NCBI GenBank assembly: GCA_022769825.1
Contig: JALEJI010000073.1
Span: forward strand, 1 to 64,000
DNA: 64,000 nt
Origin: Prevotella sp.
GTDB lineage: Bacteria; Bacteroidota; Bacteroidia; Bacteroidales; Bacteroidaceae
Direction of reading: 5' to 3'
Part shown: in pieces, positions 1 to 64,000 of the stretch
Numbering within the stretch: position 1 is the stretch's first letter
Layout of the letters: the number at the start of each line of letters is the position of its first letter
Notes under the pieces: model-generated
What the model was told of the DNA's origin: nothing
The model's input: the letters and a program-made list of their open reading frames with translations, nothing else
The model's database searches: none
Position numbers and translations under genes: made by a program

Positions 1-160
1 CTTGGAGTCTACGCTCCCGGCTGGAACATTCGTCAAGAAGCTCCGTTATACGGATGACGAGCTTCGCGAGAATCCTAACGCTTCCGACAAGACTCTCAAC
101 CAGAACCAGGGCGACGGCATGAACGTGCGCGTATGGTGGGACACCAAGAAGTACAAGTAG
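1..160 (+). CDS. C-terminal end of a probable SusD/RagB-family lipoprotein (partial)
   Basis: The reading frame is open from the left edge (codons start at base 2) to a TAG stop at 158-160, so only about 52 residues are visible. The tail contains NPN...LNQNQGDGMNVRVWW followed by DTKKYK. SusD-like glycan-binding lipoproteins often end in an 'NPN...QNPGW'-like segment, and the gene sits just upstream of a glycosidase operon, which fits. A strong terminator follows at 203-264, so this gene probably closes its own transcription unit. The body of the protein lies outside the window, so the family call is tentative. Confidence 0.5.
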   Translation, partial: LESTLPAGTFVKKLRYTDDELRENPNASDKTLNQNQGDGMNVRVWWDTKKYK

Positions 161-202
161 GATCAAGAACCTAAGCACTAAATATCATTGTAGATGCACT
201 AT

Positions 203-264
203 AAGAAAGACATTCTCTCGTTGCAGTTATTGAGATGGAGATGGGAGAATGTCTTTCTTTTTTA
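203..264 (+). terminator. Rho-independent terminator after the SusD-like gene
   Basis: Perfect 14-bp inverted repeat AAGAAAGACATTCT (203-216) and AGAATGTCTTTCTT (246-259), followed by a T-rich tail to about 264. It lies between the partial SusD-like gene and the GH31 gene. The loop is long (29 nt), but the stem and T tract are clear. Confidence 0.8.
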
Positions 265-307
265 TAGACTTCTGTGGTCTTAGTGTTACTTGATAATTAC
301 AAATATT

Positions 308-2827
308 GTGAAAACTATTGTCGCTTTACTATTTTCCTTTCTTATTCTTTTCCTCTCCCCAGCATGGTCGCAGACAGCTAAGAATATTGCTTATCAAGAT
401 GACCATGTGAGGATCACCTTGATAGATGATGGAGCGGTCCGGCTTGAATATTCTGCAGAGGGGAAATTCATAGATGACTGTTCTCAGATTGCCGTAATCA
501 GAGACTACGCCCCTGTGAATTATAAGATTTGCAATGGCTCAAAAAAAGTTCGTATTCTTACTGGGGCAATGGCCATTACGTATCGGAAAGGTAAGGAGCC
601 GTTTTCAGCCTGTAATCTTTCCATAACTTCTATCCCACAGGAAAGAGGATCTCGTTCCTGTGTCTGGAAGCCGGGAATTAAAGATACAGCTAACTTAAAG
701 GGTACATATTATTCTCTTGATATGTACAATGGCAACATGAAAGACGGTAAGCTGATGCCCATGGAGGATGGCTTGCTTTCAAAAAGCGGCTGGACATTCA
801 TCGACGATTCCCGTTCTTATCTCTTCGACCACAGCGAATGGCCTTGGTTGAAGGAACGCCCCGACACGACAAAAGCACAAGACTGGTATTTTCTATGTTA
901 TGGCCACAATTATAAGAAGGCATTGCGCATGTTTACTAAGTTCTCGGGCAAGGTGCCTTTGCCTCCGCGCTATGCTTTCGGCTATTGGTGGTCACGCTAC
1001 TGGAGCTATTCAGATGATGAACTGCGTACCCTTATCGACAACTTTCATAAATATGACATACCTATTGATGTGCTTGTTCTTGATATGGATTGGCACTATA
1101 ATCAAGCACCGAGAGGAGGTTGGACGGGTTATACATGGAACCGCACACTGTTTCCTGATCCTAAGGGATTCCTTAAGTGGGTTAAGGACAATAGCCTGCG
1201 GATAACCATGAACCTGCATCCAGATACAGGCATCAAGACATGGGAAGAGCAATGGCCGGCCATGTCGAGATGGATGGGGGTTGATACTGCGCTTCACAAA
1301 GACATTCCTTTCGAGACATCAGACAAGCGATTTATGTCCGGTTGGACACACGAAGTCTTGCATCCGATGGAGAGAGACGGTGTTGACTTCTGGTGGATTG
1401 ACGGAGAACCTAAAGGCACCCCCAAGCGGATGAAGAATCTGAATGACACGTGGTGGATTAATTACGCTGTTTTTACCGATATGGAGCGTAACCGCGACAC
1501 CAGACCGATGTTTTACAACCGTTGGGGCGGATTGGGCAACCATCGTTACCAGATAGGCTTCTCTGGAGATGCTGTCATCTCCTGGGCTTCGCTCGACTTC
1601 CAACCTTATTTCAACAGTACGGCCTCGAATGTGCTGGCCTGCTATTGGAGTCACGATATTGGTGGGCATGTAGGAACGCTTAATCCTGAGATATATGCCC
1701 GCTGGATGCAGTTCGGCCTCTTCAGTCCTGTTCTGAGGACTCATTCGGCTAAGATCGGAAGCATCAATAAAGAGCCTTGGATATTCTCGTATCACATGAC
1801 ACGTATGCTGCGAGATATCATCAAGGCACGTTATGCCCTCAACCCTTACATCTACACGATGGCCCGAAAAACCTACGATGAGGCCTTGCCGCTCTGCCGT
1901 CCGATGTACTATGATTATCCTGACAGCCCAGAGGCTTACAGGCAGAGAGATGAGTATATGTTCGGTGATAACATGCTGGTACGCCCTATCACTGCTCCGA
2001 TGCATGGATCCAAGGTTGCGCAACCCGTTTGGCTTCCGAGTGGAAACGACTGGTATGAGGTAGCCTCGGGCAAACTGCTTAAAGGCGGACAAACAGTGAA
2101 CAACAACTTTCATCTTGACGAGATTCCTGTCTATGTAAAGGCCGGAAGCATCATACCGATGTACGGAGATACTTTGAAGAATCTGCAGAGCAATGCCTTT
2201 CCCGTCATCATCAATGTCTATCCCTCTATCGGTGATGTCAGCAGCCAAGCTGAATATTACGAGGATGCTGGCAATGACAAGCAGTATGCTTCACATTATG
2301 CCGTAACACAGTTCTCTGCCGAACGCCGCGGCAATAAGCTTATCATAAGAATCGGTGCCCGGCAGGGAAACTATCAGGGAATGCCAGCCAAACGGATATA
2401 TCAGATTAAGGTCGTTGCTTCTGTTGTGCCGGAGAGGGTGCTTGTCAACGGACAGAAAGCCACTTATCGGTACAACGGCATGACACTCTCGCTTATTGTG
2501 GATGTAGGAAGTGTAGGCAGTGAGGAGGTTAAGACGGTTGAGATAAGTTATCCTTCAGACAGTCAATGTATGGCCAATGGAGAGATTGGACAGATGCGTC
2601 GAGTGAGGGAGAACGTCTGCCTGCTCAAGGAACGCGATGCGAACATCGTGCTCACGGATGACTTGGCTAATATGGAGAGCGTTGGCCGGGCCATTACCTA
2701 CGCCCCTTCGTCTTTTACACAAAAGATGGAGTTCTTTCATGACAGGTATGCACGTTTGGATGAAGTGTTGAAGGCACAGAAGCTTAACGATGCCGACTAT
2801 AAATTCTTTATTGATAATACCTATTAA
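308..2827 (+). CDS. Glycoside hydrolase family 31 alpha-glycosidase, exported
   Basis: GH31 enzymes cleave alpha-glucosides or alpha-xylosides (some are transglycosylases) with retention. A signal peptide (VALLFSFLILFLSPAWSQ) is followed by an N-terminal beta domain, the TIM barrel from about residue 225 and C-terminal beta domains. The barrel shows DVLVLDMDWHYN, the nucleophile motif WWIDGEP (Asp about 371 in ORF-track numbering) and GFSGD with the likely acid/base Asp (about 427). The ORF track starts at a TTG (290); I prefer the GTG at 308, because it gives a short signal peptide beginning MKTIVALL. Both starts are non-ATG. The last 60 or so residues extend beyond the usual domains and I do not recognise them. 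It is first in an operon with GH127 (27 bp) and GH89. Substrate specificity cannot be set from sequence alone. Confidence 0.88.
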   Translation: MKTIVALLFSFLILFLSPAWSQTAKNIAYQDDHVRITLIDDGAVRLEYSAEGKFIDDCSQIAVIRDYAPVNYKICNGSKKVRILTGAMAITYRKGKEPFSACNLSITSIPQERGSRSCVWKPGIKDTANLKGTYYSLDMYNGNMKDGKLMPMEDGLLSKSGWTFIDDSRSYLFDHSEWPWLKERPDTTKAQDWYFLCYGHNYKKALRMFTKFSGKVPLPPRYAFGYWWSRYWSYSDDELRTLIDNFHKYDIPIDVLVLDMDWHYNQAPRGGWTGYTWNRTLFPDPKGFLKWVKDNSLRITMNLHPDTGIKTWEEQWPAMSRWMGVDTALHKDIPFETSDKRFMSGWTHEVLHPMERDGVDFWWIDGEPKGTPKRMKNLNDTWWINYAVFTDMERNRDTRPMFYNRWGGLGNHRYQIGFSGDAVISWASLDFQPYFNSTASNVLACYWSHDIGGHVGTLNPEIYARWMQFGLFSPVLRTHSAKIGSINKEPWIFSYHMTRMLRDIIKARYALNPYIYTMARKTYDEALPLCRPMYYDYPDSPEAYRQRDEYMFGDNMLVRPITAPMHGSKVAQPVWLPSGNDWYEVASGKLLKGGQTVNNNFHLDEIPVYVKAGSIIPMYGDTLKNLQSNAFPVIINVYPSIGDVSSQAEYYEDAGNDKQYASHYAVTQFSAERRGNKLIIRIGARQGNYQGMPAKRIYQIKVVASVVPERVLVNGQKATYRYNGMTLSLIVDVGSVGSEEVKTVEISYPSDSQCMANGEIGQMRRVRENVCLLKERDANIVLTDDLANMESVGRAITYAPSSFTQKMEFFHDRYARLDEVLKAQKLNDADYKFFIDNTY

Positions 2828-2854
2828 CAACACGATTATAAACACACAATATTT

Positions 2855-4903
2855 ATGAAGCTAAATTATATCTTATGCTTGAGCGGCTTTCTCTCATTGG
2901 GGATGCTTTCCGCTCAAGCCCAGGACTACACCGGAATGAAGATCCAGCGCTACCGGCAATGGGCCAAAGGGCAGATATCCCTGGTACCCTTGGAGATCGG
3001 GCAAATCACTCCCGAAGGCTGGCTTCGCCAATGGGGTGAAGATGCCGCGAAAGGCATCACTGGGCATCTCGATGAATACCAGCCTGTCTATGGCAACGGG
3101 TGGAAAGGATTTGGGTTTAAGGCCCGAGGAGCCAATGAGAAAGACGGTACGGGATGGCCGATAGAACAGTGCAGCTACTGGCTTGACGGAGCTACGAAGC
3201 TGGCCTATATCCTCGGTGACCGGGCGCTTCAGAAGAAAGTGTCCGACCGGCTGAACATCGTCGTCGATGGAGTTCTCAAAGGTGCCGGAACCTTCATTTG
3301 GTGGAAAAACGACTCCATCGTCCTTGACAAGTTCAATAATTGGGGTCATGGAATTATGGGGCGAGCACTGGTCAGTTATTACCAGGCGACCCACCAGCCA
3401 CGAATCCTTGAAGCCCTCAACAAAGTATATTCCCGTTACACAATGCTTTCGCCGACCAATCAGAAAAGACTCGAAAGCGGACTGGTGCGTGGCTCGACGA
3501 ATGTTGATGCCATGACTGAGACGTTCCTGGAAAACGGAAACAAGACGATCCTCGACTCTATCATCGCTTACAGCAACCGTCCCCTTGTCAGACAATTCGG
3601 CCAGCGCATCATGCAGATGAGTGACCGTTCGCACAAAGGGTTTAAGACTACGCACGGTGTGACCTTCTATGAGGTATCGCGTGTTCCGGCGATCTCCTCT
3701 ATATGGAATGGGCGGGAAGAAGACCGGGACGTGTCTCTTCATCTGCTTTCCTGGGCCGGCAAGTACAACATGTTGCCTCTCGGCCTTGTCTCGTGTGAGG
3801 AGTATTTGTCCGGGGCCGGGCCTTTTCATGGCGTTGAGACGTGTGACATCCCTGCCTCGATGTGGAACTACACGTGGCAGATGCGTATCGACGGAAAAGG
3901 GCAATGGGGCGACCGGATCGAGAACGTATTCTTCAATGCGGGGCCCGTCTCTGTCTCACGCGACTGGAAGACCATGTCTTATTATCAGATGCCTAACCGC
4001 TTCTCGGAAAAGCTACCGGCCGATCCGGCTGTACCCGGGCCGGGAGACCAGCGATATACGCCCTACGGACATGAAGTGTTGTGTTGCGTGGGCAGCAGCA
4101 ACTGGGAAATTCCCAACTATGTCACGAATATGTGGATGGCGACCATGGATCACGGTCTTGCCTACACCCTCTACGGACCCTGCAAGGTGAAGGCTTCGCT
4201 TGACAACGCCCCCGTGGAGATCGATTGCCAGACCGATTATCCGTTTGGCGACCAGATACGCATCCATCTGAAGAGTGCCAATGATATTGTGGCGCCTCTC
4301 TACTTCCGTATCCCTGAATGGTGTGGAGCTATGCAAATAAAGGTCAACGGCAAAAAGGTTGCCTATAAGGCCTATAAAGATTTCGCCAAGATTGAACGCA
4401 AATGGAGAAACGGTGATGCCGTCGTCATCTCCCTTCCCATGAAAACGTCTGTCACTGCGGGAATATGTACGCCTTATCCGCGTGACAACTATTTCAAGCG
4501 GAATCCTACTGTAGCTTCGAACGGTAATTATTATTATGGGTATACAGACAGCATAGCAGGTGAGCCTTATGAATATGTTAAATATGGTCCGTTGCTCTAT
4601 GCCTTGCCGATCAAGGATATCGACGAGAACCACGTCGCTGAAGGACAGAAGTACAACTATGCCTTGGGAGCTACGCTCGGCAAGGTTAAGATCATCAGAA
4701 AGAAAATGCCGGAGCGCTGGACGTGGAAATATGAAGAGGCTCCTGTACAGCTGAGTGTTGATGCCCGTGAGTTCCCCTGGACTCCCACGGATCTTGCCCC
4801 CTTACCCAAACGGAAGGTCACAGGCGGTTCAGCCGCACGCATCACCCTTGTGCCCTACAACTGCACGAAGTTTCATGTCTCAATGTTCCCGGTTGCTAAC
4901 TGA
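2855..4903 (+). CDS. GH127-type (DUF1680) beta-L-arabinofuranosidase-like enzyme, exported
   Basis: 682 aa with signal peptide (ending ALSAQAQ-like, SAQAQ). The family includes Zn-dependent beta-L-arabinofuranosidases that use a cysteine nucleophile. The metal and catalytic fingerprint is present: an E-x-C pair in GVETCDIPAS (Glu 328, Cys 330) and a Cys-Cys pair in HEVLCCVGSSNWE (Cys 410, 411). These match the Glu338/Cys340/Cys417/Cys418 set known from HypBA1. CEEYLSG just upstream supplies the expected acid/base Glu. The protein has an (alpha/alpha)6 barrel followed by beta domains. Second gene of the GH31-GH127-GH89 operon. Some DUF1680 proteins have other specificities, so arabinofuranose is only the family default and fits poorly with the amino-sugar theme around it. 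Confidence 0.85.
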   Translation: MKLNYILCLSGFLSLGMLSAQAQDYTGMKIQRYRQWAKGQISLVPLEIGQITPEGWLRQWGEDAAKGITGHLDEYQPVYGNGWKGFGFKARGANEKDGTGWPIEQCSYWLDGATKLAYILGDRALQKKVSDRLNIVVDGVLKGAGTFIWWKNDSIVLDKFNNWGHGIMGRALVSYYQATHQPRILEALNKVYSRYTMLSPTNQKRLESGLVRGSTNVDAMTETFLENGNKTILDSIIAYSNRPLVRQFGQRIMQMSDRSHKGFKTTHGVTFYEVSRVPAISSIWNGREEDRDVSLHLLSWAGKYNMLPLGLVSCEEYLSGAGPFHGVETCDIPASMWNYTWQMRIDGKGQWGDRIENVFFNAGPVSVSRDWKTMSYYQMPNRFSEKLPADPAVPGPGDQRYTPYGHEVLCCVGSSNWEIPNYVTNMWMATMDHGLAYTLYGPCKVKASLDNAPVEIDCQTDYPFGDQIRIHLKSANDIVAPLYFRIPEWCGAMQIKVNGKKVAYKAYKDFAKIERKWRNGDAVVISLPMKTSVTAGICTPYPRDNYFKRNPTVASNGNYYYGYTDSIAGEPYEYVKYGPLLYALPIKDIDENHVAEGQKYNYALGATLGKVKIIRKKMPERWTWKYEEAPVQLSVDAREFPWTPTDLAPLPKRKVTGGSAARITLVPYNCTKFHVSMFPVAN

Positions 4904-4937
4904 GAAATATCAACATCAATCATTATAAAATTTATTC

Positions 4938-7118
4938 ATGAAGAAAACCTTAATTTTATTCTCATTGCTCATGGTCGTTCTTTCGGTTCATGCCGATGAC
5001 ATATCAGCTGTGAAAGGACTGGTGCATCGCCTGTTCCCAGGCTATGAGCAAGTGTTCTCTTTCCACAAGACAGCGGGCAAGACAGATGTCTTCAGCCTCC
5101 GGTCGGAAGGCGGGAAGATCATCGTCAGCGGAAACAATGCCAACTCGATGGCCGTCGGCATCAACCACTACATGAAATACTATTGCCATGTGGAGGTAGG
5201 CTGGCTGAAGTCGGATACCTTTCAGCTCCCTTCCGTCCCGCCCCGGATACCCAAGCCTGTCACCATTAAGGCCCGGGTCAAGGACCGCTTCTTCCTGAAC
5301 TACTGCACTTACGGTTACACCATGCCATGGTGGAGATGGGACGAATGGGAACACTTCATCGACTGGATGGCGCTCAACGGCATCAATCTGCCGCTTGCCA
5401 TCACCGGCCAAGAAAGCATCTGGTACAAGGTGTGGAGTGAGCTCGGCCTCTCCGACGCGACGATCCGCAACTATTTCACCGGTCCGGCTCATCTGCCCTG
5501 GCATCGCATGATAAACATCGACCGGTGGTTTGCGCCTCTGCCGATGTCGTGGCTCAACGGACAACTGAAGCTTCAGAAACGCATCACGGCCAGGGAACGT
5601 GAGTTGAACATGCATCCCGTCTTACCGGCATTCTCCGGCCATGTCCCCGCAGAGTTGGCTTCCATCTTCCCCAAGGCTAAGATCACGAAGCTGGCACCTT
5701 GGGACGGTTACGCTGAGCAGTATTCGTGCAGTTTCCTCGACCCTATGGATCCGCTGTTTACACAGATACAGAGGCGGTTCATCGAAATTGAAGACTCTGT
5801 CTATGGCACCGACCATGTTTATGGAATCGATCTTTTCAACGAAGTGACACCTCCAAGCTACGCGCCCGAATACCTCAGCCGCGTTGCCAAGCAGGTGTAT
5901 GCGTCGCTCGCCAATGCTGATCCGCAGGCTATATGGCTGCAGATGACCTGGCTCTTCTATTACAGACAGAAAGACTGGACAAACGACCGCATCAAAGCTT
6001 ATCTCACGGCTTATCCCAAGAATCGCTCGCTGCTGCTCGACTATTACTGCGACATGCAGGAGATGTGGAAGTCGACGGATAAGTTCTTCGGCGTACCGTT
6101 TGTCTGGTGCTATCTCGGAAACTTCGGAGGAAACACTATGCTGACCGGTGACTTGGAAACGATCAACCGCCGGATGGAGCATGCTATGGCAAAATGTAAA
6201 GGCAACCTTGCGGGGATAGGAGCCACGCTCGAAGGCTTCGACTGCAATCCGTACATTTATGAATATGTGTTTGAGAAGGCCTGGAATTTTCCGGCGAATC
6301 GCAATATCCAGGAATGGGTCAACGCACTCGCCGACCAGCGCACAGGAAAAGTGGATGCCAATGCACGCCAGGCTTGGCAACTGCTTGTTGACAGTATCTA
6401 TAACCAGCAAACTGTAACTCAGCAACGACAGCCTTTCTTTAATATGCGGCCTGCTTTTATGACAAGCAATATGGTGAGGCAAATACCCCAAGTCGACAAA
6501 GAGGATAAGATTCTGTTGGAAGTAATTGAGAAACTGCTTCAGGTAGACAGCGACCGACAAAGTTATCATTTTGATCTTGCCAATCTCACAAGACAGTTGT
6601 TGACGAATCATTTCATGAGCGTATTCTACGACTATCAGAAGGCTTATGAAGCGAAAGATCTTCAGACGATGAGACTTTTGGCTAAGAAGATGACAACGAT
6701 CATTGAAGATCTTGACAAGGTCGTTGGCACGCAGAGCTGTTTCCTCACCGGCAAATGGATTAAAGACGCAAGGGCCTGGGGCAAAGATCCGATGGAGAAA
6801 CTTTATTATGAACAAAACGCACGCAATATCATCACGACTTGGAGCGACAAGAATATGGGGCTCAACGACTATGCCTATCGCTCCTGGGCAGGAATGGTAA
6901 AGACCTTTTATGGCGAACGGTGGAGGATGTTCTTCAAGGCCGTGGAAGCTGCCTTAAAGGCTCGTCAACATTTCGACAAGGCACATTATGACAGCTATAA
7001 AGACCGTGTCTGCACCTTTGAGAAATACTGGTGGGAAGGCTGCGTGGGCAATTTCAAGGCCGTTCCGACGGGTGACAGTAAGACAGTCGTCAGAGAGATT
7101 CTTGCAAAATATCAATAG
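4938..7118 (+). CDS. GH89 alpha-N-acetylglucosaminidase (NAGLU-like), exported
   Basis: 726 aa with an N-terminal signal peptide (LILFSLLMVVLSVHA). GH89 removes terminal alpha-linked GlcNAc, as in heparan sulfate fragments or gastric-type mucin glycans. The highly conserved block NYCTYGYTMPWWRWDEWEHF, then ALNGINLPLAITGQE, is typical of the family. Catalytic glutamates are in GIDLFNEVTPPS (Glu 302) and GATLEGFDCNPY (Glu 432). Their 130-residue spacing equals that of human NAGLU (E316/E446). Third gene of the operon, 34 bp after GH127. The next gene, on the opposite strand, is an HGSNAT/NagX-like acetyltransferase, which echoes the human pathway pair. Confidence 0.93.
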   Translation: MKKTLILFSLLMVVLSVHADDISAVKGLVHRLFPGYEQVFSFHKTAGKTDVFSLRSEGGKIIVSGNNANSMAVGINHYMKYYCHVEVGWLKSDTFQLPSVPPRIPKPVTIKARVKDRFFLNYCTYGYTMPWWRWDEWEHFIDWMALNGINLPLAITGQESIWYKVWSELGLSDATIRNYFTGPAHLPWHRMINIDRWFAPLPMSWLNGQLKLQKRITARERELNMHPVLPAFSGHVPAELASIFPKAKITKLAPWDGYAEQYSCSFLDPMDPLFTQIQRRFIEIEDSVYGTDHVYGIDLFNEVTPPSYAPEYLSRVAKQVYASLANADPQAIWLQMTWLFYYRQKDWTNDRIKAYLTAYPKNRSLLLDYYCDMQEMWKSTDKFFGVPFVWCYLGNFGGNTMLTGDLETINRRMEHAMAKCKGNLAGIGATLEGFDCNPYIYEYVFEKAWNFPANRNIQEWVNALADQRTGKVDANARQAWQLLVDSIYNQQTVTQQRQPFFNMRPAFMTSNMVRQIPQVDKEDKILLEVIEKLLQVDSDRQSYHFDLANLTRQLLTNHFMSVFYDYQKAYEAKDLQTMRLLAKKMTTIIEDLDKVVGTQSCFLTGKWIKDARAWGKDPMEKLYYEQNARNIITTWSDKNMGLNDYAYRSWAGMVKTFYGERWRMFFKAVEAALKARQHFDKAHYDSYKDRVCTFEKYWWEGCVGNFKAVPTGDSKTVVREILAKYQ

Positions 7119-7251
7119 GACATAACCATTCTTTTGTTATCATCCAATGGCGGGGTGCGGTCTTGTGGCCGTCCGCCATGGCATGGTACGGCTCTTGTGT
7201 CAGTCCAATGCAGGATGCGGCCTATTAATCACTAATCGCTGCTTGATTCGG

Positions 7252-7287
7252 AAATGTCACCACCCTTTCTGTAGGATGGTGACATTT
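7252..7287. terminator. Hairpin between convergent genes (candidate bidirectional terminator)
   Basis: Inverted repeat AAATGTCACCA (7252-7262) and TGGTGACATTT (7277-7287), perfect over 11 bp with a 14-nt loop. It lies between the 3' ends of the GH89 gene (+) and the DUF5009 gene (-). The T tail is short on both sides, so strength is uncertain. Confidence 0.5.
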
Positions 7288-7307
7288 TCAAATGATGTTG
7301 AGTGGGT

Positions 7308-8738
7308 CTACGTTTTCCAATACATCTGTCGTTTCGTGAAGAAGGCGGTAAGGAGCATGCAGAGGGCCGTGAGGACAATTCCTTGCAGGAACCCGAGCAA
7401 CGGGGTTGTGCAGAAACCCGTAATGATTGGGAAGACGTGGCAGAGCTGCAGCAGAGGGATGACTGCCAGGCCATTGCTCACGTAGGCCACCATGGGGTTC
7501 CGCCCGACGAGCTCGAGCGGTTCGCTGAGCCATCTGATGTGATAATGGTCGCATGTGATGGTGAAGAAGAGCAGGGCGATGAATGCCAGTCCTCCGGTGA
7601 CAAAAAGGTAGCTGAGCGTGACGTAGTCCTTGCGTATGCCACCCTCACAGGCTTCGATGAGCAACCCCATGGCAAGCATGTAGAGGCCGCAGAGGCAGAG
7701 TTTGCGCCAATAGGTGCGCTCCCGGTCCTTGCCGCGCACGAGCCACCAGAGCACCGTTGACAGTGCGGCCGTGAGGACGATGTTGACGACTAACAGGCGG
7801 CTGTAGAGGCAGACGACGTTGGTGATGATCAGTGCCAAAGCAATGAGCGCCACCCACGGAGCTACGCACAGCCGGCTGTGCGCCCGTGAGGCATCTTCGG
7901 CCTTCAGCCAGCGCGTCATGAGATTACCAGCCACCATGCCGGGGATGATGATGAGCAGGTATTCCTGGTAGGCGACATGGTAGAGCCACGGGGCGAACGT
8001 GAAGTCGCGCATCGCTTGCTGCCAGGATCCGTCAGTCTTGGCCGACAGATAAAATGCCATGAGCAGTGGGATGAGTGCCAGGCGGGCCATCGGCTTGTGA
8101 GGCGTGAGCAGGTAGATGACGGCTCCGGTGAGTGACACGTTGGCCAGGATGAGCATGATGATGTCTTCGTCCTTGAGCATGAATGGTTTGCCTTCGGCGT
8201 AGGGCTGAAACAGAATGAGGGCTACGGCCGCCGCATATGCCAAGGTGTTCATCGTGCGGTTGCCCCATTTGCTGAGATGAAAGGGGTTGCGCATGAATAT
8301 GAGAAACATCAGGGCAAAGGCTGCGATTGCCACCAGTTCGTTCATCCATGGAGCCGGATAGCCTAACATGTAAGGGTAGACATGGATGACGAAGATCGCG
8401 AAGAACGTCAGTTTCATCCACCGGATGATCGTCTTCTTCAGCAGTTTCAACTTGCCGATGCCCTTTTCGAGCTGTCGGCCTAAGGACAGCGGAATGGCTG
8501 CTCCCATGCTGAAGAGAAAGAAGGGAAAGATGAGGTCTACCCACGTGATGCCGTAGATATGCGGATTGAAAACATGAGTAGGTGGCGGCTCCTGGGCATG
8601 GTACATCCACGCCGGCAGGATACCGAAGGCCTCTGTGGCGGCGAGGATCATGGTCATGATCGCGTAGCCCCGCAGCGCGTCCAGGGAATGGGCGCGCCGG
8701 GTTGGTACGGCCGTAGGTGCTTCGGTATGAGTCTGCAT
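7308..8738 (-). CDS. DUF5009 / HGSNAT-NagX-like membrane acetyltransferase
   Basis: 476 aa, about eleven hydrophobic helices. The N-terminus RAHSLDALRGYAIMTMIL followed by GITWVDLIFPFFLFSMGAAIP is the signature of the heparan-alpha-glucosaminide N-acetyltransferase / COG4299 (NagX) group. HGSNAT moves the acetyl group of acetyl-CoA across a membrane onto terminal glucosamine. A His in the third-helix region (FVIHVYPYML) is a candidate acetyl-carrying residue, though I cannot align it. It starts 2 bp after the sugar-porter gene, so it is the last gene of the GH20-DUF4434-MFS-DUF5009 operon. The inferred role is acetylating free glucosamine ends or imported glucosamine. The enzyme family is clear; the substrate is inferred. 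Confidence 0.75.
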   Translation of the reverse strand: MQTHTEAPTAVPTRRAHSLDALRGYAIMTMILAATEAFGILPAWMYHAQEPPPTHVFNPHIYGITWVDLIFPFFLFSMGAAIPLSLGRQLEKGIGKLKLLKKTIIRWMKLTFFAIFVIHVYPYMLGYPAPWMNELVAIAAFALMFLIFMRNPFHLSKWGNRTMNTLAYAAAVALILFQPYAEGKPFMLKDEDIIMLILANVSLTGAVIYLLTPHKPMARLALIPLLMAFYLSAKTDGSWQQAMRDFTFAPWLYHVAYQEYLLIIIPGMVAGNLMTRWLKAEDASRAHSRLCVAPWVALIALALIITNVVCLYSRLLVVNIVLTAALSTVLWWLVRGKDRERTYWRKLCLCGLYMLAMGLLIEACEGGIRKDYVTLSYLFVTGGLAFIALLFFTITCDHYHIRWLSEPLELVGRNPMVAYVSNGLAVIPLLQLCHVFPIITGFCTTPLLGFLQGIVLTALCMLLTAFFTKRQMYWKT

Positions 8739-8740
8739 GA

Positions 8741-10150
8741 TTATTTGTTGTCTTGTTTGCTGCCTTGCCTGTTCCAGTAGCGCTCAATGTCTTCGAGCGA
8801 CATGCCGGCAGTTTCAGGCACGCAGCGCCACATGATGAGGATATAAGGCACACACATGACGGCAAAGAGCAGGAACGTGCCTGTAGGCTGCAACGTCTCG
8901 AGCATCCAGGGGGTGAGCTGTCCGATGAGGTAGGTTCCGATCCAAAGGGCAAAGCCCGCTATGGACATGGCCAGACCGCGCACGCTGTTGGGATACATCT
9001 CCGAGAGCAGGACGAAGACCACGGCGCTGATGCTTACGGCACAGCAGAAGACGTAGAGCAGGAAGAAGGTTAGCATGAACCATACGCTCAGCCCCCAGCT
9101 CTCGTGGAAAGCAAAGTAGACGGCTATCATGATGAGACAAACGATCATGCCCGACACGCCGTAGTAGATGAGCTTGTGGCGGCCTACGCGGTCAATGATG
9201 AAGGTAGCGAGCACCGTCGTGAGCATGTTCACCAGACCGACGAGCACCTGACAGAACAGCGGGTCGCTCATGCCGGCATCCTTGAACATCGACGGACCAT
9301 AGTAGAGTACGGCGTTGACACCCATGAACTGTCCGAGGATGGCAATGCACACACCGATGACGACGGCCTTGAGGATGCCCGGGCGGAGCAGTTGTTTCCA
9401 CTCCGACTTCTGCTCTCCGGCAATGGTCGATTTCGTGTCGGCTACCTGCTTCTCTACATCTTCCTTGCGGATGTAGATCTTGCTGAAGATCACCGCCGCA
9501 CGGCCGTCCTTATTCTGTGTGATGAGCCAGCGTGGGCTCTCAGGGATGAGGAAGAGGATGACGAGGAAGAAGAGGGCGGGCAGCCCCTCCATGCCCAACA
9601 TGCCGCGCCAGACCTCACCGACAAAAATGAGCTGCAGCCAGCTGTTGGCGAAATGACCGGTATGAGAAAAGTTGAGCAGCAGATAGTTGACAACATAAGC
9701 TGCGAGAAAGCCTACAGTGACAGCGAGCTGATAGAGTGAGACGAGCTGCCCGCGATAGCGCGTGATGGAGATCTCGGAGATGTAGACGGGTGCCACCACA
9801 GAGATGATACCTATTCCTAATCCGCCTATGATACGGGCGGCAACAAGAAAATGAAAATTTGGAGCGACGGCGCAGCAGATGCCGGACAGGGTGAAGAGTG
9901 CGGCGGATATGAACATGGTGGGGCGACGTCCGAGGCGGTCGCTCATGATGCCGGCTATAGCCACACCGCAGATAGAGCCGATGAGCGCGCAGCCTACGTA
10001 CCAGCCTTGCTGCATCACGTCAAGATGGAATTGTGCTACCACGTCGTCGATGGTGCCCGAGATGACCGCTGTGTCGTATCCGAAGAGCAGGCCGCCCAAG
10101 GCTGCCACGATGGCGAGGAAAAACACGTAACCTAATTTTACGGTTTTCAT
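8741..10150 (-). CDS. MFS sugar porter (sugar:H+ symporter family)
   Basis: 469 aa with twelve predicted membrane helices. Sugar-porter signatures are all present: GGLLFGYDTAVISG in helix 1, DRLGRRPTMF after helix 2, the RYRGQLVSLYQLAVTVG segment, PESPRWLI before the central loop, DRVGRHKLI and the C-terminal PETAGMSLEDIE. The nearest familiar relatives are XylE/GLUT-type porters for neutral hexoses or pentoses. Its position between DUF4434 and the acetyltransferase, downstream of GH20, suggests it imports the monosaccharides released in the periplasm. Specificity (GlcNAc, GalNAc, xylose, other) cannot be read from sequence. Confidence 0.88.
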   Translation of the reverse strand: MKTVKLGYVFFLAIVAALGGLLFGYDTAVISGTIDDVVAQFHLDVMQQGWYVGCALIGSICGVAIAGIMSDRLGRRPTMFISAALFTLSGICCAVAPNFHFLVAARIIGGLGIGIISVVAPVYISEISITRYRGQLVSLYQLAVTVGFLAAYVVNYLLLNFSHTGHFANSWLQLIFVGEVWRGMLGMEGLPALFFLVILFLIPESPRWLITQNKDGRAAVIFSKIYIRKEDVEKQVADTKSTIAGEQKSEWKQLLRPGILKAVVIGVCIAILGQFMGVNAVLYYGPSMFKDAGMSDPLFCQVLVGLVNMLTTVLATFIIDRVGRHKLIYYGVSGMIVCLIMIAVYFAFHESWGLSVWFMLTFFLLYVFCCAVSISAVVFVLLSEMYPNSVRGLAMSIAGFALWIGTYLIGQLTPWMLETLQPTGTFLLFAVMCVPYILIMWRCVPETAGMSLEDIERYWNRQGSKQDNK

Positions 10151-10179
10151 GTAGATGAATAAGAGAGTCTAATAAACAA

Positions 10180-11277
10180 TTATTTGATGTTGAAATATTC
10201 CTTATAGCGGTCGTAGAGGTGATGTGCCTGTATATAAGCCGACTGCGGACTGAGAAAATGTGAGAACTCGAAGGTGATAGCCTTGTCGTAGTGGCACCGT
10301 TTGGCCGCTTCGAGCTTCAGGCGGAGCTTGTCAAACTTGATGGGGAAGAAGCGGATGGGCATGTCACGGTCAAAAGTCTCGGCATTGGTCCAGCACTGCA
10401 TGCCGTATTTGTCGGCGAGCTTCTTGTTGACGGAGAAGAAAGCGTCGAGCTCATCGTAGTCGATGTGTCCGTCCTGGAAGGCACAGCAGTCGACAACATC
10501 GTGTATGCCGTCGAAAATCTCGTTCCATTCGCGCTCATGCTCCTGCACGCTGACAGCCTGGTCGTTGGTCATCTTGCCCGTTCCCATGACGGCTTTTTTG
10601 CCGTCGATCCAAGGAGAGATGAAGACTGGAAGCCCGTTGGACACCTCCTTACAGTGCTTGCCCATGGCGTGGAAGGCGGGTATGGCACCTTTCGTCTGGC
10701 GGGAAATCTCAGTGCTGACGTACCAGCCTTTGAAGCTCTTGTGGTGGCCGTAGCGCTTCCATACCTCGTCGATGACATACTTGTTGTCATCGATTTCCCA
10801 CGACATGTCGCCGGTGTCCCAGTAGTGGCCGGAGTCGTAGAGCCCGAAGTAGAACTTCATGCCGTATTTGTCGGCCAGGCGGAGATACATGTCGATCAGG
10901 TCGACGGAGGGCATGTAGCATCCATGCTTCTTCATCAGGTATTCAGAAGGATAGGTGATGAACTTTCTGTACCCGCACCGGATGACGATGACGGTGTCGA
11001 TGCCGATGGCTTTCATGTAGCGGAAATCCTGTTCCCATTCCTTCACGCCCCAGTTCTGATGGGGTATGTCGTGTGATATCTCGTCGAGGAAAGTGCCGGT
11101 GATGGGCAGTCCGTTGTTTTTAGGCACGATGAGTCCGCCCCCCACGCCTTCGTTGGTGTCGGTAGCGACGGTGCGATGTTGCGTTGTAATGTTTTCGCCC
11201 TTGGTGATGATAGGCGCAGCCATGGCGGCTGCACCTGTCAGCAGGGCTTCTTTCAGAAAATCTCTTCGATTGGTCAT
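10180..11277 (-). CDS. DUF4434 protein with Tat-type signal
   Basis: 365 aa. The N-terminus TNRRDFLKEALLTGAAAMAAP is a good twin-arginine signal, so the protein is probably exported folded. The body (ITGTFLDEISHDIPHQNWGV, GIDTVIVIRCGYR, KYGMKFYFGLYDSGHYW) reads as the DUF4434 family, which has a TIM-barrel, glycosidase-like look. The function is not established. Conserved acidic residues in the barrel (for example YVSTE and TNAETFD) could be catalytic. It lies 51 bp after the GH20 gene and 29 bp before the porter gene in the same operon, so a role on the same glycan is likely. Confidence 0.7.
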   Translation of the reverse strand: MTNRRDFLKEALLTGAAAMAAPIITKGENITTQHRTVATDTNEGVGGGLIVPKNNGLPITGTFLDEISHDIPHQNWGVKEWEQDFRYMKAIGIDTVIVIRCGYRKFITYPSEYLMKKHGCYMPSVDLIDMYLRLADKYGMKFYFGLYDSGHYWDTGDMSWEIDDNKYVIDEVWKRYGHHKSFKGWYVSTEISRQTKGAIPAFHAMGKHCKEVSNGLPVFISPWIDGKKAVMGTGKMTNDQAVSVQEHEREWNEIFDGIHDVVDCCAFQDGHIDYDELDAFFSVNKKLADKYGMQCWTNAETFDRDMPIRFFPIKFDKLRLKLEAAKRCHYDKAITFEFSHFLSPQSAYIQAHHLYDRYKEYFNIK

Positions 11278-11328
11278 GTTTTTTAAGTTAAGAGTTTAGA
11301 ATTAAAAGGGATGAATCATAATGCAGTA

Positions 11329-13326
11329 TTACTCTTTGTCGATCGTCAGGTTGGTGACGCGGCTGTTGAAGTTGCCGGTCTTCTGTACGGGGAAGAAGAG
11401 AGCTCGCTGATAGCGCATGCTGCGTTCAGGCTCATAGGCATCGAGCTGCCAGGTGCGTCCGGGCATGTGGTTAGCTTTGTCAGTGGGCTTGACGACGTAG
11501 AACCGGATCTGTTCGAGCTTTTCTTTCAGTTGCCCGTTGACATAAAGATTGGTAGCTGAAGACGTGTTCTCGATCGTTATCTCTACATGCCCTTCCTTCG
11601 GCAGCGCATAGTCGAAATGGTCGAAGTAGGCCTCACGCTGGAAGCCCAACTTCCCGCTGATGGGATCGGATAGGTAGAACGTGGCATCTGGTCCCGTTGT
11701 GAGGATGGTGCCTTTCTGCTCAGGCTTGCAGTCGATGCTGAACGATATTTTGTGGCCGTAGCCTACTTCATGAACGGGCAGCGACAGTGTTTTATTGGGT
11801 TGCAGGTCGGATATTTTCACAGGAAGGTTGGGCACATAGCCTGACTCGTTCACGCCAGGGGCTTCGCCGAGCTCTTTGCGCTGCGCCTCGAAGGTGTCGT
11901 AGGGCACGGTCGTCAATTGTCCTGTCCAGCACTTTACCGCCATAGCCTGGAGCACCGGCATGATGCGGAGATGGACATCGTGCACAGTGATGCCGTTGCC
12001 GTAGAGATCATTCCACAGCGCGAACATGCCGCCGGCTATCTGTGGGTCTTGCTCTTTGAGTTTCGTGTCGCCGAAGCTGGCGGGTGTCCAGTTCTTATAG
12101 ATATTGTCGTTGGGAAGAATGTCGTGATAGTAGTCGGCCAAAGGTACGGTGTAGACGGTCCAGTCGGGCATGCTGATCATGTTCCATCCGTCAGCCTTCA
12201 TGTCTTTTGTCTTGGCCATGAAAGGAGACCACATACCGAGGATGGCACCTTTAGGATTGACGGGTGTCCTGCCGTATGCGTGGCTCAGCGCTCCCCAGAG
12301 GATGGGTGTCTTGCCGTATTTCTTGATGAGCTCAAGATAATGGCTGGTGTAGGCGCGGAATTTCTCGCGCAGCTCTTCCGTAGCGTTGTTATACTCATCG
12401 GTACCGATGTTTACATATTTCCCGCGGAAGACCGGATTCTTTCCTGATAAGTATTCTTTGAAGAGATTGTCCATGAACGTATAGACCTCGGGGTTCTCAA
12501 GATCGAAGTGGTCCATGCCAAACTCTTTCGAGCCGAGGCTGGGGCGGTAATGTGTGAAAGCGAGGACGTGGGCGGGCGAGTCTATCTCTGGGATGATCTG
12601 TATGCCGTAGCTCTCGGCAAACTGCTGTAGGTCGATCAGCTCGGCCTTGGTATAGTGGCCGTCTTTTGAGGCGAGCCCGGGATAAGTATCGCTCTCGAGC
12701 CTAAAGTCGCCGGGAGTCTTGATCCAGTCGCCGCCAAAGAAGTCCTTGAACGCGTTGTCGTTGAGATGGAGCTGTAGCGTGTTCATCTTATAGTAAGCCA
12801 TGACCCGGATCAGATTTTTCAGGTAGCTTATGGGAAAAAACTTTCGGCCAGTGTCGAGCATAAAGCCGCGTATGCCGTACTGAGGAATGTCTACGGCCTT
12901 GCCTTGTGGCAGGTTGGACTGCTTCTTGAGCATTTGCAGAAGGGTGCGTGTCCCCCAGAAAGCACCGTCCGTCGATGCTGCGGTCAGGGAGCAAGTCTCA
13001 CTGATGTTCAGCCGGTAGCCTTCCTTGCCTAACTTCTTGTCTTGTTTGATTGCGAGCACGATGTCGCCTTTGCCAGGCATGCCTTGGACAACGGTCATCG
13101 TCTTTCCGGTCTCCAGTTGGTAGTCGCGGCATAAATCTTGGGCAGTTTTCGTAAGTTTCTTGTTGCTGACAACCACTCGGCCGGAGAGCGCCATCGTGCC
13201 CTCTGCACCGTTCCACTGCGTCAGCTCCGGAACAACAAACGGCTTGGCATTGGTCTGTGCGGAAGCGCCTGTCGTGGATAGCATCGTTGCTATCAAGACA
13301 GAAACCATAATTATCAATCGTCTCAT
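11329..13326 (-). CDS. GH20 beta-N-acetylhexosaminidase, exported
   Basis: 665 aa with signal peptide (VLIATMLSTTGASA). GH20 enzymes remove terminal beta-GlcNAc or beta-GalNAc by substrate-assisted catalysis. An N-terminal GH20b-like domain precedes the barrel, which begins at YGIRGFMLDTGRKFFP and contains LQLHLNDN, IPEIDSPAHV and the catalytic Asp-Glu pair in NIGTDEYNN (residues 310-311). A C-terminal beta-sandwich-like domain follows from about residue 520. It is the first gene of the minus-strand operon and is divergent from susC across a 427-bp regulatory gap. Family call is firm; linkage preference is not known. Confidence 0.92.
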   Translation of the reverse strand: MRRLIIMVSVLIATMLSTTGASAQTNAKPFVVPELTQWNGAEGTMALSGRVVVSNKKLTKTAQDLCRDYQLETGKTMTVVQGMPGKGDIVLAIKQDKKLGKEGYRLNISETCSLTAASTDGAFWGTRTLLQMLKKQSNLPQGKAVDIPQYGIRGFMLDTGRKFFPISYLKNLIRVMAYYKMNTLQLHLNDNAFKDFFGGDWIKTPGDFRLESDTYPGLASKDGHYTKAELIDLQQFAESYGIQIIPEIDSPAHVLAFTHYRPSLGSKEFGMDHFDLENPEVYTFMDNLFKEYLSGKNPVFRGKYVNIGTDEYNNATEELREKFRAYTSHYLELIKKYGKTPILWGALSHAYGRTPVNPKGAILGMWSPFMAKTKDMKADGWNMISMPDWTVYTVPLADYYHDILPNDNIYKNWTPASFGDTKLKEQDPQIAGGMFALWNDLYGNGITVHDVHLRIMPVLQAMAVKCWTGQLTTVPYDTFEAQRKELGEAPGVNESGYVPNLPVKISDLQPNKTLSLPVHEVGYGHKISFSIDCKPEQKGTILTTGPDATFYLSDPISGKLGFQREAYFDHFDYALPKEGHVEITIENTSSATNLYVNGQLKEKLEQIRFYVVKPTDKANHMPGRTWQLDAYEPERSMRYQRALFFPVQKTGNFNSRVTNLTIDKE

Positions 13327-13753
13327 ACTTGTGTTTTAATATCGTTACTGTAATATGAATATTTAATGAGTCAATATATTATTGAGACAATATATAATAA
13401 TGTGTGTTTACCGATCATGCAAAGAAGTCGATCCCCTTTATTCTATGAGGAACTTCTTAGGCTTCTGGCATCAAGTCGGAATTATTTTATTATTTATGCT
13501 CGTCAAATTGAGTGCAATTTACGATAAAATTCTTGTTTGAACAAGTATTTGCTGATATTTTTATTTTGTAACGAAGAAATTTAATGAAATATTTGGAATT
13601 TAGAGAAAAACTTATTATTTTCGTATCCGATAAGCGTACGTAGTGTGCGTTGTCCGAGAGCTGCAGTCAAATATGTAATCTCAAAGACGAAAACAGCAAC
13701 CTTAAATAACATCTTAAAACAATATTATTGATAACCCATAAAAACAAAAGTCA
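13327..13753. promoter_or_regulatory. Divergent intergenic region between GH20 and susC
   Basis: 427 bp, A+T-rich, without a credible ORF. It holds the susC promoter (13592-13623), a short perfect palindrome CTTGTTTGAACAAG at 13532-13545 that could be an operator, and an AT-rich stretch at about 13372-13402 with two near-symmetrical CAATATATTATT-like units. I could not find a good promoter for the GH20 operon on the minus strand. Binding of any regulator here is inference. Confidence 0.45.
13592..13623 (+). promoter_or_regulatory. Bacteroidetes-type promoter for the susC operon
   Basis: TTTG at 13592-13595, a 20-bp spacer and TATTTTCG at 13616-13623, close to the TTTG/TAnnTTTG consensus used by the Bacteroidetes primary sigma factor. 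It implies a 5' UTR of roughly 120 nt before the susC ATG at 13754. Confidence 0.6.
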
Positions 13754-16700
13754 ATGGAACACCTATCTAAAACAAGGCTTTTAAAGCTTTCAAAGGCTTT
13801 CACGCTGATGTTTGGGATGCTATTTTGGACAGTCTTGTCTACGGCAGCTCAGAATGTGGTGAAAGGAACGGTGAAGGACACCGCCGGTGACCTTCTTCCA
13901 GGTGTGAGTGTGCAGGTGAGTGGTGTGCCTGGTGAAGGTGCAATAACTGACCTAAACGGAACTTTTTCTGTCAAGGCATCCGGTAGGGATGAACTTGTCT
14001 TCTCTTACGTTGGCATGAAGCAACAACGCATAAAGGTAAACGGCCGGAAAGTCATTAATGTGACCATGGAGGATGAGGCTTCGACACTCAACGATATTGT
14101 CGTTGTGGGTTATGGCTCAGCCAAGAAGCAGTCGCTCACGGGGGCTGTCTCTGCCATGCGAGGCGACGAACTGCTGAAAGGTCCGTCGACCAACGTTTCC
14201 AGCCTGCTTGGCGGTAAGTTGCCGGGTCTTTCTTCCGTGCAGACCTCCGGTGAGCCGGGCGATGACCAGGCAAGCCTACGTATCCGTGGTTCGCAGTATG
14301 CTCCGCTTTATATTGTGGATGGTATGCCGCGCTCCATCAGCGATGTTGACCCTAACGATATCGAGAGCGTCTCTGTGCTGAAAGACGGATCGGCCGCGGC
14401 TGTCTATGGCTTGAATGCCGCCGGCGGTGTTATCATTGTCACGACCAAGGGTGGTCACAAGGGCAAGCCACAGGTCAGTTACAACGGGCAGTACGGTGTC
14501 TCGGTAAATGCAAACTTCCCGAAGTTTATGAACGCGCCCGAGTTTGCTTACTATTATAATATGGCCGACTATATGGACAAGCTCGCCAACGGCACGGTGA
14601 CAAGTAAGGCCGATTATACCCCTGTGTTTACGAAAGCCAATGTGGAGGCTATGCTCAATGGTGATCCTACGGACGGATGGGATAATGTGGATTATATAGG
14701 TAAGGTGTTTGGTACCGGTACGAATATGAAGCACAATGTCTCGCTGCAGGGCGGCAACGACGACGTGAGCTATTATGTAGGCGGCGGATTCATGAATCAG
14801 AAAGGTAACATTGACAATTTCGATTATCGTCGATATAACCTCCGTACCAATATCACGGCTAAGGTAAATAAAGACTGGACTATCAAGTTGGGAACCATTG
14901 GCACTGTGACACGCAAGCATACGCCGGGCTATGCTTCGGGTGGTGCTGACGACGGAAGTCAAAGCAGCGGTGAGGTAGGTTGGCTGTCTATCGGCCACCA
15001 GGCCATTATGATGCGTCCTTACCTTCCGGAGACGTGGGACGGACTTTATACAGCCACCGTCCCTAACAATGCTTCTGTGGCTTACAGTCCGTTAGCAGCT
15101 ATTTACGACTCAGGTTATAAGAAGACGCGCGGCGCTGAGGTTAACACGAACCTCTCTGTCGAGTATGCTGCTCCATGGTTGAAGGGATTGAAGTTGAAGG
15201 CAACGGGCTCCTACGACTATCTCTCTTCGAAGAGCAAGAACCTCGATACTCCTTATCAGACCTACGTCAAGGATCTTACCACAGGCAGTTTCGCAAAGCT
15301 TGAAGATCCGCGCGATGTTTCTACCAATCTTAATCATGTAGCTGACGGGCAGTACACTACCGAGCAGCTCGTAGGTCAGTTGAGCGCGGAGTTCGCGCGC
15401 AAGTTCGGCAAGCACAATGTGGATGCCATGCTCCTCGTCGAGGGGCGCGACTATAAGTCAAGCTCAATGTCGGCTTATGCTTACAAGGTACCGTTTGCAG
15501 AGCTTCCTGAGCTAAGCTTAGGTACGGCTATCAAAGACGGTCCTGTCAGCGGTTACAGCAGTCATACACGCACGGCCGGCTATGTGTTCCGTATGAAATA
15601 CGATTATGCCGACACCTACCTCGCAGAGTTCAGCGGCCGTTACGACGGTTCCTATAAGTTCAGCGGTAACGTTTCTGGCAAGCGTTGGGGCTTCTTCCCG
15701 TCTTTCTCTGCCGGCTGGCGTATATCCAACGAGAAGTTCATGGAGCGCACGCATTTCTGGCTCAACGACTTGAAGATTCGTGGATCTATCGGGCTCTTGG
15801 GTAATGACGATGTGGCGGCATATTCTTTCCTGAGCACCTATTCCTTTGGTGCCAACCGCGTGATCGGCGGAAACACAGTCAGTTCTCTCTACACCTCCGG
15901 TGTTCCCAATCCCAATTTGAGTTGGGCCAAGACACGCTCTTCCAATGTCGGCTTCGACGCTACGCTGTGGGACGGCAAGCTTGGGCTCTCCTTCGATTGG
16001 TTCTATAACCTCAACTACGACATTCTCACCTATATGGGTGGTAATATGGCTCCGTCCATGGGCGGCTATTATACCACGTATGACAATTATAACCGCTACT
16101 GTAACTACGGACTGGAGTGGACAGTATCGCATCGCAACAAGTTTAACCTTGGCGGAAAGCCATTCCACTATTCGGCAAGTCTCAATATGACTTGGGCAAC
16201 AAGCAAATGGCTCCGTTATCCTGATGATCCTAACACGCAGGAGTGGCGCAAGGTCGTGGGTACGGATGTGGATGCTTATTACATTTGGCTTGACGACGGC
16301 CTTTATCGTTCTGAGGAGGAGATTACAAATTCGGCTTGGTATGGCACACGCCCGAATCTGGGCGATATCAAATATAAGGATCTCAACGGTGATGGTGTCA
16401 TTGACGAGCAGGACCGAGGCCGTTTCGGCCGTAGCAACCGCCCGAAGATTATGGCAGGTCTGAACCTGAGCGCCAGTTGGAATGGTTTCGACCTCAACGC
16501 TCAGTTCACGGCTGGATTCAAGTTTGATGTCTCGCTGCTTGGTACCTATTACAATGGTTACGACGACAACACAGTCTGGAGTCAGACCTTCAAGGAGGGA
16601 GCCAACTCACCGCTCTGGCTGGTGCAGGATTCTTACAGCGAGGACAACCCCAATGCCAAATATCCGCGTATCACGCTCGGTACCGTATCCCATGGCGGCA

Positions 16701-16957
16701 ACAACGGATTGGCATCAAGTTTTTGGAACAAGAAAGGCGACTATGTACGCCTTAAGACCCTGCAGTTTGGTTACACGCTGCCTAAGGCGTGGACTTCGGC
16801 CATTGGCATCCAGAATGTCCGTCTTTATGTGGAAGGTTCCAACCTCTTCACCATCGACAGTCTTCCTACCGGCATCGATCCTGAGTCGCCACGTGTGAAC
16901 AATGGTTACTATCCGCAGCAGCGCACGTTCATGGGAGGAATAAACGTAACGTTTTAA
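13754..16957 (+). CDS. SusC/RagA-type TonB-dependent outer-membrane transporter
   Basis: 1067 aa. SusC-like proteins form the barrel of a 'pedal-bin' glycan importer with SusD as the lid. Visible parts are the signal peptide, a CarboxypepD_reg-like domain (VKGTVKDTAGDLLPGVSVQV, about residues 36-110), a TonB-box-like DIVVVGYG (about 114-121), the plug domain (SLTGAVSA to GVIIVTTKGG) and a long beta barrel ending in an aromatic residue (INVTF). The susD gene follows after 40 bp. It heads an operon of surface lipoproteins and sugar-processing enzymes. Substrate is not evident from the sequence; the downstream enzymes point to an amino-sugar, possibly phosphodiester-containing glycan. Confidence 0.96.
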   Translation: MEHLSKTRLLKLSKAFTLMFGMLFWTVLSTAAQNVVKGTVKDTAGDLLPGVSVQVSGVPGEGAITDLNGTFSVKASGRDELVFSYVGMKQQRIKVNGRKVINVTMEDEASTLNDIVVVGYGSAKKQSLTGAVSAMRGDELLKGPSTNVSSLLGGKLPGLSSVQTSGEPGDDQASLRIRGSQYAPLYIVDGMPRSISDVDPNDIESVSVLKDGSAAAVYGLNAAGGVIIVTTKGGHKGKPQVSYNGQYGVSVNANFPKFMNAPEFAYYYNMADYMDKLANGTVTSKADYTPVFTKANVEAMLNGDPTDGWDNVDYIGKVFGTGTNMKHNVSLQGGNDDVSYYVGGGFMNQKGNIDNFDYRRYNLRTNITAKVNKDWTIKLGTIGTVTRKHTPGYASGGADDGSQSSGEVGWLSIGHQAIMMRPYLPETWDGLYTATVPNNASVAYSPLAAIYDSGYKKTRGAEVNTNLSVEYAAPWLKGLKLKATGSYDYLSSKSKNLDTPYQTYVKDLTTGSFAKLEDPRDVSTNLNHVADGQYTTEQLVGQLSAEFARKFGKHNVDAMLLVEGRDYKSSSMSAYAYKVPFAELPELSLGTAIKDGPVSGYSSHTRTAGYVFRMKYDYADTYLAEFSGRYDGSYKFSGNVSGKRWGFFPSFSAGWRISNEKFMERTHFWLNDLKIRGSIGLLGNDDVAAYSFLSTYSFGANRVIGGNTVSSLYTSGVPNPNLSWAKTRSSNVGFDATLWDGKLGLSFDWFYNLNYDILTYMGGNMAPSMGGYYTTYDNYNRYCNYGLEWTVSHRNKFNLGGKPFHYSASLNMTWATSKWLRYPDDPNTQEWRKVVGTDVDAYYIWLDDGLYRSEEEITNSAWYGTRPNLGDIKYKDLNGDGVIDEQDRGRFGRSNRPKIMAGLNLSASWNGFDLNAQFTAGFKFDVSLLGTYYNGYDDNTVWSQTFKEGANSPLWLVQDSYSEDNPNAKYPRITLGTVSHGGNNGLASSFWNKKGDYVRLKTLQFGYTLPKAWTSAIGIQNVRLYVEGSNLFTIDSLPTGIDPESPRVNNGYYPQQRTFMGGINVTF

Positions 16958-16997
16958 GGCTTCGTGATCACGTTGTAAACTATTAAATCAGCTTATT

Positions 16998-18638
16998 ATG
17001 AAAACGAGATATATTATCGCAAGTCTCCTCATTGCTGCTTCGGGAATGACATCCTGTAACAGTTTCCTTGACATTGACCCTACGGATCAGGCCAGTGACA
17101 AGTTGGTGTGGAGCAACACAAAATATGCCGAGCTGGCAATCAATTATTTCTATGCCGATATACCTACTTTGGGCAGCTTCAGCGACTACCAGTGTCTGGC
17201 GGGTCTGACGGAGGGTCTGACCGATGAGTTTAAGTACGGCAATATGAACTACAATGCCGAATGCTATATTCCCAACGAGATCTCTTATGGCGGAATTGTG
17301 CTGACCCCAAGTTATACCGACACATATATGGGTGTGTGGGGTTCAACCTACGAAGAGATTCGCCGAGTCAACGAGGCTTTGGCAAAGCTGAAGGGCAGCT
17401 CCTTCGACGAGGCTGTCAAGAAACAGTATGAGGGCGAGTTGCGCTTCTTCCGGGGCATGTACTACTTCGAACTCCTTAAGCGCTATGGACAGGCCATTAT
17501 CTACGACGACGATCTCTCGAAAATCAGCACCAACCATGCGCTTGATAAAGCCGACGACTGCTGGAACTTTGTCTATGAGGATCTTCTCTATGCCGGGCAG
17601 AATCTGCCCAACACGACGACGAACAACGGGCGTTTGACGAGCGGAGCTGCCTATGCACTCATGTCGCGTGCTATGCTCTACTGCAAGAACTGGAAAGCCG
17701 TGAAGGAAGCAGCGGAGGCCGTGACGGCTATGGGATACAAACTGACCGGCAATTATGCTGACGCGTTCAAGGCTTCGGGTAACACAGAGGCAATCTACAT
17801 GTATTCGTACAGTGCCGATGCCAGTGTGACACACGACTTCGACGGATATTATGCTCCGGCAGGTGACCATAAGAAGGCCGGTATGACCATGTATGGCGGT
17901 TACGGCACGCCTACACAGGAGATGGTCGAGGAATATGAAAAAGCTGACGGCTCAAAAGTTGATTGGTCTCCTTGGCATACGACGGAAGGCACGTTGGACA
18001 CCCCGCCTTACGAAGAGCTTGAGCCGCGCTTCCAGGCTACCATCCTTTACAATGGTTCGACATGGCGCAAGCGCACCATTGAGCCTTATGTTGACGGCAC
18101 TGACGGTTGGGCAAAGTGGAAAACTGATGCCGTCACGGAAGGCCGCACCACGACCGGCTACTATCTGCGCAAGCTTGTGGATGAAAACCATGACTTCAGT
18201 ATCACGCAGAAATCTACCCAGCCTTGGATTGCTTTCCGCCTTGCCGAGGTGTGGCTCAATGAGGCCGAGGCCTGCCATAACTTGGGCGATGACGCAACGG
18301 CCGTGACGCTTATTAATAAGGTTCGTACGCGCGTCGGCCTGCCAGGCATCAAGGCTTACAGCGACGAGGCTTTACGTCACGAGCGTAAGGTTGAACTCGC
18401 TTATGAGGGACTTTATTATTGGGATATGCGCCGCTGGGGACTCTCTACGAAAGCTTTCACAGGTATTCGCCGTCACGGTCTGAAGATTGAGAAACTGGCC
18501 GAAGGTAAGTTCCGGTACTCTTATGTAGATGTCGATGACGAAAACCTTAATTATCCAGCCAAGATGAACCGCTTGCCCATTCCAGAGAAAGAACTTAACA
18601 ACAACAAGGACCTTGAGCAGTTCAGTGAGTGGAAATAG
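16998..18638 (+). CDS. SusD/RagB-family surface glycan-binding lipoprotein
   Basis: 546 aa. Lipoprotein signal peptide with lipobox SGMTSC (Cys about 20), then NSFLDIDPTDQASDK, the usual start of mature SusD-like proteins. The helical TPR core includes GELRFFRGMYYFELLKRYG, and the C-terminal RKVELAYEGLYYWDMRRWG block is diagnostic. It ends NRLPIPEKELNNNKDLEQ, the usual SusD tail. It works as the substrate-binding lid over the SusC partner encoded 40 bp upstream. Confidence 0.95.
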   Translation: MKTRYIIASLLIAASGMTSCNSFLDIDPTDQASDKLVWSNTKYAELAINYFYADIPTLGSFSDYQCLAGLTEGLTDEFKYGNMNYNAECYIPNEISYGGIVLTPSYTDTYMGVWGSTYEEIRRVNEALAKLKGSSFDEAVKKQYEGELRFFRGMYYFELLKRYGQAIIYDDDLSKISTNHALDKADDCWNFVYEDLLYAGQNLPNTTTNNGRLTSGAAYALMSRAMLYCKNWKAVKEAAEAVTAMGYKLTGNYADAFKASGNTEAIYMYSYSADASVTHDFDGYYAPAGDHKKAGMTMYGGYGTPTQEMVEEYEKADGSKVDWSPWHTTEGTLDTPPYEELEPRFQATILYNGSTWRKRTIEPYVDGTDGWAKWKTDAVTEGRTTTGYYLRKLVDENHDFSITQKSTQPWIAFRLAEVWLNEAEACHNLGDDATAVTLINKVRTRVGLPGIKAYSDEALRHERKVELAYEGLYYWDMRRWGLSTKAFTGIRRHGLKIEKLAEGKFRYSYVDVDDENLNYPAKMNRLPIPEKELNNNKDLEQFSEWK

Positions 18639-18671
18639 TATTGTTTCATACCATTAACAAGATTATCCATT

Positions 18672-20354
18672 ATGAAAACCAAGATATTTAATACCGGACT
18701 GATGCTTGCTTTGGCACTTGCCTTCACGGGCTGTGCTGAGGAGGAGAATGTAGCTCCGACCGCCAACCGTGAGGGTATCACGAGCCTCTCGGCTTATTTC
18801 ACGAGCGGTACTTATCAGGACAAGTTGGCAGCACAGCTCTCCACGACCTCATCGGAGACAACCGACTATGTGATTCCTATTCCTTATTATTATCCGGAGG
18901 AGAGCGACTATGTGCCTTCTGAGGACATGAAGAATATGAAGGTGACGGCAAAGTTGGAGAACAACTGTTTTCTTTCTCCGGGATTAGGCGTGCTCGACTT
19001 AACAAAGAAGAACGAGTTTACGTACACCAACCCTTATGGAGAACAAAAGAAAATAACTATCTCGGGGCAGCTCACGCATCTGAACAAATGTGCTATTAAG
19101 AGTTTTATGGCCGAGCCGGGCGACCTTACGGGGGTCATCGACGAAGAGAGCAAGACTATATCCCTCGTCACGGCTGCCGACCTTTCGGAGATGACAGCCG
19201 ACGTTGTACTCGATCCTCATGCCACCATTTCTCCCGACCCTTCAGTGCCTCACAACTTTAACGACGGTTTCGAGTTTACGGTCACTGCTGACAATGGTGT
19301 GGACAAGTCGACCTACAAGGTTATGAAGCAGATCCCGCCGAAGATCGACAATGGTTATCGTGCAGGCAGCGAGAAAGAGCTGTTTGTCAACGATATGACG
19401 ACACTGGGCGTGAAAGATCCAAATGCCATTCATCCTACCTTGGCCTGCATCGGGAACTTCGTTGTCCTCAACTTGGGTGACGGCAGCGCCCCTCAGTATT
19501 TCCGAAAGGCTACAGGATCAAAGGTCGGAACCATCGCCTTGGGTGAGGCCAAGGCAACAGGAGCTATTGCAAGCGACAATGTAGGCAACATGCTGATATG
19601 TAACTTTGCAGACAACGGTCAGACGCTCAATATCTACAAGACCAACGACGTGACGAAGGCACCCACAAAGCTTATCTCTTATACCAACGGCCTCGGTGTG
19701 GGTATTGGAGCCCGTCTGCATGTGCAGGGTGACCTGAACAGCAATGCTGTCATCACGGCCACTCCTTACAGCTGCAACAATGCCATACGCTGGATAGTAA
19801 AGGACGGCAGGGTCGGAAATCCTGAGAACATCCTCATGTCTGTGGCTGCCTGGGGTGCACAAGACGATGCAGCAAAAGTTGTGGGCGTAGATGCTGAAGG
19901 CAAAAACGGTTCTATCGTCGACTACTATCAGAGTGGAGCATGCCAAATGTACTATCTCTCCGACTGGAAGACTTCTGCGAACCTCGTGCAGGACAATAGC
20001 GGCAATGCCTGGGGGTACAATACTGCAGCCATCGACGTGCGTCCGTTCAATAAAGCGCGTTACCTCACGCTCTTCGAAATGGGTTACTGGCCCGACTGGG
20101 GGTTGACAGGCCATATCTACCTCTACGATGCAAGCAATCCTGCTTCGGTTACCGGAACAACGGATGGCAGCTCCATGTTGAAGTATGCTTACACGATACC
20201 CGACAACTTTGGTTCCGTGGGCTATGCTTCCGACGGCCGCTTCGCTGATGTGCTTGTCACTCCTTCCGAGGACGGTTACTTCCTCTATATCTTCTATGCT
20301 TCCAACACGCACCTGTCGTTTGGCGGCATCCAGGTAGATTGTATCAAGAAATAA
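18672..20354 (+). CDS. DUF5018-type lipoprotein, probable surface glycan-binding protein
   Basis: 560 aa. Lipobox AFTGC followed by AEEEN, an acidic stretch of the type that sends Bacteroidetes lipoproteins to the cell surface. The N-terminal third (ITSLSAYFTSGTYQDKLAAQ, then about 140 residues of Ig-like beta strands) resembles DUF5018. The rest reads as repeated beta strands and may form a propeller or sandwich. I see no catalytic signature. Its position right after susD is where accessory surface glycan-binding proteins are normally encoded. Function is inferred from context. Confidence 0.65.
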   Translation: MKTKIFNTGLMLALALAFTGCAEEENVAPTANREGITSLSAYFTSGTYQDKLAAQLSTTSSETTDYVIPIPYYYPEESDYVPSEDMKNMKVTAKLENNCFLSPGLGVLDLTKKNEFTYTNPYGEQKKITISGQLTHLNKCAIKSFMAEPGDLTGVIDEESKTISLVTAADLSEMTADVVLDPHATISPDPSVPHNFNDGFEFTVTADNGVDKSTYKVMKQIPPKIDNGYRAGSEKELFVNDMTTLGVKDPNAIHPTLACIGNFVVLNLGDGSAPQYFRKATGSKVGTIALGEAKATGAIASDNVGNMLICNFADNGQTLNIYKTNDVTKAPTKLISYTNGLGVGIGARLHVQGDLNSNAVITATPYSCNNAIRWIVKDGRVGNPENILMSVAAWGAQDDAAKVVGVDAEGKNGSIVDYYQSGACQMYYLSDWKTSANLVQDNSGNAWGYNTAAIDVRPFNKARYLTLFEMGYWPDWGLTGHIYLYDASNPASVTGTTDGSSMLKYAYTIPDNFGSVGYASDGRFADVLVTPSEDGYFLYIFYASNTHLSFGGIQVDCIKK

Positions 20355-20365
20355 GGCAAGGCAGT

Positions 20366-21436
20366 ATGAAAACCAACAGGTTATCTTCAGTCTTATTTCT
20401 GTCTCTTTGCTGCTTGGGAGGCCTCTTTGCCTCCTGCAGCTCAGAGGATCATGAGGACATCCTGTCTAAATGGTCTTGGGACAGAGAAGAGCCTAATCCC
20501 GACATCGTAAGCCAGGGATGGATCAATGTGCGATCCGATTTTGGTGTGAAGACATCTTATCTCGACATCTACAAACTGACGAAGACGGATAAAGGCGATT
20601 CCGTCATTGCTTTCATCGCCGTGGCAGACATGTCGCAGGCTAAATTCTCTGTCAGCTCTGATATTCATTGGGACGACGAGGCACAGGGCAATGGTAACGA
20701 CAAGGTCTACACACCTTCGGAGTTTTATGCCAAGGACGGTCAACCCTTGGTCGTCATTAACGGTGGTCTCTTCTTCTATGACAACAGTTCAAAGAAGACA
20801 GGTTTCTACTATTCGCAGAGTTCTTGCTACAGTGGTGGAAACATGCTCAGTCCTAACCAGAACTATTGGTCGGAAGACTGGACTAACTTCTGGTATCCTA
20901 CCATCGGATTTTTCTTTCAGGACAAGAACAAAGACTTTCATGCCACATGGACTTATTATGCCAACGACGGAAAAGACTATAGTTATGCCGACTGCAAGGT
21001 CATCGACCGTTCTACTCCCGAGACCTCTGCTCCCGATGCCACTCATCCCTCCAAGGGCACAGTGCTCAACGATGGCACTTCGGTCAACGGCATCGGCGGC
21101 GTGAGCGTGCTCATTCATGAAGGCAGGGTTCGTGATACGTGGAAGGATGAGTTGCTCGATGTCAGCGCTTCTTCTAAACAACCCCGTACCGCCATAGGCT
21201 ATATAGGAGCAAACAAGAAGCTCGTCTTCTTTGTCTGTGAAGGCCGACAAATGACTAAAGGCGTGAAAGGTCTGACCACAGCAGAAGTGGCAAGCTTGCT
21301 CAAAGCTGTCGGGTGCACAGAAGCCCTCAACCTTGACGGCGGAGGCTCGTCGTGCATGATTGTCAAAGGTCAGCAGACAATTAAGCCCAGCGACGGTCAT
21401 GAACGTAAGGTGCTTGATGCCTGCTATATACAATAA
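20366..21436 (+). CDS. Phosphodiester glycosidase (NAGPA/DUF2233) family lipoprotein
   Basis: 356 aa from the ATG at 20366; the ORF-track TTG start at 20339 would overlap the upstream gene and precede the signal peptide (MKTNRLSSVLFLSLCCLG). Lipobox LFASC, then SSEDHED, an acidic surface-export-like tail. The catalytic domain has VVINGGLFFYDN, GGVSVLIHEGRV and LNLDGGGSSCMIV, the conserved blocks of the family that includes the mammalian 'uncovering enzyme', which removes GlcNAc from GlcNAc-1-P-mannose. It starts 11 bp after the DUF5018 gene and 6 bp precede the next lipoprotein. The segment HEDILSKWSWD just after the Cys recurs in that next protein. Confidence 0.87.
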   Translation: MKTNRLSSVLFLSLCCLGGLFASCSSEDHEDILSKWSWDREEPNPDIVSQGWINVRSDFGVKTSYLDIYKLTKTDKGDSVIAFIAVADMSQAKFSVSSDIHWDDEAQGNGNDKVYTPSEFYAKDGQPLVVINGGLFFYDNSSKKTGFYYSQSSCYSGGNMLSPNQNYWSEDWTNFWYPTIGFFFQDKNKDFHATWTYYANDGKDYSYADCKVIDRSTPETSAPDATHPSKGTVLNDGTSVNGIGGVSVLIHEGRVRDTWKDELLDVSASSKQPRTAIGYIGANKKLVFFVCEGRQMTKGVKGLTTAEVASLLKAVGCTEALNLDGGGSSCMIVKGQQTIKPSDGHERKVLDACYIQ

Positions 21437-21442
21437 TAGAAT

Positions 21443-22858
21443 ATGAAACGAATATCTTTTGCAACACTCATCGTCCTGTTCTTTTCCGTACTCAGCACGT
21501 TCTCAGCTTGCAGCACGGAGAATCACGAGGACATCTTGGGCAAATGGACATGGGACGGTAACGAAGACACCACGGTTGTCACGGCTAAGCCACGCTATAT
21601 CTGGATTGATGCAGCGGCCAACTTCGCCCGCTTTGCCAACAGTAAGGAGAACATTGAGGAAGACCTTACGAAAGTGAAGAATGCTGGGTTCACCGATATT
21701 ATCGTGGACGTGCGTCCCACGATGGGCGATGTGCTCTTCAACAGTTCGCATTGCCCGCAGGTGACGAAGCTCGACTATTGGACCGACAGCGGGCAGTATC
21801 AGTTCTATGAGCGCACGGCCACGTGGGACTATCTTCAGGCCTTCATCGACATCGCACACAAGCTCGGTCTGAAAGTCACGGCGAGCATGAACACTTTTGT
21901 CGGCGGCAACCTCTATGCTTACGGCTTAGGCGAGCAAGGTCTCGTCTTCCGCGACGCTGCGAAGAAAGATTGGGTGACGACGCTCAATATGGCTGATGGA
22001 CCGGTCAACGAGATGGACCTAACGACCACAGATCCGTCGGATGCAGCCTTCTATGGCACGAAGTTTCTGAACCCTGTCAACAAGGATGTTCAAGACTATC
22101 TCATCAGTATCATCTCCGACTTGGCTCAATACAATGTCGATGGCATCTGTCTCGACCGTTGCCGCTTCGACAACCTGACATCCGATGTGTCTGACTATAC
22201 GCAGCAGAAGTTTAAGGAGTACTTAGGTGTCAGCGACCTCGACTTCTTCACTGATGTTATCAAGCCCGAATCAACCACGACGAGTGAGAACAGCGGCAAG
22301 AAGTATTTCAAAGACTGGATTGCTTTCCGTGCCAAGACAATCTGCGATTTCGTCAAGCGCGCTTCTGAAACCGTGCATGCCGTCAACAAGAACATTAAGT
22401 TCTCAACTTATGTCGGTGCCTGGTATTCATCTTATTCGCCAGAGAGCGGAGTCAACTGGGCAAGCAGCAGCTACGATGCTTCCGCGGCATACAGCTGGGC
22501 CAACAGCGACTATCAGAAATACAGTTATCTGTCTTCGCTCGACCAGATCTTCCTCGGTTGCTATGCAGGCACCGATGCAGTTTATGGCGATGGTGAATGG
22601 ACGATGCAAGGCTTTGCCAAGCAGGGACAGAACCTTATTAAAGGTGAGGTGCCTTTCATCGGCGGCCCGGATGTCGGCAATTCGACAGGTTTCACTCAGG
22701 GTGGACAAGGCGATGCGGTCACTAAGAGCGTAGATGCTATTATCAATGTGGCCGATGGCTATTTCGTCTTCGATCTGTGCCATGTCAGGGAGTATGACTA
22801 CTGGGATGCGCTGAAGAAAGGCATAGATGCCTATTTGGAATCGCTCAGTTCCAAATAG
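21443..22858 (+). CDS. GHL10-like (family 10-like) putative glycosidase lipoprotein
   Basis: 471 aa. Lipobox FSAC, then STENHEDILGKWTWDG, nearly the same module as in the preceding lipoprotein. The barrel starts with GFTDIIVDVRPTMGDVLF and includes HKLGLKVTASMNTFV and VDGICLDRCRFDN, which resemble the PF02638 'glycosyl hydrolase-like 10' / alpha-amylase-like group. Probable catalytic acids are the Asp in GICLDR and a later Asp/Glu; I cannot assign them firmly. It probably sits on the cell surface with the phosphodiester glycosidase. Substrate unknown. The stop codon lies inside a perfect hairpin (22831-22858). Confidence 0.75.
   Translation: MKRISFATLIVLFFSVLSTFSACSTENHEDILGKWTWDGNEDTTVVTAKPRYIWIDAAANFARFANSKENIEEDLTKVKNAGFTDIIVDVRPTMGDVLFNSSHCPQVTKLDYWTDSGQYQFYERTATWDYLQAFIDIAHKLGLKVTASMNTFVGGNLYAYGLGEQGLVFRDAAKKDWVTTLNMADGPVNEMDLTTTDPSDAAFYGTKFLNPVNKDVQDYLISIISDLAQYNVDGICLDRCRFDNLTSDVSDYTQQKFKEYLGVSDLDFFTDVIKPESTTTSENSGKKYFKDWIAFRAKTICDFVKRASETVHAVNKNIKFSTYVGAWYSSYSPESGVNWASSSYDASAAYSWANSDYQKYSYLSSLDQIFLGCYAGTDAVYGDGEWTMQGFAKQGQNLIKGEVPFIGGPDVGNSTGFTQGGQGDAVTKSVDAIINVADGYFVFDLCHVREYDYWDALKKGIDAYLESLSSK
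22831..22858 (+). repeat. Perfect hairpin spanning the stop codon of the GHL10-like gene
   Basis: CTATTTGGAA (22831-22840) and TTCCAAATAG (22849-22858) are exact reverse complements with an 8-nt loop, and the right arm contains the TAG stop. There is no T run, so it is not a standard terminator. It could stabilise a 3' end or reduce expression of the downstream genes, which start 139 bp later. Confidence 0.5.
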
Positions 22859-22997
22859 GGAGTCGTCAGTTCTTCGGTCGGAATCTATGGGTTCCCCATT
22901 TAGAATCAATAGGGCTTGGAAACGGAAAGGATGATAGCGGTCACTTTTTAGTGGCGCTGTGTATTTATTGACATTTACAACTTATAACTATATAGCT

Positions 22998-24194
22998 ATG
23001 ATGGATAAAAAGGAATATTTAAGACATTGGGCCGACTCATATAAGCGCGACCTGACGGAGAACATCATGCCGTTCTGGATGGAGTACGGCTGGGACCGTA
23101 AGCACGGCGGCGTTTACACCTGTGTCAATCGCGATGGATCACTGATGGACACCACGAAGAGCGTGTGGTTTCAGGGTCGCTTCGCTTTTGTCTGCGCCTT
23201 TGCTTACAACAATGTGGAGCATCGTCAGGAATGGCTCGACGCGGCGAAGAGCACCATCGACTTCTTTGAGAAATACTGTTTCGACAAGGACGGCCACATG
23301 TACTTCTCTGTTACCGAGGACGGCAAGCCGTTGCGCAAGCGCCGTTACGTGTTCAGTGAGACCTTTGCTGCCATAGCGCTCTCCGAGTATGCCATCGCGA
23401 CGGGCGACAAGGGATGTGCCCAGCGTGCCCTCAAGATTTTTGAGGATACCCAGCGCTTCCTCAGCACTCCGGGTTTCCTGGAGCCTAAGTTTGAGCCGGA
23501 GGTGAAGCTGCAGAGCCACAGCATCGTGATGATCCTTATCAATGTGGGCTCGCGCATCCGTGCCGTCATCGATGATCCGGTGCTCACACAGCAGATCGAC
23601 GAGAGTGTGGAGAAGCTGCGCCGTTACTTCATGCACCCTGAGTTTAAGGCTCTCTTGGAGAGCGTAGGCCCCAACGGTGAGTTCATCGACACGAATATGA
23701 CCCGTACCATCAACCCGGGACATTGCATCGAGACCGCCTGGTTCCTCATGGAGGAGGCACGCTATCGCAACTGGGACAAGCGGTTGCTCGACACGGCTCT
23801 GACCATCTTCAACTGGTCTTGGGACTGGGGATGGGACAAGGAATACGGAGGCATCATCAACTTCCGCGACTGCAAGAACCTGCCGCCGCAGGACTATTCG
23901 CAGGACATGAAGTTCTGGTGGCCGCAGTGCGAGACGATCATCGCCTCTCTGTATGCTTACCTTGCGACGGGCGACGACGAGTATCTCTACCGCCACCGTC
24001 AGATCAGCGAGTGGACTTATGCCCACTTCCCCGATAAGGAGTTTGGCGAGTGGTATGGTTATCTGCACCGCGACGGCACCGTGGCTCAGCCGGCCAAGGG
24101 CAACCTCTTCAAAGGGCCGTTCCATATTCCGCGCATGATGACAAAGTGTTACACCCTCTGCAACGACATCTTAGCCACCTTGAATCAGCAATAG
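22998..24194 (+). CDS. N-acylglucosamine 2-epimerase (AGE/RnBP) family protein
   Basis: 398 aa from the ATG at 22998 (the next codon, 23001, is also ATG); the GTG at 22959 in the ORF track adds a peptide that does not look native. No signal peptide, so it is cytoplasmic. The (alpha/alpha)6-barrel fingerprints are present: FQGRFAFVCAFAYNN, YVFSETFAAIALSEYA, NPGHCIETAWFLMEEA and FKGPFHIPRMMTKCY, with the catalytic His residues in GHC and FHIPR. Members interconvert GlcNAc and ManNAc, or epimerise or isomerise other sugars such as cellobiose and mannose. Here, next to amino-sugar enzymes, GlcNAc/ManNAc is a reasonable guess. It follows the surface lipoproteins and is 16 bp ahead of the phosphoesterase gene. 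Confidence 0.87.
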   Translation: MMDKKEYLRHWADSYKRDLTENIMPFWMEYGWDRKHGGVYTCVNRDGSLMDTTKSVWFQGRFAFVCAFAYNNVEHRQEWLDAAKSTIDFFEKYCFDKDGHMYFSVTEDGKPLRKRRYVFSETFAAIALSEYAIATGDKGCAQRALKIFEDTQRFLSTPGFLEPKFEPEVKLQSHSIVMILINVGSRIRAVIDDPVLTQQIDESVEKLRRYFMHPEFKALLESVGPNGEFIDTNMTRTINPGHCIETAWFLMEEARYRNWDKRLLDTALTIFNWSWDWGWDKEYGGIINFRDCKNLPPQDYSQDMKFWWPQCETIIASLYAYLATGDDEYLYRHRQISEWTYAHFPDKEFGEWYGYLHRDGTVAQPAKGNLFKGPFHIPRMMTKCYTLCNDILATLNQQ

Positions 24195-24210
24195 CAATCG
24201 TATTCAAGAA

Positions 24211-25224
24211 ATGAGAAAACTCTTCTGTTTACTGTTCTTGTGCCTGTCAATGACCTCGCTGGCACAAGAACTGAAGTTCCGTAAGAACGGTGAGTTCAAG
24301 ATCGTTCAGTTCACCGATGTCCATTACAATGGTTCCCGTCAGTCTCAAGTGGCGCTGAGTGTTGTAGACAGCGTGTTGCTGCATGAACGTCCCGACCTCG
24401 TGGTGCTCACAGGCGATGTGCTTTGGGGGCCTCCGGGAAAGGAAAACCTGCTGACGGTCTTGGGACGTATCTCGCAATATGATGTTCCGTTCGTCTATGA
24501 GTTTGGCAATCACGACAGTGAGATGACGGGCATGAGCAACAGGGAGCTATATAACCTCGCGCGCACGGTGAAAAACAATCTGTTGCCTGATCTCTCTGCG
24601 CAGAAAGAGCTCGACTTCACGCTGCGTATCCTTTCGCATGATGGCAGGAAGACGGCAGCAGTGCTCTACTGTTTGGATTCTCACAGCTATCCGGTGGGAT
24701 TCCCCAAGGACAAGCGTCACGGTACCTACGCCTGGCTCACTTTTGACCAGATAGCGTGGTACCGGCAGCAAAGCGCTGCCTTTACGAAAGAAAATGGCGG
24801 GAAGCCCTATCCGGCGCTTGCCTTCTTCCATATTCCCGTGCCGGAGTATCACGATGCCGTGAAGGACGAGAACGCTGTCCTTATTGGTACGCGCCGCGAG
24901 ACAGTCTGTTCGCCCGACTTCAACAGTGGCATGTTTACGGCTATGCACATGGGTGGAGATGTCATGGGCATCTTCTGTGGACATGATCACGACAACGACT
25001 ATGCCGTGATGTGGCACGACATTCTTTTAGCTTATGGCCGTTTCTCTGGCGGAAACACGGTCTATAACCATCTGCCCTGTGGGGCCCGCGTCATCATCCT
25101 TAAGGAGGGCAAGCGCAGCTTCGATACCTACATTCGTGAACGAAAGGGAAAGGTGCTCGATGAGTCGACCTATCCCGACAGTTATACCTCAGATGAATGG
25201 GAGAAACGTCCTTTGGAAAATTAG
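24211..25224 (+). CDS. Calcineurin-like metallophosphoesterase, exported
   Basis: 337 aa with signal peptide (LFCLLFLCLSMTSLAQ). Dimetal phosphoesterase motifs appear in order: QFTDVHYN, VVLTGDVLWG, YEFGNHDSE, ALAFFHIPVPEY and IFCGHDHDND. The group includes purple-acid-phosphatase-like and ICC-type phosphodiesterases, so the substrate may be a phosphomonoester or phosphodiester. In this operon it could remove phosphate exposed by the phosphodiester glycosidase. It is 16 bp after the epimerase gene, and its last 32 nt overlap the start of the FAD oxidoreductase gene in another frame, which suggests translational coupling. Confidence 0.87.
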   Translation: MRKLFCLLFLCLSMTSLAQELKFRKNGEFKIVQFTDVHYNGSRQSQVALSVVDSVLLHERPDLVVLTGDVLWGPPGKENLLTVLGRISQYDVPFVYEFGNHDSEMTGMSNRELYNLARTVKNNLLPDLSAQKELDFTLRILSHDGRKTAAVLYCLDSHSYPVGFPKDKRHGTYAWLTFDQIAWYRQQSAAFTKENGGKPYPALAFFHIPVPEYHDAVKDENAVLIGTRRETVCSPDFNSGMFTAMHMGGDVMGIFCGHDHDNDYAVMWHDILLAYGRFSGGNTVYNHLPCGARVIILKEGKRSFDTYIRERKGKVLDESTYPDSYTSDEWEKRPLEN

Positions 25225-27079
25225 TCTGTCGCTGATTCTCTCAGCCGTTATGCTGCTTCCCTGCCGAGGCGCACGATATGATGTCGTGGTCTACGGTGGG
25301 GGAAGCAGTGGTGTCTGTGCCGCTGTGCAGAGCGCGCGGCTCGGTGTCCGTACGCTTCTTGTCGAGCCTACATCCTGGCTCGGAGGTATGCTTACTGCTG
25401 CCGGCGTGAGTGCCGTAGACGGCAACTACCGGCTGCCCAGCGGACTGTGGGGCGACTTCAAGGACGCGTTAGTCAGACATTACGGATCGCCGGAGGCGTT
25501 GAAAACCGGTTGGGTGAGCAACGTGATGTTTGAGCCGCAGACCGGCGACAGCATCTTCCGTGCCTGGGTCGCGGCGGAAAAGAATCTCACTTACGTATCT
25601 GGTTACGTGCTTTCAACTGCGACAAGGCTTCGAGACTGTTGGTGTCTGACCTTCACGGACGGCAGAAAGAGGATGCGTGTCGAAGCTGCCTATGCTGTTG
25701 ATGCGAGTGAGCTTGGTGACCTTGCGGCTATGGCGCGCTTGCCTTATAGGTTAGGCATGGACAGTAGGGCAGAGACAGGAGAAAGAGAGGCTCCCGAGAA
25801 AGGCAATGATATCGTTCAGGACCTGACTTATTGCGCTACGCTGCGGGCCAGACGAGGAGCCCGTCTGTTGTCCCGTCCCCGGAATTATGATCCTCGTGAG
25901 TTTCGCAATTGCTGTCTTCATGCCGGCAACGACTCTACGACGCGGCAGAAGTTGTGGCCGGCATCTATGATGATTAGTTACGGCCGTTTGCCCAACGGTC
26001 TTTATATGGTCAACTGGCCCATCCATGGCAACGACTATTATCTGAACGATGTGTGCGATGCTCCTGCCAAGCGCCGGTCTTTGGAAGAGGCTGCGAAGCA
26101 AAAGACCCTACGTTTCGTCTATTTCATGCAGCATGAGTTGGGTGCTGACACCTTGGAGCTTGTCGACATCTATCCCACTGCCGACCATCTTCCGCTGATT
26201 CCTTACTATCGCGAGAGCCGTCGCTTTCGCGGGGTCGTAACGTTTACCATCAACGATCTTCGCCATCCTTATACTGATACCACCCGTCCACTTTATCGCA
26301 CGGCAGTAGCTGTGGGCGACTATCCGGTGGACCAGCACCATTATGCTTATCCGCGCCGTGACCTTCCCGACATGAACCTTTTCACGGTGCCGTCGTTTGG
26401 CCTGCCATTAGGTACGTTGCTTCCGGAGAACGAAGACCGTCTGCTGTTGGCAGAAAAGAGCATCTCCGTGACAAACATTGTCAACGGAGCTACCCGTCTC
26501 CAGCCCGTCTCCATGCAGATCGGTCAGGTGGCCGGTACGGTTGCTGCCATGGCCGTAAGCAATCATTGTTCTCCGCGCTTGTTGTCGGTAAGGAGTATTC
26601 AGGCACAGTTGTTGAAAGAAGGTATGTATCTGCTGCCTTATCTTGATGTTGATAAGCATTCACCTCTTTTCGGCCCTTTGCAGCGCATCGGTGCAACGGG
26701 AATGCTCAGAGGAGAAGGAAAGCATATCGACTGGCAGAACCAGACGTGGATCAATGCCGACAGTCTGCTCACGCGCGCTGATCTCCGTTTCTTCCGAGAC
26801 GTTTATCCACATTTTAATCCGCCCATGGACGGAGGTCGGTTCGTCAGTTTATCCGACTTTCTCCTTATTCTTCGTGCTTTGGATAGCAGCCTGTCCTCGT
26901 TGACGGTTGATCGGGCGCAGGCGGTTCTTGGTACCTATAATATAGCGGCTGCTCATGCTTTCGTCTGTCTGACGCGTGCACAGGCTGCTGTCCTTCTCGA
27001 CCAGTTTCTTCATCCTTTTGAGCGGAAGGAGATTGACTTGTCGGGGAAAATAATATCTGATTATATAGATGTCCGCTAA
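25193..27079 (+). CDS. Exported FAD-dependent oxidoreductase (FAD_oxidored type)
   Basis: 628 aa from the ATG at 25193. The ORF-track start at 25034 lies well inside the upstream gene and lacks a signal peptide; from 25193 the protein begins NGRNVLWKISLSLILSAVML, a good signal peptide. Mature protein starts with ARYDVVVYGGGSSGVCAAVQ, the FAD-binding Rossmann motif, then EPTSWLGGMLTAAG. A later segment (LLAEKSISVTNIVNGATRLQP) is typical of the PF12831-like group found in many Bacteroidetes PULs. The substrate of these proteins is generally unknown. It is the last gene of the susC operon and could oxidise a released sugar or aglycone. Confidence 0.85.
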   Translation: MNGRNVLWKISLSLILSAVMLLPCRGARYDVVVYGGGSSGVCAAVQSARLGVRTLLVEPTSWLGGMLTAAGVSAVDGNYRLPSGLWGDFKDALVRHYGSPEALKTGWVSNVMFEPQTGDSIFRAWVAAEKNLTYVSGYVLSTATRLRDCWCLTFTDGRKRMRVEAAYAVDASELGDLAAMARLPYRLGMDSRAETGEREAPEKGNDIVQDLTYCATLRARRGARLLSRPRNYDPREFRNCCLHAGNDSTTRQKLWPASMMISYGRLPNGLYMVNWPIHGNDYYLNDVCDAPAKRRSLEEAAKQKTLRFVYFMQHELGADTLELVDIYPTADHLPLIPYYRESRRFRGVVTFTINDLRHPYTDTTRPLYRTAVAVGDYPVDQHHYAYPRRDLPDMNLFTVPSFGLPLGTLLPENEDRLLLAEKSISVTNIVNGATRLQPVSMQIGQVAGTVAAMAVSNHCSPRLLSVRSIQAQLLKEGMYLLPYLDVDKHSPLFGPLQRIGATGMLRGEGKHIDWQNQTWINADSLLTRADLRFFRDVYPHFNPPMDGGRFVSLSDFLLILRALDSSLSSLTVDRAQAVLGTYNIAAAHAFVCLTRAQAAVLLDQFLHPFERKEIDLSGKIISDYIDVR

Positions 27080-27220
27080 ACTCACACAGCAGCAGGCGAA
27101 TGTCATAATAATAAAAGACATACGTCCTTGTGATTAGTTGACAAGCCCGTATTCTTTTCTACATCCACCATGCGAAGAATAGTTTTTACATTCCTTCAAC
27201 ATCTTACAGGTGAAGATAAG

Positions 27221-27263
27221 GGAAAAGGCTGAATCCAAATGAGGAATTCAGCCTTAATTTTGA
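27221..27263. terminator. Bidirectional terminator between convergent genes
   Basis: AAGGCTGAAT (from 27225) pairs with ATTCAGCCTT (ending 27255), with a short loop region in between. It is flanked by an A run on the left and by AATTTTG on the right. It separates the FAD oxidoreductase gene (+) from the SDR gene (-). The rest of the 290-bp gap (27080-27369) shows nothing else I can name. Confidence 0.6.
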
Positions 27264-27369
27264 TACCGTGCATCAACTTTTACCGGGCAATATTTTTAAA
27301 TCCCCTTTTTTCATGTGTATCACGCAATGCGACAAGGTTCGATAGGTTATTGCCGGCAGGCGCATTAGC

Positions 27370-28149
27370 TCATTTCGCGAAGAGCATCCTCGTCCATAGC
27401 CACCGTGGGATAAGTCGCCAGAAGAATACTAGGATGGCGTATCGCCAGTCGATGACCTTCACGGCCTTGCCTCTTTCCATCGCCTTCACTATGTCGTGGG
27501 CCACTCTCTTGGCGTCGAGCTGCAAGGGATAGTCGCTTCCGTCGATGAGGGCTGTCCTTACGAATCCAGGGCGGATGTCGGTGATGGAAATGGGAAGATG
27601 GCGCATGCGGGCCTGCTGAGTGAGACATTCGAGGTAATGGCTCTGAAACCGCTTGGTGGAAGAATAGGCTGGCGCGGCGCCAAGGCCCTTGGTCCCGGCT
27701 ATGGACGTGATGCAAGCAATGCGACACGGGATGGAATGAGCCGGGACCGCCTCGCTGTGGCCGGAACAGGAAAGACCGCCTTTTTCGGCAAACCAGTTGA
27801 AGGCCGTGTCGACCATTCTCACGAAGCCAACGCCGTTGGTCTCCACGGTCTTCAGCTCCTTGTCGATGTCAAGCTCGCCGTTTTGCCAACCGATGCCTGA
27901 GCTATGGAAATACAAGTCCATGCCCCCGAGCTCGTCGATGAGCCCTCGCAGACGGTCGGGAGCGTCGGCCGACGTGACGTCTATCCGCTGACAGCACACT
28001 ATGCCGTCGTGGCTCCACATCACGGCTTCCAGTCTGTCGACCCTCCTGCCGGCGATGCCGACCTGCCATCCACGCTCCGCCAAGAGCTTGGCCACTTCCA
28101 TGCCGATGCCCGACGTGGCACCCATCACTATTGCTTTCCTTGTCATCAT
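27370..28149 (-). CDS. Short-chain dehydrogenase/reductase (SDR), classical type
   Basis: 259 aa, cytoplasmic. NAD(P)-binding motif GATSGIG near the N-terminus with AGRR at the end of the second strand (an NADP-like feature), DVTSAD for the adenine pocket, and the active-site block with Tyr-x3-Lys in AYSSTKRF preceded by SIAG. The C-terminus has a hydrophobic, basic tail (VFFWRLIPRWLWTRMLF), which suggests membrane association. It is 47 bp after the GH109-type gene on the same strand, so it may be co-transcribed. Substrate is unknown. Confidence 0.87.
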   Translation of the reverse strand: MMTRKAIVMGATSGIGMEVAKLLAERGWQVGIAGRRVDRLEAVMWSHDGIVCCQRIDVTSADAPDRLRGLIDELGGMDLYFHSSGIGWQNGELDIDKELKTVETNGVGFVRMVDTAFNWFAEKGGLSCSGHSEAVPAHSIPCRIACITSIAGTKGLGAAPAYSSTKRFQSHYLECLTQQARMRHLPISITDIRPGFVRTALIDGSDYPLQLDAKRVAHDIVKAMERGKAVKVIDWRYAILVFFWRLIPRWLWTRMLFAK

Positions 28150-28196
28150 GGTTCCTTATGTTTGTCCTTGTGGGCCAAAGTCAGGTGAAAGACTCC

Positions 28197-29768
28197 TTAC
28201 AAGCCCATCTGGTGGCTCTTGCCGTCAGCTTCCTTAGTGGCGTGCTTCTTCCAGTATTTAGCGCCCTTCTCTTTCAGCTTGGCGGTGAACTCCTCGCTGG
28301 CCTTGTCCACGGCCTCCTCCTCTTCCTTAGAGGCGAAAGCGTGGCGGTAGCCCTTTTGCTCGTTCCAGGCACCACGCGTGAAGTCGGGAACCTGTACGGG
28401 TATGTTGCCGTTGTTCATGGAGATTGATCCAAGCTCAGCCAGGCAGCACCACTCGGCGAGGTCGTAGACATCCATGTCGAGAGGCAGACCGTGATGCAAG
28501 CAGTAGACCAAACGGCTGTCCATGATGAAGTCCATGCCGCCGTGGCCGCCAACCTTCTTTGCCATGGCCTCATATTTCGTCACTATCGGTGAACGGTATT
28601 TGGCCACCAAGGCGTCGAAGTCGGCCTTGCCCATGTAGTCGTGGCCGCTCATCTCCTGTGTTGGCTGCACTCCGCTGGCCTTCATCTGCGCGCTTGAGAG
28701 GGCGTAGCCTTCTATTGGGTACTTGTTGGCGAAGCCCTTTGTGCCCACCACCTGGTACATGCGGTTGTAAGGCTCTGGCGTCATGGTGTTGTGCTGTACC
28801 TCTATCACCTTTCCGTTCTCGGTGCTGATGAGCGTCACGGTGTGGTCGCCGTTGGCGAACTTGTCGCATTTCTGTCCAGACATCTTCTCAACCCACGCCT
28901 TGCCGTTGACGCTCTTGGTGTCCATGGCCACGAGTGTCTTCATGCGGTCGCCACGATGTATGTCGAGGTCTTGTGCGATAGGGCCGAGGCCGTGGGTGGC
29001 ATACACGTCGCCGCGGAACTTCTGGTTGTAGTCGAGTCGCCAGCCGAGCTTGTCGTTGACGTCCTTCTTCCAATAAGCGTCCCAGAACGGTGACAGGTCG
29101 TGGCGATAAGCGCCCTGCACATATTCCACCTCGCCGAACACGCCGTGCTGCGCCATGTTGAGGGTGTTGAGCTCAAAGAAGTCGTAGCAGCAGTTCTCGA
29201 GCATCATCACGTGTAGGCGTTTCTTCTCGCTCAGGTTGATGAGCAGCCATATCTCGTCGAGGTTCATGGCCGAGGGCACTTCTATGGCCACGTTCTTGCC
29301 ATGCTCTAAGGCATACTTTGCCACGATGAAATGGTGGAGCCAGTCGGTGGCTATATACACGAGGTCGATGTCCTTGCGCTCGCAGAGCTTCTTGTAGCCG
29401 TCCTCACCGTAATAGATGTCGGCAGGTGGCAGGCAGGCCTTCTCAAGTATGCCGTTGCAACGCTCGGCACGCTCCTTCTCGTGGTCGCAGAGGGCCATGA
29501 TTTGCGTGCCGTTGATGTAGGTCCAGCGCTCCACGGCTCCAGGGCCGCGCATGCCAAGGCCCACGAATCCCACGCGCACCACGTTCATCTTAGGCGTGGT
29601 TAGGTTGAGCACGTTCTTCTGTCCGGCCTCGCGTTGCGGCACGTCGGTCACCGCCTGGCCCTTCTTTATGTGGTAAGGCCAGTTGAACTGTGCGAAGCCC
29701 GCCGCCGGCGCCATGAAGGTCGCCATCAAGAAGGCTAACAAAGATAATGCTTTCTTTGAAATTGACAT
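28197..29768 (-). CDS. GH109-type / Gfo-Idh-MocA family enzyme, exported
   Basis: 523 aa with signal peptide (LLAFLMATFMAPAAGFAQ). The dinucleotide-binding motif VGFVGLGMRGPGAVERW and ALCDHEKER start the Rossmann domain, followed by the GH109-like blocks DLVYIATDWLHHF, NVAIEVPSAM and GDVYATHGLGPIAQ. GH109 enzymes use tightly bound NAD to cleave alpha-GalNAc, for example the blood-group A determinant. Export with a Sec signal and clustering with GH84 and a HexNAc-kinase-like gene fits this. Other members of the Gfo/Idh/MocA superfamily are plain oxidoreductases, so hydrolase activity needs an assay. Confidence 0.82.
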   Translation of the reverse strand: MSISKKALSLLAFLMATFMAPAAGFAQFNWPYHIKKGQAVTDVPQREAGQKNVLNLTTPKMNVVRVGFVGLGMRGPGAVERWTYINGTQIMALCDHEKERAERCNGILEKACLPPADIYYGEDGYKKLCERKDIDLVYIATDWLHHFIVAKYALEHGKNVAIEVPSAMNLDEIWLLINLSEKKRLHVMMLENCCYDFFELNTLNMAQHGVFGEVEYVQGAYRHDLSPFWDAYWKKDVNDKLGWRLDYNQKFRGDVYATHGLGPIAQDLDIHRGDRMKTLVAMDTKSVNGKAWVEKMSGQKCDKFANGDHTVTLISTENGKVIEVQHNTMTPEPYNRMYQVVGTKGFANKYPIEGYALSSAQMKASGVQPTQEMSGHDYMGKADFDALVAKYRSPIVTKYEAMAKKVGGHGGMDFIMDSRLVYCLHHGLPLDMDVYDLAEWCCLAELGSISMNNGNIPVQVPDFTRGAWNEQKGYRHAFASKEEEEAVDKASEEFTAKLKEKGAKYWKKHATKEADGKSHQMGL

Positions 29769-29936
29769 GATTGTTAGTAATTATTGGTAAAAAAAATATT
29801 TTGTTTTAGTATCTATTCGGTCTTGTTTCATGTTAACGGCAATAGAGGCAATCGTTGACGATATTGTCTCTGTTGTCTCTATTGTCGTTAAGTTATGCTC
29901 GCGTTTCGAATTTATGCGGTTGTTTTTGAGGATTTG

Positions 29937-31820
29937 TTATTTCCCCGCGAGCTTCTTCAGTATTGGCAGCAGAACCCTCTCGGCGGGCTTGGCCTGCGTT
30001 GAGCCAATCTTGATGTCCTTGCCCATGCCGTTGAGAATTTCCACGTCATACTTCTTGTCGGTGTCCATCTTCTCCACGTTCTCCACGGCGCGGCTCACCG
30101 CCTCCTTGGTCTGGCTGTCCTTGGTGAGGAGTATTATGGCGCAGTCGGCCATGTCGTTCACCTTCGTGAGCCACGGCTCTATGTCGTCGTAGAACAGGCG
30201 CGCGCCCTCGTTGTCGCTCTTGGCCAGTTCGCCGAGTTTCTTGCACGCGGCTGCCAGCTTGCGCATCTGCTCCAGCGTGGGCCAAGGCGAGTCGTAGTCG
30301 TAGTGGCGGAGATACGGGCACACCGTGAGATAAGCCTCGGCGTACTGCTTGCCCACCACGGCCGGCACGGCGGCCTCGAAGCTCTTGCGCACGTCGAAGG
30401 CTGCGTTGTTCCAGGCGTAGTCGCCGATGCTGAACAGGGCAATCTTGCTTGCCGCGCCTTGCTGCATGGGGTTGCTGATGAGCGTCTTCACGCCGAGGCT
30501 GTCAGTCACCTTGGCGTCGTTGTCGATATGCTTCTCGTCGTGGAAGTTGGCATACATGTCGCTCACGAAGAGCTTGTCCATGTCGTTGTCGTTGCAGGGG
30601 TAGTTCCACCACCATCCCACCTCGCGTCCGAGCCATTTGCTCACGATGGCGGGATCCTCGTTGTTGGGCACCGACCAGATGTTCTTGCCGGTAATGTATA
30701 TCACCGTCTTCTTTGGCGTGGCGCTCAGCGAATGGAAGAACCGACCGGCCTGCTCCTTGCTCACCCACGAGTAGGCGTAGAGCTGCGGCACGTAGTTGAG
30801 CGGCTTCACGGTGTCGGCAGGTACCGCGCCCTTGCGGTTCCACCTCTTGTCCACGAGCTGTTGCAGCGCGGTAAGCCTCCGCGCGCCGATGTTGAGGCTC
30901 GCCGAGTCGTCGGGCACGCCGCAGTCGTCGACGAACACGCCAAACTGGCGCATGCCGAGCTTGTACATCGACTCATACTTCTCCATTATCTTGTCGAGCA
31001 CGCCGTCGCTCTTGGTGTTGAAGAAGGCGGTGCCCGGGTGGATGGCCCAGATGAAGTTGACCTTGTTGTCGGTGGCCACCTTTGCCATGTTCCTCATCAT
31101 GTCTTGCGTCATCATGCCGATCTTCTTCTGTTCCGGCGTGATGGTGAGCGGATAAGGCTTCTCCCAGAGTTGCGAGTGGTAAAGGTCCGACTTGGCTCCA
31201 TACATGTATGAGTTCATCTTGTAGCGCGCCATGAAGCGGAAGAGGTCTTCGGTCACCTCCTCAGAGTAGGGCACGCCATAGTAGCCCTCTATTATGCCGC
31301 GGTTCTTCACGTCGGCATAGTCGTAGATGGTCACGCAGGCGAGGCGTCCCTGTCGCCCGTCGAGCATCTGCTCCAGCGAGGCGAGTCCGCAGAACGTGGC
31401 GTCGGTGTTCTCGCCGAGGATCACTATCGTGGCGGCGTTGCCCTTGCCGGCCACTGCCAAGAGGTGCTTGTCGTATTTTGGCGAGGCGAACACCGCGCGG
31501 CTCAGCCTTAGGCTCGTGGCCGCCTTGTCTGCCGCGCCCTTGTCGCCGTTGACGCCCAGCAGCAGGTTGGCCGCGCCATTCTTCGGGGCCGAGGCCCATT
31601 TGCAGCGCAAGCCGTGCTCCTTGAGCACTTGCTCCGCCCTCTGGCGCGTGGCCTGGTCGATGCTCTTGCCGCACACCACGTTTACGGTCCCGGCAAGCGT
31701 CACAGTGCCCGCTTGCTCTATCTGCTGGTGTGGGGTGGGGTAGATGGTGTAGGCTCCTGCCGCCCACAGGCTCGTGCCTGTCAACAGCATGAAGGCCAGG
31801 ATAGTGATTTTGAGTTTCAT
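29937..31820 (-). CDS. GH84 beta-N-acetylglucosaminidase (O-GlcNAcase-like), exported
   Basis: 627 aa with signal peptide (KITILAFMLLTGTSLWA). The N-terminal domain (about 25-155) resembles the GH20b/GH84 N domain. The barrel begins with NRGIIEGYYGVPYSEE and contains YKMNSYMYGAKSDLYH, NFIWAIHPG and the paired catalytic aspartates in FGVFVDDCGVPDD (residues 298-299). The C-terminal helical region follows. Family members cleave terminal beta-GlcNAc, including O-GlcNAc, by substrate-assisted catalysis. It lies between the kinase-like gene (113 bp) and the GH109-type gene on the same strand. In a gut organism the natural substrate is more likely host glycan than intracellular O-GlcNAc. Confidence 0.93.
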   Translation of the reverse strand: MKLKITILAFMLLTGTSLWAAGAYTIYPTPHQQIEQAGTVTLAGTVNVVCGKSIDQATRQRAEQVLKEHGLRCKWASAPKNGAANLLLGVNGDKGAADKAATSLRLSRAVFASPKYDKHLLAVAGKGNAATIVILGENTDATFCGLASLEQMLDGRQGRLACVTIYDYADVKNRGIIEGYYGVPYSEEVTEDLFRFMARYKMNSYMYGAKSDLYHSQLWEKPYPLTITPEQKKIGMMTQDMMRNMAKVATDNKVNFIWAIHPGTAFFNTKSDGVLDKIMEKYESMYKLGMRQFGVFVDDCGVPDDSASLNIGARRLTALQQLVDKRWNRKGAVPADTVKPLNYVPQLYAYSWVSKEQAGRFFHSLSATPKKTVIYITGKNIWSVPNNEDPAIVSKWLGREVGWWWNYPCNDNDMDKLFVSDMYANFHDEKHIDNDAKVTDSLGVKTLISNPMQQGAASKIALFSIGDYAWNNAAFDVRKSFEAAVPAVVGKQYAEAYLTVCPYLRHYDYDSPWPTLEQMRKLAAACKKLGELAKSDNEGARLFYDDIEPWLTKVNDMADCAIILLTKDSQTKEAVSRAVENVEKMDTDKKYDVEILNGMGKDIKIGSTQAKPAERVLLPILKKLAGK

Positions 31821-31857
31821 GATATAATTATTGTGTGTTGTACTTGGTTATGGCTCA

Positions 31858-31865
31858 CGAAAATA
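31858..31865 (-). promoter_or_regulatory. Candidate -7 element for the GH84 gene
   Basis: On the minus strand the bases read TATTTTCG, the same variant of TAnnTTTG seen at the susC promoter, 38 bp before the GH84 ATG. I see no good -33 TTTG at the expected distance. Confidence 0.3.
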
Positions 31866-31933
31866 AAAAGTGTAGACTTGCAGCTAACTTTATAATTTGA
31901 ATAAGTCTGATGCACACACCATGTGTGCCTTTC

Positions 31934-33067
31934 TTAACCTTTGCAAGTGTTCTGTTCTTGCTGGCATTCTTTTATATACTCTCTCATCATGTCGTCGTGT
32001 TCCCTTACGCATTGGTAGAGCCGCATCTGGTTGCGCGCGCGGTCGAGGTTATGCTGCGGGTACTTGCATTTCCAGTAGTGGTCGCCGCTGAGATAGTCCC
32101 ACAGGAAGCGCACGCTCTGCATGAAGGGGAAGAGCGCCACGGCGTAGGGCAGGTTCTCCGTCTCCACTGGCGTGAGGAAGCGCGCCCCCTCGATGTATCC
32201 GCGCGTGAACGCCTTGAAAATCTCCTCGTTGAACGCCACGTGGCTCATGTCGGGGTCGTCCTCGGCGGTGGTGTTGGCCGCTGAGCGCAGGAAGTCGCCA
32301 TAGTCGGAGAACACGAACGAGGGCATCACCGTGTCGAGGTCGATGACGCAGAGCACGTGGCCCTCCTCGTCGAACATCATGTTGTTGACCTTCGTGTCGC
32401 AGTGGCACACGCGCTTGGGCAGCTTGCCCTCGCGCCCCATTCGCTCGGCCTTGCACATCTCCTCGGCGTCCTTGCCGATGAGGTCGAGAAGCTGCTTCAC
32501 CGCGTCCTCGCCAACTCGTCCGGCCGGGTTTTTCTCGATGACCTCGCGCAGCTGCTTCATGCGGAACTCCATGTTGTGGAAGTCGGGAATCACCTCGCCC
32601 AGCTTCTCGGGGATGTCCACCAGCATGTCCTCGAAATGGCCGAAGGCGTTGCCGGCGAAATAAGAATACTCTGGCGTCACGGCCTCGTAGGTCTTGGCGT
32701 TGGGTATGAACACCATCATCCTCCACACCGTGCCGTCGGCCTCTCGGTGGTAGAGCTTTCCGCCGTCGGCGGCTATAAAGCGCAGCACCTTGCGGTCGAT
32801 GTCTGTCACGTTGGCAGCCTCCAGTTTCTTGCGTATGTGGCGTGTCACGGCGGCGATGTTGTCCATCAGCATGTCCACGTCGGTGAAGACGGTGGTGTTT
32901 ACGCGCTGAAGCACATAGTCGGGCGCGTCGGCCTCCTTGGTTGATACCTTATAAGTGTCGTTTATCAGTCCGTTTCCCAATGGGCGGATGTCGGCCACGG
33001 TGCCTTCAGTTGCAAAGCGGGAAACAATGTCGTATGTGTTGGTCAGTGAGGTGTTTTTAGATTCCAT
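31934..33067 (-). CDS. APH-fold kinase, probable N-acetylhexosamine 1-kinase-like
   Basis: 377 aa, cytoplasmic. The N-lobe has GNGLINDTYKV and DYVLQRVNTTVF; the catalytic loop is RVCHCDTKVNNMMFD and the metal site VLCVIDLDTVMPS. The H-x-D-T-K-x-N-N form with VIDLDTVMP matches my memory of bifidobacterial NahK (N-acetylhexosamine 1-kinase) better than antibiotic phosphotransferases. NahK makes GlcNAc/GalNAc-1-phosphate for nucleotide-sugar synthesis or catabolism. First gene of the minus-strand block with GH84, GH109 and SDR, so it would act on the sugars they release. Specificity is inferred. Confidence 0.8.
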   Translation of the reverse strand: MESKNTSLTNTYDIVSRFATEGTVADIRPLGNGLINDTYKVSTKEADAPDYVLQRVNTTVFTDVDMLMDNIAAVTRHIRKKLEAANVTDIDRKVLRFIAADGGKLYHREADGTVWRMMVFIPNAKTYEAVTPEYSYFAGNAFGHFEDMLVDIPEKLGEVIPDFHNMEFRMKQLREVIEKNPAGRVGEDAVKQLLDLIGKDAEEMCKAERMGREGKLPKRVCHCDTKVNNMMFDEEGHVLCVIDLDTVMPSFVFSDYGDFLRSAANTTAEDDPDMSHVAFNEEIFKAFTRGYIEGARFLTPVETENLPYAVALFPFMQSVRFLWDYLSGDHYWKCKYPQHNLDRARNQMRLYQCVREHDDMMREYIKECQQEQNTCKG

Positions 33068-33143
33068 GTCTTTATTCTCTCTGTTTCAGGTTTAATGATA
33101 ATGTGTGTTGGCCCGTCGGGACGCTAATTCCCGACTGCTTGTG

Positions 33144-33151
33144 CAAAATTA
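33144..33151 (-). promoter_or_regulatory. Candidate -7 element for the kinase/GH84/GH109 block
   Basis: On the minus strand this reads TAATTTTG, a full match to TAnnTTTG, 77 bp before the kinase ATG. No clear TTTG is found at the -33 position. Confidence 0.4.
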
Positions 33152-33586
33152 CGCATTATTTTCGCAACGGTGGCACATTTCGCCGAAAATAGTTTTGCGA
33201 TTTCGCTTTAATGGCATCCGCCCTATGGCGAAAAGCCATTGCCGAAAGCCTGTTATCGTACCGTCTTTCCCTCCGCGGCCCCATTCTATGGAATGGCCTT
33301 TGCCAATTGTTAAATCCCGATAAACGATATTTACAAGGTTACATTCGCGTTGCCAAAATGCGTGGGACAAATTCCCGTTTGGCTACGGACTTAGCTATAC
33401 CACGTTTCGTTATGGCAAGCCGCATTTAGTAGGGGTCGGAGCTATGAACCACCATGATGCCATTGATATCGGATGACGCCCTATGCTTCTTAGTCTCGTG
33501 CTCGTCATGCCCTTGCTTACAACGCAGGTTGCTGTCCTCGCTTCATTAAAAAAACTAAAAACAGACTGACAAAGCGTCATATTTGT
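33152..33586. other. Intergenic sequence without a recognisable gene
   Basis: The 621-bp gap between the kinase and enolase genes holds a candidate promoter at each end. In the middle, short ORFs (for example 33105-33323 and 33211-33429 on +) have no recognisable motif, no start context and no neighbours that would use them. I see no RNA gene or repeat. It may contain decayed coding sequence. Confidence 0.4.
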
Positions 33587-33617
33587 TTTGTCTTTATGCC
33601 GAAAGGCATTACTTTTG
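33587..33617 (+). promoter_or_regulatory. Bacteroidetes consensus promoter for eno
   Basis: TTTG (33587-33590), exactly 19 bp, then TACTTTTG (33610-33617): an exact match to TTTG-N19-TAnnTTTG. The start of transcription would be near 33624, giving a leader of about 65 nt. Confidence 0.8.
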
Positions 33618-33676
33618 CAGCTATGTAAGCGAACTATCGCTTTTTCAGCACGAACAAACAGTTTTTATACATATAA

Positions 33677-35005
<1,329 letters not shown>

Positions 35006-35052
35006 ACCGGCTCGCGCTCTACTGACGCAAGTAAGCATAATTAAATAAAGTG

Positions 35053-35090
35053 AGTCCCACACTGCCATCGGCGGTGTGGGACTTTTCTTA
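35053..35090 (+). terminator. Rho-independent terminator of eno
   Basis: AGTCCCACACTGCC (35053-35066) pairs with the segment ending GGTGTGGGACT (to 35083), a 14-bp stem with one G-U pair and a tight loop, followed by TTTTCTT. Confidence 0.92.
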
Positions 35091-35093
35091 CAT

Positions 35094-35134
35094 AAACAGG
35101 GAGTACACTTAAACGCGTACTCCCTGTTTGTTTT
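35094..35134. terminator. Second hairpin downstream of eno
   Basis: Perfect 13-bp inverted repeat AAACAGGGAGTAC (35094-35106) and GTACTCCCTGTTT (35117-35129) followed by GTTTT. It may back up eno termination, or terminate the minus-strand methyltransferase transcript from the other side. Confidence 0.7.
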
Positions 35135-35329
35135 CCAAGACGTTACTCATGGCGTTTTCAATGGTTCTTTGTTGTGATGATGACTATCCGTGGCGTGCGG
35201 AGCGCAGGTTTCAACTCGCCGCCTATATAGAATGTGCCAATGTCTGTGGTCACGGCCTGTGCGCCGGCGCGCGCGAGTCTTGACGACGAGCATGCCAAAA
35301 ACCACTTGTCTCACGCGCCTCGCGCTCTC

Positions 35330-36103
35330 TCACGGCACCCTCACCACATCCACCACATGGCTGCCCGCGCCGATGAGGTCGCGCCGCTCTGATATGGCCT
35401 TTTGGTATTCTATGAAGTGGGCAAACGTGTCGTCGCTCATGCGGTTGAGTCGCGTGCGCATATAGTCGGACGCGCCGTCGGGCGAGAATATCGTGACCCG
35501 TTCCAGCCCTGCCATCTTGTCGAGCCTGTCGATGTCGTCAACACGCACGTAGTCGTACAGCTCGTCGGGTTGTGCCTGGATATGGAAGTGGCCGTCCACC
35601 GCTCCCCTTTCGAGCAATCCGCCTATGCGATCCTCGTCGAAGCAATAGGAAAGGATGCTGTACTCGTTCATCAGGTAAGCCACGAAAATCAGCCCGCCGG
35701 GTTTCGTCACGCGCTTCGCCTCCTCAAGGGCCTTCAGCTTTTCGTCATCGCCAATGAGGTGGTACAGTGGGCCGAGCAGGAGGGTCATGTCTGCCGAGCC
35801 AGTGGGCACGAATGGCATGTGGCGCGCGTCGCCCTGCACCACGTTGGCGGTGGGCTCACGTTTCAGGAAGACGTCGATGTTGTGGCGCACCAGCTCCACC
35901 GCCTTCACGTCGTAGCCCTCGGCCATGAGCGCCGAGGTGTAGCGGCCCGTCCCGGCGCCAACGTCGAGCAAGCTGAAGCCTGGCCGCAAGAAGCGGTGAA
36001 GGTGGTACATGGTGGTCTGAAACTCCACGATGCCGTGCCTGCGCTGCAAGCGCAAGTCCTCAGGATGCTTGTTGTAGTGCCTCTCTATGTTGGATAATGC
36101 CAT
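35330..36103 (-). CDS. Class I SAM-dependent methyltransferase
   Basis: 257 aa, cytoplasmic. Motif I LLDVGAGTGRYT, acidic residue at the end of strand 2 (VKAVELV), motif with GDARHMPF, and MTLLLGPLYHLIG, then ALEEAKRVTKPGGLIFVAY. This is the ubiE/Methyltransf_11-like fold. Substrate cannot be inferred, and neighbours (enolase, OmpH-like) give no clue. The C-terminal segment ISERRDLIGAGSHVVDVVR appears complete. Confidence 0.88.
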   Translation of the reverse strand: MALSNIERHYNKHPEDLRLQRRHGIVEFQTTMYHLHRFLRPGFSLLDVGAGTGRYTSALMAEGYDVKAVELVRHNIDVFLKREPTANVVQGDARHMPFVPTGSADMTLLLGPLYHLIGDDEKLKALEEAKRVTKPGGLIFVAYLMNEYSILSYCFDEDRIGGLLERGAVDGHFHIQAQPDELYDYVRVDDIDRLDKMAGLERVTIFSPDGASDYMRTRLNRMSDDTFAHFIEYQKAISERRDLIGAGSHVVDVVRVP

Positions 36104-36182
36104 TGCCTAATCGAGAAAGGGCGCGCCAAAAGACTTCAGCCTCCTGGCACGCCCCCGTTATGTGTCTTTTTGGACAGTCGTG

Positions 36183-36785
36183 TTATTTCTTTGCAGCGTT
36201 GGCCTTGCTCTTGTAAGCCTTGTTGAGGCCGGCCACCACCTCTGCGGTAATGTCGTAAGCCTTGCTCGCGTAGAGCACGTTGTCGCCCTGCTTGGCGAAG
36301 ATCATGCCATACTTGCCATCCTTGTTGAACACGGCGAGATAGTGCTGTATGGAATCGTGCAAAGCCTTGTTGTACTTGTCGGTCTCGGTCTGGAACTCTC
36401 CGCTGAGCCTCTGGTTGAGGGCCTGGAGGTCGTTGCTCTGCTTCTGCAAGCCTGCCTGGATGGCCTCAGCCTGCTCGCGCGTGTAGGCGTTTTGCTGCAC
36501 CTTCTGCTGGAAGTTGGCAGCCGCGCCCTGCAATGCCTGCTGACGGCTGGCAAGGGTCTTCTGGATGTTGGTGCCCTTCTGGTTCAGGATCTTGGTGTAT
36601 TCCTTGCAAAACTGGTACTGCGTCATGATGGAGTCTACCTCCACGTAAGCGATTTGCGTGCTTGCAGCCTTCTGCGAGGTTGTCTCCGACTTCTCGTCCA
36701 TTTTTGGCGCGCTCTTGTTGCAAGAGGTAAAACCGAATGTCGTGGCGATGGTCAATGCCACGGCGAAGATGATGTTTTTCTTCAT
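36183..36785 (-). CDS. OmpH/Skp-family periplasmic chaperone-like lipoprotein
   Basis: 200 aa. Signal peptide with lipobox FGFTSC, so probably membrane-anchored. The mature part begins with IAYVEVDSIMTQYQFCKEY, then a long coiled coil rich in Gln and Ala (about 75-150), and ends in a beta segment (GKYGMIFAKQGDNVLYASKAYDIT), the OmpH/Skp layout. Skp proteins hold unfolded outer-membrane proteins in the periplasm. It is co-oriented with a 64-aa membrane protein gene 38 bp upstream and probably shares its promoter. Confidence 0.87.
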   Translation of the reverse strand: MKKNIIFAVALTIATTFGFTSCNKSAPKMDEKSETTSQKAASTQIAYVEVDSIMTQYQFCKEYTKILNQKGTNIQKTLASRQQALQGAAANFQQKVQQNAYTREQAEAIQAGLQKQSNDLQALNQRLSGEFQTETDKYNKALHDSIQHYLAVFNKDGKYGMIFAKQGDNVLYASKAYDITAEVVAGLNKAYKSKANAAKK

Positions 36786-36823
36786 ATTTGATGTTGTATA
36801 TTAGTCTGTCGTGAGTGTCCGCC

Positions 36824-37018
36824 CTACCTGAAACGCCCTTTCGCGCGCATCTCCCTGTCCTCGTCCACCACGCAGTGGATGCCTCGCTCGCGCATGGCCT
36901 CGGAATCGTGGATGTGCATGGATGAGAACCTGCCGTTCTTGCGGAGCAAGACCTTAACGGAGAGGAGCGCCACGGATATAGCAATTATTAACACCGTAAG
37001 GAGTAGCGTTTCTATCAT
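36824..37018 (-). CDS. Small conserved membrane protein
   Basis: 64 aa. One N-terminal membrane helix (ETLLLTVLIIAISVALLSVKVLL) followed by a basic turn and a short tail with HIHDSEAMRERGIHCV. Similar short proteins with an AMRERGI-like tail occur in other Bacteroidales, from memory, next to housekeeping genes. No function is known to me. A perfect promoter lies 40-70 bp upstream, which supports it as a real gene. Confidence 0.75.
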   Translation of the reverse strand: MIETLLLTVLIIAISVALLSVKVLLRKNGRFSSMHIHDSEAMRERGIHCVVDEDREMRAKGRFR

Positions 37019-37025
37019 TATTTGC

Positions 37026-37033
37026 TAAATTTG
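37026..37033 (+). promoter_or_regulatory. Candidate -7 element for pepD
   Basis: TAAATTTG matches TAnnTTTG and lies 105 bp before the pepD ATG. No matching TTTG at -33, so this is tentative. Confidence 0.35.
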
Positions 37034-37058
37034 CAGTGGTTTTCTACATAATACGCTG

Positions 37059-37089
37059 CAAAGATAGCGTTAAATAGACAAACCGCAAA
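37059..37089 (-). promoter_or_regulatory. Promoter of the small membrane protein / OmpH-like operon
   Basis: On the minus strand: TTTG (37089-37086), 19-bp spacer, TATCTTTG (37066-37059), an exact match to the Bacteroidetes consensus. The start of the 64-aa gene lies 41 bp downstream. Confidence 0.78.
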
Positions 37090-37137
37090 GAGTTAAGGCG
37101 ACATTTTAAGTATTTAATCATAAAAATAGCAAAGATT

Positions 37138-38589
37138 ATGGCAGAATTAAAACCCGCCCGCGTGTTCGAGCAATTCGCGGCAATCAACAAGATACCGCGC
37201 CCGTCGAAGCATGAGGAGAAGATGATCGAGTATCTCAAGCAGTTTGGCGAGAGCCACGGCCTTGAGACCAAGGTCGACGAGACCGGTAACGTGATTATAC
37301 GCAAGCCCGCGACCAAGGGCTACGAGGATCGCGCCACCACTATCCTCCAGAGCCACATGGACATGGTATGCGACAAGCTCGTGGACGTGGACTTCGACTT
37401 CTCTAAGAATGCCATCCAGACTTATGTCGAGGGCGACTGGATGCACGCCAAGGGCACCACGCTCGGTGCCGACGACGGCATTGGCGACGCCATTGAGCTG
37501 GCCATACTCGATTCCGACGACATTGAGCACGGACCGATAGAGTGTGTCTTCACGCGCGACGAGGAGACGCAGCTCACTGGCGCCATCGGCATGAAGCCCG
37601 GCTTCATGACCGGCGACTACCTTATCAACCTCGACTCTGAGGACGAGGGCCAGGTGTTCATCTCTTGCGCCGGCGGAAGAAGCACCATTGCCACGTTCAG
37701 CTTTGAGCGTGAGGCCGCGCCAGAGGGCTTCTTCTTCATGGAGGGCTCGCTGAAGGGCCTCAACGGCGGACACTCTGGCGACGACATCGAGAAGAAGCGC
37801 GCCAACGCCATAAAGGTGCTGGCCAGGTTCCTCTACATGGAGAAGGGCAAGATGACGCTCAGGCTCGCGCAGTGGAACTCTGGCAAGATGCACAACGCCA
37901 TACCACGCGACGGCAAGATAGTCTTCGCCGTGCCTGCCGACAAGAAGGAGGTGGTGAAGGCCGACTGGAACATATTCGCCGCGCAAGTGGAGGACGAGTA
38001 CCACGTGACCGACACCAACATGCAGTGGGCGCTTGGGAGCTGCGAGGCGCAAGACGTGATGCCGGAGAAGGTGAGCGACAACCTCATCAACGCGCTGCAG
38101 GCCGTGGACAACGGCGTGTTCGCCATGTGCCAAGACGAGGAACTGGCTTGGATGGTGGAGACGTCAAGCAACGTGGCAAGCGTGCAGAGCGAGGCCGGCA
38201 AGGTGGTCATCGTGAGCTCGCAACGCTCTAACGTGACGTCGAACCTCACCAACATCTGCAACACCGTGAAGGCCACTTACGAGCTGGCCGGAGCCGACGT
38301 GGAGCAAACCGACGGCTATCCCGCTTGGCAGCCGAAACACGGCTCTGAGCTTCAGCGCATCGTGAAAGAGGCTTACAAGAAGCTCTTCGGCAAGGAGCCC
38401 GTGGTGAGAGGCATACACGCCGGACTGGAGTGCGGACTGTTCTCTGAGAAATATCCTGACCTCGACATGGTGTCGTTTGGCCCGACGCTCCGCAACGTGC
38501 ACACGCCCGACGAGTGTCTCTACATACCAACGGTGCAGATGGTTTGGGACCACTTGCTCGAGATTCTGAAAAACATCCCAAAGAAGTGA
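37138..38589 (+). CDS. pepD: Aminoacyl-histidine dipeptidase (peptidase D, M20 family)
   Basis: 483 aa, cytoplasmic. PepD cleaves Xaa-His dipeptides such as carnosine. Zn-ligand and catalytic blocks of M20C appear in order: TILQSHMDMVCDK, TTLGADDGIGDAI, FTRDEETQLTGAIG and LINLDSEDEG, then the lid domain (GLNGGHSGDDIEKKRANAIK) and the C-terminal GIHAGLECGLFSEKYPDLDMVSFGP. Length is normal. Its TGA stop overlaps the ATG of the next gene by one base (TGATG), a translational coupling arrangement. Confidence 0.96.
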   Translation: MAELKPARVFEQFAAINKIPRPSKHEEKMIEYLKQFGESHGLETKVDETGNVIIRKPATKGYEDRATTILQSHMDMVCDKLVDVDFDFSKNAIQTYVEGDWMHAKGTTLGADDGIGDAIELAILDSDDIEHGPIECVFTRDEETQLTGAIGMKPGFMTGDYLINLDSEDEGQVFISCAGGRSTIATFSFEREAAPEGFFFMEGSLKGLNGGHSGDDIEKKRANAIKVLARFLYMEKGKMTLRLAQWNSGKMHNAIPRDGKIVFAVPADKKEVVKADWNIFAAQVEDEYHVTDTNMQWALGSCEAQDVMPEKVSDNLINALQAVDNGVFAMCQDEELAWMVETSSNVASVQSEAGKVVIVSSQRSNVTSNLTNICNTVKATYELAGADVEQTDGYPAWQPKHGSELQRIVKEAYKKLFGKEPVVRGIHAGLECGLFSEKYPDLDMVSFGPTLRNVHTPDECLYIPTVQMVWDHLLEILKNIPKK

Positions 38590-38981
38590 TGCGCAGGCTT
38601 ACCACTTTGGCCTTGGGCGCCTGCATGGCCCTTGCCACTATGGCCACGGTCTCCTCGTGCGGCGAGGCCCATACGGCGAAGTCGCACGCCAAGGAGTTCA
38701 TGGAAGGGCAGATGGCGCAGGCCGGCGTCGACTACATCACGTGGTCAGAGCTCGACTCCACCAAGCATCTCACCGACTCGGCGCTGCAGGTGATGCGCGC
38801 CACGGCGGTGAAGGCAAGGCTGGTGAAGCCCGGCGCCACATATCAGCGGCCCACGGCAAAGCTCAACTTCATATCCTTGAGATATGCCATAGACAAGGAT
38901 ACGCTCATGGCGACGTTCTATCTCGACGACAAGCTCACGGGCATCGTAGGCGTGAAAGCCAACCCCGTGGTGAAACCATAG
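38589..38981 (+). CDS. Small lipoprotein coupled to pepD, function unknown
   Basis: 130 aa from the ATG at 38589; the ORF-track start at 38514 lies inside pepD and precedes the signal peptide. Signal peptide RRLTTLALGACMALATMATV with lipobox VSSC. The mature region (SHAKEFMEGQMAQAGVDYI, ending LTGIVGVKANPVV) has no motif I recognise; it may be a small alpha/beta domain. It is translationally coupled to pepD and followed by a strong terminator. Confidence 0.72.
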   Translation: MRRLTTLALGACMALATMATVSSCGEAHTAKSHAKEFMEGQMAQAGVDYITWSELDSTKHLTDSALQVMRATAVKARLVKPGATYQRPTAKLNFISLRYAIDKDTLMATFYLDDKLTGIVGVKANPVVKP

Positions 38982-39011
38982 ACTGGGCCTGAGGGCAACA
39001 AAATATAGAAT

Positions 39012-39055
39012 AGGAGGTAAACATCCGTTAGTGGTGTTTACCTCCTGTTTTTTTG
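39012..39055 (+). terminator. Rho-independent terminator after the pepD operon
   Basis: AGGAGGTAAACAT (39012-39024) and GTGTTTACCTCCT (39034-39046) form a 13-bp stem with one G-U pair, followed by GTTTTTTT. Confidence 0.92.
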
Positions 39056-39106
39056 CAAATAAGACATGTTATTGCCACGAATTGCTACATTATTTAGATT
39101 TTTTTG

Positions 39107-39114
39107 TACATTTG
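39107..39114 (+). promoter_or_regulatory. Candidate -7 element upstream of the 39.4 kb secreted protein
   Basis: TACATTTG matches TAnnTTTG. A loose ATTG lies 22 bp upstream. Transcription would begin near 39121, about 280 nt before the ATG at 39402. Confidence 0.4.
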
Positions 39115-39203
39115 CATACGAAACATGTTCTTTATTGGAACATAAGCAGTACAGACAGTCATCAAGGACGACATTACTATTATTATACAAACATTATGTC
39201 ATT

Positions 39204-39401
39204 ATGAGAAAAACCATTCTTTCGCTTTGCATGGCCGCGGCAGCCTGCCACGGCAGCATTGATGCCACAACAGCAGAGAGGGGATGTGTCAAGAATGCGT
39301 TTTTGGGGCACATCCTCCTGCTATATATTTATAGGATATACGGTCCATACAGCTCTCCCGCTTGCCGTGTTTCCGCATCCATATTCGCAAAACCGTTTTT
39401 T
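39204..39401 (+). pseudogene. Possible orphan signal-peptide fragment in front of the secreted protein
   Basis: From the ATG at 39204 the frame reads MRKTILSLCMAAAACHGSID, which looks like a signal peptide, then about 45 residues without clear character before a second full signal peptide starts at 39402 in the same frame. The simplest view is that this is the surviving 5' end of a lost gene, or a leader. An N-terminal extension of the next protein is less likely. Confidence 0.3.
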
Positions 39402-40031
39402 ATGAATAGACTGATTTTTACATTCCTCGCCATGCTGGCCTTTTCAATAGGCATTAGCGCCCAGGCAAACAATGGCATACCACAGGCCAACGTGTCGCAC
39501 CTGAAGTTTCAAGGCATTCCCATCACGGGAAGCATGAAATCTTTTTGCCAGAAGTTGCTGCAGAAAGGCTATAAATATGAAAGCCCCAACCTCTCTAAAA
39601 CGTTGACCGGGAAATACATGGGCAGGAAGGTGAGGCTGTATGTCGAGCAACATGAAGGGACGGTTTATTCCGTAGAGGTGGATTTCCTTTTGAAAACGAA
39701 GTCGGAGGCCGACGACCTGTGGCAGCAATTGATTGGCGGACTGCGCCTGAAATACCCAAGACTGCAAGAAGACACCGAGCACAGTGGATGGGGAACAGAC
39801 CCGTCGGACGATTGCGTTGACGCGTATGTGGCGCACGTTCCAAGGGGCACGAGAGGACAAATCGACTGGAAGAACATGTTGGGCGAGTTCACCATCAACC
39901 TGCACGAACTGGTGATGGGCGACTATTCTTACCTGCTCGCGTTCTACTATATCGACGAATACAACAACCCTGAATGGAAAGACGCGCGGAAGCAATACTT
40001 GAAAGACCGCAAGGCAAAGTTGGCTTTGTAA
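39402..40031 (+). CDS. Secreted protein of unknown function
   Basis: 209 aa from the ATG at 39402; the ORF-track start at 39066 would include a promoter-like element and two signal peptides. Signal peptide NRLIFTFLAMLAFSIGISAQ. The mature part has HLKFQGIPITGSMKSFCQKL, VYSVEVDFLLKTKSEADDLW and WKNMLGEFTINLHEL, a mixed alpha/beta pattern. I have seen such 'KFxGIPItGs...F...L..KG' starts in other Bacteroidales secreted proteins but cannot name the family. It is a single-gene unit. Confidence 0.65.
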   Translation: MNRLIFTFLAMLAFSIGISAQANNGIPQANVSHLKFQGIPITGSMKSFCQKLLQKGYKYESPNLSKTLTGKYMGRKVRLYVEQHEGTVYSVEVDFLLKTKSEADDLWQQLIGGLRLKYPRLQEDTEHSGWGTDPSDDCVDAYVAHVPRGTRGQIDWKNMLGEFTINLHELVMGDYSYLLAFYYIDEYNNPEWKDARKQYLKDRKAKLAL

Positions 40032-40186
40032 TCTAACGGTCGCGTGACGCGCGTTGACGCCCGTGATTAACCTACTCATAATTAAAATATCACACTCTCC
40101 TATTGGTTTATCTAAACACCAGAATGACTTTCAAGAATAATTTTCGCTAAATAGTTTTTGCAGTTTGAAACTTCTAATACAAGGTT

Positions 40187-41500
40187 ATGGAAATAGTAAT
40201 AGGATTAATCATAGGGCTTGCCATTGGCTTTTTAGTTGGCAAACTGCTGACGGCAAAGTCGGCAGGTGAGGAAAAAACGCAACTCATAGCCAAGACGCAG
40301 GTGTTGACTTCGGAAAACCAGATGTTGAAGGAGAATCAAGCCAAGCAGGTGAATGACTTGAAACTCCAGATGCAGAACGAGCGGCAATATGCCGCGAAGC
40401 TCCGGGAGGAGAGCGACCGGCAATGGGAGCAAAAACTGGAGGCTCTGCGGCAAGACATGAGGCGCTTGACGGCGGAGCAGCAGAAGGACGCAGCCGAACA
40501 ACTCGCGGCCAAGCAGTCGGCCTTGCAAGAGAACAACCGCTTGCAGATGGACGAACTGCTGAAACCTATCAAGGAGCAATTCGCCGATTTCAAGAAGTCG
40601 GTGGAGCAGAGCCGCACAAGCAACGAGGTGAATAAGAAGGAACTGCAAAACACCTTCGAGGCTACGATGCGCCTCTTCCAGCAAGAGCAGCAGCAAGCCG
40701 TGGCAAACCTAAAGGAGCAAACGCTGAAGATTGGCACCGACGCGGCAAACCTGACACGCGCGCTAAAAGGCGACAGCAAGATGCAGGGCGACTGGGGCGA
40801 GATGGTCTTGGAGACTATCTTGGAGAACAGTGGCTTGCGAAAGAACGAGGAGTTTTTTATCCAGGAGAACACCAAGGACGAGAACGGCAAGAACTTCCGC
40901 CCCGACGTCATCGTGCGATTCCCTGAGGGCAGAAGCGTGGTCATCGACTCTAAGGTATCGCTGACCGCGTATAGCGATGCCCTGGCCGCCGACAACGACG
41001 CCGACCGTGAGCGTCTCATGAAGGCACACGCACTGAGCGTGCGCAAGCATATCGACGAGCTTGCCGAGAAGGATTACTCTAAGTTGGTGGACGATGCCAT
41101 CGGCTTCGTATTGATGTTCATACCCAACGAGACGAGCTACATTGCGGCCATGAAGCAGCAGCCCGACCTCAGCCGGTATGCCTACCAGAAGAAAATAATA
41201 ATAATCTCGCCGAGCAACCTCCTCATGGCGCTCCAACTCGCCTACAACCTTTGGCAATATGACCGTCAGAACAAGAACGTGGAGAAGATAGTGAAGACCG
41301 CCGCCGACCTGTACGACAAGGTAGTGACGTTCGAGGATTCGTTTACCGGCATTGGCGACTTGATAACCCGACTGTCGGGAGCGTTCGACAAGGCCAGGAA
41401 GCAGCTCTACGATGGCACCGGCAACGTGATGCGAAGGGTGGAGAGCTTGAAGGGACTTGGCGTCACGCCAAAGAAGCAAATCAAGGGGTTGGAGGAGTAG
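40187..41500 (+). CDS. rmuC: DNA recombination protein RmuC
   Basis: 437 aa. An N-terminal membrane helix (IVIGLIIGLAIGFLVGKLL) is followed by a long coiled coil (about 30-185, rich in Gln, Glu and Lys) and the RmuC nuclease-like core: GDSKMQGDWGEMVLETILE, FRPDVIVRFPEGRSVVIDSKV, DAIGFVLMFIPNE, IIIISPSNLLMALQLAYNLW. RmuC limits inversions at short inverted repeats and affects recombination. Its last 20 bp overlap the 3' end of the convergent queG gene. Confidence 0.96.
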   Translation: MEIVIGLIIGLAIGFLVGKLLTAKSAGEEKTQLIAKTQVLTSENQMLKENQAKQVNDLKLQMQNERQYAAKLREESDRQWEQKLEALRQDMRRLTAEQQKDAAEQLAAKQSALQENNRLQMDELLKPIKEQFADFKKSVEQSRTSNEVNKKELQNTFEATMRLFQQEQQQAVANLKEQTLKIGTDAANLTRALKGDSKMQGDWGEMVLETILENSGLRKNEEFFIQENTKDENGKNFRPDVIVRFPEGRSVVIDSKVSLTAYSDALAADNDADRERLMKAHALSVRKHIDELAEKDYSKLVDDAIGFVLMFIPNETSYIAAMKQQPDLSRYAYQKKIIIISPSNLLMALQLAYNLWQYDRQNKNVEKIVKTAADLYDKVVTFEDSFTGIGDLITRLSGAFDKARKQLYDGTGNVMRRVESLKGLGVTPKKQIKGLEE

Positions 41501-42449
41501 CCTCGCCGGCCAAGCAGGCTTTTATGTTCCTCATAAGTCCTTCATATTTGGCGCGCTTCACGGCAGAGCCTTTGAAGAGCTTGCGATAATCTTCCTCCGT
41601 CAGGTTTCCCCATTTTTGTCGCGTCATCGCCAACAGCTCCTCACGCGGCTGGAGCAGCGGCTCAGTGCTGGGCTTGGCGAAACGGTTCCACGGACAGGCA
41701 CGCTGACAGCGGTCGCAACCATAGAACGTGTCGCCCATGGCGGCCTTGGCGTCGACGGTCAACTCGCCACGGTTCTCTATGGTCTGGTACGACAGGCACA
41801 GCCTCGCGTCGAACCTCGTGATGTCGCCATAGCCTTCCACGCACGTTGCCGGCAGGCTGAGGGCGTGGGTCGGACAAGCGTCAACGCAACGGTGGCATGT
41901 GCCGCAACGGTTGGGCAATGGCTCGTCGGGCGGAAGTTCGACGGTGACAAACAGTTCGCCGAGGAAGAACTCGCTGCCCGCGTGGGGGATAATGAGCTGC
42001 TGGTTCTTGCCTATCCATCCCAGTCCGGCTCGGACGGCCCAATAACGCTCCAGCACGGGAGCCGTGTCGACGAAAGCGCGATAATCGGCAATGCCAACGG
42101 TGGCGGCAAGCTGGCGCAACTTCTGCTTCACGATGTCGTGATAATCAAGTCCTAAGGCGTAGTCGGCGATTTGCGGCTCGCCCTCGGGCAGTCGGCGGGC
42201 TGGGAAATAGTTTTGGGCTACCACCACGATGGTCTTGACGCCTGGCATGAGCAGGCGCGGGTCGAATCGCTTGTCGAGATTATTGCCAAGATACGCCATG
42301 TCGGCGTTACGGCCATCGGCAAGCCAGCCGAGGTAATGCCGCCTCATGGCCTCGCTCACGGGCTCGGCCCTGGCAAACCCACAAACGAAAAAGCCGAGGC
42401 GTGAGGCTTCGGCTTTTATCTTGTCTTTAAGTGATATACTTGTGAGCAT
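41481..42449 (-). CDS. queG: Epoxyqueuosine reductase
   Basis: 322 aa from the ATG at 42449 (the ORF track adds one TTG codon). QueG performs the last step of queuosine synthesis in tRNA, reducing epoxyqueuosine with a cobalamin and two 4Fe-4S clusters. Ferredoxin-like motifs CGTCHRCVDACPTHAL and FYGCDRCQRACPWNRF hold the cluster cysteines; GLGWIGKNQQLI and the N-terminal domain (LGFFVCGFARAE, MAYLGNN) are family-typical. Third gene of a minus-strand series after DUF2723 and the polysaccharide deacetylase. Confidence 0.97.
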   Translation of the reverse strand: MLTSISLKDKIKAEASRLGFFVCGFARAEPVSEAMRRHYLGWLADGRNADMAYLGNNLDKRFDPRLLMPGVKTIVVVAQNYFPARRLPEGEPQIADYALGLDYHDIVKQKLRQLAATVGIADYRAFVDTAPVLERYWAVRAGLGWIGKNQQLIIPHAGSEFFLGELFVTVELPPDEPLPNRCGTCHRCVDACPTHALSLPATCVEGYGDITRFDARLCLSYQTIENRGELTVDAKAAMGDTFYGCDRCQRACPWNRFAKPSTEPLLQPREELLAMTRQKWGNLTEEDYRKLFKGSAVKRAKYEGLMRNIKACLAGEATPPTP

Positions 42450-42506
42450 CAATTTCTCGTTTGTAACGTTAACACTTCAAACACGCCACGACAACCATTC
42501 CACGAC

Positions 42507-43118
42507 TTATTCAAAGGTCTTGAACTCGTAGCCTTGGCTTTTCAGCCACGCGAGGCTCTCGGGCAGGGCCGTGCGCAACTTGTCTATCGCCTTCAGCGAG
42601 TCGTGGAACGTGATGATGGAACCGTTGCGGGCATATCGCTTCACGTTGTTTACCACGTCTTGCGCCGTCATCCACTTGGAATAGTCGCGCGTGACGAGAT
42701 CCCACATTATTATCTTGTAATATCGGTTCACCCACCAATACACGTCCGACTTCATCCATCCGTGTGGCGGCCTGAAGAGATGCGCCTTTATCAGCTCGTT
42801 GGCCATCGACACGTCTTGCCCATAGGTTATGGCCATGTGCTTCAAGCTGCCGAGGTGGTGGAAGGTGTGGTTTCCCACCTGGTGTCCCTCCTCCACTATC
42901 CGGTTGTAGAGGTCGTGGTATCTCAGCACGTTCTCACCCACCATGAAGAACGTGGCCTTAGCGCCATATTCCTTCAAGGTGTCGAGGATAAACGGTGTCG
43001 ACTCTGGTATGGGCCCATCGTCGAAGGTAAGGTAAACGGAGTGGTCGTGCTGGTCCATTCGCCAAACGGCCTTTGGGTAAATCCAGCGCAACCACTTCGC
43101 CGGTTGCTCGATAAACAT
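42507..43118 (-). CDS. Polysaccharide deacetylase (NodB-domain) family protein
   Basis: 203 aa. Carbohydrate esterase 4 motifs in order: TFDDGP with the catalytic base and metal Asp, HTFHHLG (HxxxH-type metal ligands), FRPPHGW, WDLVTRDYS and ITFHDS. These enzymes remove N-acetyl groups from peptidoglycan, chitin oligomers or surface polysaccharides. There is no signal peptide, although an N-terminal amphipathic segment (FIEQPAKWLRWIYPKAVW) is common in Bacteroidetes members. It starts 14 bp after the DUF2723 gene and so is probably co-transcribed. Confidence 0.93.
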   Translation of the reverse strand: MFIEQPAKWLRWIYPKAVWRMDQHDHSVYLTFDDGPIPESTPFILDTLKEYGAKATFFMVGENVLRYHDLYNRIVEEGHQVGNHTFHHLGSLKHMAITYGQDVSMANELIKAHLFRPPHGWMKSDVYWWVNRYYKIIMWDLVTRDYSKWMTAQDVVNNVKRYARNGSIITFHDSLKAIDKLRTALPESLAWLKSQGYEFKTFE

Positions 43119-43132
43119 TGTCTGGCAGTGTG

Positions 43133-46100
43133 TTATTGCTGAGGCATCGTGCCGCCTTGCGCCATGTAGCGGGCGTAGAGACGCTGCATCGTGGCCTGTT
43201 GCTGCTTGGCGAGCTTGGCGTCGAAGAGCTTGGTCACCTCAGTGGTCTGGTCCATGATAGACAGCTGCGTCAGCACGTCGCGGGCCGACTGCTGGAAGCG
43301 GATGCCCTGCAAGCTGAGATAATAGTTGACATATTGCTCAGCCACGCTGAACACCTCCTTGTCAAGCTTCGTGGCGTTGGCCTTGTCGCCAACGAGGGCG
43401 TAAGCCTTGGCGAGGTCAGAGCCGCCCGACATGTAGTTGATTGGCACGTTATACTCAGGTATCTCCTTCATGGCCTTGGCCAGGGCCTTCTTGGCGAGGT
43501 CTTTCCTGCCATCGGCTATGAGGTGCAGGGCAAGCGTGGCGAAGAGGCGACGATGGGTGTAGCACATCCTCATCACGGTCTCGTCGATATACAGCCCCGG
43601 CTTCGAGAGGCCACCATAGCGGAAGCGCTCCATCATGTTGTGATAGGTGGTCATGGTGTCGAAGTTCTTGGCCCCCGGCACGTTCGTTGTGAACGGCGTG
43701 ATGCGGTTGGCAAGGCCCTCCTGCACGAAGTTGTCGCCGAGGTTCATGAAGTTCTCCTCGCCCACGGTCACTGCCACGTAGAGTGGACGCGTCCAGTTGC
43801 ACTGAGCTATCATCTCGAGCATCATGAGGTCGTTCTTGTAGAGGGCATTCTTGCCCTTGAGCGAGATGACCATGCGGTCGGGGATAGTGTCAGACGCCAT
43901 CATCATGCCGCTCTTGCGCACCGCGTTCTTGTCGATGGTGACGAAGACGGTGTCGGTCGGTATGACATGGAAGTCTTGGCTCTTGGAGCACACCCAGTAC
44001 TTGAGGATGTTCTTCAGCTCGAACGGGTCGTTGCCGAACTGCGCCTTGGCCTGTGCCGGATTCTGCTTGTAGAACTGCTTGATCTGGTCCTTTAGCGATG
44101 GCTGCACCTCGATATACTCGTTGGTGCCGGAGCAATAGTCGAGCCTTGACCACGTGATGGGCACTGCCGGCGAGTTGTAGGCCGGACGCTTCATCTGGTC
44201 GATATACCAGTCGGTCTGCAGGTAAGAGAGGTTGCAGACGCGCGCGTCGGTCCTCACGCCCTCAGTCTCCTGGTTGTACCAGAGTGGGAAGGTATCGTTG
44301 TCGCCATTGGTGAAGACTATCGGGTTGCCCTTGTCTTGCAATGACATGAGATAGTTCTGGCCGAAGTCGCGGCAAGTGTATCGTCCGGAGCGGTCGTGGT
44401 CGTCCCATGTCTGCGACACCATCTGCAATGGCACGAGCAGGCAGAGCACGCCGATGACGGCGGCGAGGGCCATGCGGTTTATCTTCACGCGCTTGCCCAG
44501 CAGGTCGTAGAGTGCCGCCACGCCCATGCCGCACCAAATGGCGAAGGCGTAGAACGAGCCGGCGTAAGCATAGTCGCGCTCACGGGGCTGCACCGGCGTC
44601 TGGTTCAGGTATATCACGATGGCGAGACCTGTCATGAAGAAGAGGAAGAACACCACCCAGAACTGGCGTATGCCGCGACGGCCGCGGAACGCCTGCCAGA
44701 AGAGACCGATAAGGCCGAGGATGAGCGGCAGGCAATAGAACGCGTTGTGTCCTTTGTTGCCGCCGGGGTTGGTCACGGGGTCATAGGCTTGCAGGTCCTT
44801 CGGCAATTTCGACTGGTCGCCCAGGCGCGCGTTGTCGATGAACGGTATGCCGGTAATCCAGTTGCCATGCTCCAGCTCGCCGTTGCCCTGGATGTCGTTC
44901 TGCCGACCGGCGAAGTTCCACATGAAGTAGCGCCAGTACATGAAGTTGCACTGGTAAGAGAGGAAGAACTGTATGTTGTCTATCTGCGACGGCATCTTCA
45001 CGGTCATCTGCTCACCGCAGCGGTCGTAAGACACGTCGGTGCCATCCACGCCGCCCATCCACGACTCATAGTCTTGGGCGTGGCTGGAGTCGTACATGCG
45101 CGGGAAAATCATGTTTTGCGCGTACACATACTTGTCCTTGTGTGTCACCACGAAGTAGGAGTCCTTCTCGTCTTTCGACGCCTTCTCCTTTCGGCTGTAG
45201 ACTGGCGCGCCCGGCTTCATGACCGGCGTGCACATGTCACCGTCCTGCTTCAGGGCTACCTGCGAGGTGTACGCCTGTCCGTAGAGCAGCGGACGGTCGC
45301 CATACTGGTCGCGGCTGAGGTAAGAGCCAAGGGTGAAGATGTCCTCCGGCGAGTTCTGGTCCATTGGCGGGTTGGCCACGGAGCGTATCACGATGAGGGC
45401 GTAAGACGAATAGCCTATCATCAGCATGAGCATGCAGAGCAGGGCGGTGTTCTTGAAACGGGACGTGACGAGATACACCGGCTTTTTCTCCACTATCTTC
45501 TTGCGGTTGAGCAGGAAGGCGACCACGGCGAGCACTATCACGCCAATGATGACCGCCGACCAGCCATAGCCGTAGAACGGTATGCCGATGAGGGCGAAAG
45601 AGAGCAGGAAGGAGATGTTCTCTCGCTTTTTGCTTCTCGCGGCGAAGCTCTCGTAGATGGCCCAGATGGTGCATCCCACGAGGCAGGCTATATATATAAT
45701 GAGTCCGGTGTTGAACGGCAGGTGCAGGGTGTTGACGAAGAACAGCTCAAACCATCCGCCCACGGTCACGATGCCCGGCACCACGCCATAGAGCACGGCG
45801 GCGAGGATGACGAAACTGACGCAGAGGGCAATGAGCGAGCCTTTCACCTCCACGTCTGGGAACCGCTTGTAGCAATACACCAGCACGATGGCGGGCAGGC
45901 ACAAGAGGTTGAGCAAGTGGACGCCGATGGACAGGCCGGTCATGTAGAATATCAGCACGAGCCAACGGTCGGAGTGAGGCTCGTCGGCATGGTCTTCCCA
46001 CTTGAGAATGATCCAGAACACCACGGCGGTGAACGCTGAGGAATAGGCATACACCTCACCCTCGACGGCCGAGTACCAGAACGTGTCAGACCACGTGTAG

Positions 46101-46489
46101 ATGAGCGCGCCCACCATGCCCGACGCCTCGATGGCAATCAGCTTGGCAAGGCTCATCTCGCTCCAGTCTCTCACGATGAGCTTGCGCGTGAGGTGCGTGA
46201 TGGTCCAGAAGAGGAACAGGATGGTTGTGGCTGAAAGAAGCGCCGACATGGTGTTCACCATTCTGGCCACCTGCGACGGGTCGCTCGCGAAATGGGAGAA
46301 GAGGTTGGCGGTGAGCATGAAGAACGGCGCCCCTGGCGGATGGCCGATTTCCAGCTTGTAGCCTGTGGTGATAAACTCAGGGCAGTCCCAAAACGAGGCT
46401 GTCGGCTCAATGGTAGACACGTATGTGAAGGCGGCTATTACGAAAGCCACCCAGCCAAGCACCGTGTCCACTAAACGGTATTGTTTCAT
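43133..46489 (-). CDS. DUF2723 multi-pass membrane protein (TMEM260-like putative glycosyltransferase)
   Basis: 1118 aa from the ATG at 46489. The ORF-track TTG start (46537) falls inside the -7 promoter element, so it is not used. The N-terminal half has about a dozen membrane helices; loop 1 contains PTASFWDCPEFITTGYKLEI and GHPPGAPFF, the DUF2723 signature with conserved acidic residues, as in GT-C glycosyltransferases. The C-terminal half (about 700-1118) is soluble and helical, with TPR-like stretches near the end. The human relative TMEM260 is reported to be an O-mannosyltransferase, and Bacteroidetes have a general protein O-glycosylation system. A role there is plausible but unproven. 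Confidence 0.8.
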   Translation of the reverse strand: MKQYRLVDTVLGWVAFVIAAFTYVSTIEPTASFWDCPEFITTGYKLEIGHPPGAPFFMLTANLFSHFASDPSQVARMVNTMSALLSATTILFLFWTITHLTRKLIVRDWSEMSLAKLIAIEASGMVGALIYTWSDTFWYSAVEGEVYAYSSAFTAVVFWIILKWEDHADEPHSDRWLVLIFYMTGLSIGVHLLNLLCLPAIVLVYCYKRFPDVEVKGSLIALCVSFVILAAVLYGVVPGIVTVGGWFELFFVNTLHLPFNTGLIIYIACLVGCTIWAIYESFAARSKKRENISFLLSFALIGIPFYGYGWSAVIIGVIVLAVVAFLLNRKKIVEKKPVYLVTSRFKNTALLCMLMLMIGYSSYALIVIRSVANPPMDQNSPEDIFTLGSYLSRDQYGDRPLLYGQAYTSQVALKQDGDMCTPVMKPGAPVYSRKEKASKDEKDSYFVVTHKDKYVYAQNMIFPRMYDSSHAQDYESWMGGVDGTDVSYDRCGEQMTVKMPSQIDNIQFFLSYQCNFMYWRYFMWNFAGRQNDIQGNGELEHGNWITGIPFIDNARLGDQSKLPKDLQAYDPVTNPGGNKGHNAFYCLPLILGLIGLFWQAFRGRRGIRQFWVVFFLFFMTGLAIVIYLNQTPVQPRERDYAYAGSFYAFAIWCGMGVAALYDLLGKRVKINRMALAAVIGVLCLLVPLQMVSQTWDDHDRSGRYTCRDFGQNYLMSLQDKGNPIVFTNGDNDTFPLWYNQETEGVRTDARVCNLSYLQTDWYIDQMKRPAYNSPAVPITWSRLDYCSGTNEYIEVQPSLKDQIKQFYKQNPAQAKAQFGNDPFELKNILKYWVCSKSQDFHVIPTDTVFVTIDKNAVRKSGMMMASDTIPDRMVISLKGKNALYKNDLMMLEMIAQCNWTRPLYVAVTVGEENFMNLGDNFVQEGLANRITPFTTNVPGAKNFDTMTTYHNMMERFRYGGLSKPGLYIDETVMRMCYTHRRLFATLALHLIADGRKDLAKKALAKAMKEIPEYNVPINYMSGGSDLAKAYALVGDKANATKLDKEVFSVAEQYVNYYLSLQGIRFQQSARDVLTQLSIMDQTTEVTKLFDAKLAKQQQATMQRLYARYMAQGGTMPQQ

Positions 46490-46534
46490 CTTTACCTTAT
46501 AAAAATACTGTTGAGTTATTGCAATAGTTCCGTG

Positions 46535-46565
46535 CAAAGTTACTCAAATTATCACAGTTGGCAAA
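46535..46565 (-). promoter_or_regulatory. Promoter of the DUF2723-deacetylase-queG unit
   Basis: Minus strand: TTTG (46565-46562), 19-bp spacer, TAACTTTG (46542-46535), an exact Bacteroidetes consensus. The leader would be about 40 nt before the ATG at 46489. It sets the start of the DUF2723 gene downstream of the TTG at 46537. Confidence 0.8.
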
Positions 46566-46730
46566 TATAATATGCCCCAAAATGCCGCCTTACCTTTTTT
46601 TAACCAAAATAGGGTCTTCCACAAATTTGGCGTGATGGCACAATGCCTCGTATTTCCCCATGTATCCACATTGGTTGCGGACGGCCACTAACCATCCCTA
46701 CCCGCCCCTGCAAAGCAGACGATGCACCTC

Positions 46731-46760
46731 TGTTAAATTGGGTAATAACATTTTACAAAT
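46731..46760 (+). repeat. Direct repeat, left copy
   Basis: TGTTAAATT...AATAACATTTTACAAAT. A near-identical 31-bp copy lies at 47100-47130 in the same orientation (TGTTAAATT...AATAATATTTTACAAAT). The two copies bracket the 22-bp repeat array. Confidence 0.7.
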
Positions 46761-46900
46761 GGTCGCCTGAGAATCGTTTTTTTTCAACCAAGCTGTCGCT
46801 TGCGTGGAAATGACGCGATTATGAGCCGTTTTGGTAAATTATTGATTATCACCGCGTTATAACTTTGATGGTTTTTGGGCGTGGAAAAAGCGCCGAATTA

Positions 46901-47012
46901 GCGTCGCCGTTACGGTGCAATCGCGTCGCCGTTACGGTGTAATCGCATCGCCGTTACGGTGTAATCGCGTCGCCGTTACACTGTAATCGCGACGCGATTG
47001 CACCGTAACGGC
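46901..47012 (+). repeat. 22-bp tandem repeat array with a terminal inverted copy
   Basis: Four head-to-tail 22-bp units at 46901-46922, 46923-46944, 46945-46966 and 46967-46988, each built on TCGCCGTTACGGTGTAATC with one to three changes. The following bases, 46989-47012, are the exact reverse complement of 46906-46929. The array can fold into a long GC-rich hairpin. There are no spacers between units, so it is not a CRISPR. It is in the non-coding gap between the DUF2723 and esterase genes. Confidence 0.9.
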
Positions 47013-47099
47013 AAAAGTTTTGTGCCAAAAAGACGCCGACGGTGTTGTAAAATGGCGAAAGGCTACCCTTTTCCAGCTCTATTTGCCCCTGTTTCCAAG

Positions 47100-47130
47100 T
47101 GTTAAATTTCGGCAATAATATTTTACAAAT
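47100..47130 (+). repeat. Direct repeat, right copy
   Basis: Matches 46731-46760 with a few substitutions and one extra base. With the left copy it defines a block of about 400 bp. The rest of the gap 46566-47174 holds no ORF I would defend. Confidence 0.7.
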
Positions 47131-47174
47131 CAACGTGGGTGCAGGTATCAGTTATTTCTTGTCTTCAAGAAGTA

Positions 47175-47867
47175 TTAGATAAGTTTTTCGATGCACCACG
47201 CGAATCCCATGGCGGTGCGCTTGCCGTTGTCTTGGAAGTGGTTGCCGGGGTTCATGTGCAGTTCGGTGTCCACGCCTTGGCCCGCCAACAAGTCGCGTTG
47301 CCGGTTCATGCAGTCGTTTACCGTTGCCATGATGGCCGTCTTGGAATGGTGCTCTCGGTCGCCCAGGCTAAGATACACATGAGGCGCGAGCGACGGATGC
47401 GACGCGGCATAGCCGAGCCAATCCTTGTACCACACCGATGGCGACGCCGCCACTATGGCGCCAAACGGCAGGCGCGTGCCGGCCCATAGCGAGAAGAGCC
47501 CCGCCAAGGAGTAGCCCCCCAGCACCACGCGCGAAAGGTCGCCTTGTGCCGGTGCGTCGCCACTTAGGAATCGCGATTGCTCCTCGATGACTGACGTTAT
47601 CTTGTCGAGCGTGGCTTGCGCGCCGTCGCCAAACGGAGTCTTGCCGAAGACGGGAGGCGCGGGCCACGGCGTCAGCTCCTCGTTCCACTTCTTCACGCGT
47701 ATTGCCACGAGGCGGAAGGGCAGGGGAGAGTGGGCGCGCAGGTAAGCGGCCTCCGTCACCAGCTCCTCCATGTCGTGGCTGTCCACGGGCTGCACGAGCA
47801 GCACCCTTGGGTTGTCGTCGGAGACGATGGTCAGGCTGTCCATGGCTATTTGTTGAGTTTCAGTCAT
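47175..47867 (-). CDS. Alpha/beta-hydrolase fold esterase
   Basis: 230 aa, cytoplasmic. The nucleophile elbow is VVLGGYSLAGLFSLW (G-x-S-x-A-G), the acid lies in YLSLGDREHHSK and the catalytic His in NPGNHFQDNGKR. This resembles the putative-esterase (esterase D / enterochelin-esterase-like) group. The start VLLVQPVDSHDMEEL is close to the family's first strand. Substrate unknown. It is divergent from hflX with separate promoter elements in the 104-bp gap. Confidence 0.85.
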   Translation of the reverse strand: MTETQQIAMDSLTIVSDDNPRVLLVQPVDSHDMEELVTEAAYLRAHSPLPFRLVAIRVKKWNEELTPWPAPPVFGKTPFGDGAQATLDKITSVIEEQSRFLSGDAPAQGDLSRVVLGGYSLAGLFSLWAGTRLPFGAIVAASPSVWYKDWLGYAASHPSLAPHVYLSLGDREHHSKTAIMATVNDCMNRQRDLLAGQGVDTELHMNPGNHFQDNGKRTAMGFAWCIEKLI

Positions 47868-47884
47868 ATCTTTTTAACAGTCGG

Positions 47885-47892
47885 CAAAGTTA
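47885..47892 (-). promoter_or_regulatory. Candidate -7 element for the esterase gene
   Basis: Minus strand reads TAACTTTG, 18 bp before the esterase ATG. No TTTG at -33. The leader would be very short. Confidence 0.4.
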
Positions 47893-47913
47893 CAAAAAAA
47901 TATTATCCACATC

Positions 47914-47944
47914 TTTATCGTCTCCCATCTTTTATGTATCTTTG
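47914..47944 (+). promoter_or_regulatory. Promoter of hflX
   Basis: TTTA (47914-47917), 19-bp spacer, TATCTTTG (47937-47944): full -7 match and a 3-of-4 match at -33. Leader of about 20 nt. Confidence 0.65.
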
Positions 47945-47971
47945 CATAAGATAATACACAATTGATATTTA

Positions 47972-49228
47972 ATGAAGGAATTTGAATACTCTGAGGCCGA
48001 GGCCAGCAAGGCGGAGACCGCCATCCTCGTGGGACTGGTGACTCCGACGCAGGACGAGGCCAAGACGACAGAATATCTCGACGAGCTGGAATTTCTCGCC
48101 GATACCGCCGGCGCCGTTATCGTGAAGCGGTTCACCCAGAAGGTGGGCGGCCCCAACCAGACATCCTACGTGGGCAAGGGCAAGCTGGAGGAGATACACC
48201 AGTATATCAAGGACGAGGAAGACAACGACCGCGAGATAGGCATGGTCATCTTCGACGATGAGTTGTCGGCCAAGCAGCTGCGCAACATCGAGAACGAGCT
48301 GCACGTGAAGGTTCTCGACCGCACGTCGCTCATCCTCGACATCTTCGCCATGCGCGCCCAGACCGCCAACGCCAAGACACAGGTGGAGCTGGCGCAGTAT
48401 CGCTACATGCTGCCACGCCTGCAGCGAATGTGGACCCACCTTGAGCGTCAGGGCGGCGGCTCGGGATCGGGCGGCGGCAAAGGCTCCGTGGGATTGCGCG
48501 GACCTGGTGAGACGCAGCTCGAGATGGACCGCCGAATAATCCTGAACCGCATGTCGCTGCTGAAGAAGCGCCTGGTGGAGATAGACCGCCAGAAGACCAC
48601 GCAGCGCAAGAACCGCGGGCGGCTCATTCGCGTGGCCCTCGTGGGCTACACCAACGTGGGCAAGTCGACGCTGATGAACCTGCTGGCCAAGAGCGAGGTG
48701 TTCGCCGAGAACAAGCTCTTCGCCACGCTCGACACCACCGTGCGCAAGGTGGTGATAAAGAACCTGCCATTCCTGCTCGCCGACACCGTGGGCTTCATAC
48801 GCAAGTTGCCCACCGACCTCGTCGACTCGTTCAAGTCGACGCTCGACGAGGTGCGCGAGGCCGACCTGCTGCTTCACGTGGTGGACATCTCGCACCCCGA
48901 CTTCGAGGAGCAGATACAGGTGGTAAACTCCACGCTGAAAGACCTTGAGTGCGCCGACAAGCCGACGATGCTCGTCTTCAACAAGATAGACAACTACAGC
49001 TGGACGGAGAAAGACCCCGACGACCTGACGCCGGTGAGGAAGGAGAACATCTCGCTCGACGACTTGAAGAAGACGTGGATGGCCAAGCTCAACGACGACT
49101 GCATCTTCGTGTCGGCGAAAAACAGGGACAACATAGACGAGTTCAGGGACGTGCTCTACAGGAAGGTGAGGGAGCTGCACGTGCAGAAATACCCTTACAA
49201 CGACTTCCTCTATCCCGAGGAGGAATAA
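47972..49228 (+). CDS. hflX: GTPase HflX (ribosome-associated)
   Basis: 418 aa, normal length. HflX binds the 50S subunit and splits stalled ribosomes. N-terminal domain with GGPNQTSYVGKGKLEEI, RTSLILDIFAMRAQTANAKTQ-type segment, a glycine-rich linker (GGGSGSGGGKG), GPGETQLEMDRR, then the G domain: VALVGYTNVGKSTLMN (G1, about residue 224), FATLDTTVR (G2), ADTVGFIRKLP (G3) and VFNKID (G4). It is followed after 48 bp by the DUF4954 gene, probably in one operon. Confidence 0.97.
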   Translation: MKEFEYSEAEASKAETAILVGLVTPTQDEAKTTEYLDELEFLADTAGAVIVKRFTQKVGGPNQTSYVGKGKLEEIHQYIKDEEDNDREIGMVIFDDELSAKQLRNIENELHVKVLDRTSLILDIFAMRAQTANAKTQVELAQYRYMLPRLQRMWTHLERQGGGSGSGGGKGSVGLRGPGETQLEMDRRIILNRMSLLKKRLVEIDRQKTTQRKNRGRLIRVALVGYTNVGKSTLMNLLAKSEVFAENKLFATLDTTVRKVVIKNLPFLLADTVGFIRKLPTDLVDSFKSTLDEVREADLLLHVVDISHPDFEEQIQVVNSTLKDLECADKPTMLVFNKIDNYSWTEKDPDDLTPVRKENISLDDLKKTWMAKLNDDCIFVSAKNRDNIDEFRDVLYRKVRELHVQKYPYNDFLYPEEE

Positions 49229-49276
49229 AACCGGGCCTGCTTCCGGAACCGAGGCGGACAAAGAAACAAAAACATT

Positions 49277-51130
49277 ATGGCATACAGGTCTTTAACCGAA
49301 GAGGAAATAAACGTTCTCGACGACAACGGCTGTTGGGCCGAGAACTGGGACAACGTCAAGGTGAGCGACGACTTCGCTCCCAAGTACATGCGACACGTCA
49401 TGCTCTACGGCGATGTCGCCATAGGCAGTTTTGAAAAGAACATCGAGGTGTCGCCCGGATTCCTCAAGCATTCGGGCATCTGCAACGCCACGCTGCGCCA
49501 CGTCAGCGTGGGCGACAACTGCCTGATAGAGAACATCGGCAATTATATCAACAACTACACCATCGGCAACGATTGCTACATCTCCAACGTCTCCACCATG
49601 GAGACCACCGAGGGCGCGACCTTCGGGCAGGGCAACCTCATATCGGTGCTCAACGAGGTGGGCGACGGCAACGTGGTGCTCTTCGACGGGCTCAACAGCC
49701 AGATAGCCGCGCTCATGGTGAAGTATAATCGCGACCGTGGGTTCTGGGCCGCCATGCGCCGGCTCATAGGAGAGGACATCAAGGCCACCTCGCCCGACCG
49801 TGGCACCCTGGGCGACGGGGTGAAGATAGTGAACACCAAGGAGATAACCAATACCGTCATAGGCGAGGAGTGTGAGGTGAACGGCGCGGCAAGGCTCAGC
49901 GACGTCACCATTCTATCGGCGCCGGAGGCCACCGTCTACATCGGCACGGGCGTCATCTGCGAAAACTCCATCATCAGTCACGGCTCAAGCCTCATCAACT
50001 CGGTGAAGATGCAAGACTGCTTCGTGGGCGAGGCGTGCAAGATAAGCAATGGCTTCACGGCAGCGCAGAGCGTGCTCTTCGCCAACTGCTACATGAGCAA
50101 CGGCGAGGCGTGCGCCGCCTTCTGCGGACCGTTCACCGCCAGCCACCACAAGAGCTCGCTGCTCATAGGCTCGCAGTTCAGCTTCTACAACGCCGGCTCG
50201 GCGACCAATTTCTCAAACCACGCCTACAAGATGGGACCGCTCCACTGGGGCGTGCTCGAAAGAGGCACCAAGACGGCAAGCGGCGCCTACCTGCTCATGC
50301 CGGCCACGATAGGCACCTTCAGCGTGTGCTTCGGCAAACTGATGCACCATCCCGACACACGCAACCTGCCGTTCTCGTATCTCATAGCCTACGGCGACAC
50401 CATGTATCTGTCGCCGGGACGCAACATAACCACCGTGGGCCTCTACCGCGACATACGCAAGTGGCCCAAGCGAGATGTCAGGCCCAAGGGCACGAGGAAG
50501 AGCATTGTCAACTTCGACTGGCTCTCGCCCTTCTCCGTGGGGGAGTTAATAAAGGGAAAGAAGATTCTCGAAGACCTGCAAGCCGCGTCGGGCGAAGACG
50601 TGAGCTCATACAACTTCCACGAGTATGTCATCCACGCCTCGTCGCTGCGCAAGGGCATAAAATACTATGACATAGCCCTGCGCATATACATGGGGGCCGT
50701 GCTAAAGCGCGTGCTAAAGCGCGACCCGACGCTGGCTCCGCCCGCCACCGAGGTGGGACTGGGCGACTGGAACGACCTCTCTGGCCTGCTCTTGCCGGCA
50801 AGCGAGGAGCAACGTCTTGTCAGCGACATCAAGAGCGGGGAGCTCGACTCAATAGAAGGTGTCACCGCCCGCCTGACCGACATCGACAACCATTACCGCG
50901 AATACCAGTGGGCGTGGACATACCGCCTCATCCTGGACTATTACGGTCTGAAGGAACTCGACGCCGACAGTGCCGAGAGCATCAGGCGCGACTACGTGAC
51001 CGCGCGCAGGGCGTGGATTGCCGAGATAAGAAAGGACGCGGAGAAAGAGTACCGGATGGGCGACGTGGACCAGGAGGTGCTCGACAACTTCATCTCGCAA
51101 CTCGACCATGAGGTCGACTTCGAGAGCTAA
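49277..51130 (+). CDS. DUF4954 protein with left-handed beta-helix region
   Basis: 617 aa, no signal peptide. The N-terminal half shows repeated short hexapeptide-like units (for example VSVGDNCLIENIGNYIN, YTIGNDCYISNVSTME, VYIGTGVICENSII) of the kind found in LbH acyltransferases and nucleotidyltransferases. The C-terminal part (about 400-617) is helical. DUF4954 is widespread in Bacteroidetes, and no function is known to me. It is downstream of hflX. Confidence 0.8.
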   Translation: MAYRSLTEEEINVLDDNGCWAENWDNVKVSDDFAPKYMRHVMLYGDVAIGSFEKNIEVSPGFLKHSGICNATLRHVSVGDNCLIENIGNYINNYTIGNDCYISNVSTMETTEGATFGQGNLISVLNEVGDGNVVLFDGLNSQIAALMVKYNRDRGFWAAMRRLIGEDIKATSPDRGTLGDGVKIVNTKEITNTVIGEECEVNGAARLSDVTILSAPEATVYIGTGVICENSIISHGSSLINSVKMQDCFVGEACKISNGFTAAQSVLFANCYMSNGEACAAFCGPFTASHHKSSLLIGSQFSFYNAGSATNFSNHAYKMGPLHWGVLERGTKTASGAYLLMPATIGTFSVCFGKLMHHPDTRNLPFSYLIAYGDTMYLSPGRNITTVGLYRDIRKWPKRDVRPKGTRKSIVNFDWLSPFSVGELIKGKKILEDLQAASGEDVSSYNFHEYVIHASSLRKGIKYYDIALRIYMGAVLKRVLKRDPTLAPPATEVGLGDWNDLSGLLLPASEEQRLVSDIKSGELDSIEGVTARLTDIDNHYREYQWAWTYRLILDYYGLKELDADSAESIRRDYVTARRAWIAEIRKDAEKEYRMGDVDQEVLDNFISQLDHEVDFES

Positions 51131-51190
51131 GGCTGCCTGTGAGGCAAAAGATTATCATCATACGAGACACATATTTACACATTATATTAC

Positions 51191-54106
51191 ATGAAACATT
51201 TGAGGACACTTCTTTGTGTGCTTGTCGCTGCGCTCGCCGTGAGCGTCCAGGCGCAGAAGAGTTACCATTACTCAACGGTGGCGGGCGACCCGATGCACGC
51301 TCGCGTCTATACCCTCGACAATGGATTGAAGGTCTACATGAGCGTCAACCGTGAGACGCCGCGCCTTCAGACATATATCGCCGTGAAGACAGGCTCGCGC
51401 AACGACCCTCCTGAGACCACGGGCCTGGCCCATTACCTGGAGCATCTCATGTTTAAGGGAACCACGCATTTCGGCTCAAGCAACGTGGCGGCTGAGGCCC
51501 CGCTGCTCGACACCATAGAGTGTCGCTTCGAGCGTTATCGCCACATCACCGACCCCGTGATGAGGAAGAAGGCTTACCACGAGATTGACTCCATATCGCA
51601 GCTGGCAGCCAGGTATAACATCCCCAACGAGTATGACAAGCTCATGGCGAGCATTGGATCGCAAGGCAGCAACGCCTACACCTCGGAGGATGTCACGTGC
51701 TATGTGGAGGACATCCCGGCCAACGAGATAGACTCCTGGGCCAAGGTGCAGGCCGACAGGTTCAAGAACATGGTCATACGCGGCTTCCACACTGAGCTGG
51801 AGGCGGTGTATGAGGAATACAACATCGGCCTTGGCAGCGATGGCGAGAAGCAGATGCAGGCCATGAGCAAGAAGCTCTTCCCAGGTCATCCTTATGGCAC
51901 GCAAAGCACCATCGGCACGCAGGAACACCTGAAGAACCCTTCCATAACCAATATAAAAAACTATTTCCATCGCTACTACGTGCCAAACAACGTGGCGATA
52001 TGCCTTGCTGGCGACTTCGACCCCGACAAGACCATTGCCATCATCGACAAGTATTTCGGCGACTGGAAGAAGAGCGACAACCTCTCTTATCCGCAATACG
52101 CTCCGTTGAAGAAGCTCATGGCGCCTGTCGACACCACCGTCGTGGGCCTTGAGGCTCCCAACGTGTTCATGGCGTGGCGCACCGATGCTGCCGCGTCGGC
52201 CCAGCAAGACACGCTATCCGTTATAAGCTATTTGCTCAGCAATGGCAAGGCCGGACTCTTCGATTTGGACCTCAACAACCCGATGAAGGTGATGGGCGCA
52301 AGCGCGCAACTGTCGTCAAACCACGATTATGGCATGTTCTACCTTTATGGCTCGCCAAAGGAGGGACAAGACACCAAGGAGGTGAGGCGGCTCATGCTCG
52401 GCGAGATTGAGAAGCTGAAGAAGGGCCAGTTCTCCGATGACCTCTTGCCGTCGGCGGTGAACAACATGAAGCTGAAATATTACCAGTCGCTGAGGAAGAA
52501 CGATGAGCGCGCCGACCGCTTCGTTAATGCTTTCATCAACGACAAGCAGTGGGACGACGAGGTCCACTCTCTCGACCGCATTGCCAAGATGACGAAGAGC
52601 CAGATAGTGGACTTCGCCAACAGGTTCTTCACCGATGGCTACGTCACCGTGTTCAAGGCCCAAGGCAACGACACCACTATTCACAAGATAGAAAAGCCGC
52701 ACATAACACCTATCCCGACCAACAACGACAAGCAGAGCGAGTTTCTGAAAGAAATCGTCAATGCCAAGCCGGAGCCCATACAGCCCAAGTTCGTTGACTT
52801 CAAGCGCGACCTCACGGTGGCCCGAACGAAGAAAGGCCTCGACTATCTGTATAAGAAGAATACGAGCGACGACATCTTCTCTTTGACCTATCATTATCCT
52901 TTCGGCAGCGAGAGCGACAACCAGTATGCCGTCGCCGCCGACTATCTCTCGTATGTCGGCACCGACAAGTTGAGCAACGAGAAGATACAGCAGCAGTTCT
53001 TCAAGCTCGCGTGCAGCTATAACGTGAGCGTTGGCGACGACGCCATCAACATTTCCATCAGCGGACTCAACAGCAACATGCCCGCGGCGGTGCGGTTGCT
53101 TGAGAACGTGCTCACGAGTGCCAAGGCCGACAAGGAAAGCTACGACAAGTATGTCGGCATAGTGCTGAAGGCGCGTGCCGACGCCAAGAGCGAACAGCGC
53201 GCAAACTTCTCGGCCTTGACCATGCTTGGCGAGTATGGCGCGTATAACCCGCAGCTTAACGACATGAGCGAGAAGCAGTTGCGCGACGCAGACCCACAGG
53301 CTTTGCTCGACAAGCTGAAGAATCTCAACCGTTATCGCGCCACGGTGATGTATTTCGGGCCTTCCGACATGAAGACAGTCGACGGCATCGTTAGCGCGGC
53401 CCACGCCACGCCAAGGAAATTCTTGCAAGAGCCGGAGGCTAAGCCTTATCTTCATCAGGCTACTGACAAGACGGAGGTGTGGGTGGCTCCTTATGATGCC
53501 AAGAACATCTATATGACCATGTATCACGCTGAGGGCAAGAAGTGGACACCGGAGAAGGCGGCCATAGAGCTTCTCTTCAACGAGTATTTTGGAGGCGGCA
53601 TGAACGCCATCGTGTTCCAGGAACTGCGCGAGGCGCGTGGTTTGGCCTATTCGGCAGGTGCCAGATACACGGCGCCATCGGCTTATCCTTATAAGGACAC
53701 GGAGAGCTTTACCACTTACATCATTACCCAAAACGACAAGATGATGGACTGCGTAAACGAGTTCAACAACCTGCTCAACGACACGCCGTCGCGCGAGGCT
53801 GGATTCAAGTTGGCGCGGCAAAGCCTCATAAAGTCGCTCTCCACAGCCAGGACAAACTATGAGAACGTGTTTTGGAGATGGCTCGAAGCCAAGAAGAAGG
53901 GCATTGACTATGACATCCGCCAAAAGATTTACGAGACCTTGCCAAAGCTGACGCTCAACGATGTCATCAACTTCGCGCGAGAGAACATCGCCAACAAGCC
54001 TTACCGCTATCTTATCCTCGGCAACGAGAAAGACATCGACATGGACGCTCTGCAAAAGTTGGGACCGGTGAGAAGGCTGACCACGGAAGAAATCTTTGGA
54101 TACTAA
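51191..54106 (+). CDS. M16-family zinc metallopeptidase (insulinase/PqqL-like), exported
   Basis: 971 aa with signal peptide (HLRTLLCVLVAALAVSVQA). The inverted zinc motif is in GLAHYLEHLMFKG (HxxEH, His 81 to His 85) with the third ligand in HTELEAVYEEYN. The layout is four M16 half-domains: the active N-terminal pair, then an inactive pair with YFGGGMNAIVFQELREARGLAYS in the second half. It degrades peptides in the periplasm. No partner gene is adjacent. Confidence 0.95.
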   Translation: MKHLRTLLCVLVAALAVSVQAQKSYHYSTVAGDPMHARVYTLDNGLKVYMSVNRETPRLQTYIAVKTGSRNDPPETTGLAHYLEHLMFKGTTHFGSSNVAAEAPLLDTIECRFERYRHITDPVMRKKAYHEIDSISQLAARYNIPNEYDKLMASIGSQGSNAYTSEDVTCYVEDIPANEIDSWAKVQADRFKNMVIRGFHTELEAVYEEYNIGLGSDGEKQMQAMSKKLFPGHPYGTQSTIGTQEHLKNPSITNIKNYFHRYYVPNNVAICLAGDFDPDKTIAIIDKYFGDWKKSDNLSYPQYAPLKKLMAPVDTTVVGLEAPNVFMAWRTDAAASAQQDTLSVISYLLSNGKAGLFDLDLNNPMKVMGASAQLSSNHDYGMFYLYGSPKEGQDTKEVRRLMLGEIEKLKKGQFSDDLLPSAVNNMKLKYYQSLRKNDERADRFVNAFINDKQWDDEVHSLDRIAKMTKSQIVDFANRFFTDGYVTVFKAQGNDTTIHKIEKPHITPIPTNNDKQSEFLKEIVNAKPEPIQPKFVDFKRDLTVARTKKGLDYLYKKNTSDDIFSLTYHYPFGSESDNQYAVAADYLSYVGTDKLSNEKIQQQFFKLACSYNVSVGDDAINISISGLNSNMPAAVRLLENVLTSAKADKESYDKYVGIVLKARADAKSEQRANFSALTMLGEYGAYNPQLNDMSEKQLRDADPQALLDKLKNLNRYRATVMYFGPSDMKTVDGIVSAAHATPRKFLQEPEAKPYLHQATDKTEVWVAPYDAKNIYMTMYHAEGKKWTPEKAAIELLFNEYFGGGMNAIVFQELREARGLAYSAGARYTAPSAYPYKDTESFTTYIITQNDKMMDCVNEFNNLLNDTPSREAGFKLARQSLIKSLSTARTNYENVFWRWLEAKKKGIDYDIRQKIYETLPKLTLNDVINFARENIANKPYRYLILGNEKDIDMDALQKLGPVRRLTTEEIFGY

Positions 54107-54114
54107 TACGTTTG
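54107..54114 (+). promoter_or_regulatory. Candidate -7 element for fumarase
   Basis: TACGTTTG matches TAnnTTTG and begins one base after the M16 stop codon, 68 bp before the fumarase ATG. No good -33 box. Confidence 0.35.
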
Positions 54115-54181
54115 ATTAAACATACAAGCGGCAGGAATTAGATAGACAACATATAATATTATACAATAAACATTTTATATT

Positions 54182-55828
54182 ATGGCTAAACCAGTAGATT
54201 TTAAGTACGCTCCAATGTTCCAGCTTGGAGAGGACAAGACTGAGTATCGCTTGCTTACCAAGGAAGGCGTAAGCACGGCTGAGTTTGAGGGTAAGACTAT
54301 CCTCAAGGTTTCCAAGGAGGCCTTGACCTTGCTCGCGCAGCAGGGTTTTCACGACGTGGAGTTCATGCTCCGTCGTGAGCACAACCTCCAGGTGGCAAAG
54401 ATTTTGAAAGACCCAGAGGCTTCTGAGAACGACAAGTACGTGGCTCTCCAGTTCCTTCGCAACGCCGAGACTGCCGTAAAGGGTATCCTCCCATTCTGCC
54501 AGGACACTGGTACCGCTATCATACACGGCGAGAAGGGTCAGCGTGTATGGACCGACTTCGAGGACGAAGAGGCTTTGAGCCGCGGTGTCTATAACACTTA
54601 CACACAGGACAACCTCCGTTATTCTCAGAACGCACCTCTCAACATGTATGATGAGGTGAACACTCGTTGCAACCTCCCTGCACAGATCGATATCGAGGCT
54701 ACAGAGGGCGACGAGTATCGCTTCGTGATGGTTGCCAAGGGTGGTGGTTCTGCCAACAAGACTTACTTTTACCCTATGACAAAGGCTACTATCCAGAACG
54801 AGGGCACACTCCTCCCGTTCCTCGTAGAGAAGATGAAGAGCCTCGGCACGGCGGCTTGTCCTCCTTACCACATCGCCTTCGTTATCGGTGGTACTTCTGC
54901 GGAGAAGAACCTCTTGACCGTGAAGTTGGCTTCCATCAAGTATTACGACGAGTTGCCTACCACAGGCGATGAGACAGGTCGTGCTTTCCGTGACATCGAC
55001 TTGGAGAACAAGCTCCTCGTAGAGGCTCACAAGATAGGCCTCGGCGCACAGTTCGGCGGCAAGTACTTGGCCCACGACATCCGTGTCATCCGATTGCCAC
55101 GTCATGGCGCCAGCTGCCCAATCGGTATGGGCGTAAGCTGCTCTGCCGACCGTAACATCAAGGCCAAGATCAACAAGGACGGTATCTGGTTGGAGAAGAT
55201 GGACGACAACCCAACAGAGTTGATTCCAGAGGAGTTGCGTAAGCCAGGCGAGGGCACCAAGGGCATTGAGATTGACCTCGACAAGGGTATCGACGCCGTT
55301 CGCGCCGAGTTGACCAAGTATCCTGTCAGCACACGTGTCAGCTTGAAGGGTACTATCATCGTGGCTCGCGACATCGCTCACGCCAAGCTCAAGGCTCGCT
55401 TGGACGCAGGCGAGGAGATGCCTCAGTACTTCAAGGATCACCCAATCCTCTATGCAGGACCAGCCAAGACACCGGAGGGCTATCCTTGCGGTTCAATGGG
55501 CCCGACCACGGCCAACCGTATGGATCCATACGTGGACGAGTTCCAGGATTACGGCGCAAGCTTGGTAATGATTGCCAAGGGTAACCGCACGCAGGTTGTC
55601 ACCGACGCTTGTAAGAAGCACGGAGGTTTCTATCTCGGCACTATCGGTGGTGTTGCCGCCGTTCTCTCTCAGAGCTGTATCAAGAGCATCGAGTGCGTAG
55701 AGTATCCAGAGCTCGGCATGGAGGCAATCTGGAAGATAACCGTGGAGGACTTCCCTGCCTTTATCCTCGTGGATGACAAGGGCAACGACTTCTTCAAGCA
55801 GTTGAAGCCTTGGAAGTGCACTTGCTAA
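54182..55828 (+). CDS. Fumarate hydratase, class I (4Fe-4S)
   Basis: 548 aa. Interconverts fumarate and malate; Prevotella-like bacteria use it in the reductive branch to succinate. Conserved features include [15 protein letters not shown] with the first cluster cysteine, [14 protein letters not shown] with the second, [38 protein letters not shown] and [12 protein letters not shown]. Length and domain order fit the single-chain class I enzyme (FumA/FumB type). A terminator follows. Codon use is biased as in the enolase gene, which fits high expression. Confidence 0.96.
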
Positions 55829-55851
55829 ACATTCCGACAACTAAATAGGCG

Positions 55852-55885
55852 TGGGGCGGCCATGATGGTCGCCCCATCTTTTTAT
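55852..55885 (+). terminator. Rho-independent terminator after fumarase
   Basis: TGGGGCGGCCA (55852-55862) pairs with TGGTCGCCCCA (55866-55876), 11-bp stem with one G-U pair and a 3-nt loop, followed by TCTTTTT. The helicase ATG is 14 bp beyond. Confidence 0.92.
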
Positions 55886-55898
55886 AACATGCTATATT

Positions 55899-58589
55899 AT
55901 GGAGCAGGGCTTACAATGGACTCCCGACAAGTCGCAACAAGAGATTCTTGACATCATGAGTGGGCAACACCTCGTGCTCGCGCCTCCAGGGTGCGGCAAG
56001 ACGCAGATCCTTGCCGAACGCATACGGCAGGCTCTCGCCAATGGTGTGAAGGCCGACGACATGTTGTGCTTGACGTTTACCAATCGTGCGGCGCGTGGCA
56101 TGCGCGAGCGCGTGGACCTTAGGGTTGGTAAAGACAAGGCAGAGGATGTTTTCGTGGGAAATGTCCACAGGTTTTGTTCCCGCTTTCTTTTCGCCAACAA
56201 CATAGTGCCGGCAGAGACCGCCATCATAGACGATGATACCGTGGACAGCATCCTCGCGCAATACCTTAACGAAGATGAGGATGCGGTAAGGTCTGACTTC
56301 GGCAAGAGAAGGACGCATGCGCTGATAATGTTCTTCTCGCATTTCATGTACGATATCATCAATGGCGTGCCACGCGAGTTGCGCACGCACCCGGAATGTG
56401 TAACGAAAGAGGATGTGGCTTCCATGAAAGCATTGGCTAAAGCCGTGGGCAAGCCTTTCGACGCCTCGCTCATGATAGACCTTTACGATCATGCCGACTT
56501 CTATCTTGACCTCGTGTGCCAGCCTGTCTTCCCGCAACTTATGCGTTACCAAGCCACACAGTTGCTCACGAAGGCACGTTATGCGCACGCTTATGTGGCT
56601 TATAAGCGACAAAACAACTTGCTCGACTTTGAGGACCTGCTGCAACTTACTTATGACGCCCTTAGCCATGGCGACGACTATAAACGCTATGCGTGGATTC
56701 AAGTGGACGAGGTGCAAGACCTCAACCCGCTGCAACTTGCCATAATATCCCAGTTGCGCGCCGAAAAAGGCTGCTGTGTCTATCTTGGCGATGAGCAGCA
56801 AGCCATATTCTCGTTCATGGGCGCTAAGCTCGCCACGCTCAACACCCTCAAGGAGCAGTGCGAGGGCAGGGTTCACCATCTTGGCATCAATCATAGGCAA
56901 CCGCGAAATATCGTGGAGATGCTCAACGATTACGCCATAGCCAACCTGCGCTCCGACCCGGCTCTCCTTCCCGAGCCAAGCGACGCTGTCGTTGCCGATG
57001 ACTCCAGCCTCCGTTTGTGCCGTTCGGATACGGTGACGACGGAGATTGACGATGTGGCGGCGTTGGCCCGGAAACTCGCAGAAGAGGACAACTCGAAGAC
57101 AACGGCAATCGTTGTCAACTCCAATCGTGACGCCGACGCGGTCAGCGACCGCCTCCACAAGGTTGGCGTGCCTCATTTCAAGATTTCCGGCACCGACCTG
57201 TTCTCCACGCCAGAGGTGAAACTTCTCGTGGCTCACCTCAGTGTCGTGAACAATGAGCTTAACTCTCTTGCCTGGGCGCAGATATTGCAAGGGATGAAGG
57301 TCTGCCAGACGGCTGCCACGGCCCGAAACCTCGTGCATAAACTAAGGACGCTCGCCATCGCGCCAGCAGACTTGCTAAGTGGCGCGACAGATGACCACGA
57401 CACTTATCTCAAGCGATTCTTGCGAGCCTATGACAGTGGTGACATCGTAGTGTTTGACACGGAGACGACAGGGCTTAGCGTCTTTGAGGACGACGTGATA
57501 CAGATTGCCGCGGAGAGGATAAGGCAGGGCAAGGTCGTGGACAAGTTTTGCGTCTACTTGGAGACCATGCGCCCTATACCATTGATGCTTGGCGACATCG
57601 TTAACCCTATCATGGAGGAGCGCAAGCACAACAAGCTTTATCCGCCCGCAGAGGGATTCAAGGCGTTTCTCGACTTCGCCAATGGCGCGCCGCTATTGGC
57701 GCATAATGCCGCGTTCGACTATCATATAATGTACTTCCGCCTGAAAGACTGCCTCCCCGATGCCGACTGGAAAGCCCTGCATCCTGTTTGCTTCGACTCG
57801 CTGAAGCTCATGCGTCTTATCCGCCCGGAGCTGAAGGCTTTCAAGCTAAAGTCGCTGCTTGCCGAATTGGGTTTGGAAGGAGAGAACTCTCACCTTGCCG
57901 ATGATGACGTAAACGCCACGGTGTCGCTCGTGAACTATTGCCATGAAATGGGACTTGGCATAATCAAGAGGCAGGAAGAGTTCCTCGACAAGCCGACTGT
58001 AAAGTCGGTTGCCGATAAGCTTAGGCGCGACTATGGCGACATCTATTTCGCGGCGTGTGACAGGCTTTACGACAGGGTCATGGGCAGTGAGCCGGCTTTG
58101 ACTGCCGAGATGAACCGCTTTTATCATTTCTTGATAGAGGAGAGGCGGATAAAACCAAACAGTAAAATCAATTACGTGTCGCGGTTTCTCGACAGTGACG
58201 TAATAAACCAAGCCGAGGAGCCATCGCTCAAGGAACAACTGGAGAACCACATCATGGAAATCAGCACGTTTAAGGAAGCTGACATCTGCGGCTCTTCATC
58301 GCTCGACGAAAAGGTGTTTGTCTCCACTATCCACAAGGCAAAGGGCCTGGAGTTTGACAACGTGATAGTGTTTGATGTCGTGGATGGCAGAATACCCAAC
58401 TTCTATAACCTTAACGACGCGTCAGCCATGGAGGAAGACGCGAGAAAGCTCTATGTGGCGTTGTCGAGAGTCAGGCAACGGTTGTTCGTGTATTACAGTG
58501 GATGGTCGATGTCTATAAGCTATCCGCGACCGCAAACCGTGTCGCGCTTCATGAAATCCGTACAGGGGTTCTTCAAAACGAAAGAATGA
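55899..58589 (+). CDS. UvrD/Rep-type helicase with an internal DnaQ-like 3'-5' exonuclease domain
   Basis: 896 aa, cytoplasmic. Superfamily 1A motifs: Q-motif region QWTPDKSQQEIL, Walker A APPGCGKTQIL (about 29-39), LTFTNRAARGMRER (Ia), WIQVDEVQDLNPLQL (II), YLGDEQQAIFSFMG (III) and HHLGINHRQPRNIVEML (IV). After that, about residues 515-690 form a DEDDh exonuclease: VVFDTETTGLSVFE (ExoI), LLAHNAAFDYHIM (ExoII) and HLADDDVNAT with HxAxxD (ExoIII). Helicase motifs V/VI resume in FVSTIHKAKGLEFDNVIVFD and RKLYVALSRVRQRLFVYYS. So the nuclease is inserted within the second RecA-like region. Probable role in DNA repair or end processing. Confidence 0.92.
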   Translation: MEQGLQWTPDKSQQEILDIMSGQHLVLAPPGCGKTQILAERIRQALANGVKADDMLCLTFTNRAARGMRERVDLRVGKDKAEDVFVGNVHRFCSRFLFANNIVPAETAIIDDDTVDSILAQYLNEDEDAVRSDFGKRRTHALIMFFSHFMYDIINGVPRELRTHPECVTKEDVASMKALAKAVGKPFDASLMIDLYDHADFYLDLVCQPVFPQLMRYQATQLLTKARYAHAYVAYKRQNNLLDFEDLLQLTYDALSHGDDYKRYAWIQVDEVQDLNPLQLAIISQLRAEKGCCVYLGDEQQAIFSFMGAKLATLNTLKEQCEGRVHHLGINHRQPRNIVEMLNDYAIANLRSDPALLPEPSDAVVADDSSLRLCRSDTVTTEIDDVAALARKLAEEDNSKTTAIVVNSNRDADAVSDRLHKVGVPHFKISGTDLFSTPEVKLLVAHLSVVNNELNSLAWAQILQGMKVCQTAATARNLVHKLRTLAIAPADLLSGATDDHDTYLKRFLRAYDSGDIVVFDTETTGLSVFEDDVIQIAAERIRQGKVVDKFCVYLETMRPIPLMLGDIVNPIMEERKHNKLYPPAEGFKAFLDFANGAPLLAHNAAFDYHIMYFRLKDCLPDADWKALHPVCFDSLKLMRLIRPELKAFKLKSLLAELGLEGENSHLADDDVNATVSLVNYCHEMGLGIIKRQEEFLDKPTVKSVADKLRRDYGDIYFAACDRLYDRVMGSEPALTAEMNRFYHFLIEERRIKPNSKINYVSRFLDSDVINQAEEPSLKEQLENHIMEISTFKEADICGSSSLDEKVFVSTIHKAKGLEFDNVIVFDVVDGRIPNFYNLNDASAMEEDARKLYVALSRVRQRLFVYYSGWSMSISYPRPQTVSRFMKSVQGFFKTKE

Positions 58590-58612
58590 ACAATTCAGTG
58601 TAGTGTCACGAC

Positions 58613-58648
58613 AAAAAAAACAGGCAGAAATCTCACGATTGCTGCCTG
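58613..58648 (-). terminator. Terminator of the candidate small RNA
   Basis: Minus strand: CAGGCAGCAATC (58648-58637) pairs with GATTTCTGCCTG (58632-58621) with one mismatch and a 4-nt loop, followed by eight T (58620-58613). On the plus strand there is no T run, so it serves the minus strand. Confidence 0.85.
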
Positions 58649-58893
58649 CGTATTGTGAATTACAATTAATTCCTCTTTTGTTTTGAGCTCGATTGAAGGT
58701 TTCCGCCTCACGGCGTCAACCAACCATCTTGCATCAAACTGTTACCTGAAAACTAAACTAATCTTTAACCTAAAAACTAAATACCTTTGAATCTAAAAAA
58801 ACAATCTATCAAAACCTAAAAACTAAAAACCTATATGAAAAATCTACTAACTTGTTCTGTTCTTTACTCTTGAGGTGTTACCCTCTTGATTAC
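58613..58893 (-). ncRNA. Candidate small RNA (promoter-to-terminator unit)
   Basis: On the minus strand a good promoter (58931-58900) is followed by about 280 nt without a convincing ORF and a strong terminator (58648-58613). The transcript contains three copies of a TTTAGTTTTTAGGTT-like motif (last copy degenerate) at intervals of about 45 nt, and a GCC-GTGA-GGC hairpin. It does not look like tmRNA, RNase P or SRP RNA by eye. The alternative is a leader for a gene now lost, since nothing on the minus strand follows. The family is not recognised. Confidence 0.5.
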
Positions 58894-58899
58894 GTTTGC

Positions 58900-58931
58900 A
58901 AAGGTACGCATATATTCGATACCCTCCAAAT
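58900..58931 (-). promoter_or_regulatory. Promoter of the candidate small RNA
   Basis: Minus strand: TTTG (58931-58928), 20-bp spacer, TACCTTTG (58907-58900), a full match to the Bacteroidetes consensus elements. Confidence 0.7.
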
Positions 58932-59130
58932 CTTTTTGAAAGAAAATGCTATCGTTTCCTTTGTTTTTGACATAAATCAACATACTGTGTACGGACACAC
59001 TTACGCTTTTCACGTTTGTTTGCTTTTGTTTCGTGTCATTTTGCATTTTGAAAGGTAACCAGTCGTTTACCCATCCTGCTTCGTGTTGCCAATGGAGCGC
59101 AGCGCAAACATTTCTCAAGTAAGCTATATA

Positions 59131-59165
59131 CAAAAAAAACCGTAGGCACTTCACAGTGGCTACGG
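59131..59165 (-). terminator. Terminator after tRNA-Tyr
   Basis: Minus strand: CCGTAGCCA (59165-59157) pairs with TGCCTACGG (59148-59140) with one mismatch, followed by eight T. It lies 40 nt beyond the tRNA 3' end, so the tRNA is probably a single-gene unit. Confidence 0.8.
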
Positions 59166-59206
59166 CAACTAAACATGTATAAAGTTACGAAAAATATTAT
59201 TCTTTG

Positions 59207-59289
59207 TGGGTGGTGATGGATTCGAACCACCGAAGGCAAGAGCCAGCAGATTTACAGTCTGCCCCATTTGGCCACTCTGGTAACCACCC
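59207..59289 (-). tRNA. tRNA-Tyr (anticodon GTA)
   Basis: 83 nt. On the minus strand the acceptor arms GGGTGGT and ACCACCC pair over 7 bp with discriminator A; the anticodon arm is CAGACTGTAAATCTG with GTA in the loop (59255-59253); a long variable arm (class II) and GGTGGTTCGAATCCATC T arm follow. CCA is not encoded. Confidence 0.97.
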
Positions 59290-59315
59290 GAAGCTTTATT
59301 TCTCAAAAGCGATTG

Positions 59316-59323
59316 CAAAGTTA
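59316..59323 (-). promoter_or_regulatory. Candidate -7 element for tRNA-Tyr
   Basis: Minus strand reads TAACTTTG, 27 nt before the tRNA 5' end. No clear -33 box. Confidence 0.5.
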
Positions 59324-59398
59324 ATGCTTTTGTTTCGATATAACGAATAAACCCTGTGCTTTAACTTTTGTTTAACACTTCTTGCGTTCCACGTCGCT

Positions 59399-60316
59399 TT
59401 ATTTGATGTCGCTTATGTTGAATGGCGTCTCTTGGTAGACATAATAGTCTATCCAGTTGCTGTAAAACAGGTTGGCCGCCGAGCGCCATCTCACCTTGTA
59501 GCCTCGCTCTGGGTCGTCGTCGCGATAATAATGTTGCGGCAGCGCCACGTCGTCGCGTTTGCCGAGGTCACGGTGATACTCGTTGTCGAGCGTGTTGGGC
59601 GCGTATTCCAAGTGGCCGAGTATGTAGAAGTCGCGGCCATGGCGCGAGCTGACGATGCTGACGCCGGCCTCGGGCGACTTGGCTATGATGTTTAGCTCTG
59701 GCACCTTCTCTATGTCGGCTTGCCTCACCTCGGTATGGCGTGAGTGTGGCATATAGAACAAGTCGTCGAAACCGCGGAATATGGGCAGTTGCTCGTCAGA
59801 CGGGTATGTCTTGAATATGCCAAACTTTTTCATCGGCAGTTGATACTTGGGTATGCCGTAGAAATGATACAGTGCGGCCATGGCGCCCCAGCATAGGTAA
59901 AGCGTCGACTGCACGTTGTGGCGTGCCCAGTCCACAATCTGGTTAAACTCTTTCCAATAGTCCACGTTCTCGTAGGGGATGGTCTCAACGGGCGCGCCGG
60001 TGACAATCATCCCGTCAAACTTTTGTTTCATCAGCTCTTCCGAGTCGCGGTAGAACATCATCATGTGCTCCACGGGCGTGTTTTTCGACGTGTGGCTCTT
60101 GAGCTTCATGAAGTAGATCTCCATTTGCAGTGGCGTGTTAGACAGCAACCTTATGAGGTCGGTCTCCGTTGTCACTTTCATTGGCATGAGATTGAGAATC
60201 ACGATGCGCAACGGGCGAATCTGCTGCGAGTGGGCGCGCGTCTCGTCCATCACGAAGATGTTCTCTTTTTTCAGGATGTCGATGGCCGGGAGCTTATCTG
60301 GAAGTCTTAAAGGCAT
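59399..60316 (-). CDS. metA: Homoserine O-acyltransferase (MetA), predicted acetyl-CoA type
   Basis: 305 aa. Acylates homoserine in methionine synthesis. Blocks: PLRIVILNLMPMKVTTETD, FDGMIVTGAPVE, the nucleophile in YLCWGAMAALYHFYG and MPHSRHTEV. Residue 111, which I counted in VTGAPVE, is Glu. In characterised MetA proteins Glu at this position goes with acetyl-CoA and Gly (as in E. coli) with succinyl-CoA, so this is probably an O-acetyltransferase despite the usual 'O-succinyltransferase' label. Single-gene unit. Confidence 0.95.
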   Translation of the reverse strand: MPLRLPDKLPAIDILKKENIFVMDETRAHSQQIRPLRIVILNLMPMKVTTETDLIRLLSNTPLQMEIYFMKLKSHTSKNTPVEHMMMFYRDSEELMKQKFDGMIVTGAPVETIPYENVDYWKEFNQIVDWARHNVQSTLYLCWGAMAALYHFYGIPKYQLPMKKFGIFKTYPSDEQLPIFRGFDDLFYMPHSRHTEVRQADIEKVPELNIIAKSPEAGVSIVSSRHGRDFYILGHLEYAPNTLDNEYHRDLGKRDDVALPQHYYRDDDPERGYKVRWRSAANLFYSNWIDYYVYQETPFNISDIK

Positions 60317-60345
60317 TTCTTTTCTTTCTTTTCTTTATTCTAAAG

Positions 60346-60353
60346 CAAAATTA
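60346..60353 (-). promoter_or_regulatory. Candidate -7 element for metA
   Basis: Minus strand reads TAATTTTG, 29 bp before the metA ATG. No clear -33 box. I see no SAM riboswitch in the short leader. Confidence 0.45.
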
Positions 60354-60386
60354 CGAAAATAATGGTAGAAAGGTGAAGAAATGGAT

Positions 60387-60452
60387 GTAAAAAAAAAAGA
60401 AGAGTTGTTTGGCTAACGCGACTTATCGTCACTGTCCGCAAACAACTCTTCT
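60387..60452 (-). terminator. Terminator of the RSFG-repeat protein gene
   Basis: Perfect 14-bp inverted repeat AGAAGAGTTGTTTG (60398-60411) and CAAACAACTCTTCT (60439-60452) with a 27-nt loop; on the minus strand it is followed by about ten T (opposite the A run at 60389-60398). Confidence 0.85.
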
Positions 60453-60493
60453 TTTGTCATCTTATATATAATATAATGTGTAAGCGTCGTTGG

Positions 60494-61453
60494 TTACCTT
60501 CTGCCGAACGATCCGCCACCGCCTCCGAATGAGCCACCAGAGTTGCCCCTGTTGCCAAAGGAACCGCCGCTGCGTCCGCCGAACGAGCTTGACGATGACG
60601 AGCGCGTTGGAGCCGAGAACGTGCGCGACGGACTGCTCTGCTGCGGCTTGAACGTCTCTCTTGGCGTGTCGTTGCGGCTGCCGAACGATCCGCCGCCGAA
60701 CGAGCGTTCAGGCGTGCGGTTCACGGTTGAGCGGGTGCTGCTCTCGCGTGGCGTGCCAAACGAGCGGTTGCCGCCGCGCAGCGGGCTGCCGGTGCCGCCT
60801 TGCTGTCTCATGTTGCCGAAGGTGCGGTTGCCGAATGAGCGGTTGTCGTTCGGGCGGCTGTCGTTAGGCTTGAAGCCACGTTGCGGTGCCCATGTGCGTT
60901 GTCCGTGGTGGTAGACAAACCCGGCGCCGTAGCGTCCGTTGTCCCAGTTGTGTCTCATTCCGCGGTGAGGGCCGCCGTCGCGCGGACCGTTCCAGCGGCG
61001 TCCATGATACCATGAGCGTCCGCCGTTGTGCATCCATGAGTGGCCGCCACTGTATGTCCACACGAAGTTGGGGCATCCGAAGTAGAAGAAGTCGCGGTGT
61101 GGGTACCGGGCGTAGATGCCGAAGTGCCAGTAGCCGCCGTTCCAGTAGAGTGGGCGATAGAAGTAGGAAGCGTCGACGTAGGCGCGATACTGCCAGTCGA
61201 GCAGAATATAGCTCAGGTCGAGGTTCCTCTGCCTCCAGTAGGCACCGTAGAGGTCGTCGGCATTGTCGATACGCATCAGGTAGTCGAGGTTTATCTCGTA
61301 TGCGGCCTCATATTGTTGGTCGGTGAGGTTGAGCTCGTATGCCATCTTGTCAGTCAGGAAGAGAGCCTGATTGCGAGCCTGCTCGTAGCTCATGGCTGAT
61401 ATGCTCAGCGTGAATGTGAGCAAGAGCGCGAATGCTGTAAATAACCTTTTCAT
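60494..61453 (-). CDS. Secreted Gly/Ser/Arg-rich protein with RSFG repeats, function unknown
   Basis: 319 aa with signal peptide (LFTAFALLLTFTLSISA). The N-terminal part (about 20-60, YEQARNQALFLTDKMAYELN then LTDQQYEAAYEINLDYL) resembles the helical LTxxQ segment of Spy/CpxP-like proteins. Next comes an aromatic, His/Trp/Gly-rich region (about 95-185). The last 120 or so residues are low complexity with many RSFG, GGSFG and NRTFG units. Not assigned to a named family. Single-gene unit with its own terminator. Confidence 0.75.
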   Translation of the reverse strand: MKRLFTAFALLLTFTLSISAMSYEQARNQALFLTDKMAYELNLTDQQYEAAYEINLDYLMRIDNADDLYGAYWRQRNLDLSYILLDWQYRAYVDASYFYRPLYWNGGYWHFGIYARYPHRDFFYFGCPNFVWTYSGGHSWMHNGGRSWYHGRRWNGPRDGGPHRGMRHNWDNGRYGAGFVYHHGQRTWAPQRGFKPNDSRPNDNRSFGNRTFGNMRQQGGTGSPLRGGNRSFGTPRESSTRSTVNRTPERSFGGGSFGSRNDTPRETFKPQQSSPSRTFSAPTRSSSSSSFGGRSGGSFGNRGNSGGSFGGGGGSFGRR

Positions 61454-61498
61454 AGCTATATCGTTTTAGAATTGCCGTTCATGTTGTTTTTCATGTTG

Positions 61499-61506
61499 CA
61501 AAGTTA
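61499..61506 (-). promoter_or_regulatory. Candidate -7 element for the RSFG-repeat protein gene
   Basis: Minus strand reads TAACTTTG, 46 bp before the ATG. No clear -33 box. Confidence 0.45.
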
Positions 61507-61647
61507 TGATATAGTTTTTCATAGTCAGCGTGGCTTTTCCCTATGTCGTGAGGGGGAAACCCCTACAAGGCGTTTCTTTCGGAGTTTTGCCGTTCGGTTT
61601 GCGGGTTGTTAGCCCTGTGCCCGTCCGTTATCCGAATGTCGGTGCCT

Positions 61648-64000
61648 TCACTCTTGCGACACCGGTTCCTCACTCGTGGTTTCTGGCTTGCGGTCGCTGA
61701 AGGTCAGTTCGTCCTTGTCGTCCGCCTTGTCCACGACGATGGTGTCGCCCTCGCTTGCCTCCTCCGAGAGTATCATCTCGGCTATTCCGTCCTCGATGTA
61801 GGTCTGTATGGCGCGTTTCAGTGGTCTTGCGCCAAACTGTATGTCGTAGCCCTTTGTCGCCACAAACTCCTTGGCCTTGTCGGTGAGCGAGATGGTAAGT
61901 CCCAGTTCTGCCACGCGCTTGTGCAGTCCGGCGAGCTCAATGTCTATTATCCGCTTTATGGCGTCGAGGTCGAGCTGGTCGAAGGTGATTATCTCGTCGA
62001 GACGGTTCAGGAACTCAGGCGAGAACTGCTTGGCGAGGCTCTTCTGTATTATGGAGCGCGCGTATTGCTTGTCCTTGCTGTCCATGTTGGCGGCGTTGGT
62101 TATGCCCCCTGCGTTGAATCCCACGCCCCGGCTAAACTCCTTCAGCTGGCGCGTGCCGGCGTTGGAAGTCATTATTATCACCGTGTTGCGGAAGTCTACG
62201 AGTCGTCCGTTGCCGTCTGTCAGCCTGCCCTCGTCGAGCACCTGCAGCAAGAGGTTGAACACGTTGCCGTGGGCCTTCTCTATCTCGTCGAGCAGCACGA
62301 TGGAGTAGGGGTGACGCCTCACCTGCTCGGTGAGCTGTCCGCCCTCGTCGTAGCCCACGTATCCTGGAGGCGCGCCCACGAGTCGCGACACGTTGAAGCT
62401 CTCGGTAAACTCGCTCATGTCCACGCGTATCAGCGCGTCTTTCGAGCCGAACATCTTCTCGGCGAGCCGCTTGGCGAGGTAAGTCTTGCCCACGCCCGTC
62501 GGGCCTAAGAACATGAACGCGCCTATCGGGTGGTTGGGGTCTTTCAGGCCCACGCGGTTGCGCTGTATGGCTTTCACCATCTTCTCTATGGCACCGTCTT
62601 GCCCTATCACTACCTTCTTCAGCTCCGCGCCCATGTTGCGCAGCCTCTTGCCTTCTGCCTCGGCCATGCGTTGCACGGGTATGCCCGTCATCATCGACAC
62701 CACAGAGGCCACCTCGCTCTCCGTCACCGTTTGGCGGGTCTGCGCCTCGTCTTTCTGCCACTCTTGTTGCATGCGGCGCAGGTCTTGCTCCAGTTCGGTT
62801 TGCTTGTCGCGATAGCTGGCGGCGAGCTCAAAGTTCTGCGCGCCCACGGCTTCTTGCTTTTTCTGCTTCACGGCCTCTATCTCGTTCTCCTTGTCGGTAA
62901 TCTCCTGCGGCACCTTGGCGTTTCTCAGGTGTACGCGCGAGCCCACCTCGTCGATTATGTCTATTGCCTTGTCGGGCATGAAGCGGTCGGTGATATACCT
63001 GTCGGCGAGCCTGACGGCCTCTTTCAGCGCGTCGTCGGTGTAGCTCACGTGGTGGTGCTCCTCGTAGCGCTCCTTGATGTTTGCGAGAATCTGCAAGGTC
63101 TCGTCCTTCGTCGTGGGCTCCACCATCACCTTCTGGAACCTGCGCTCCAGCGCGCCGTCTTTCTCTATCGACTTGCGGTATTCGTCCACCGTCGTGGCGC
63201 CGATACACTGTATGACGCCGCGCGCCAACGCCGGCTTCATGATGTTGGCCGCGTCCATGCTGCCCGGTGTGGATCCCGCTCCTATGATGGTGTGTATCTC
63301 GTCGATGAAGACGATGATGTTGGGGTTGTTTTCCAGTTCCTTGAGCAGGGCGCGAATGCGCTCCTCAAACTGTCCGCGGTATTTCGTGCCGGCCACGATG
63401 GCCGTCATGTCGAGGCTCACCACGCGCTTGCTGAAGAGCATGGGCGACGTCTTGTGGCCGGCTATGAGCTGTGCCAGGCCCTCCACTATCGCGCTCTTTC
63501 CCACGCCGGGCTCTCCTATGAGTATGGGGTTGTTTTTCTTCCTGCGCCCCAAGATTTCCACCACGCGCTGTATCTCTTTCTCCCTTCCCACCACGGGGTC
63601 GAGCTTGCCTTCCGCCGCCGCCTTGGTGAGGTCTACCGAGAAGTTGTCTATCACGGGGGTCTTGCCGTTGCCTTGCGGTTGCGTTGCCGTGGCTTGCTGC
63701 CTTGCGTTGTCGTTGCCTTGCTTTGCCGATGGGTTGTCCTCGTCGGCATCGTCCATGTCCTCGTCGGGCAGGCCGATGCCGTCTTTCGTGGCGGGCTTGC
63801 TTAGCAGTCTGAGGGCCGTCTCATAGTCGAGGTCGTTCTTTTCGAGCACTTCCTTGGCCCCGTTGTCGGCATGGTCGTGCAGCATGGCGAGCAACAGGTG
63901 TTGCACGTCTACCAATTGCGTATGTTGCAGGCGGGCCTCCAGCACGGCAAGCCTCAAGATGTTGCTTGCCTGGTTGTTGAGCGCGAGTTCGCTGGTGTCC
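61648..64000 (-). CDS. clpC: ATP-dependent Clp protease ATP-binding subunit ClpC (5' end outside the window)
   Basis: At least 780 residues; the frame stays open to the right edge (ELALNNQASNILRLAVLEA), so the ORF-track start at 63957 (a TTG) is not the real start. ClpC unfolds proteins for ClpP. N-terminal Clp_N repeats, an acidic Gln/Asn-rich linker (DEDMDDADEDNPSAKQ), AAA1 with Walker A GEPGVGKS and VFIDEIHT, a middle UVR-type coiled coil (QNFELAASYRDKQTELEQDL) that marks ClpC rather than ClpB, then AAA2 with GPTGVGKT and VVLLDEIEKAH. The acidic C-terminal tail is short. Confidence 0.95.
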   Translation of the reverse strand, partial: DTSELALNNQASNILRLAVLEARLQHTQLVDVQHLLLAMLHDHADNGAKEVLEKNDLDYETALRLLSKPATKDGIGLPDEDMDDADEDNPSAKQGNDNARQQATATQPQGNGKTPVIDNFSVDLTKAAAEGKLDPVVGREKEIQRVVEILGRRKKNNPILIGEPGVGKSAIVEGLAQLIAGHKTSPMLFSKRVVSLDMTAIVAGTKYRGQFEERIRALLKELENNPNIIVFIDEIHTIIGAGSTPGSMDAANIMKPALARGVIQCIGATTVDEYRKSIEKDGALERRFQKVMVEPTTKDETLQILANIKERYEEHHHVSYTDDALKEAVRLADRYITDRFMPDKAIDIIDEVGSRVHLRNAKVPQEITDKENEIEAVKQKKQEAVGAQNFELAASYRDKQTELEQDLRRMQQEWQKDEAQTRQTVTESEVASVVSMMTGIPVQRMAEAEGKRLRNMGAELKKVVIGQDGAIEKMVKAIQRNRVGLKDPNHPIGAFMFLGPTGVGKTYLAKRLAEKMFGSKDALIRVDMSEFTESFNVSRLVGAPPGYVGYDEGGQLTEQVRRHPYSIVLLDEIEKAHGNVFNLLLQVLDEGRLTDGNGRLVDFRNTVIIMTSNAGTRQLKEFSRGVGFNAGGITNAANMDSKDKQYARSIIQKSLAKQFSPEFLNRLDEIITFDQLDLDAIKRIIDIELAGLHKRVAELGLTISLTDKAKEFVATKGYDIQFGARPLKRAIQTYIEDGIAEMILSEEASEGDTIVVDKADDKDELTFSDRKPETTSEEPVSQE

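Follow-up and report, generated by a model that had tools for sequence, protein, structure and literature searches.

A conserved Bacteroidales PUL built around a NAGPA-type lipoprotein and its possible phosphate- and N-acetylhexosamine-containing substrate

Introduction

Many Bacteroidetes PULs carry PF09992 genes without a known natural substrate. The locus described here, which lies in a window of 64,000 nucleotides from the genome of a gut bacterium, Prevotella sp., raises the question of which glycan a SusC/SusD system built around such a gene might serve. A sequence-only reading of the window had proposed that a GlcNAc-phosphate-decorated polymer is bound, cut at its sugar phosphodiester on the cell surface and dephosphorylated, and that the sugar is then epimerized. 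In our view, there is about an even chance that the cluster is a conserved Bacteroidales PUL for a glycan containing phosphate and N-acetylhexosamines, including ManNAc.

Gene content and organization of the locus

The ORF list and a Pfam search place eight co-directional genes on the + strand. The series starts with a SusC/RagA-type TonB-linked transporter (13754..16957; TIGR04056, 929 bits), 37-73% identical to its counterparts in syntenic loci, and a SusD/RagB lipoprotein (16998..18638; PF07980, 187 bits). It continues with a DUF5018 outer-membrane lipoprotein, presumed to bind glycan at the surface (18672..20354; PF16410, 387 bits; lipobox FTGC; present in 24 of 27 related loci), a NAGPA/PF09992 lipoprotein predicted to be a HexNAc-1-phosphodiester glycosidase (20366..21436) and a GHL10 plus DUF4985 lipoprotein, a predicted glycan chain-cleaving enzyme (21443..22858; PF02638, 49 bits; PF16373, 101 bits). 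The series ends with a cytoplasmic N-acylglucosamine 2-epimerase of the AGE/NanE type (22998..24194; PF07221), an exported calcineurin-like phosphoesterase (24211..25224; PF00149) and an exported FAD-dependent oxidoreductase (25193..27079; PF12831, 296 bits), with homologues in 16 loci. The epimerase is taken to start at the ATG at 22998, the listed GTG at 22959 being unlikely, and the oxidoreductase likely starts at 25193 and not at 25034. With these starts, the intergenic gaps range from about -32 to +139 nt and are therefore consistent with one transcription unit; no match to a Bacteroidetes-type promoter pattern was found 5' of the PUL, and promoter and terminator scans gave counts near shuffled expectation. 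The gene series as first read, from SusC to the oxidoreductase, is thus present with agreeing coordinates and families, and the name PUL is apt, since SusC lies beside SusD (by TIGR04056 and Pfam) together with co-directional glycan-active genes.

A divergent series on the - strand opens with a GH20 beta-hexosaminidase (11329..13326; PF00728, PF02838), which is outside the conserved core and has relatives adjoining the PUL in a minority of the 27 loci. It is followed by three core genes, encoding a DUF4434 protein (10180..11277, - strand; PF14488; 21 of 27 loci), which matches PDB 4h41, annotated as 'putative alpha-L-fucosidase', with 637 bits, an MFS sugar porter (8741..10150, - strand; PF00083), with homologues in other loci that are 58-83% identical, and a NagX-like DUF5009 inner-membrane protein (7308..8738, - strand; PF16401; 18 of 27 loci), which scores 45 bits against the NagX model, under its cut-off of 480. 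The Stenotrophomonas maltophilia permease NagF has 35% identity to the MurNAc permease MurT (PMC13055268), and we infer that the DUF5009 protein belongs to the NagF/MurT permease family.

Conservation across Bacteroidales

The cluster has relatives in two dozen or more related bacteria, usually with both a phosphoesterase and an amino-sugar epimerase: 27 related loci were found, a phosphoesterase being present in 22 of them. They come from six or more families of Bacteroidales, among them Prevotella/Segatella and another genus, probably Bacteroides. The shared core comprises SusC, SusD, DUF5018, NAGPA, GHL10, the AGE epimerase, the metallophosphoesterase and the FAD oxidoreductase, and in addition DUF4434, MFS, DUF5009 and a ROK regulator, whose best match in the relatives is NagC. 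As gene order is identical in another Prevotella MAG (locus L023; 59-86% identity) and related sets occur in the 27 loci, the gene set is not a chance row. A complete homologous cluster is also found in a single-contig genome of the second genus (6,472,489 bases). A literature search on PF09992, DUF2233, DUF5018, GHL10 and the gene set in PULs found nothing on function; the earlier suggestion that no PUL with exactly this set has been described could hold where function is concerned, but the cluster itself occurs widely rather than in this genome alone.

The NAGPA-type protein

The product of 20366-21436 is a true member of PF09992, as the first reading had it, both by family score (90.3 bits; gathering cut-off 25) and by fold: its model matches BACOVA_00430 (3ohg; E 2.5e-13) and vertebrate NAGPA (E 1.7e-10), each with a probability of 1.00, the predicted fold models being of moderate quality (pLDDT 61 and 66). 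The protein has the lipobox FASC, followed by an acidic SSEDHED stretch, and is encoded by the only PF09992 gene in the window genome. All the family motifs (NGGxF, RT-A/S-x-G, acidic-G and NLDGGGS) are found; in alignments of the NAGPA clade of these PULs they are conserved as NGGxF, PRTAIG, CEGR and NLDGGGSS, the last reading NLDGGGSSC in the window protein. At the acidic position this clade has E, and the vertebrate and BACOVA proteins have D, within VDGQ or VDGR; because CEGR replaces VDGQ/VDGR, the specificity of the clade may differ from theirs. To our knowledge, BACOVA_00430 is the only bacterial PF09992 enzyme that has been assayed on GlcNAc-P-mannose, on which, as Das et al. are said to have found in 2013, it has about 1% of the activity of the human enzyme. 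For this reason, members of the family may act on other bonds.

The phosphoesterase

The window phosphoesterase retains all metal-binding motifs in the orthologue alignment (DxH, GD, GNHD, H and GHxH). Its pairing with NAGPA, on which the first reading relied, is borne out by the 22 of 27 loci and by PF00149 genes at most 8 kb from 7 of 17 orthologue loci, against 0.8 expected by chance. Among PF09992 paralogues, a phosphoesterase lies within 12 kb in 8 of 22 cases (1.5 expected). The phosphoesterases of the loci are of two types without a match to one another: those of Prevotella have just PF00149, those of the other loci MetallophosN/C. The epimerases of the loci likewise form two clades that lie far apart, one sharing 82-86% and the other about 36% identity with the window epimerase; the phylogeny resolves only these two deep clades and few of the inner forks. 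As each of the two genes is replaced by a different one in different lineages, both activities seem to be required by the cluster.

These observations bear on the possibility that the locus is an ordinary PUL for a HexNAc glycan, with NAGPA and the phosphoesterase as accessory proteins that have no phosphodiester substrate and might, for example, hydrolyse an intermediate or serve as binding proteins. Metallophosphoesterases are abundant (5-18 per genome), and in these genomes PF09992 genes also adjoin SusC/SusD with quite different partners (L019 and L020), so that their presence alone fixes no substrate. Nevertheless, we regard this explanation as distinctly unlikely, given that every signature motif is conserved, that phosphoesterases lie near PF09992 genes more often than expected and that one type of phosphoesterase has taken the place of another.

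The epimerase and the source of ManNAc

The family assigned to the epimerase in the first reading stands for these loci, in which the relatives' regulator is NagC-like. The window protein is classed under PF07221 and likened to the NCBIfam N-acyl-glucosamine 2-epimerase equivalog (343 bits, under the cut-off of 600), its closest solved chain being the N-acylglucosamine 2-epimerase 8bry (423 bits); the second clade, from other Bacteroidales loci, scores 730 bits, above that cut-off. Breakdown of GlcNAc needs no epimerization. The enzyme lacks a signal peptide and is probably cytoplasmic, and its catabolic use makes sense in the direction from ManNAc to GlcNAc. The proposal that the sugar is epimerized once NAGPA has released it is therefore not supported, and a source of ManNAc is required. 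The original version, in which a GlcNAc-phosphate-decorated polymer such as phosphomannan is uncovered at the surface and dephosphorylated and its GlcNAc epimerized, is very improbable: the NAGPA family name and motif and the presence of a phosphoesterase and an epimerase speak for it, but epimerization of GlcNAc is superfluous there, the epimerase is cytoplasmic, and no alpha-mannan enzymes (GH92, GH76, GH99 or GH125, by Pfam) were seen either within the PUL or among the annotated genes that flank it.

Alternatively, the locus might harvest host glycans that are sialylated and O-acetylated, mucin being an example, with NAGPA and GHL10 acting on phosphate-free glycosidic bonds, the epimerase serving as NanE and the esterases as sialate O-acetylesterases. 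Prevotella illustrans and Segatella baroniae have clusters that run into SASA-NanM-NanT-NanA-AGE genes; the clusters of genomes G067 and G156 are joined to GH33, GH20, GDSL and SASA-NanM genes, that of G067 also to NanT-NanA-AGE, and the neighbourhood of the window PUL encodes GH20, GH84, GH89, GH109 and a NahK-like kinase. However, GH33 is found in only 2 and NanA in only 3 of the 27 loci, the recurrent phosphoesterases are left unexplained, and one locus comes from a MAG called AS27yj, a name that hints at an origin outside a host. In the window genome, which is 86% complete, neither an orthologue of NanA, the N-acetylneuraminate lyase of sialic acid (nan) systems, nor a GH33 sialidase was found: its sole DapA/NanA-family gene is 24% identical to NanA, and there was no PF13088 match. 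On these gene searches, sialic acid would not be the source of ManNAc for the window epimerase. Of 16 tested genomes with the cluster, 10 had a DapA-like gene but yielded no orthologue of NanA, and there ManNAc should come from the glycan itself. For the window, we thus dropped the idea, prompted by the nan genes of P. illustrans, that the epimerase is a sign of sialic acid breakdown, and consider the host-glycan explanation as a whole somewhat unlikely.

Proposed substrate and mechanism

We still regard a HexNAc glycan that contains phosphate as the best reading, but the order of steps must change to fit a cytoplasmic epimerase working from ManNAc to GlcNAc. From the gene content, conservation, family membership and predicted localization that are observed, we infer the substrate, the reactions and their order as follows. 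The glycan would be bound at the surface by DUF5018 and SusD, its HexNAc-1-phosphodiester cut by the surface lipoprotein NAGPA and its chain cleaved internally by the surface lipoprotein GHL10, with SusC importing the fragments. In the periplasm, the phosphoesterase would strip phosphate from the exposed phosphomonoester, and the MFS and DUF5009 inner-membrane proteins would take up free amino sugars. In the cytoplasm, the epimerase would convert ManNAc into GlcNAc, and in relatives the NagC-like ROK protein would control the cluster.

One known polymer that would need such a combination, and that appears to fit best among the named glycans, is the unit that links wall teichoic acid to Gram-positive walls (ManNAc-beta1,4-GlcNAc-alpha1-P-6-MurNAc). 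The GHL10 protein belongs to the domain family of Cwp19 (PF02638), which is also its closest solved fold (5oq3; E 4.4e-14) and is a peptidoglycan lytic transglycosylase (PMC6016235). An assignment of GHL10 to CAZy GH179 was dropped, as GH179 is listed as NAD-dependent (PMC11701701). A widely conserved PUL dedicated to the phosphodiester region of the Gram-positive wall, namely the linkage unit of teichoic acid with the peptidoglycan next to it, where the 'uncovering enzyme' cleaves GlcNAc-1-P-6-MurNAc and the epimerase recovers ManNAc, is nevertheless unlikely in our estimate. A full teichoic acid or peptidoglycan pathway might want a glycerophosphodiesterase or amidase, and the conserved core has neither. 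If true, this wall reading would give Bacteroidetes a nutritional route from the cell walls of neighbours and would assign a natural role to the PF09992 enzymes of bacteria.

Significance and comparison with known systems

The cluster predicts a phosphate- and ManNAc-containing polymer commonly met by gut and rumen Bacteroidales. Its occurrence in at least six families, in some of which an unrelated phosphatase or a distantly related epimerase has been substituted, makes it a well-posed, testable case, and the complete cluster in the single-contig genome of the second genus would open the way to genetics.

Like other Bacteroidetes SusC/SusD PULs, the locus combines a SusC/SusD pair, a surface lipoprotein, surface and periplasmic enzymes, an inner-membrane transporter and, in relatives, a regulator. 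It differs in being built on PF09992, GHL10, AGE, phosphoesterase, FAD oxidoreductase, DUF4434 and DUF5009, a combination for which our literature search found no description. The window AGE shares 78% identity with the NanE encoded in a nan operon of Prevotella (L057), and some species have nan genes fused to their cluster, whereas the window genome differs from Bacteroidetes nan systems in that neither a NanA orthologue nor GH33 was found. Cwp19 of Clostridioides difficile shares the GHL10 Pfam family and is the best fold match, but is about 15% identical to the predicted enzyme in the window, which has an extra DUF4985 and no cell-wall-binding repeats. BACOVA_00430 of Bacteroides ovatus (DUF2233/PF09992) has the same family, fold and PRT(A/S)(I/V)G and NLDGGGS motifs; it is about 20% identical, lies outside the PUL clade and has VDGR in place of CEGR. 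Finally, vertebrate NAGPA has the same catalytic domain family and motifs at 16-18% identity, whereas the window protein is a bacterial lipoprotein encoded in a PUL.

Gene content and conservation of the PUL

Sequence reading and Pfam bear out the eight co-directional genes described earlier (plus strand, 13754-27079): SusC, SusD, DUF5018, the PF09992 lipoprotein NAGPA, GHL10, the PF07221 epimerase AGE, a metallophosphoesterase (MPP) and an FAD oxidoreductase (FADox). The cluster is a conserved PUL, and no characterisation of it was found in the literature searched. NAGPA starts at ATG 20366 in a corrected gene call; the most likely starts of the epimerase and the oxidoreductase are ATG 22998 and 25193. 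Lipoboxes are present in DUF5018, NAGPA and GHL10, and signal peptides on the phosphoesterase and (with the start at 25193) the oxidoreductase; none was found on the epimerase. Directly after its lipobox cysteine, NAGPA has the acidic stretch SSEDHED, of the type associated with export to the cell surface in Bacteroidetes. NAGPA and GHL10 resemble each other over their first ~40 residues (20366-20528 and 21443-21611; C-S-x-E-x-HEDIL-x-KW-x-WD), at the DNA level as well, and, because the GHL10 leader differs in other aligned loci, the NAGPA leader seems to have been copied onto GHL10 in the window. The Bacteroidetes-type promoter pattern has four matches in the window against 0.5 expected (33587-33617, 37059-37089, 46535-46565 and 58899-58930, one ahead of enolase), none of them ahead of the PUL.

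Related sets were found in 27 loci of shared ancestry, so that counts are not independent; they are also lower bounds, as contig ends or the fetched stretch cut several loci. NAGPA, through which the loci were found, is present in 27/27 by construction, with SusD and GHL10 or GHL10b in at least 25, SusC and DUF5018 in at least 24, AGE and a phosphoesterase in at least 22, DUF4434 in at least 21, MFS and DUF5009 in at least 18, FADox in at least 16 and ROK in at least 12. Distribution within the genus is patchy, since only one of 35 same-genus genomes sampled has the close NAGPA/GHL10 pair; a collection scan recovered this Prevotella illustrans locus again, together with six others. The gene order of the window is reproduced exactly in a Prevotella MAG (L023, 59-86% identity), with DUF4434-MFS-GHL10b-DUF5009-ROK on the divergent side. 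Family-, order- and genus-level searches found the cluster in 18 of 151 genomes of a second genus, probably Bacteroides, and in several other families, usually ordered ROK / FADox-DUF4434-MFS-AGE-SusC-SusD-DUF5018-NAGPA-GHL10-MPP2-SASA-GHL10b-DUF5009.

In a 6,472,489-base single-contig genome (G745, L126-L127), a second PF09992-SASA-DUF5009 set faces the full cluster. SusC of one Bacteroidales MAG (L029, 3419-6610) is split over two frames, a frameshift or assembly error. P. illustrans has two more PULs with PF09992 genes (L019, 3879-18392; L020, 10267-19336), whose partners differ (BACON, DUF6528, GH3 and a phosphoesterase fused to PQQ repeats).

Replaced enzymes and the substrate

The phosphoesterase is PF00149 alone in Prevotella and MetallophosN-PF00149-MetallophosC in other Bacteroidales, with no mutual match by blastp. 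The epimerases fall into two deeply separated clades, which share 82-86% and about 36% identity with the epimerase of the window; the epimerase of the cluster in P. illustrans and S. baroniae is that of the adjoining nan operon, and in a further genome (G067) the epimerase of the nan operon adjoins the cluster. Both functions are probably needed, as they appear to have been refilled from different sources. Phosphoesterases are commoner than expected near orthologous NAGPA genes, at least 7/17 having a match within 8 kb when PF00149 alone is counted (0.8 expected), and likewise near PF09992 paralogues, at least 8/22 having one within 12 kb (1.5 expected), both lower bounds from 150 of 171 phosphoesterase matches.

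The phosphoesterase, PF09992, the HexNAc 2-epimerase, GHL10, NagC-like control and a candidate permease, possibly of the MurT/NagF kind, together point, with about even chances, to a HexNAc polymer that carries phosphate and includes ManNAc. All bonds expected of such a polymer occur in the wall-teichoic-acid linkage unit, which therefore ranks first among named substrates, although it is fairly unlikely on its own. A sialylated glycan is also unlikely; its weight comes from several species in which nan and GH33 genes are joined to the cluster. Second-type epimerases exceed the curated cut-off for N-acyl-glucosamine 2-epimerase. Among 16 genomes tested, ten, including that of the window, have a DapA-like gene but yielded no NanA orthologue; GH33 was not found in the window genome either. 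In these ten the epimerase thus does not serve sialic acid, with the caveat that the window genome is 86% complete, and ManNAc should come from the glycan itself. The locus proposed from sequence is real and conserved, while its proposed route (NAGPA cutting a GlcNAc-phosphate polymer, then phosphate removal and epimerisation) is supported only in part.

Comparison with known systems

Published work on the human enzyme, together with the reportedly weak activity of BACOVA_00430, is the basis for regarding PF09992 members as possible phosphodiester glycosidases, and by family the PUL NAGPA can be predicted to be one. Its model (pLDDT 61) matches BACOVA_00430 best, then vertebrate NAGPA, all with probability 1.00. 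All members of the NAGPA clade retain NGGxF, PR(T/S)AIG, CEGR and NLDGGGS, whereas the vertebrate and BACOVA proteins have VDGR/VDGQ in place of CEGR. The structure nearest the GHL10 model (pLDDT 66) is Cwp19, a lytic transglycosylase cleaving peptidoglycan (PMC6016235); at about 15% identity, a Cwp19-like role is a lead, not an assignment.

The entire stretch is an amino-sugar neighbourhood. SusC is preceded, at a distance of 427 nt, by a divergent minus-strand series, DUF5009-MFS-DUF4434-GH20, with GH31, GH127-like and GH89 genes beyond it (290-7118); downstream are SDR, GH109, GH84 and a NahK-like N-acetylhexosamine 1-kinase (27370-33067; kinase 210 bits to 4ocu). The DUF4434 protein (10180-11277), a core gene product, has a close relative of solved structure (637 bits to PDB 4h41, ‘putative alpha-L-fucosidase’). 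The GH89 alpha-N-acetylglucosaminidase adjoins the DUF5009 protein (4938-8738), whose NagX model (45 bits, cut-off 480) carries the name transmembrane glucosamine N-acetyltransferase, a pairing reminiscent of HGSNAT and NAGLU in the degradation of heparan sulfate.
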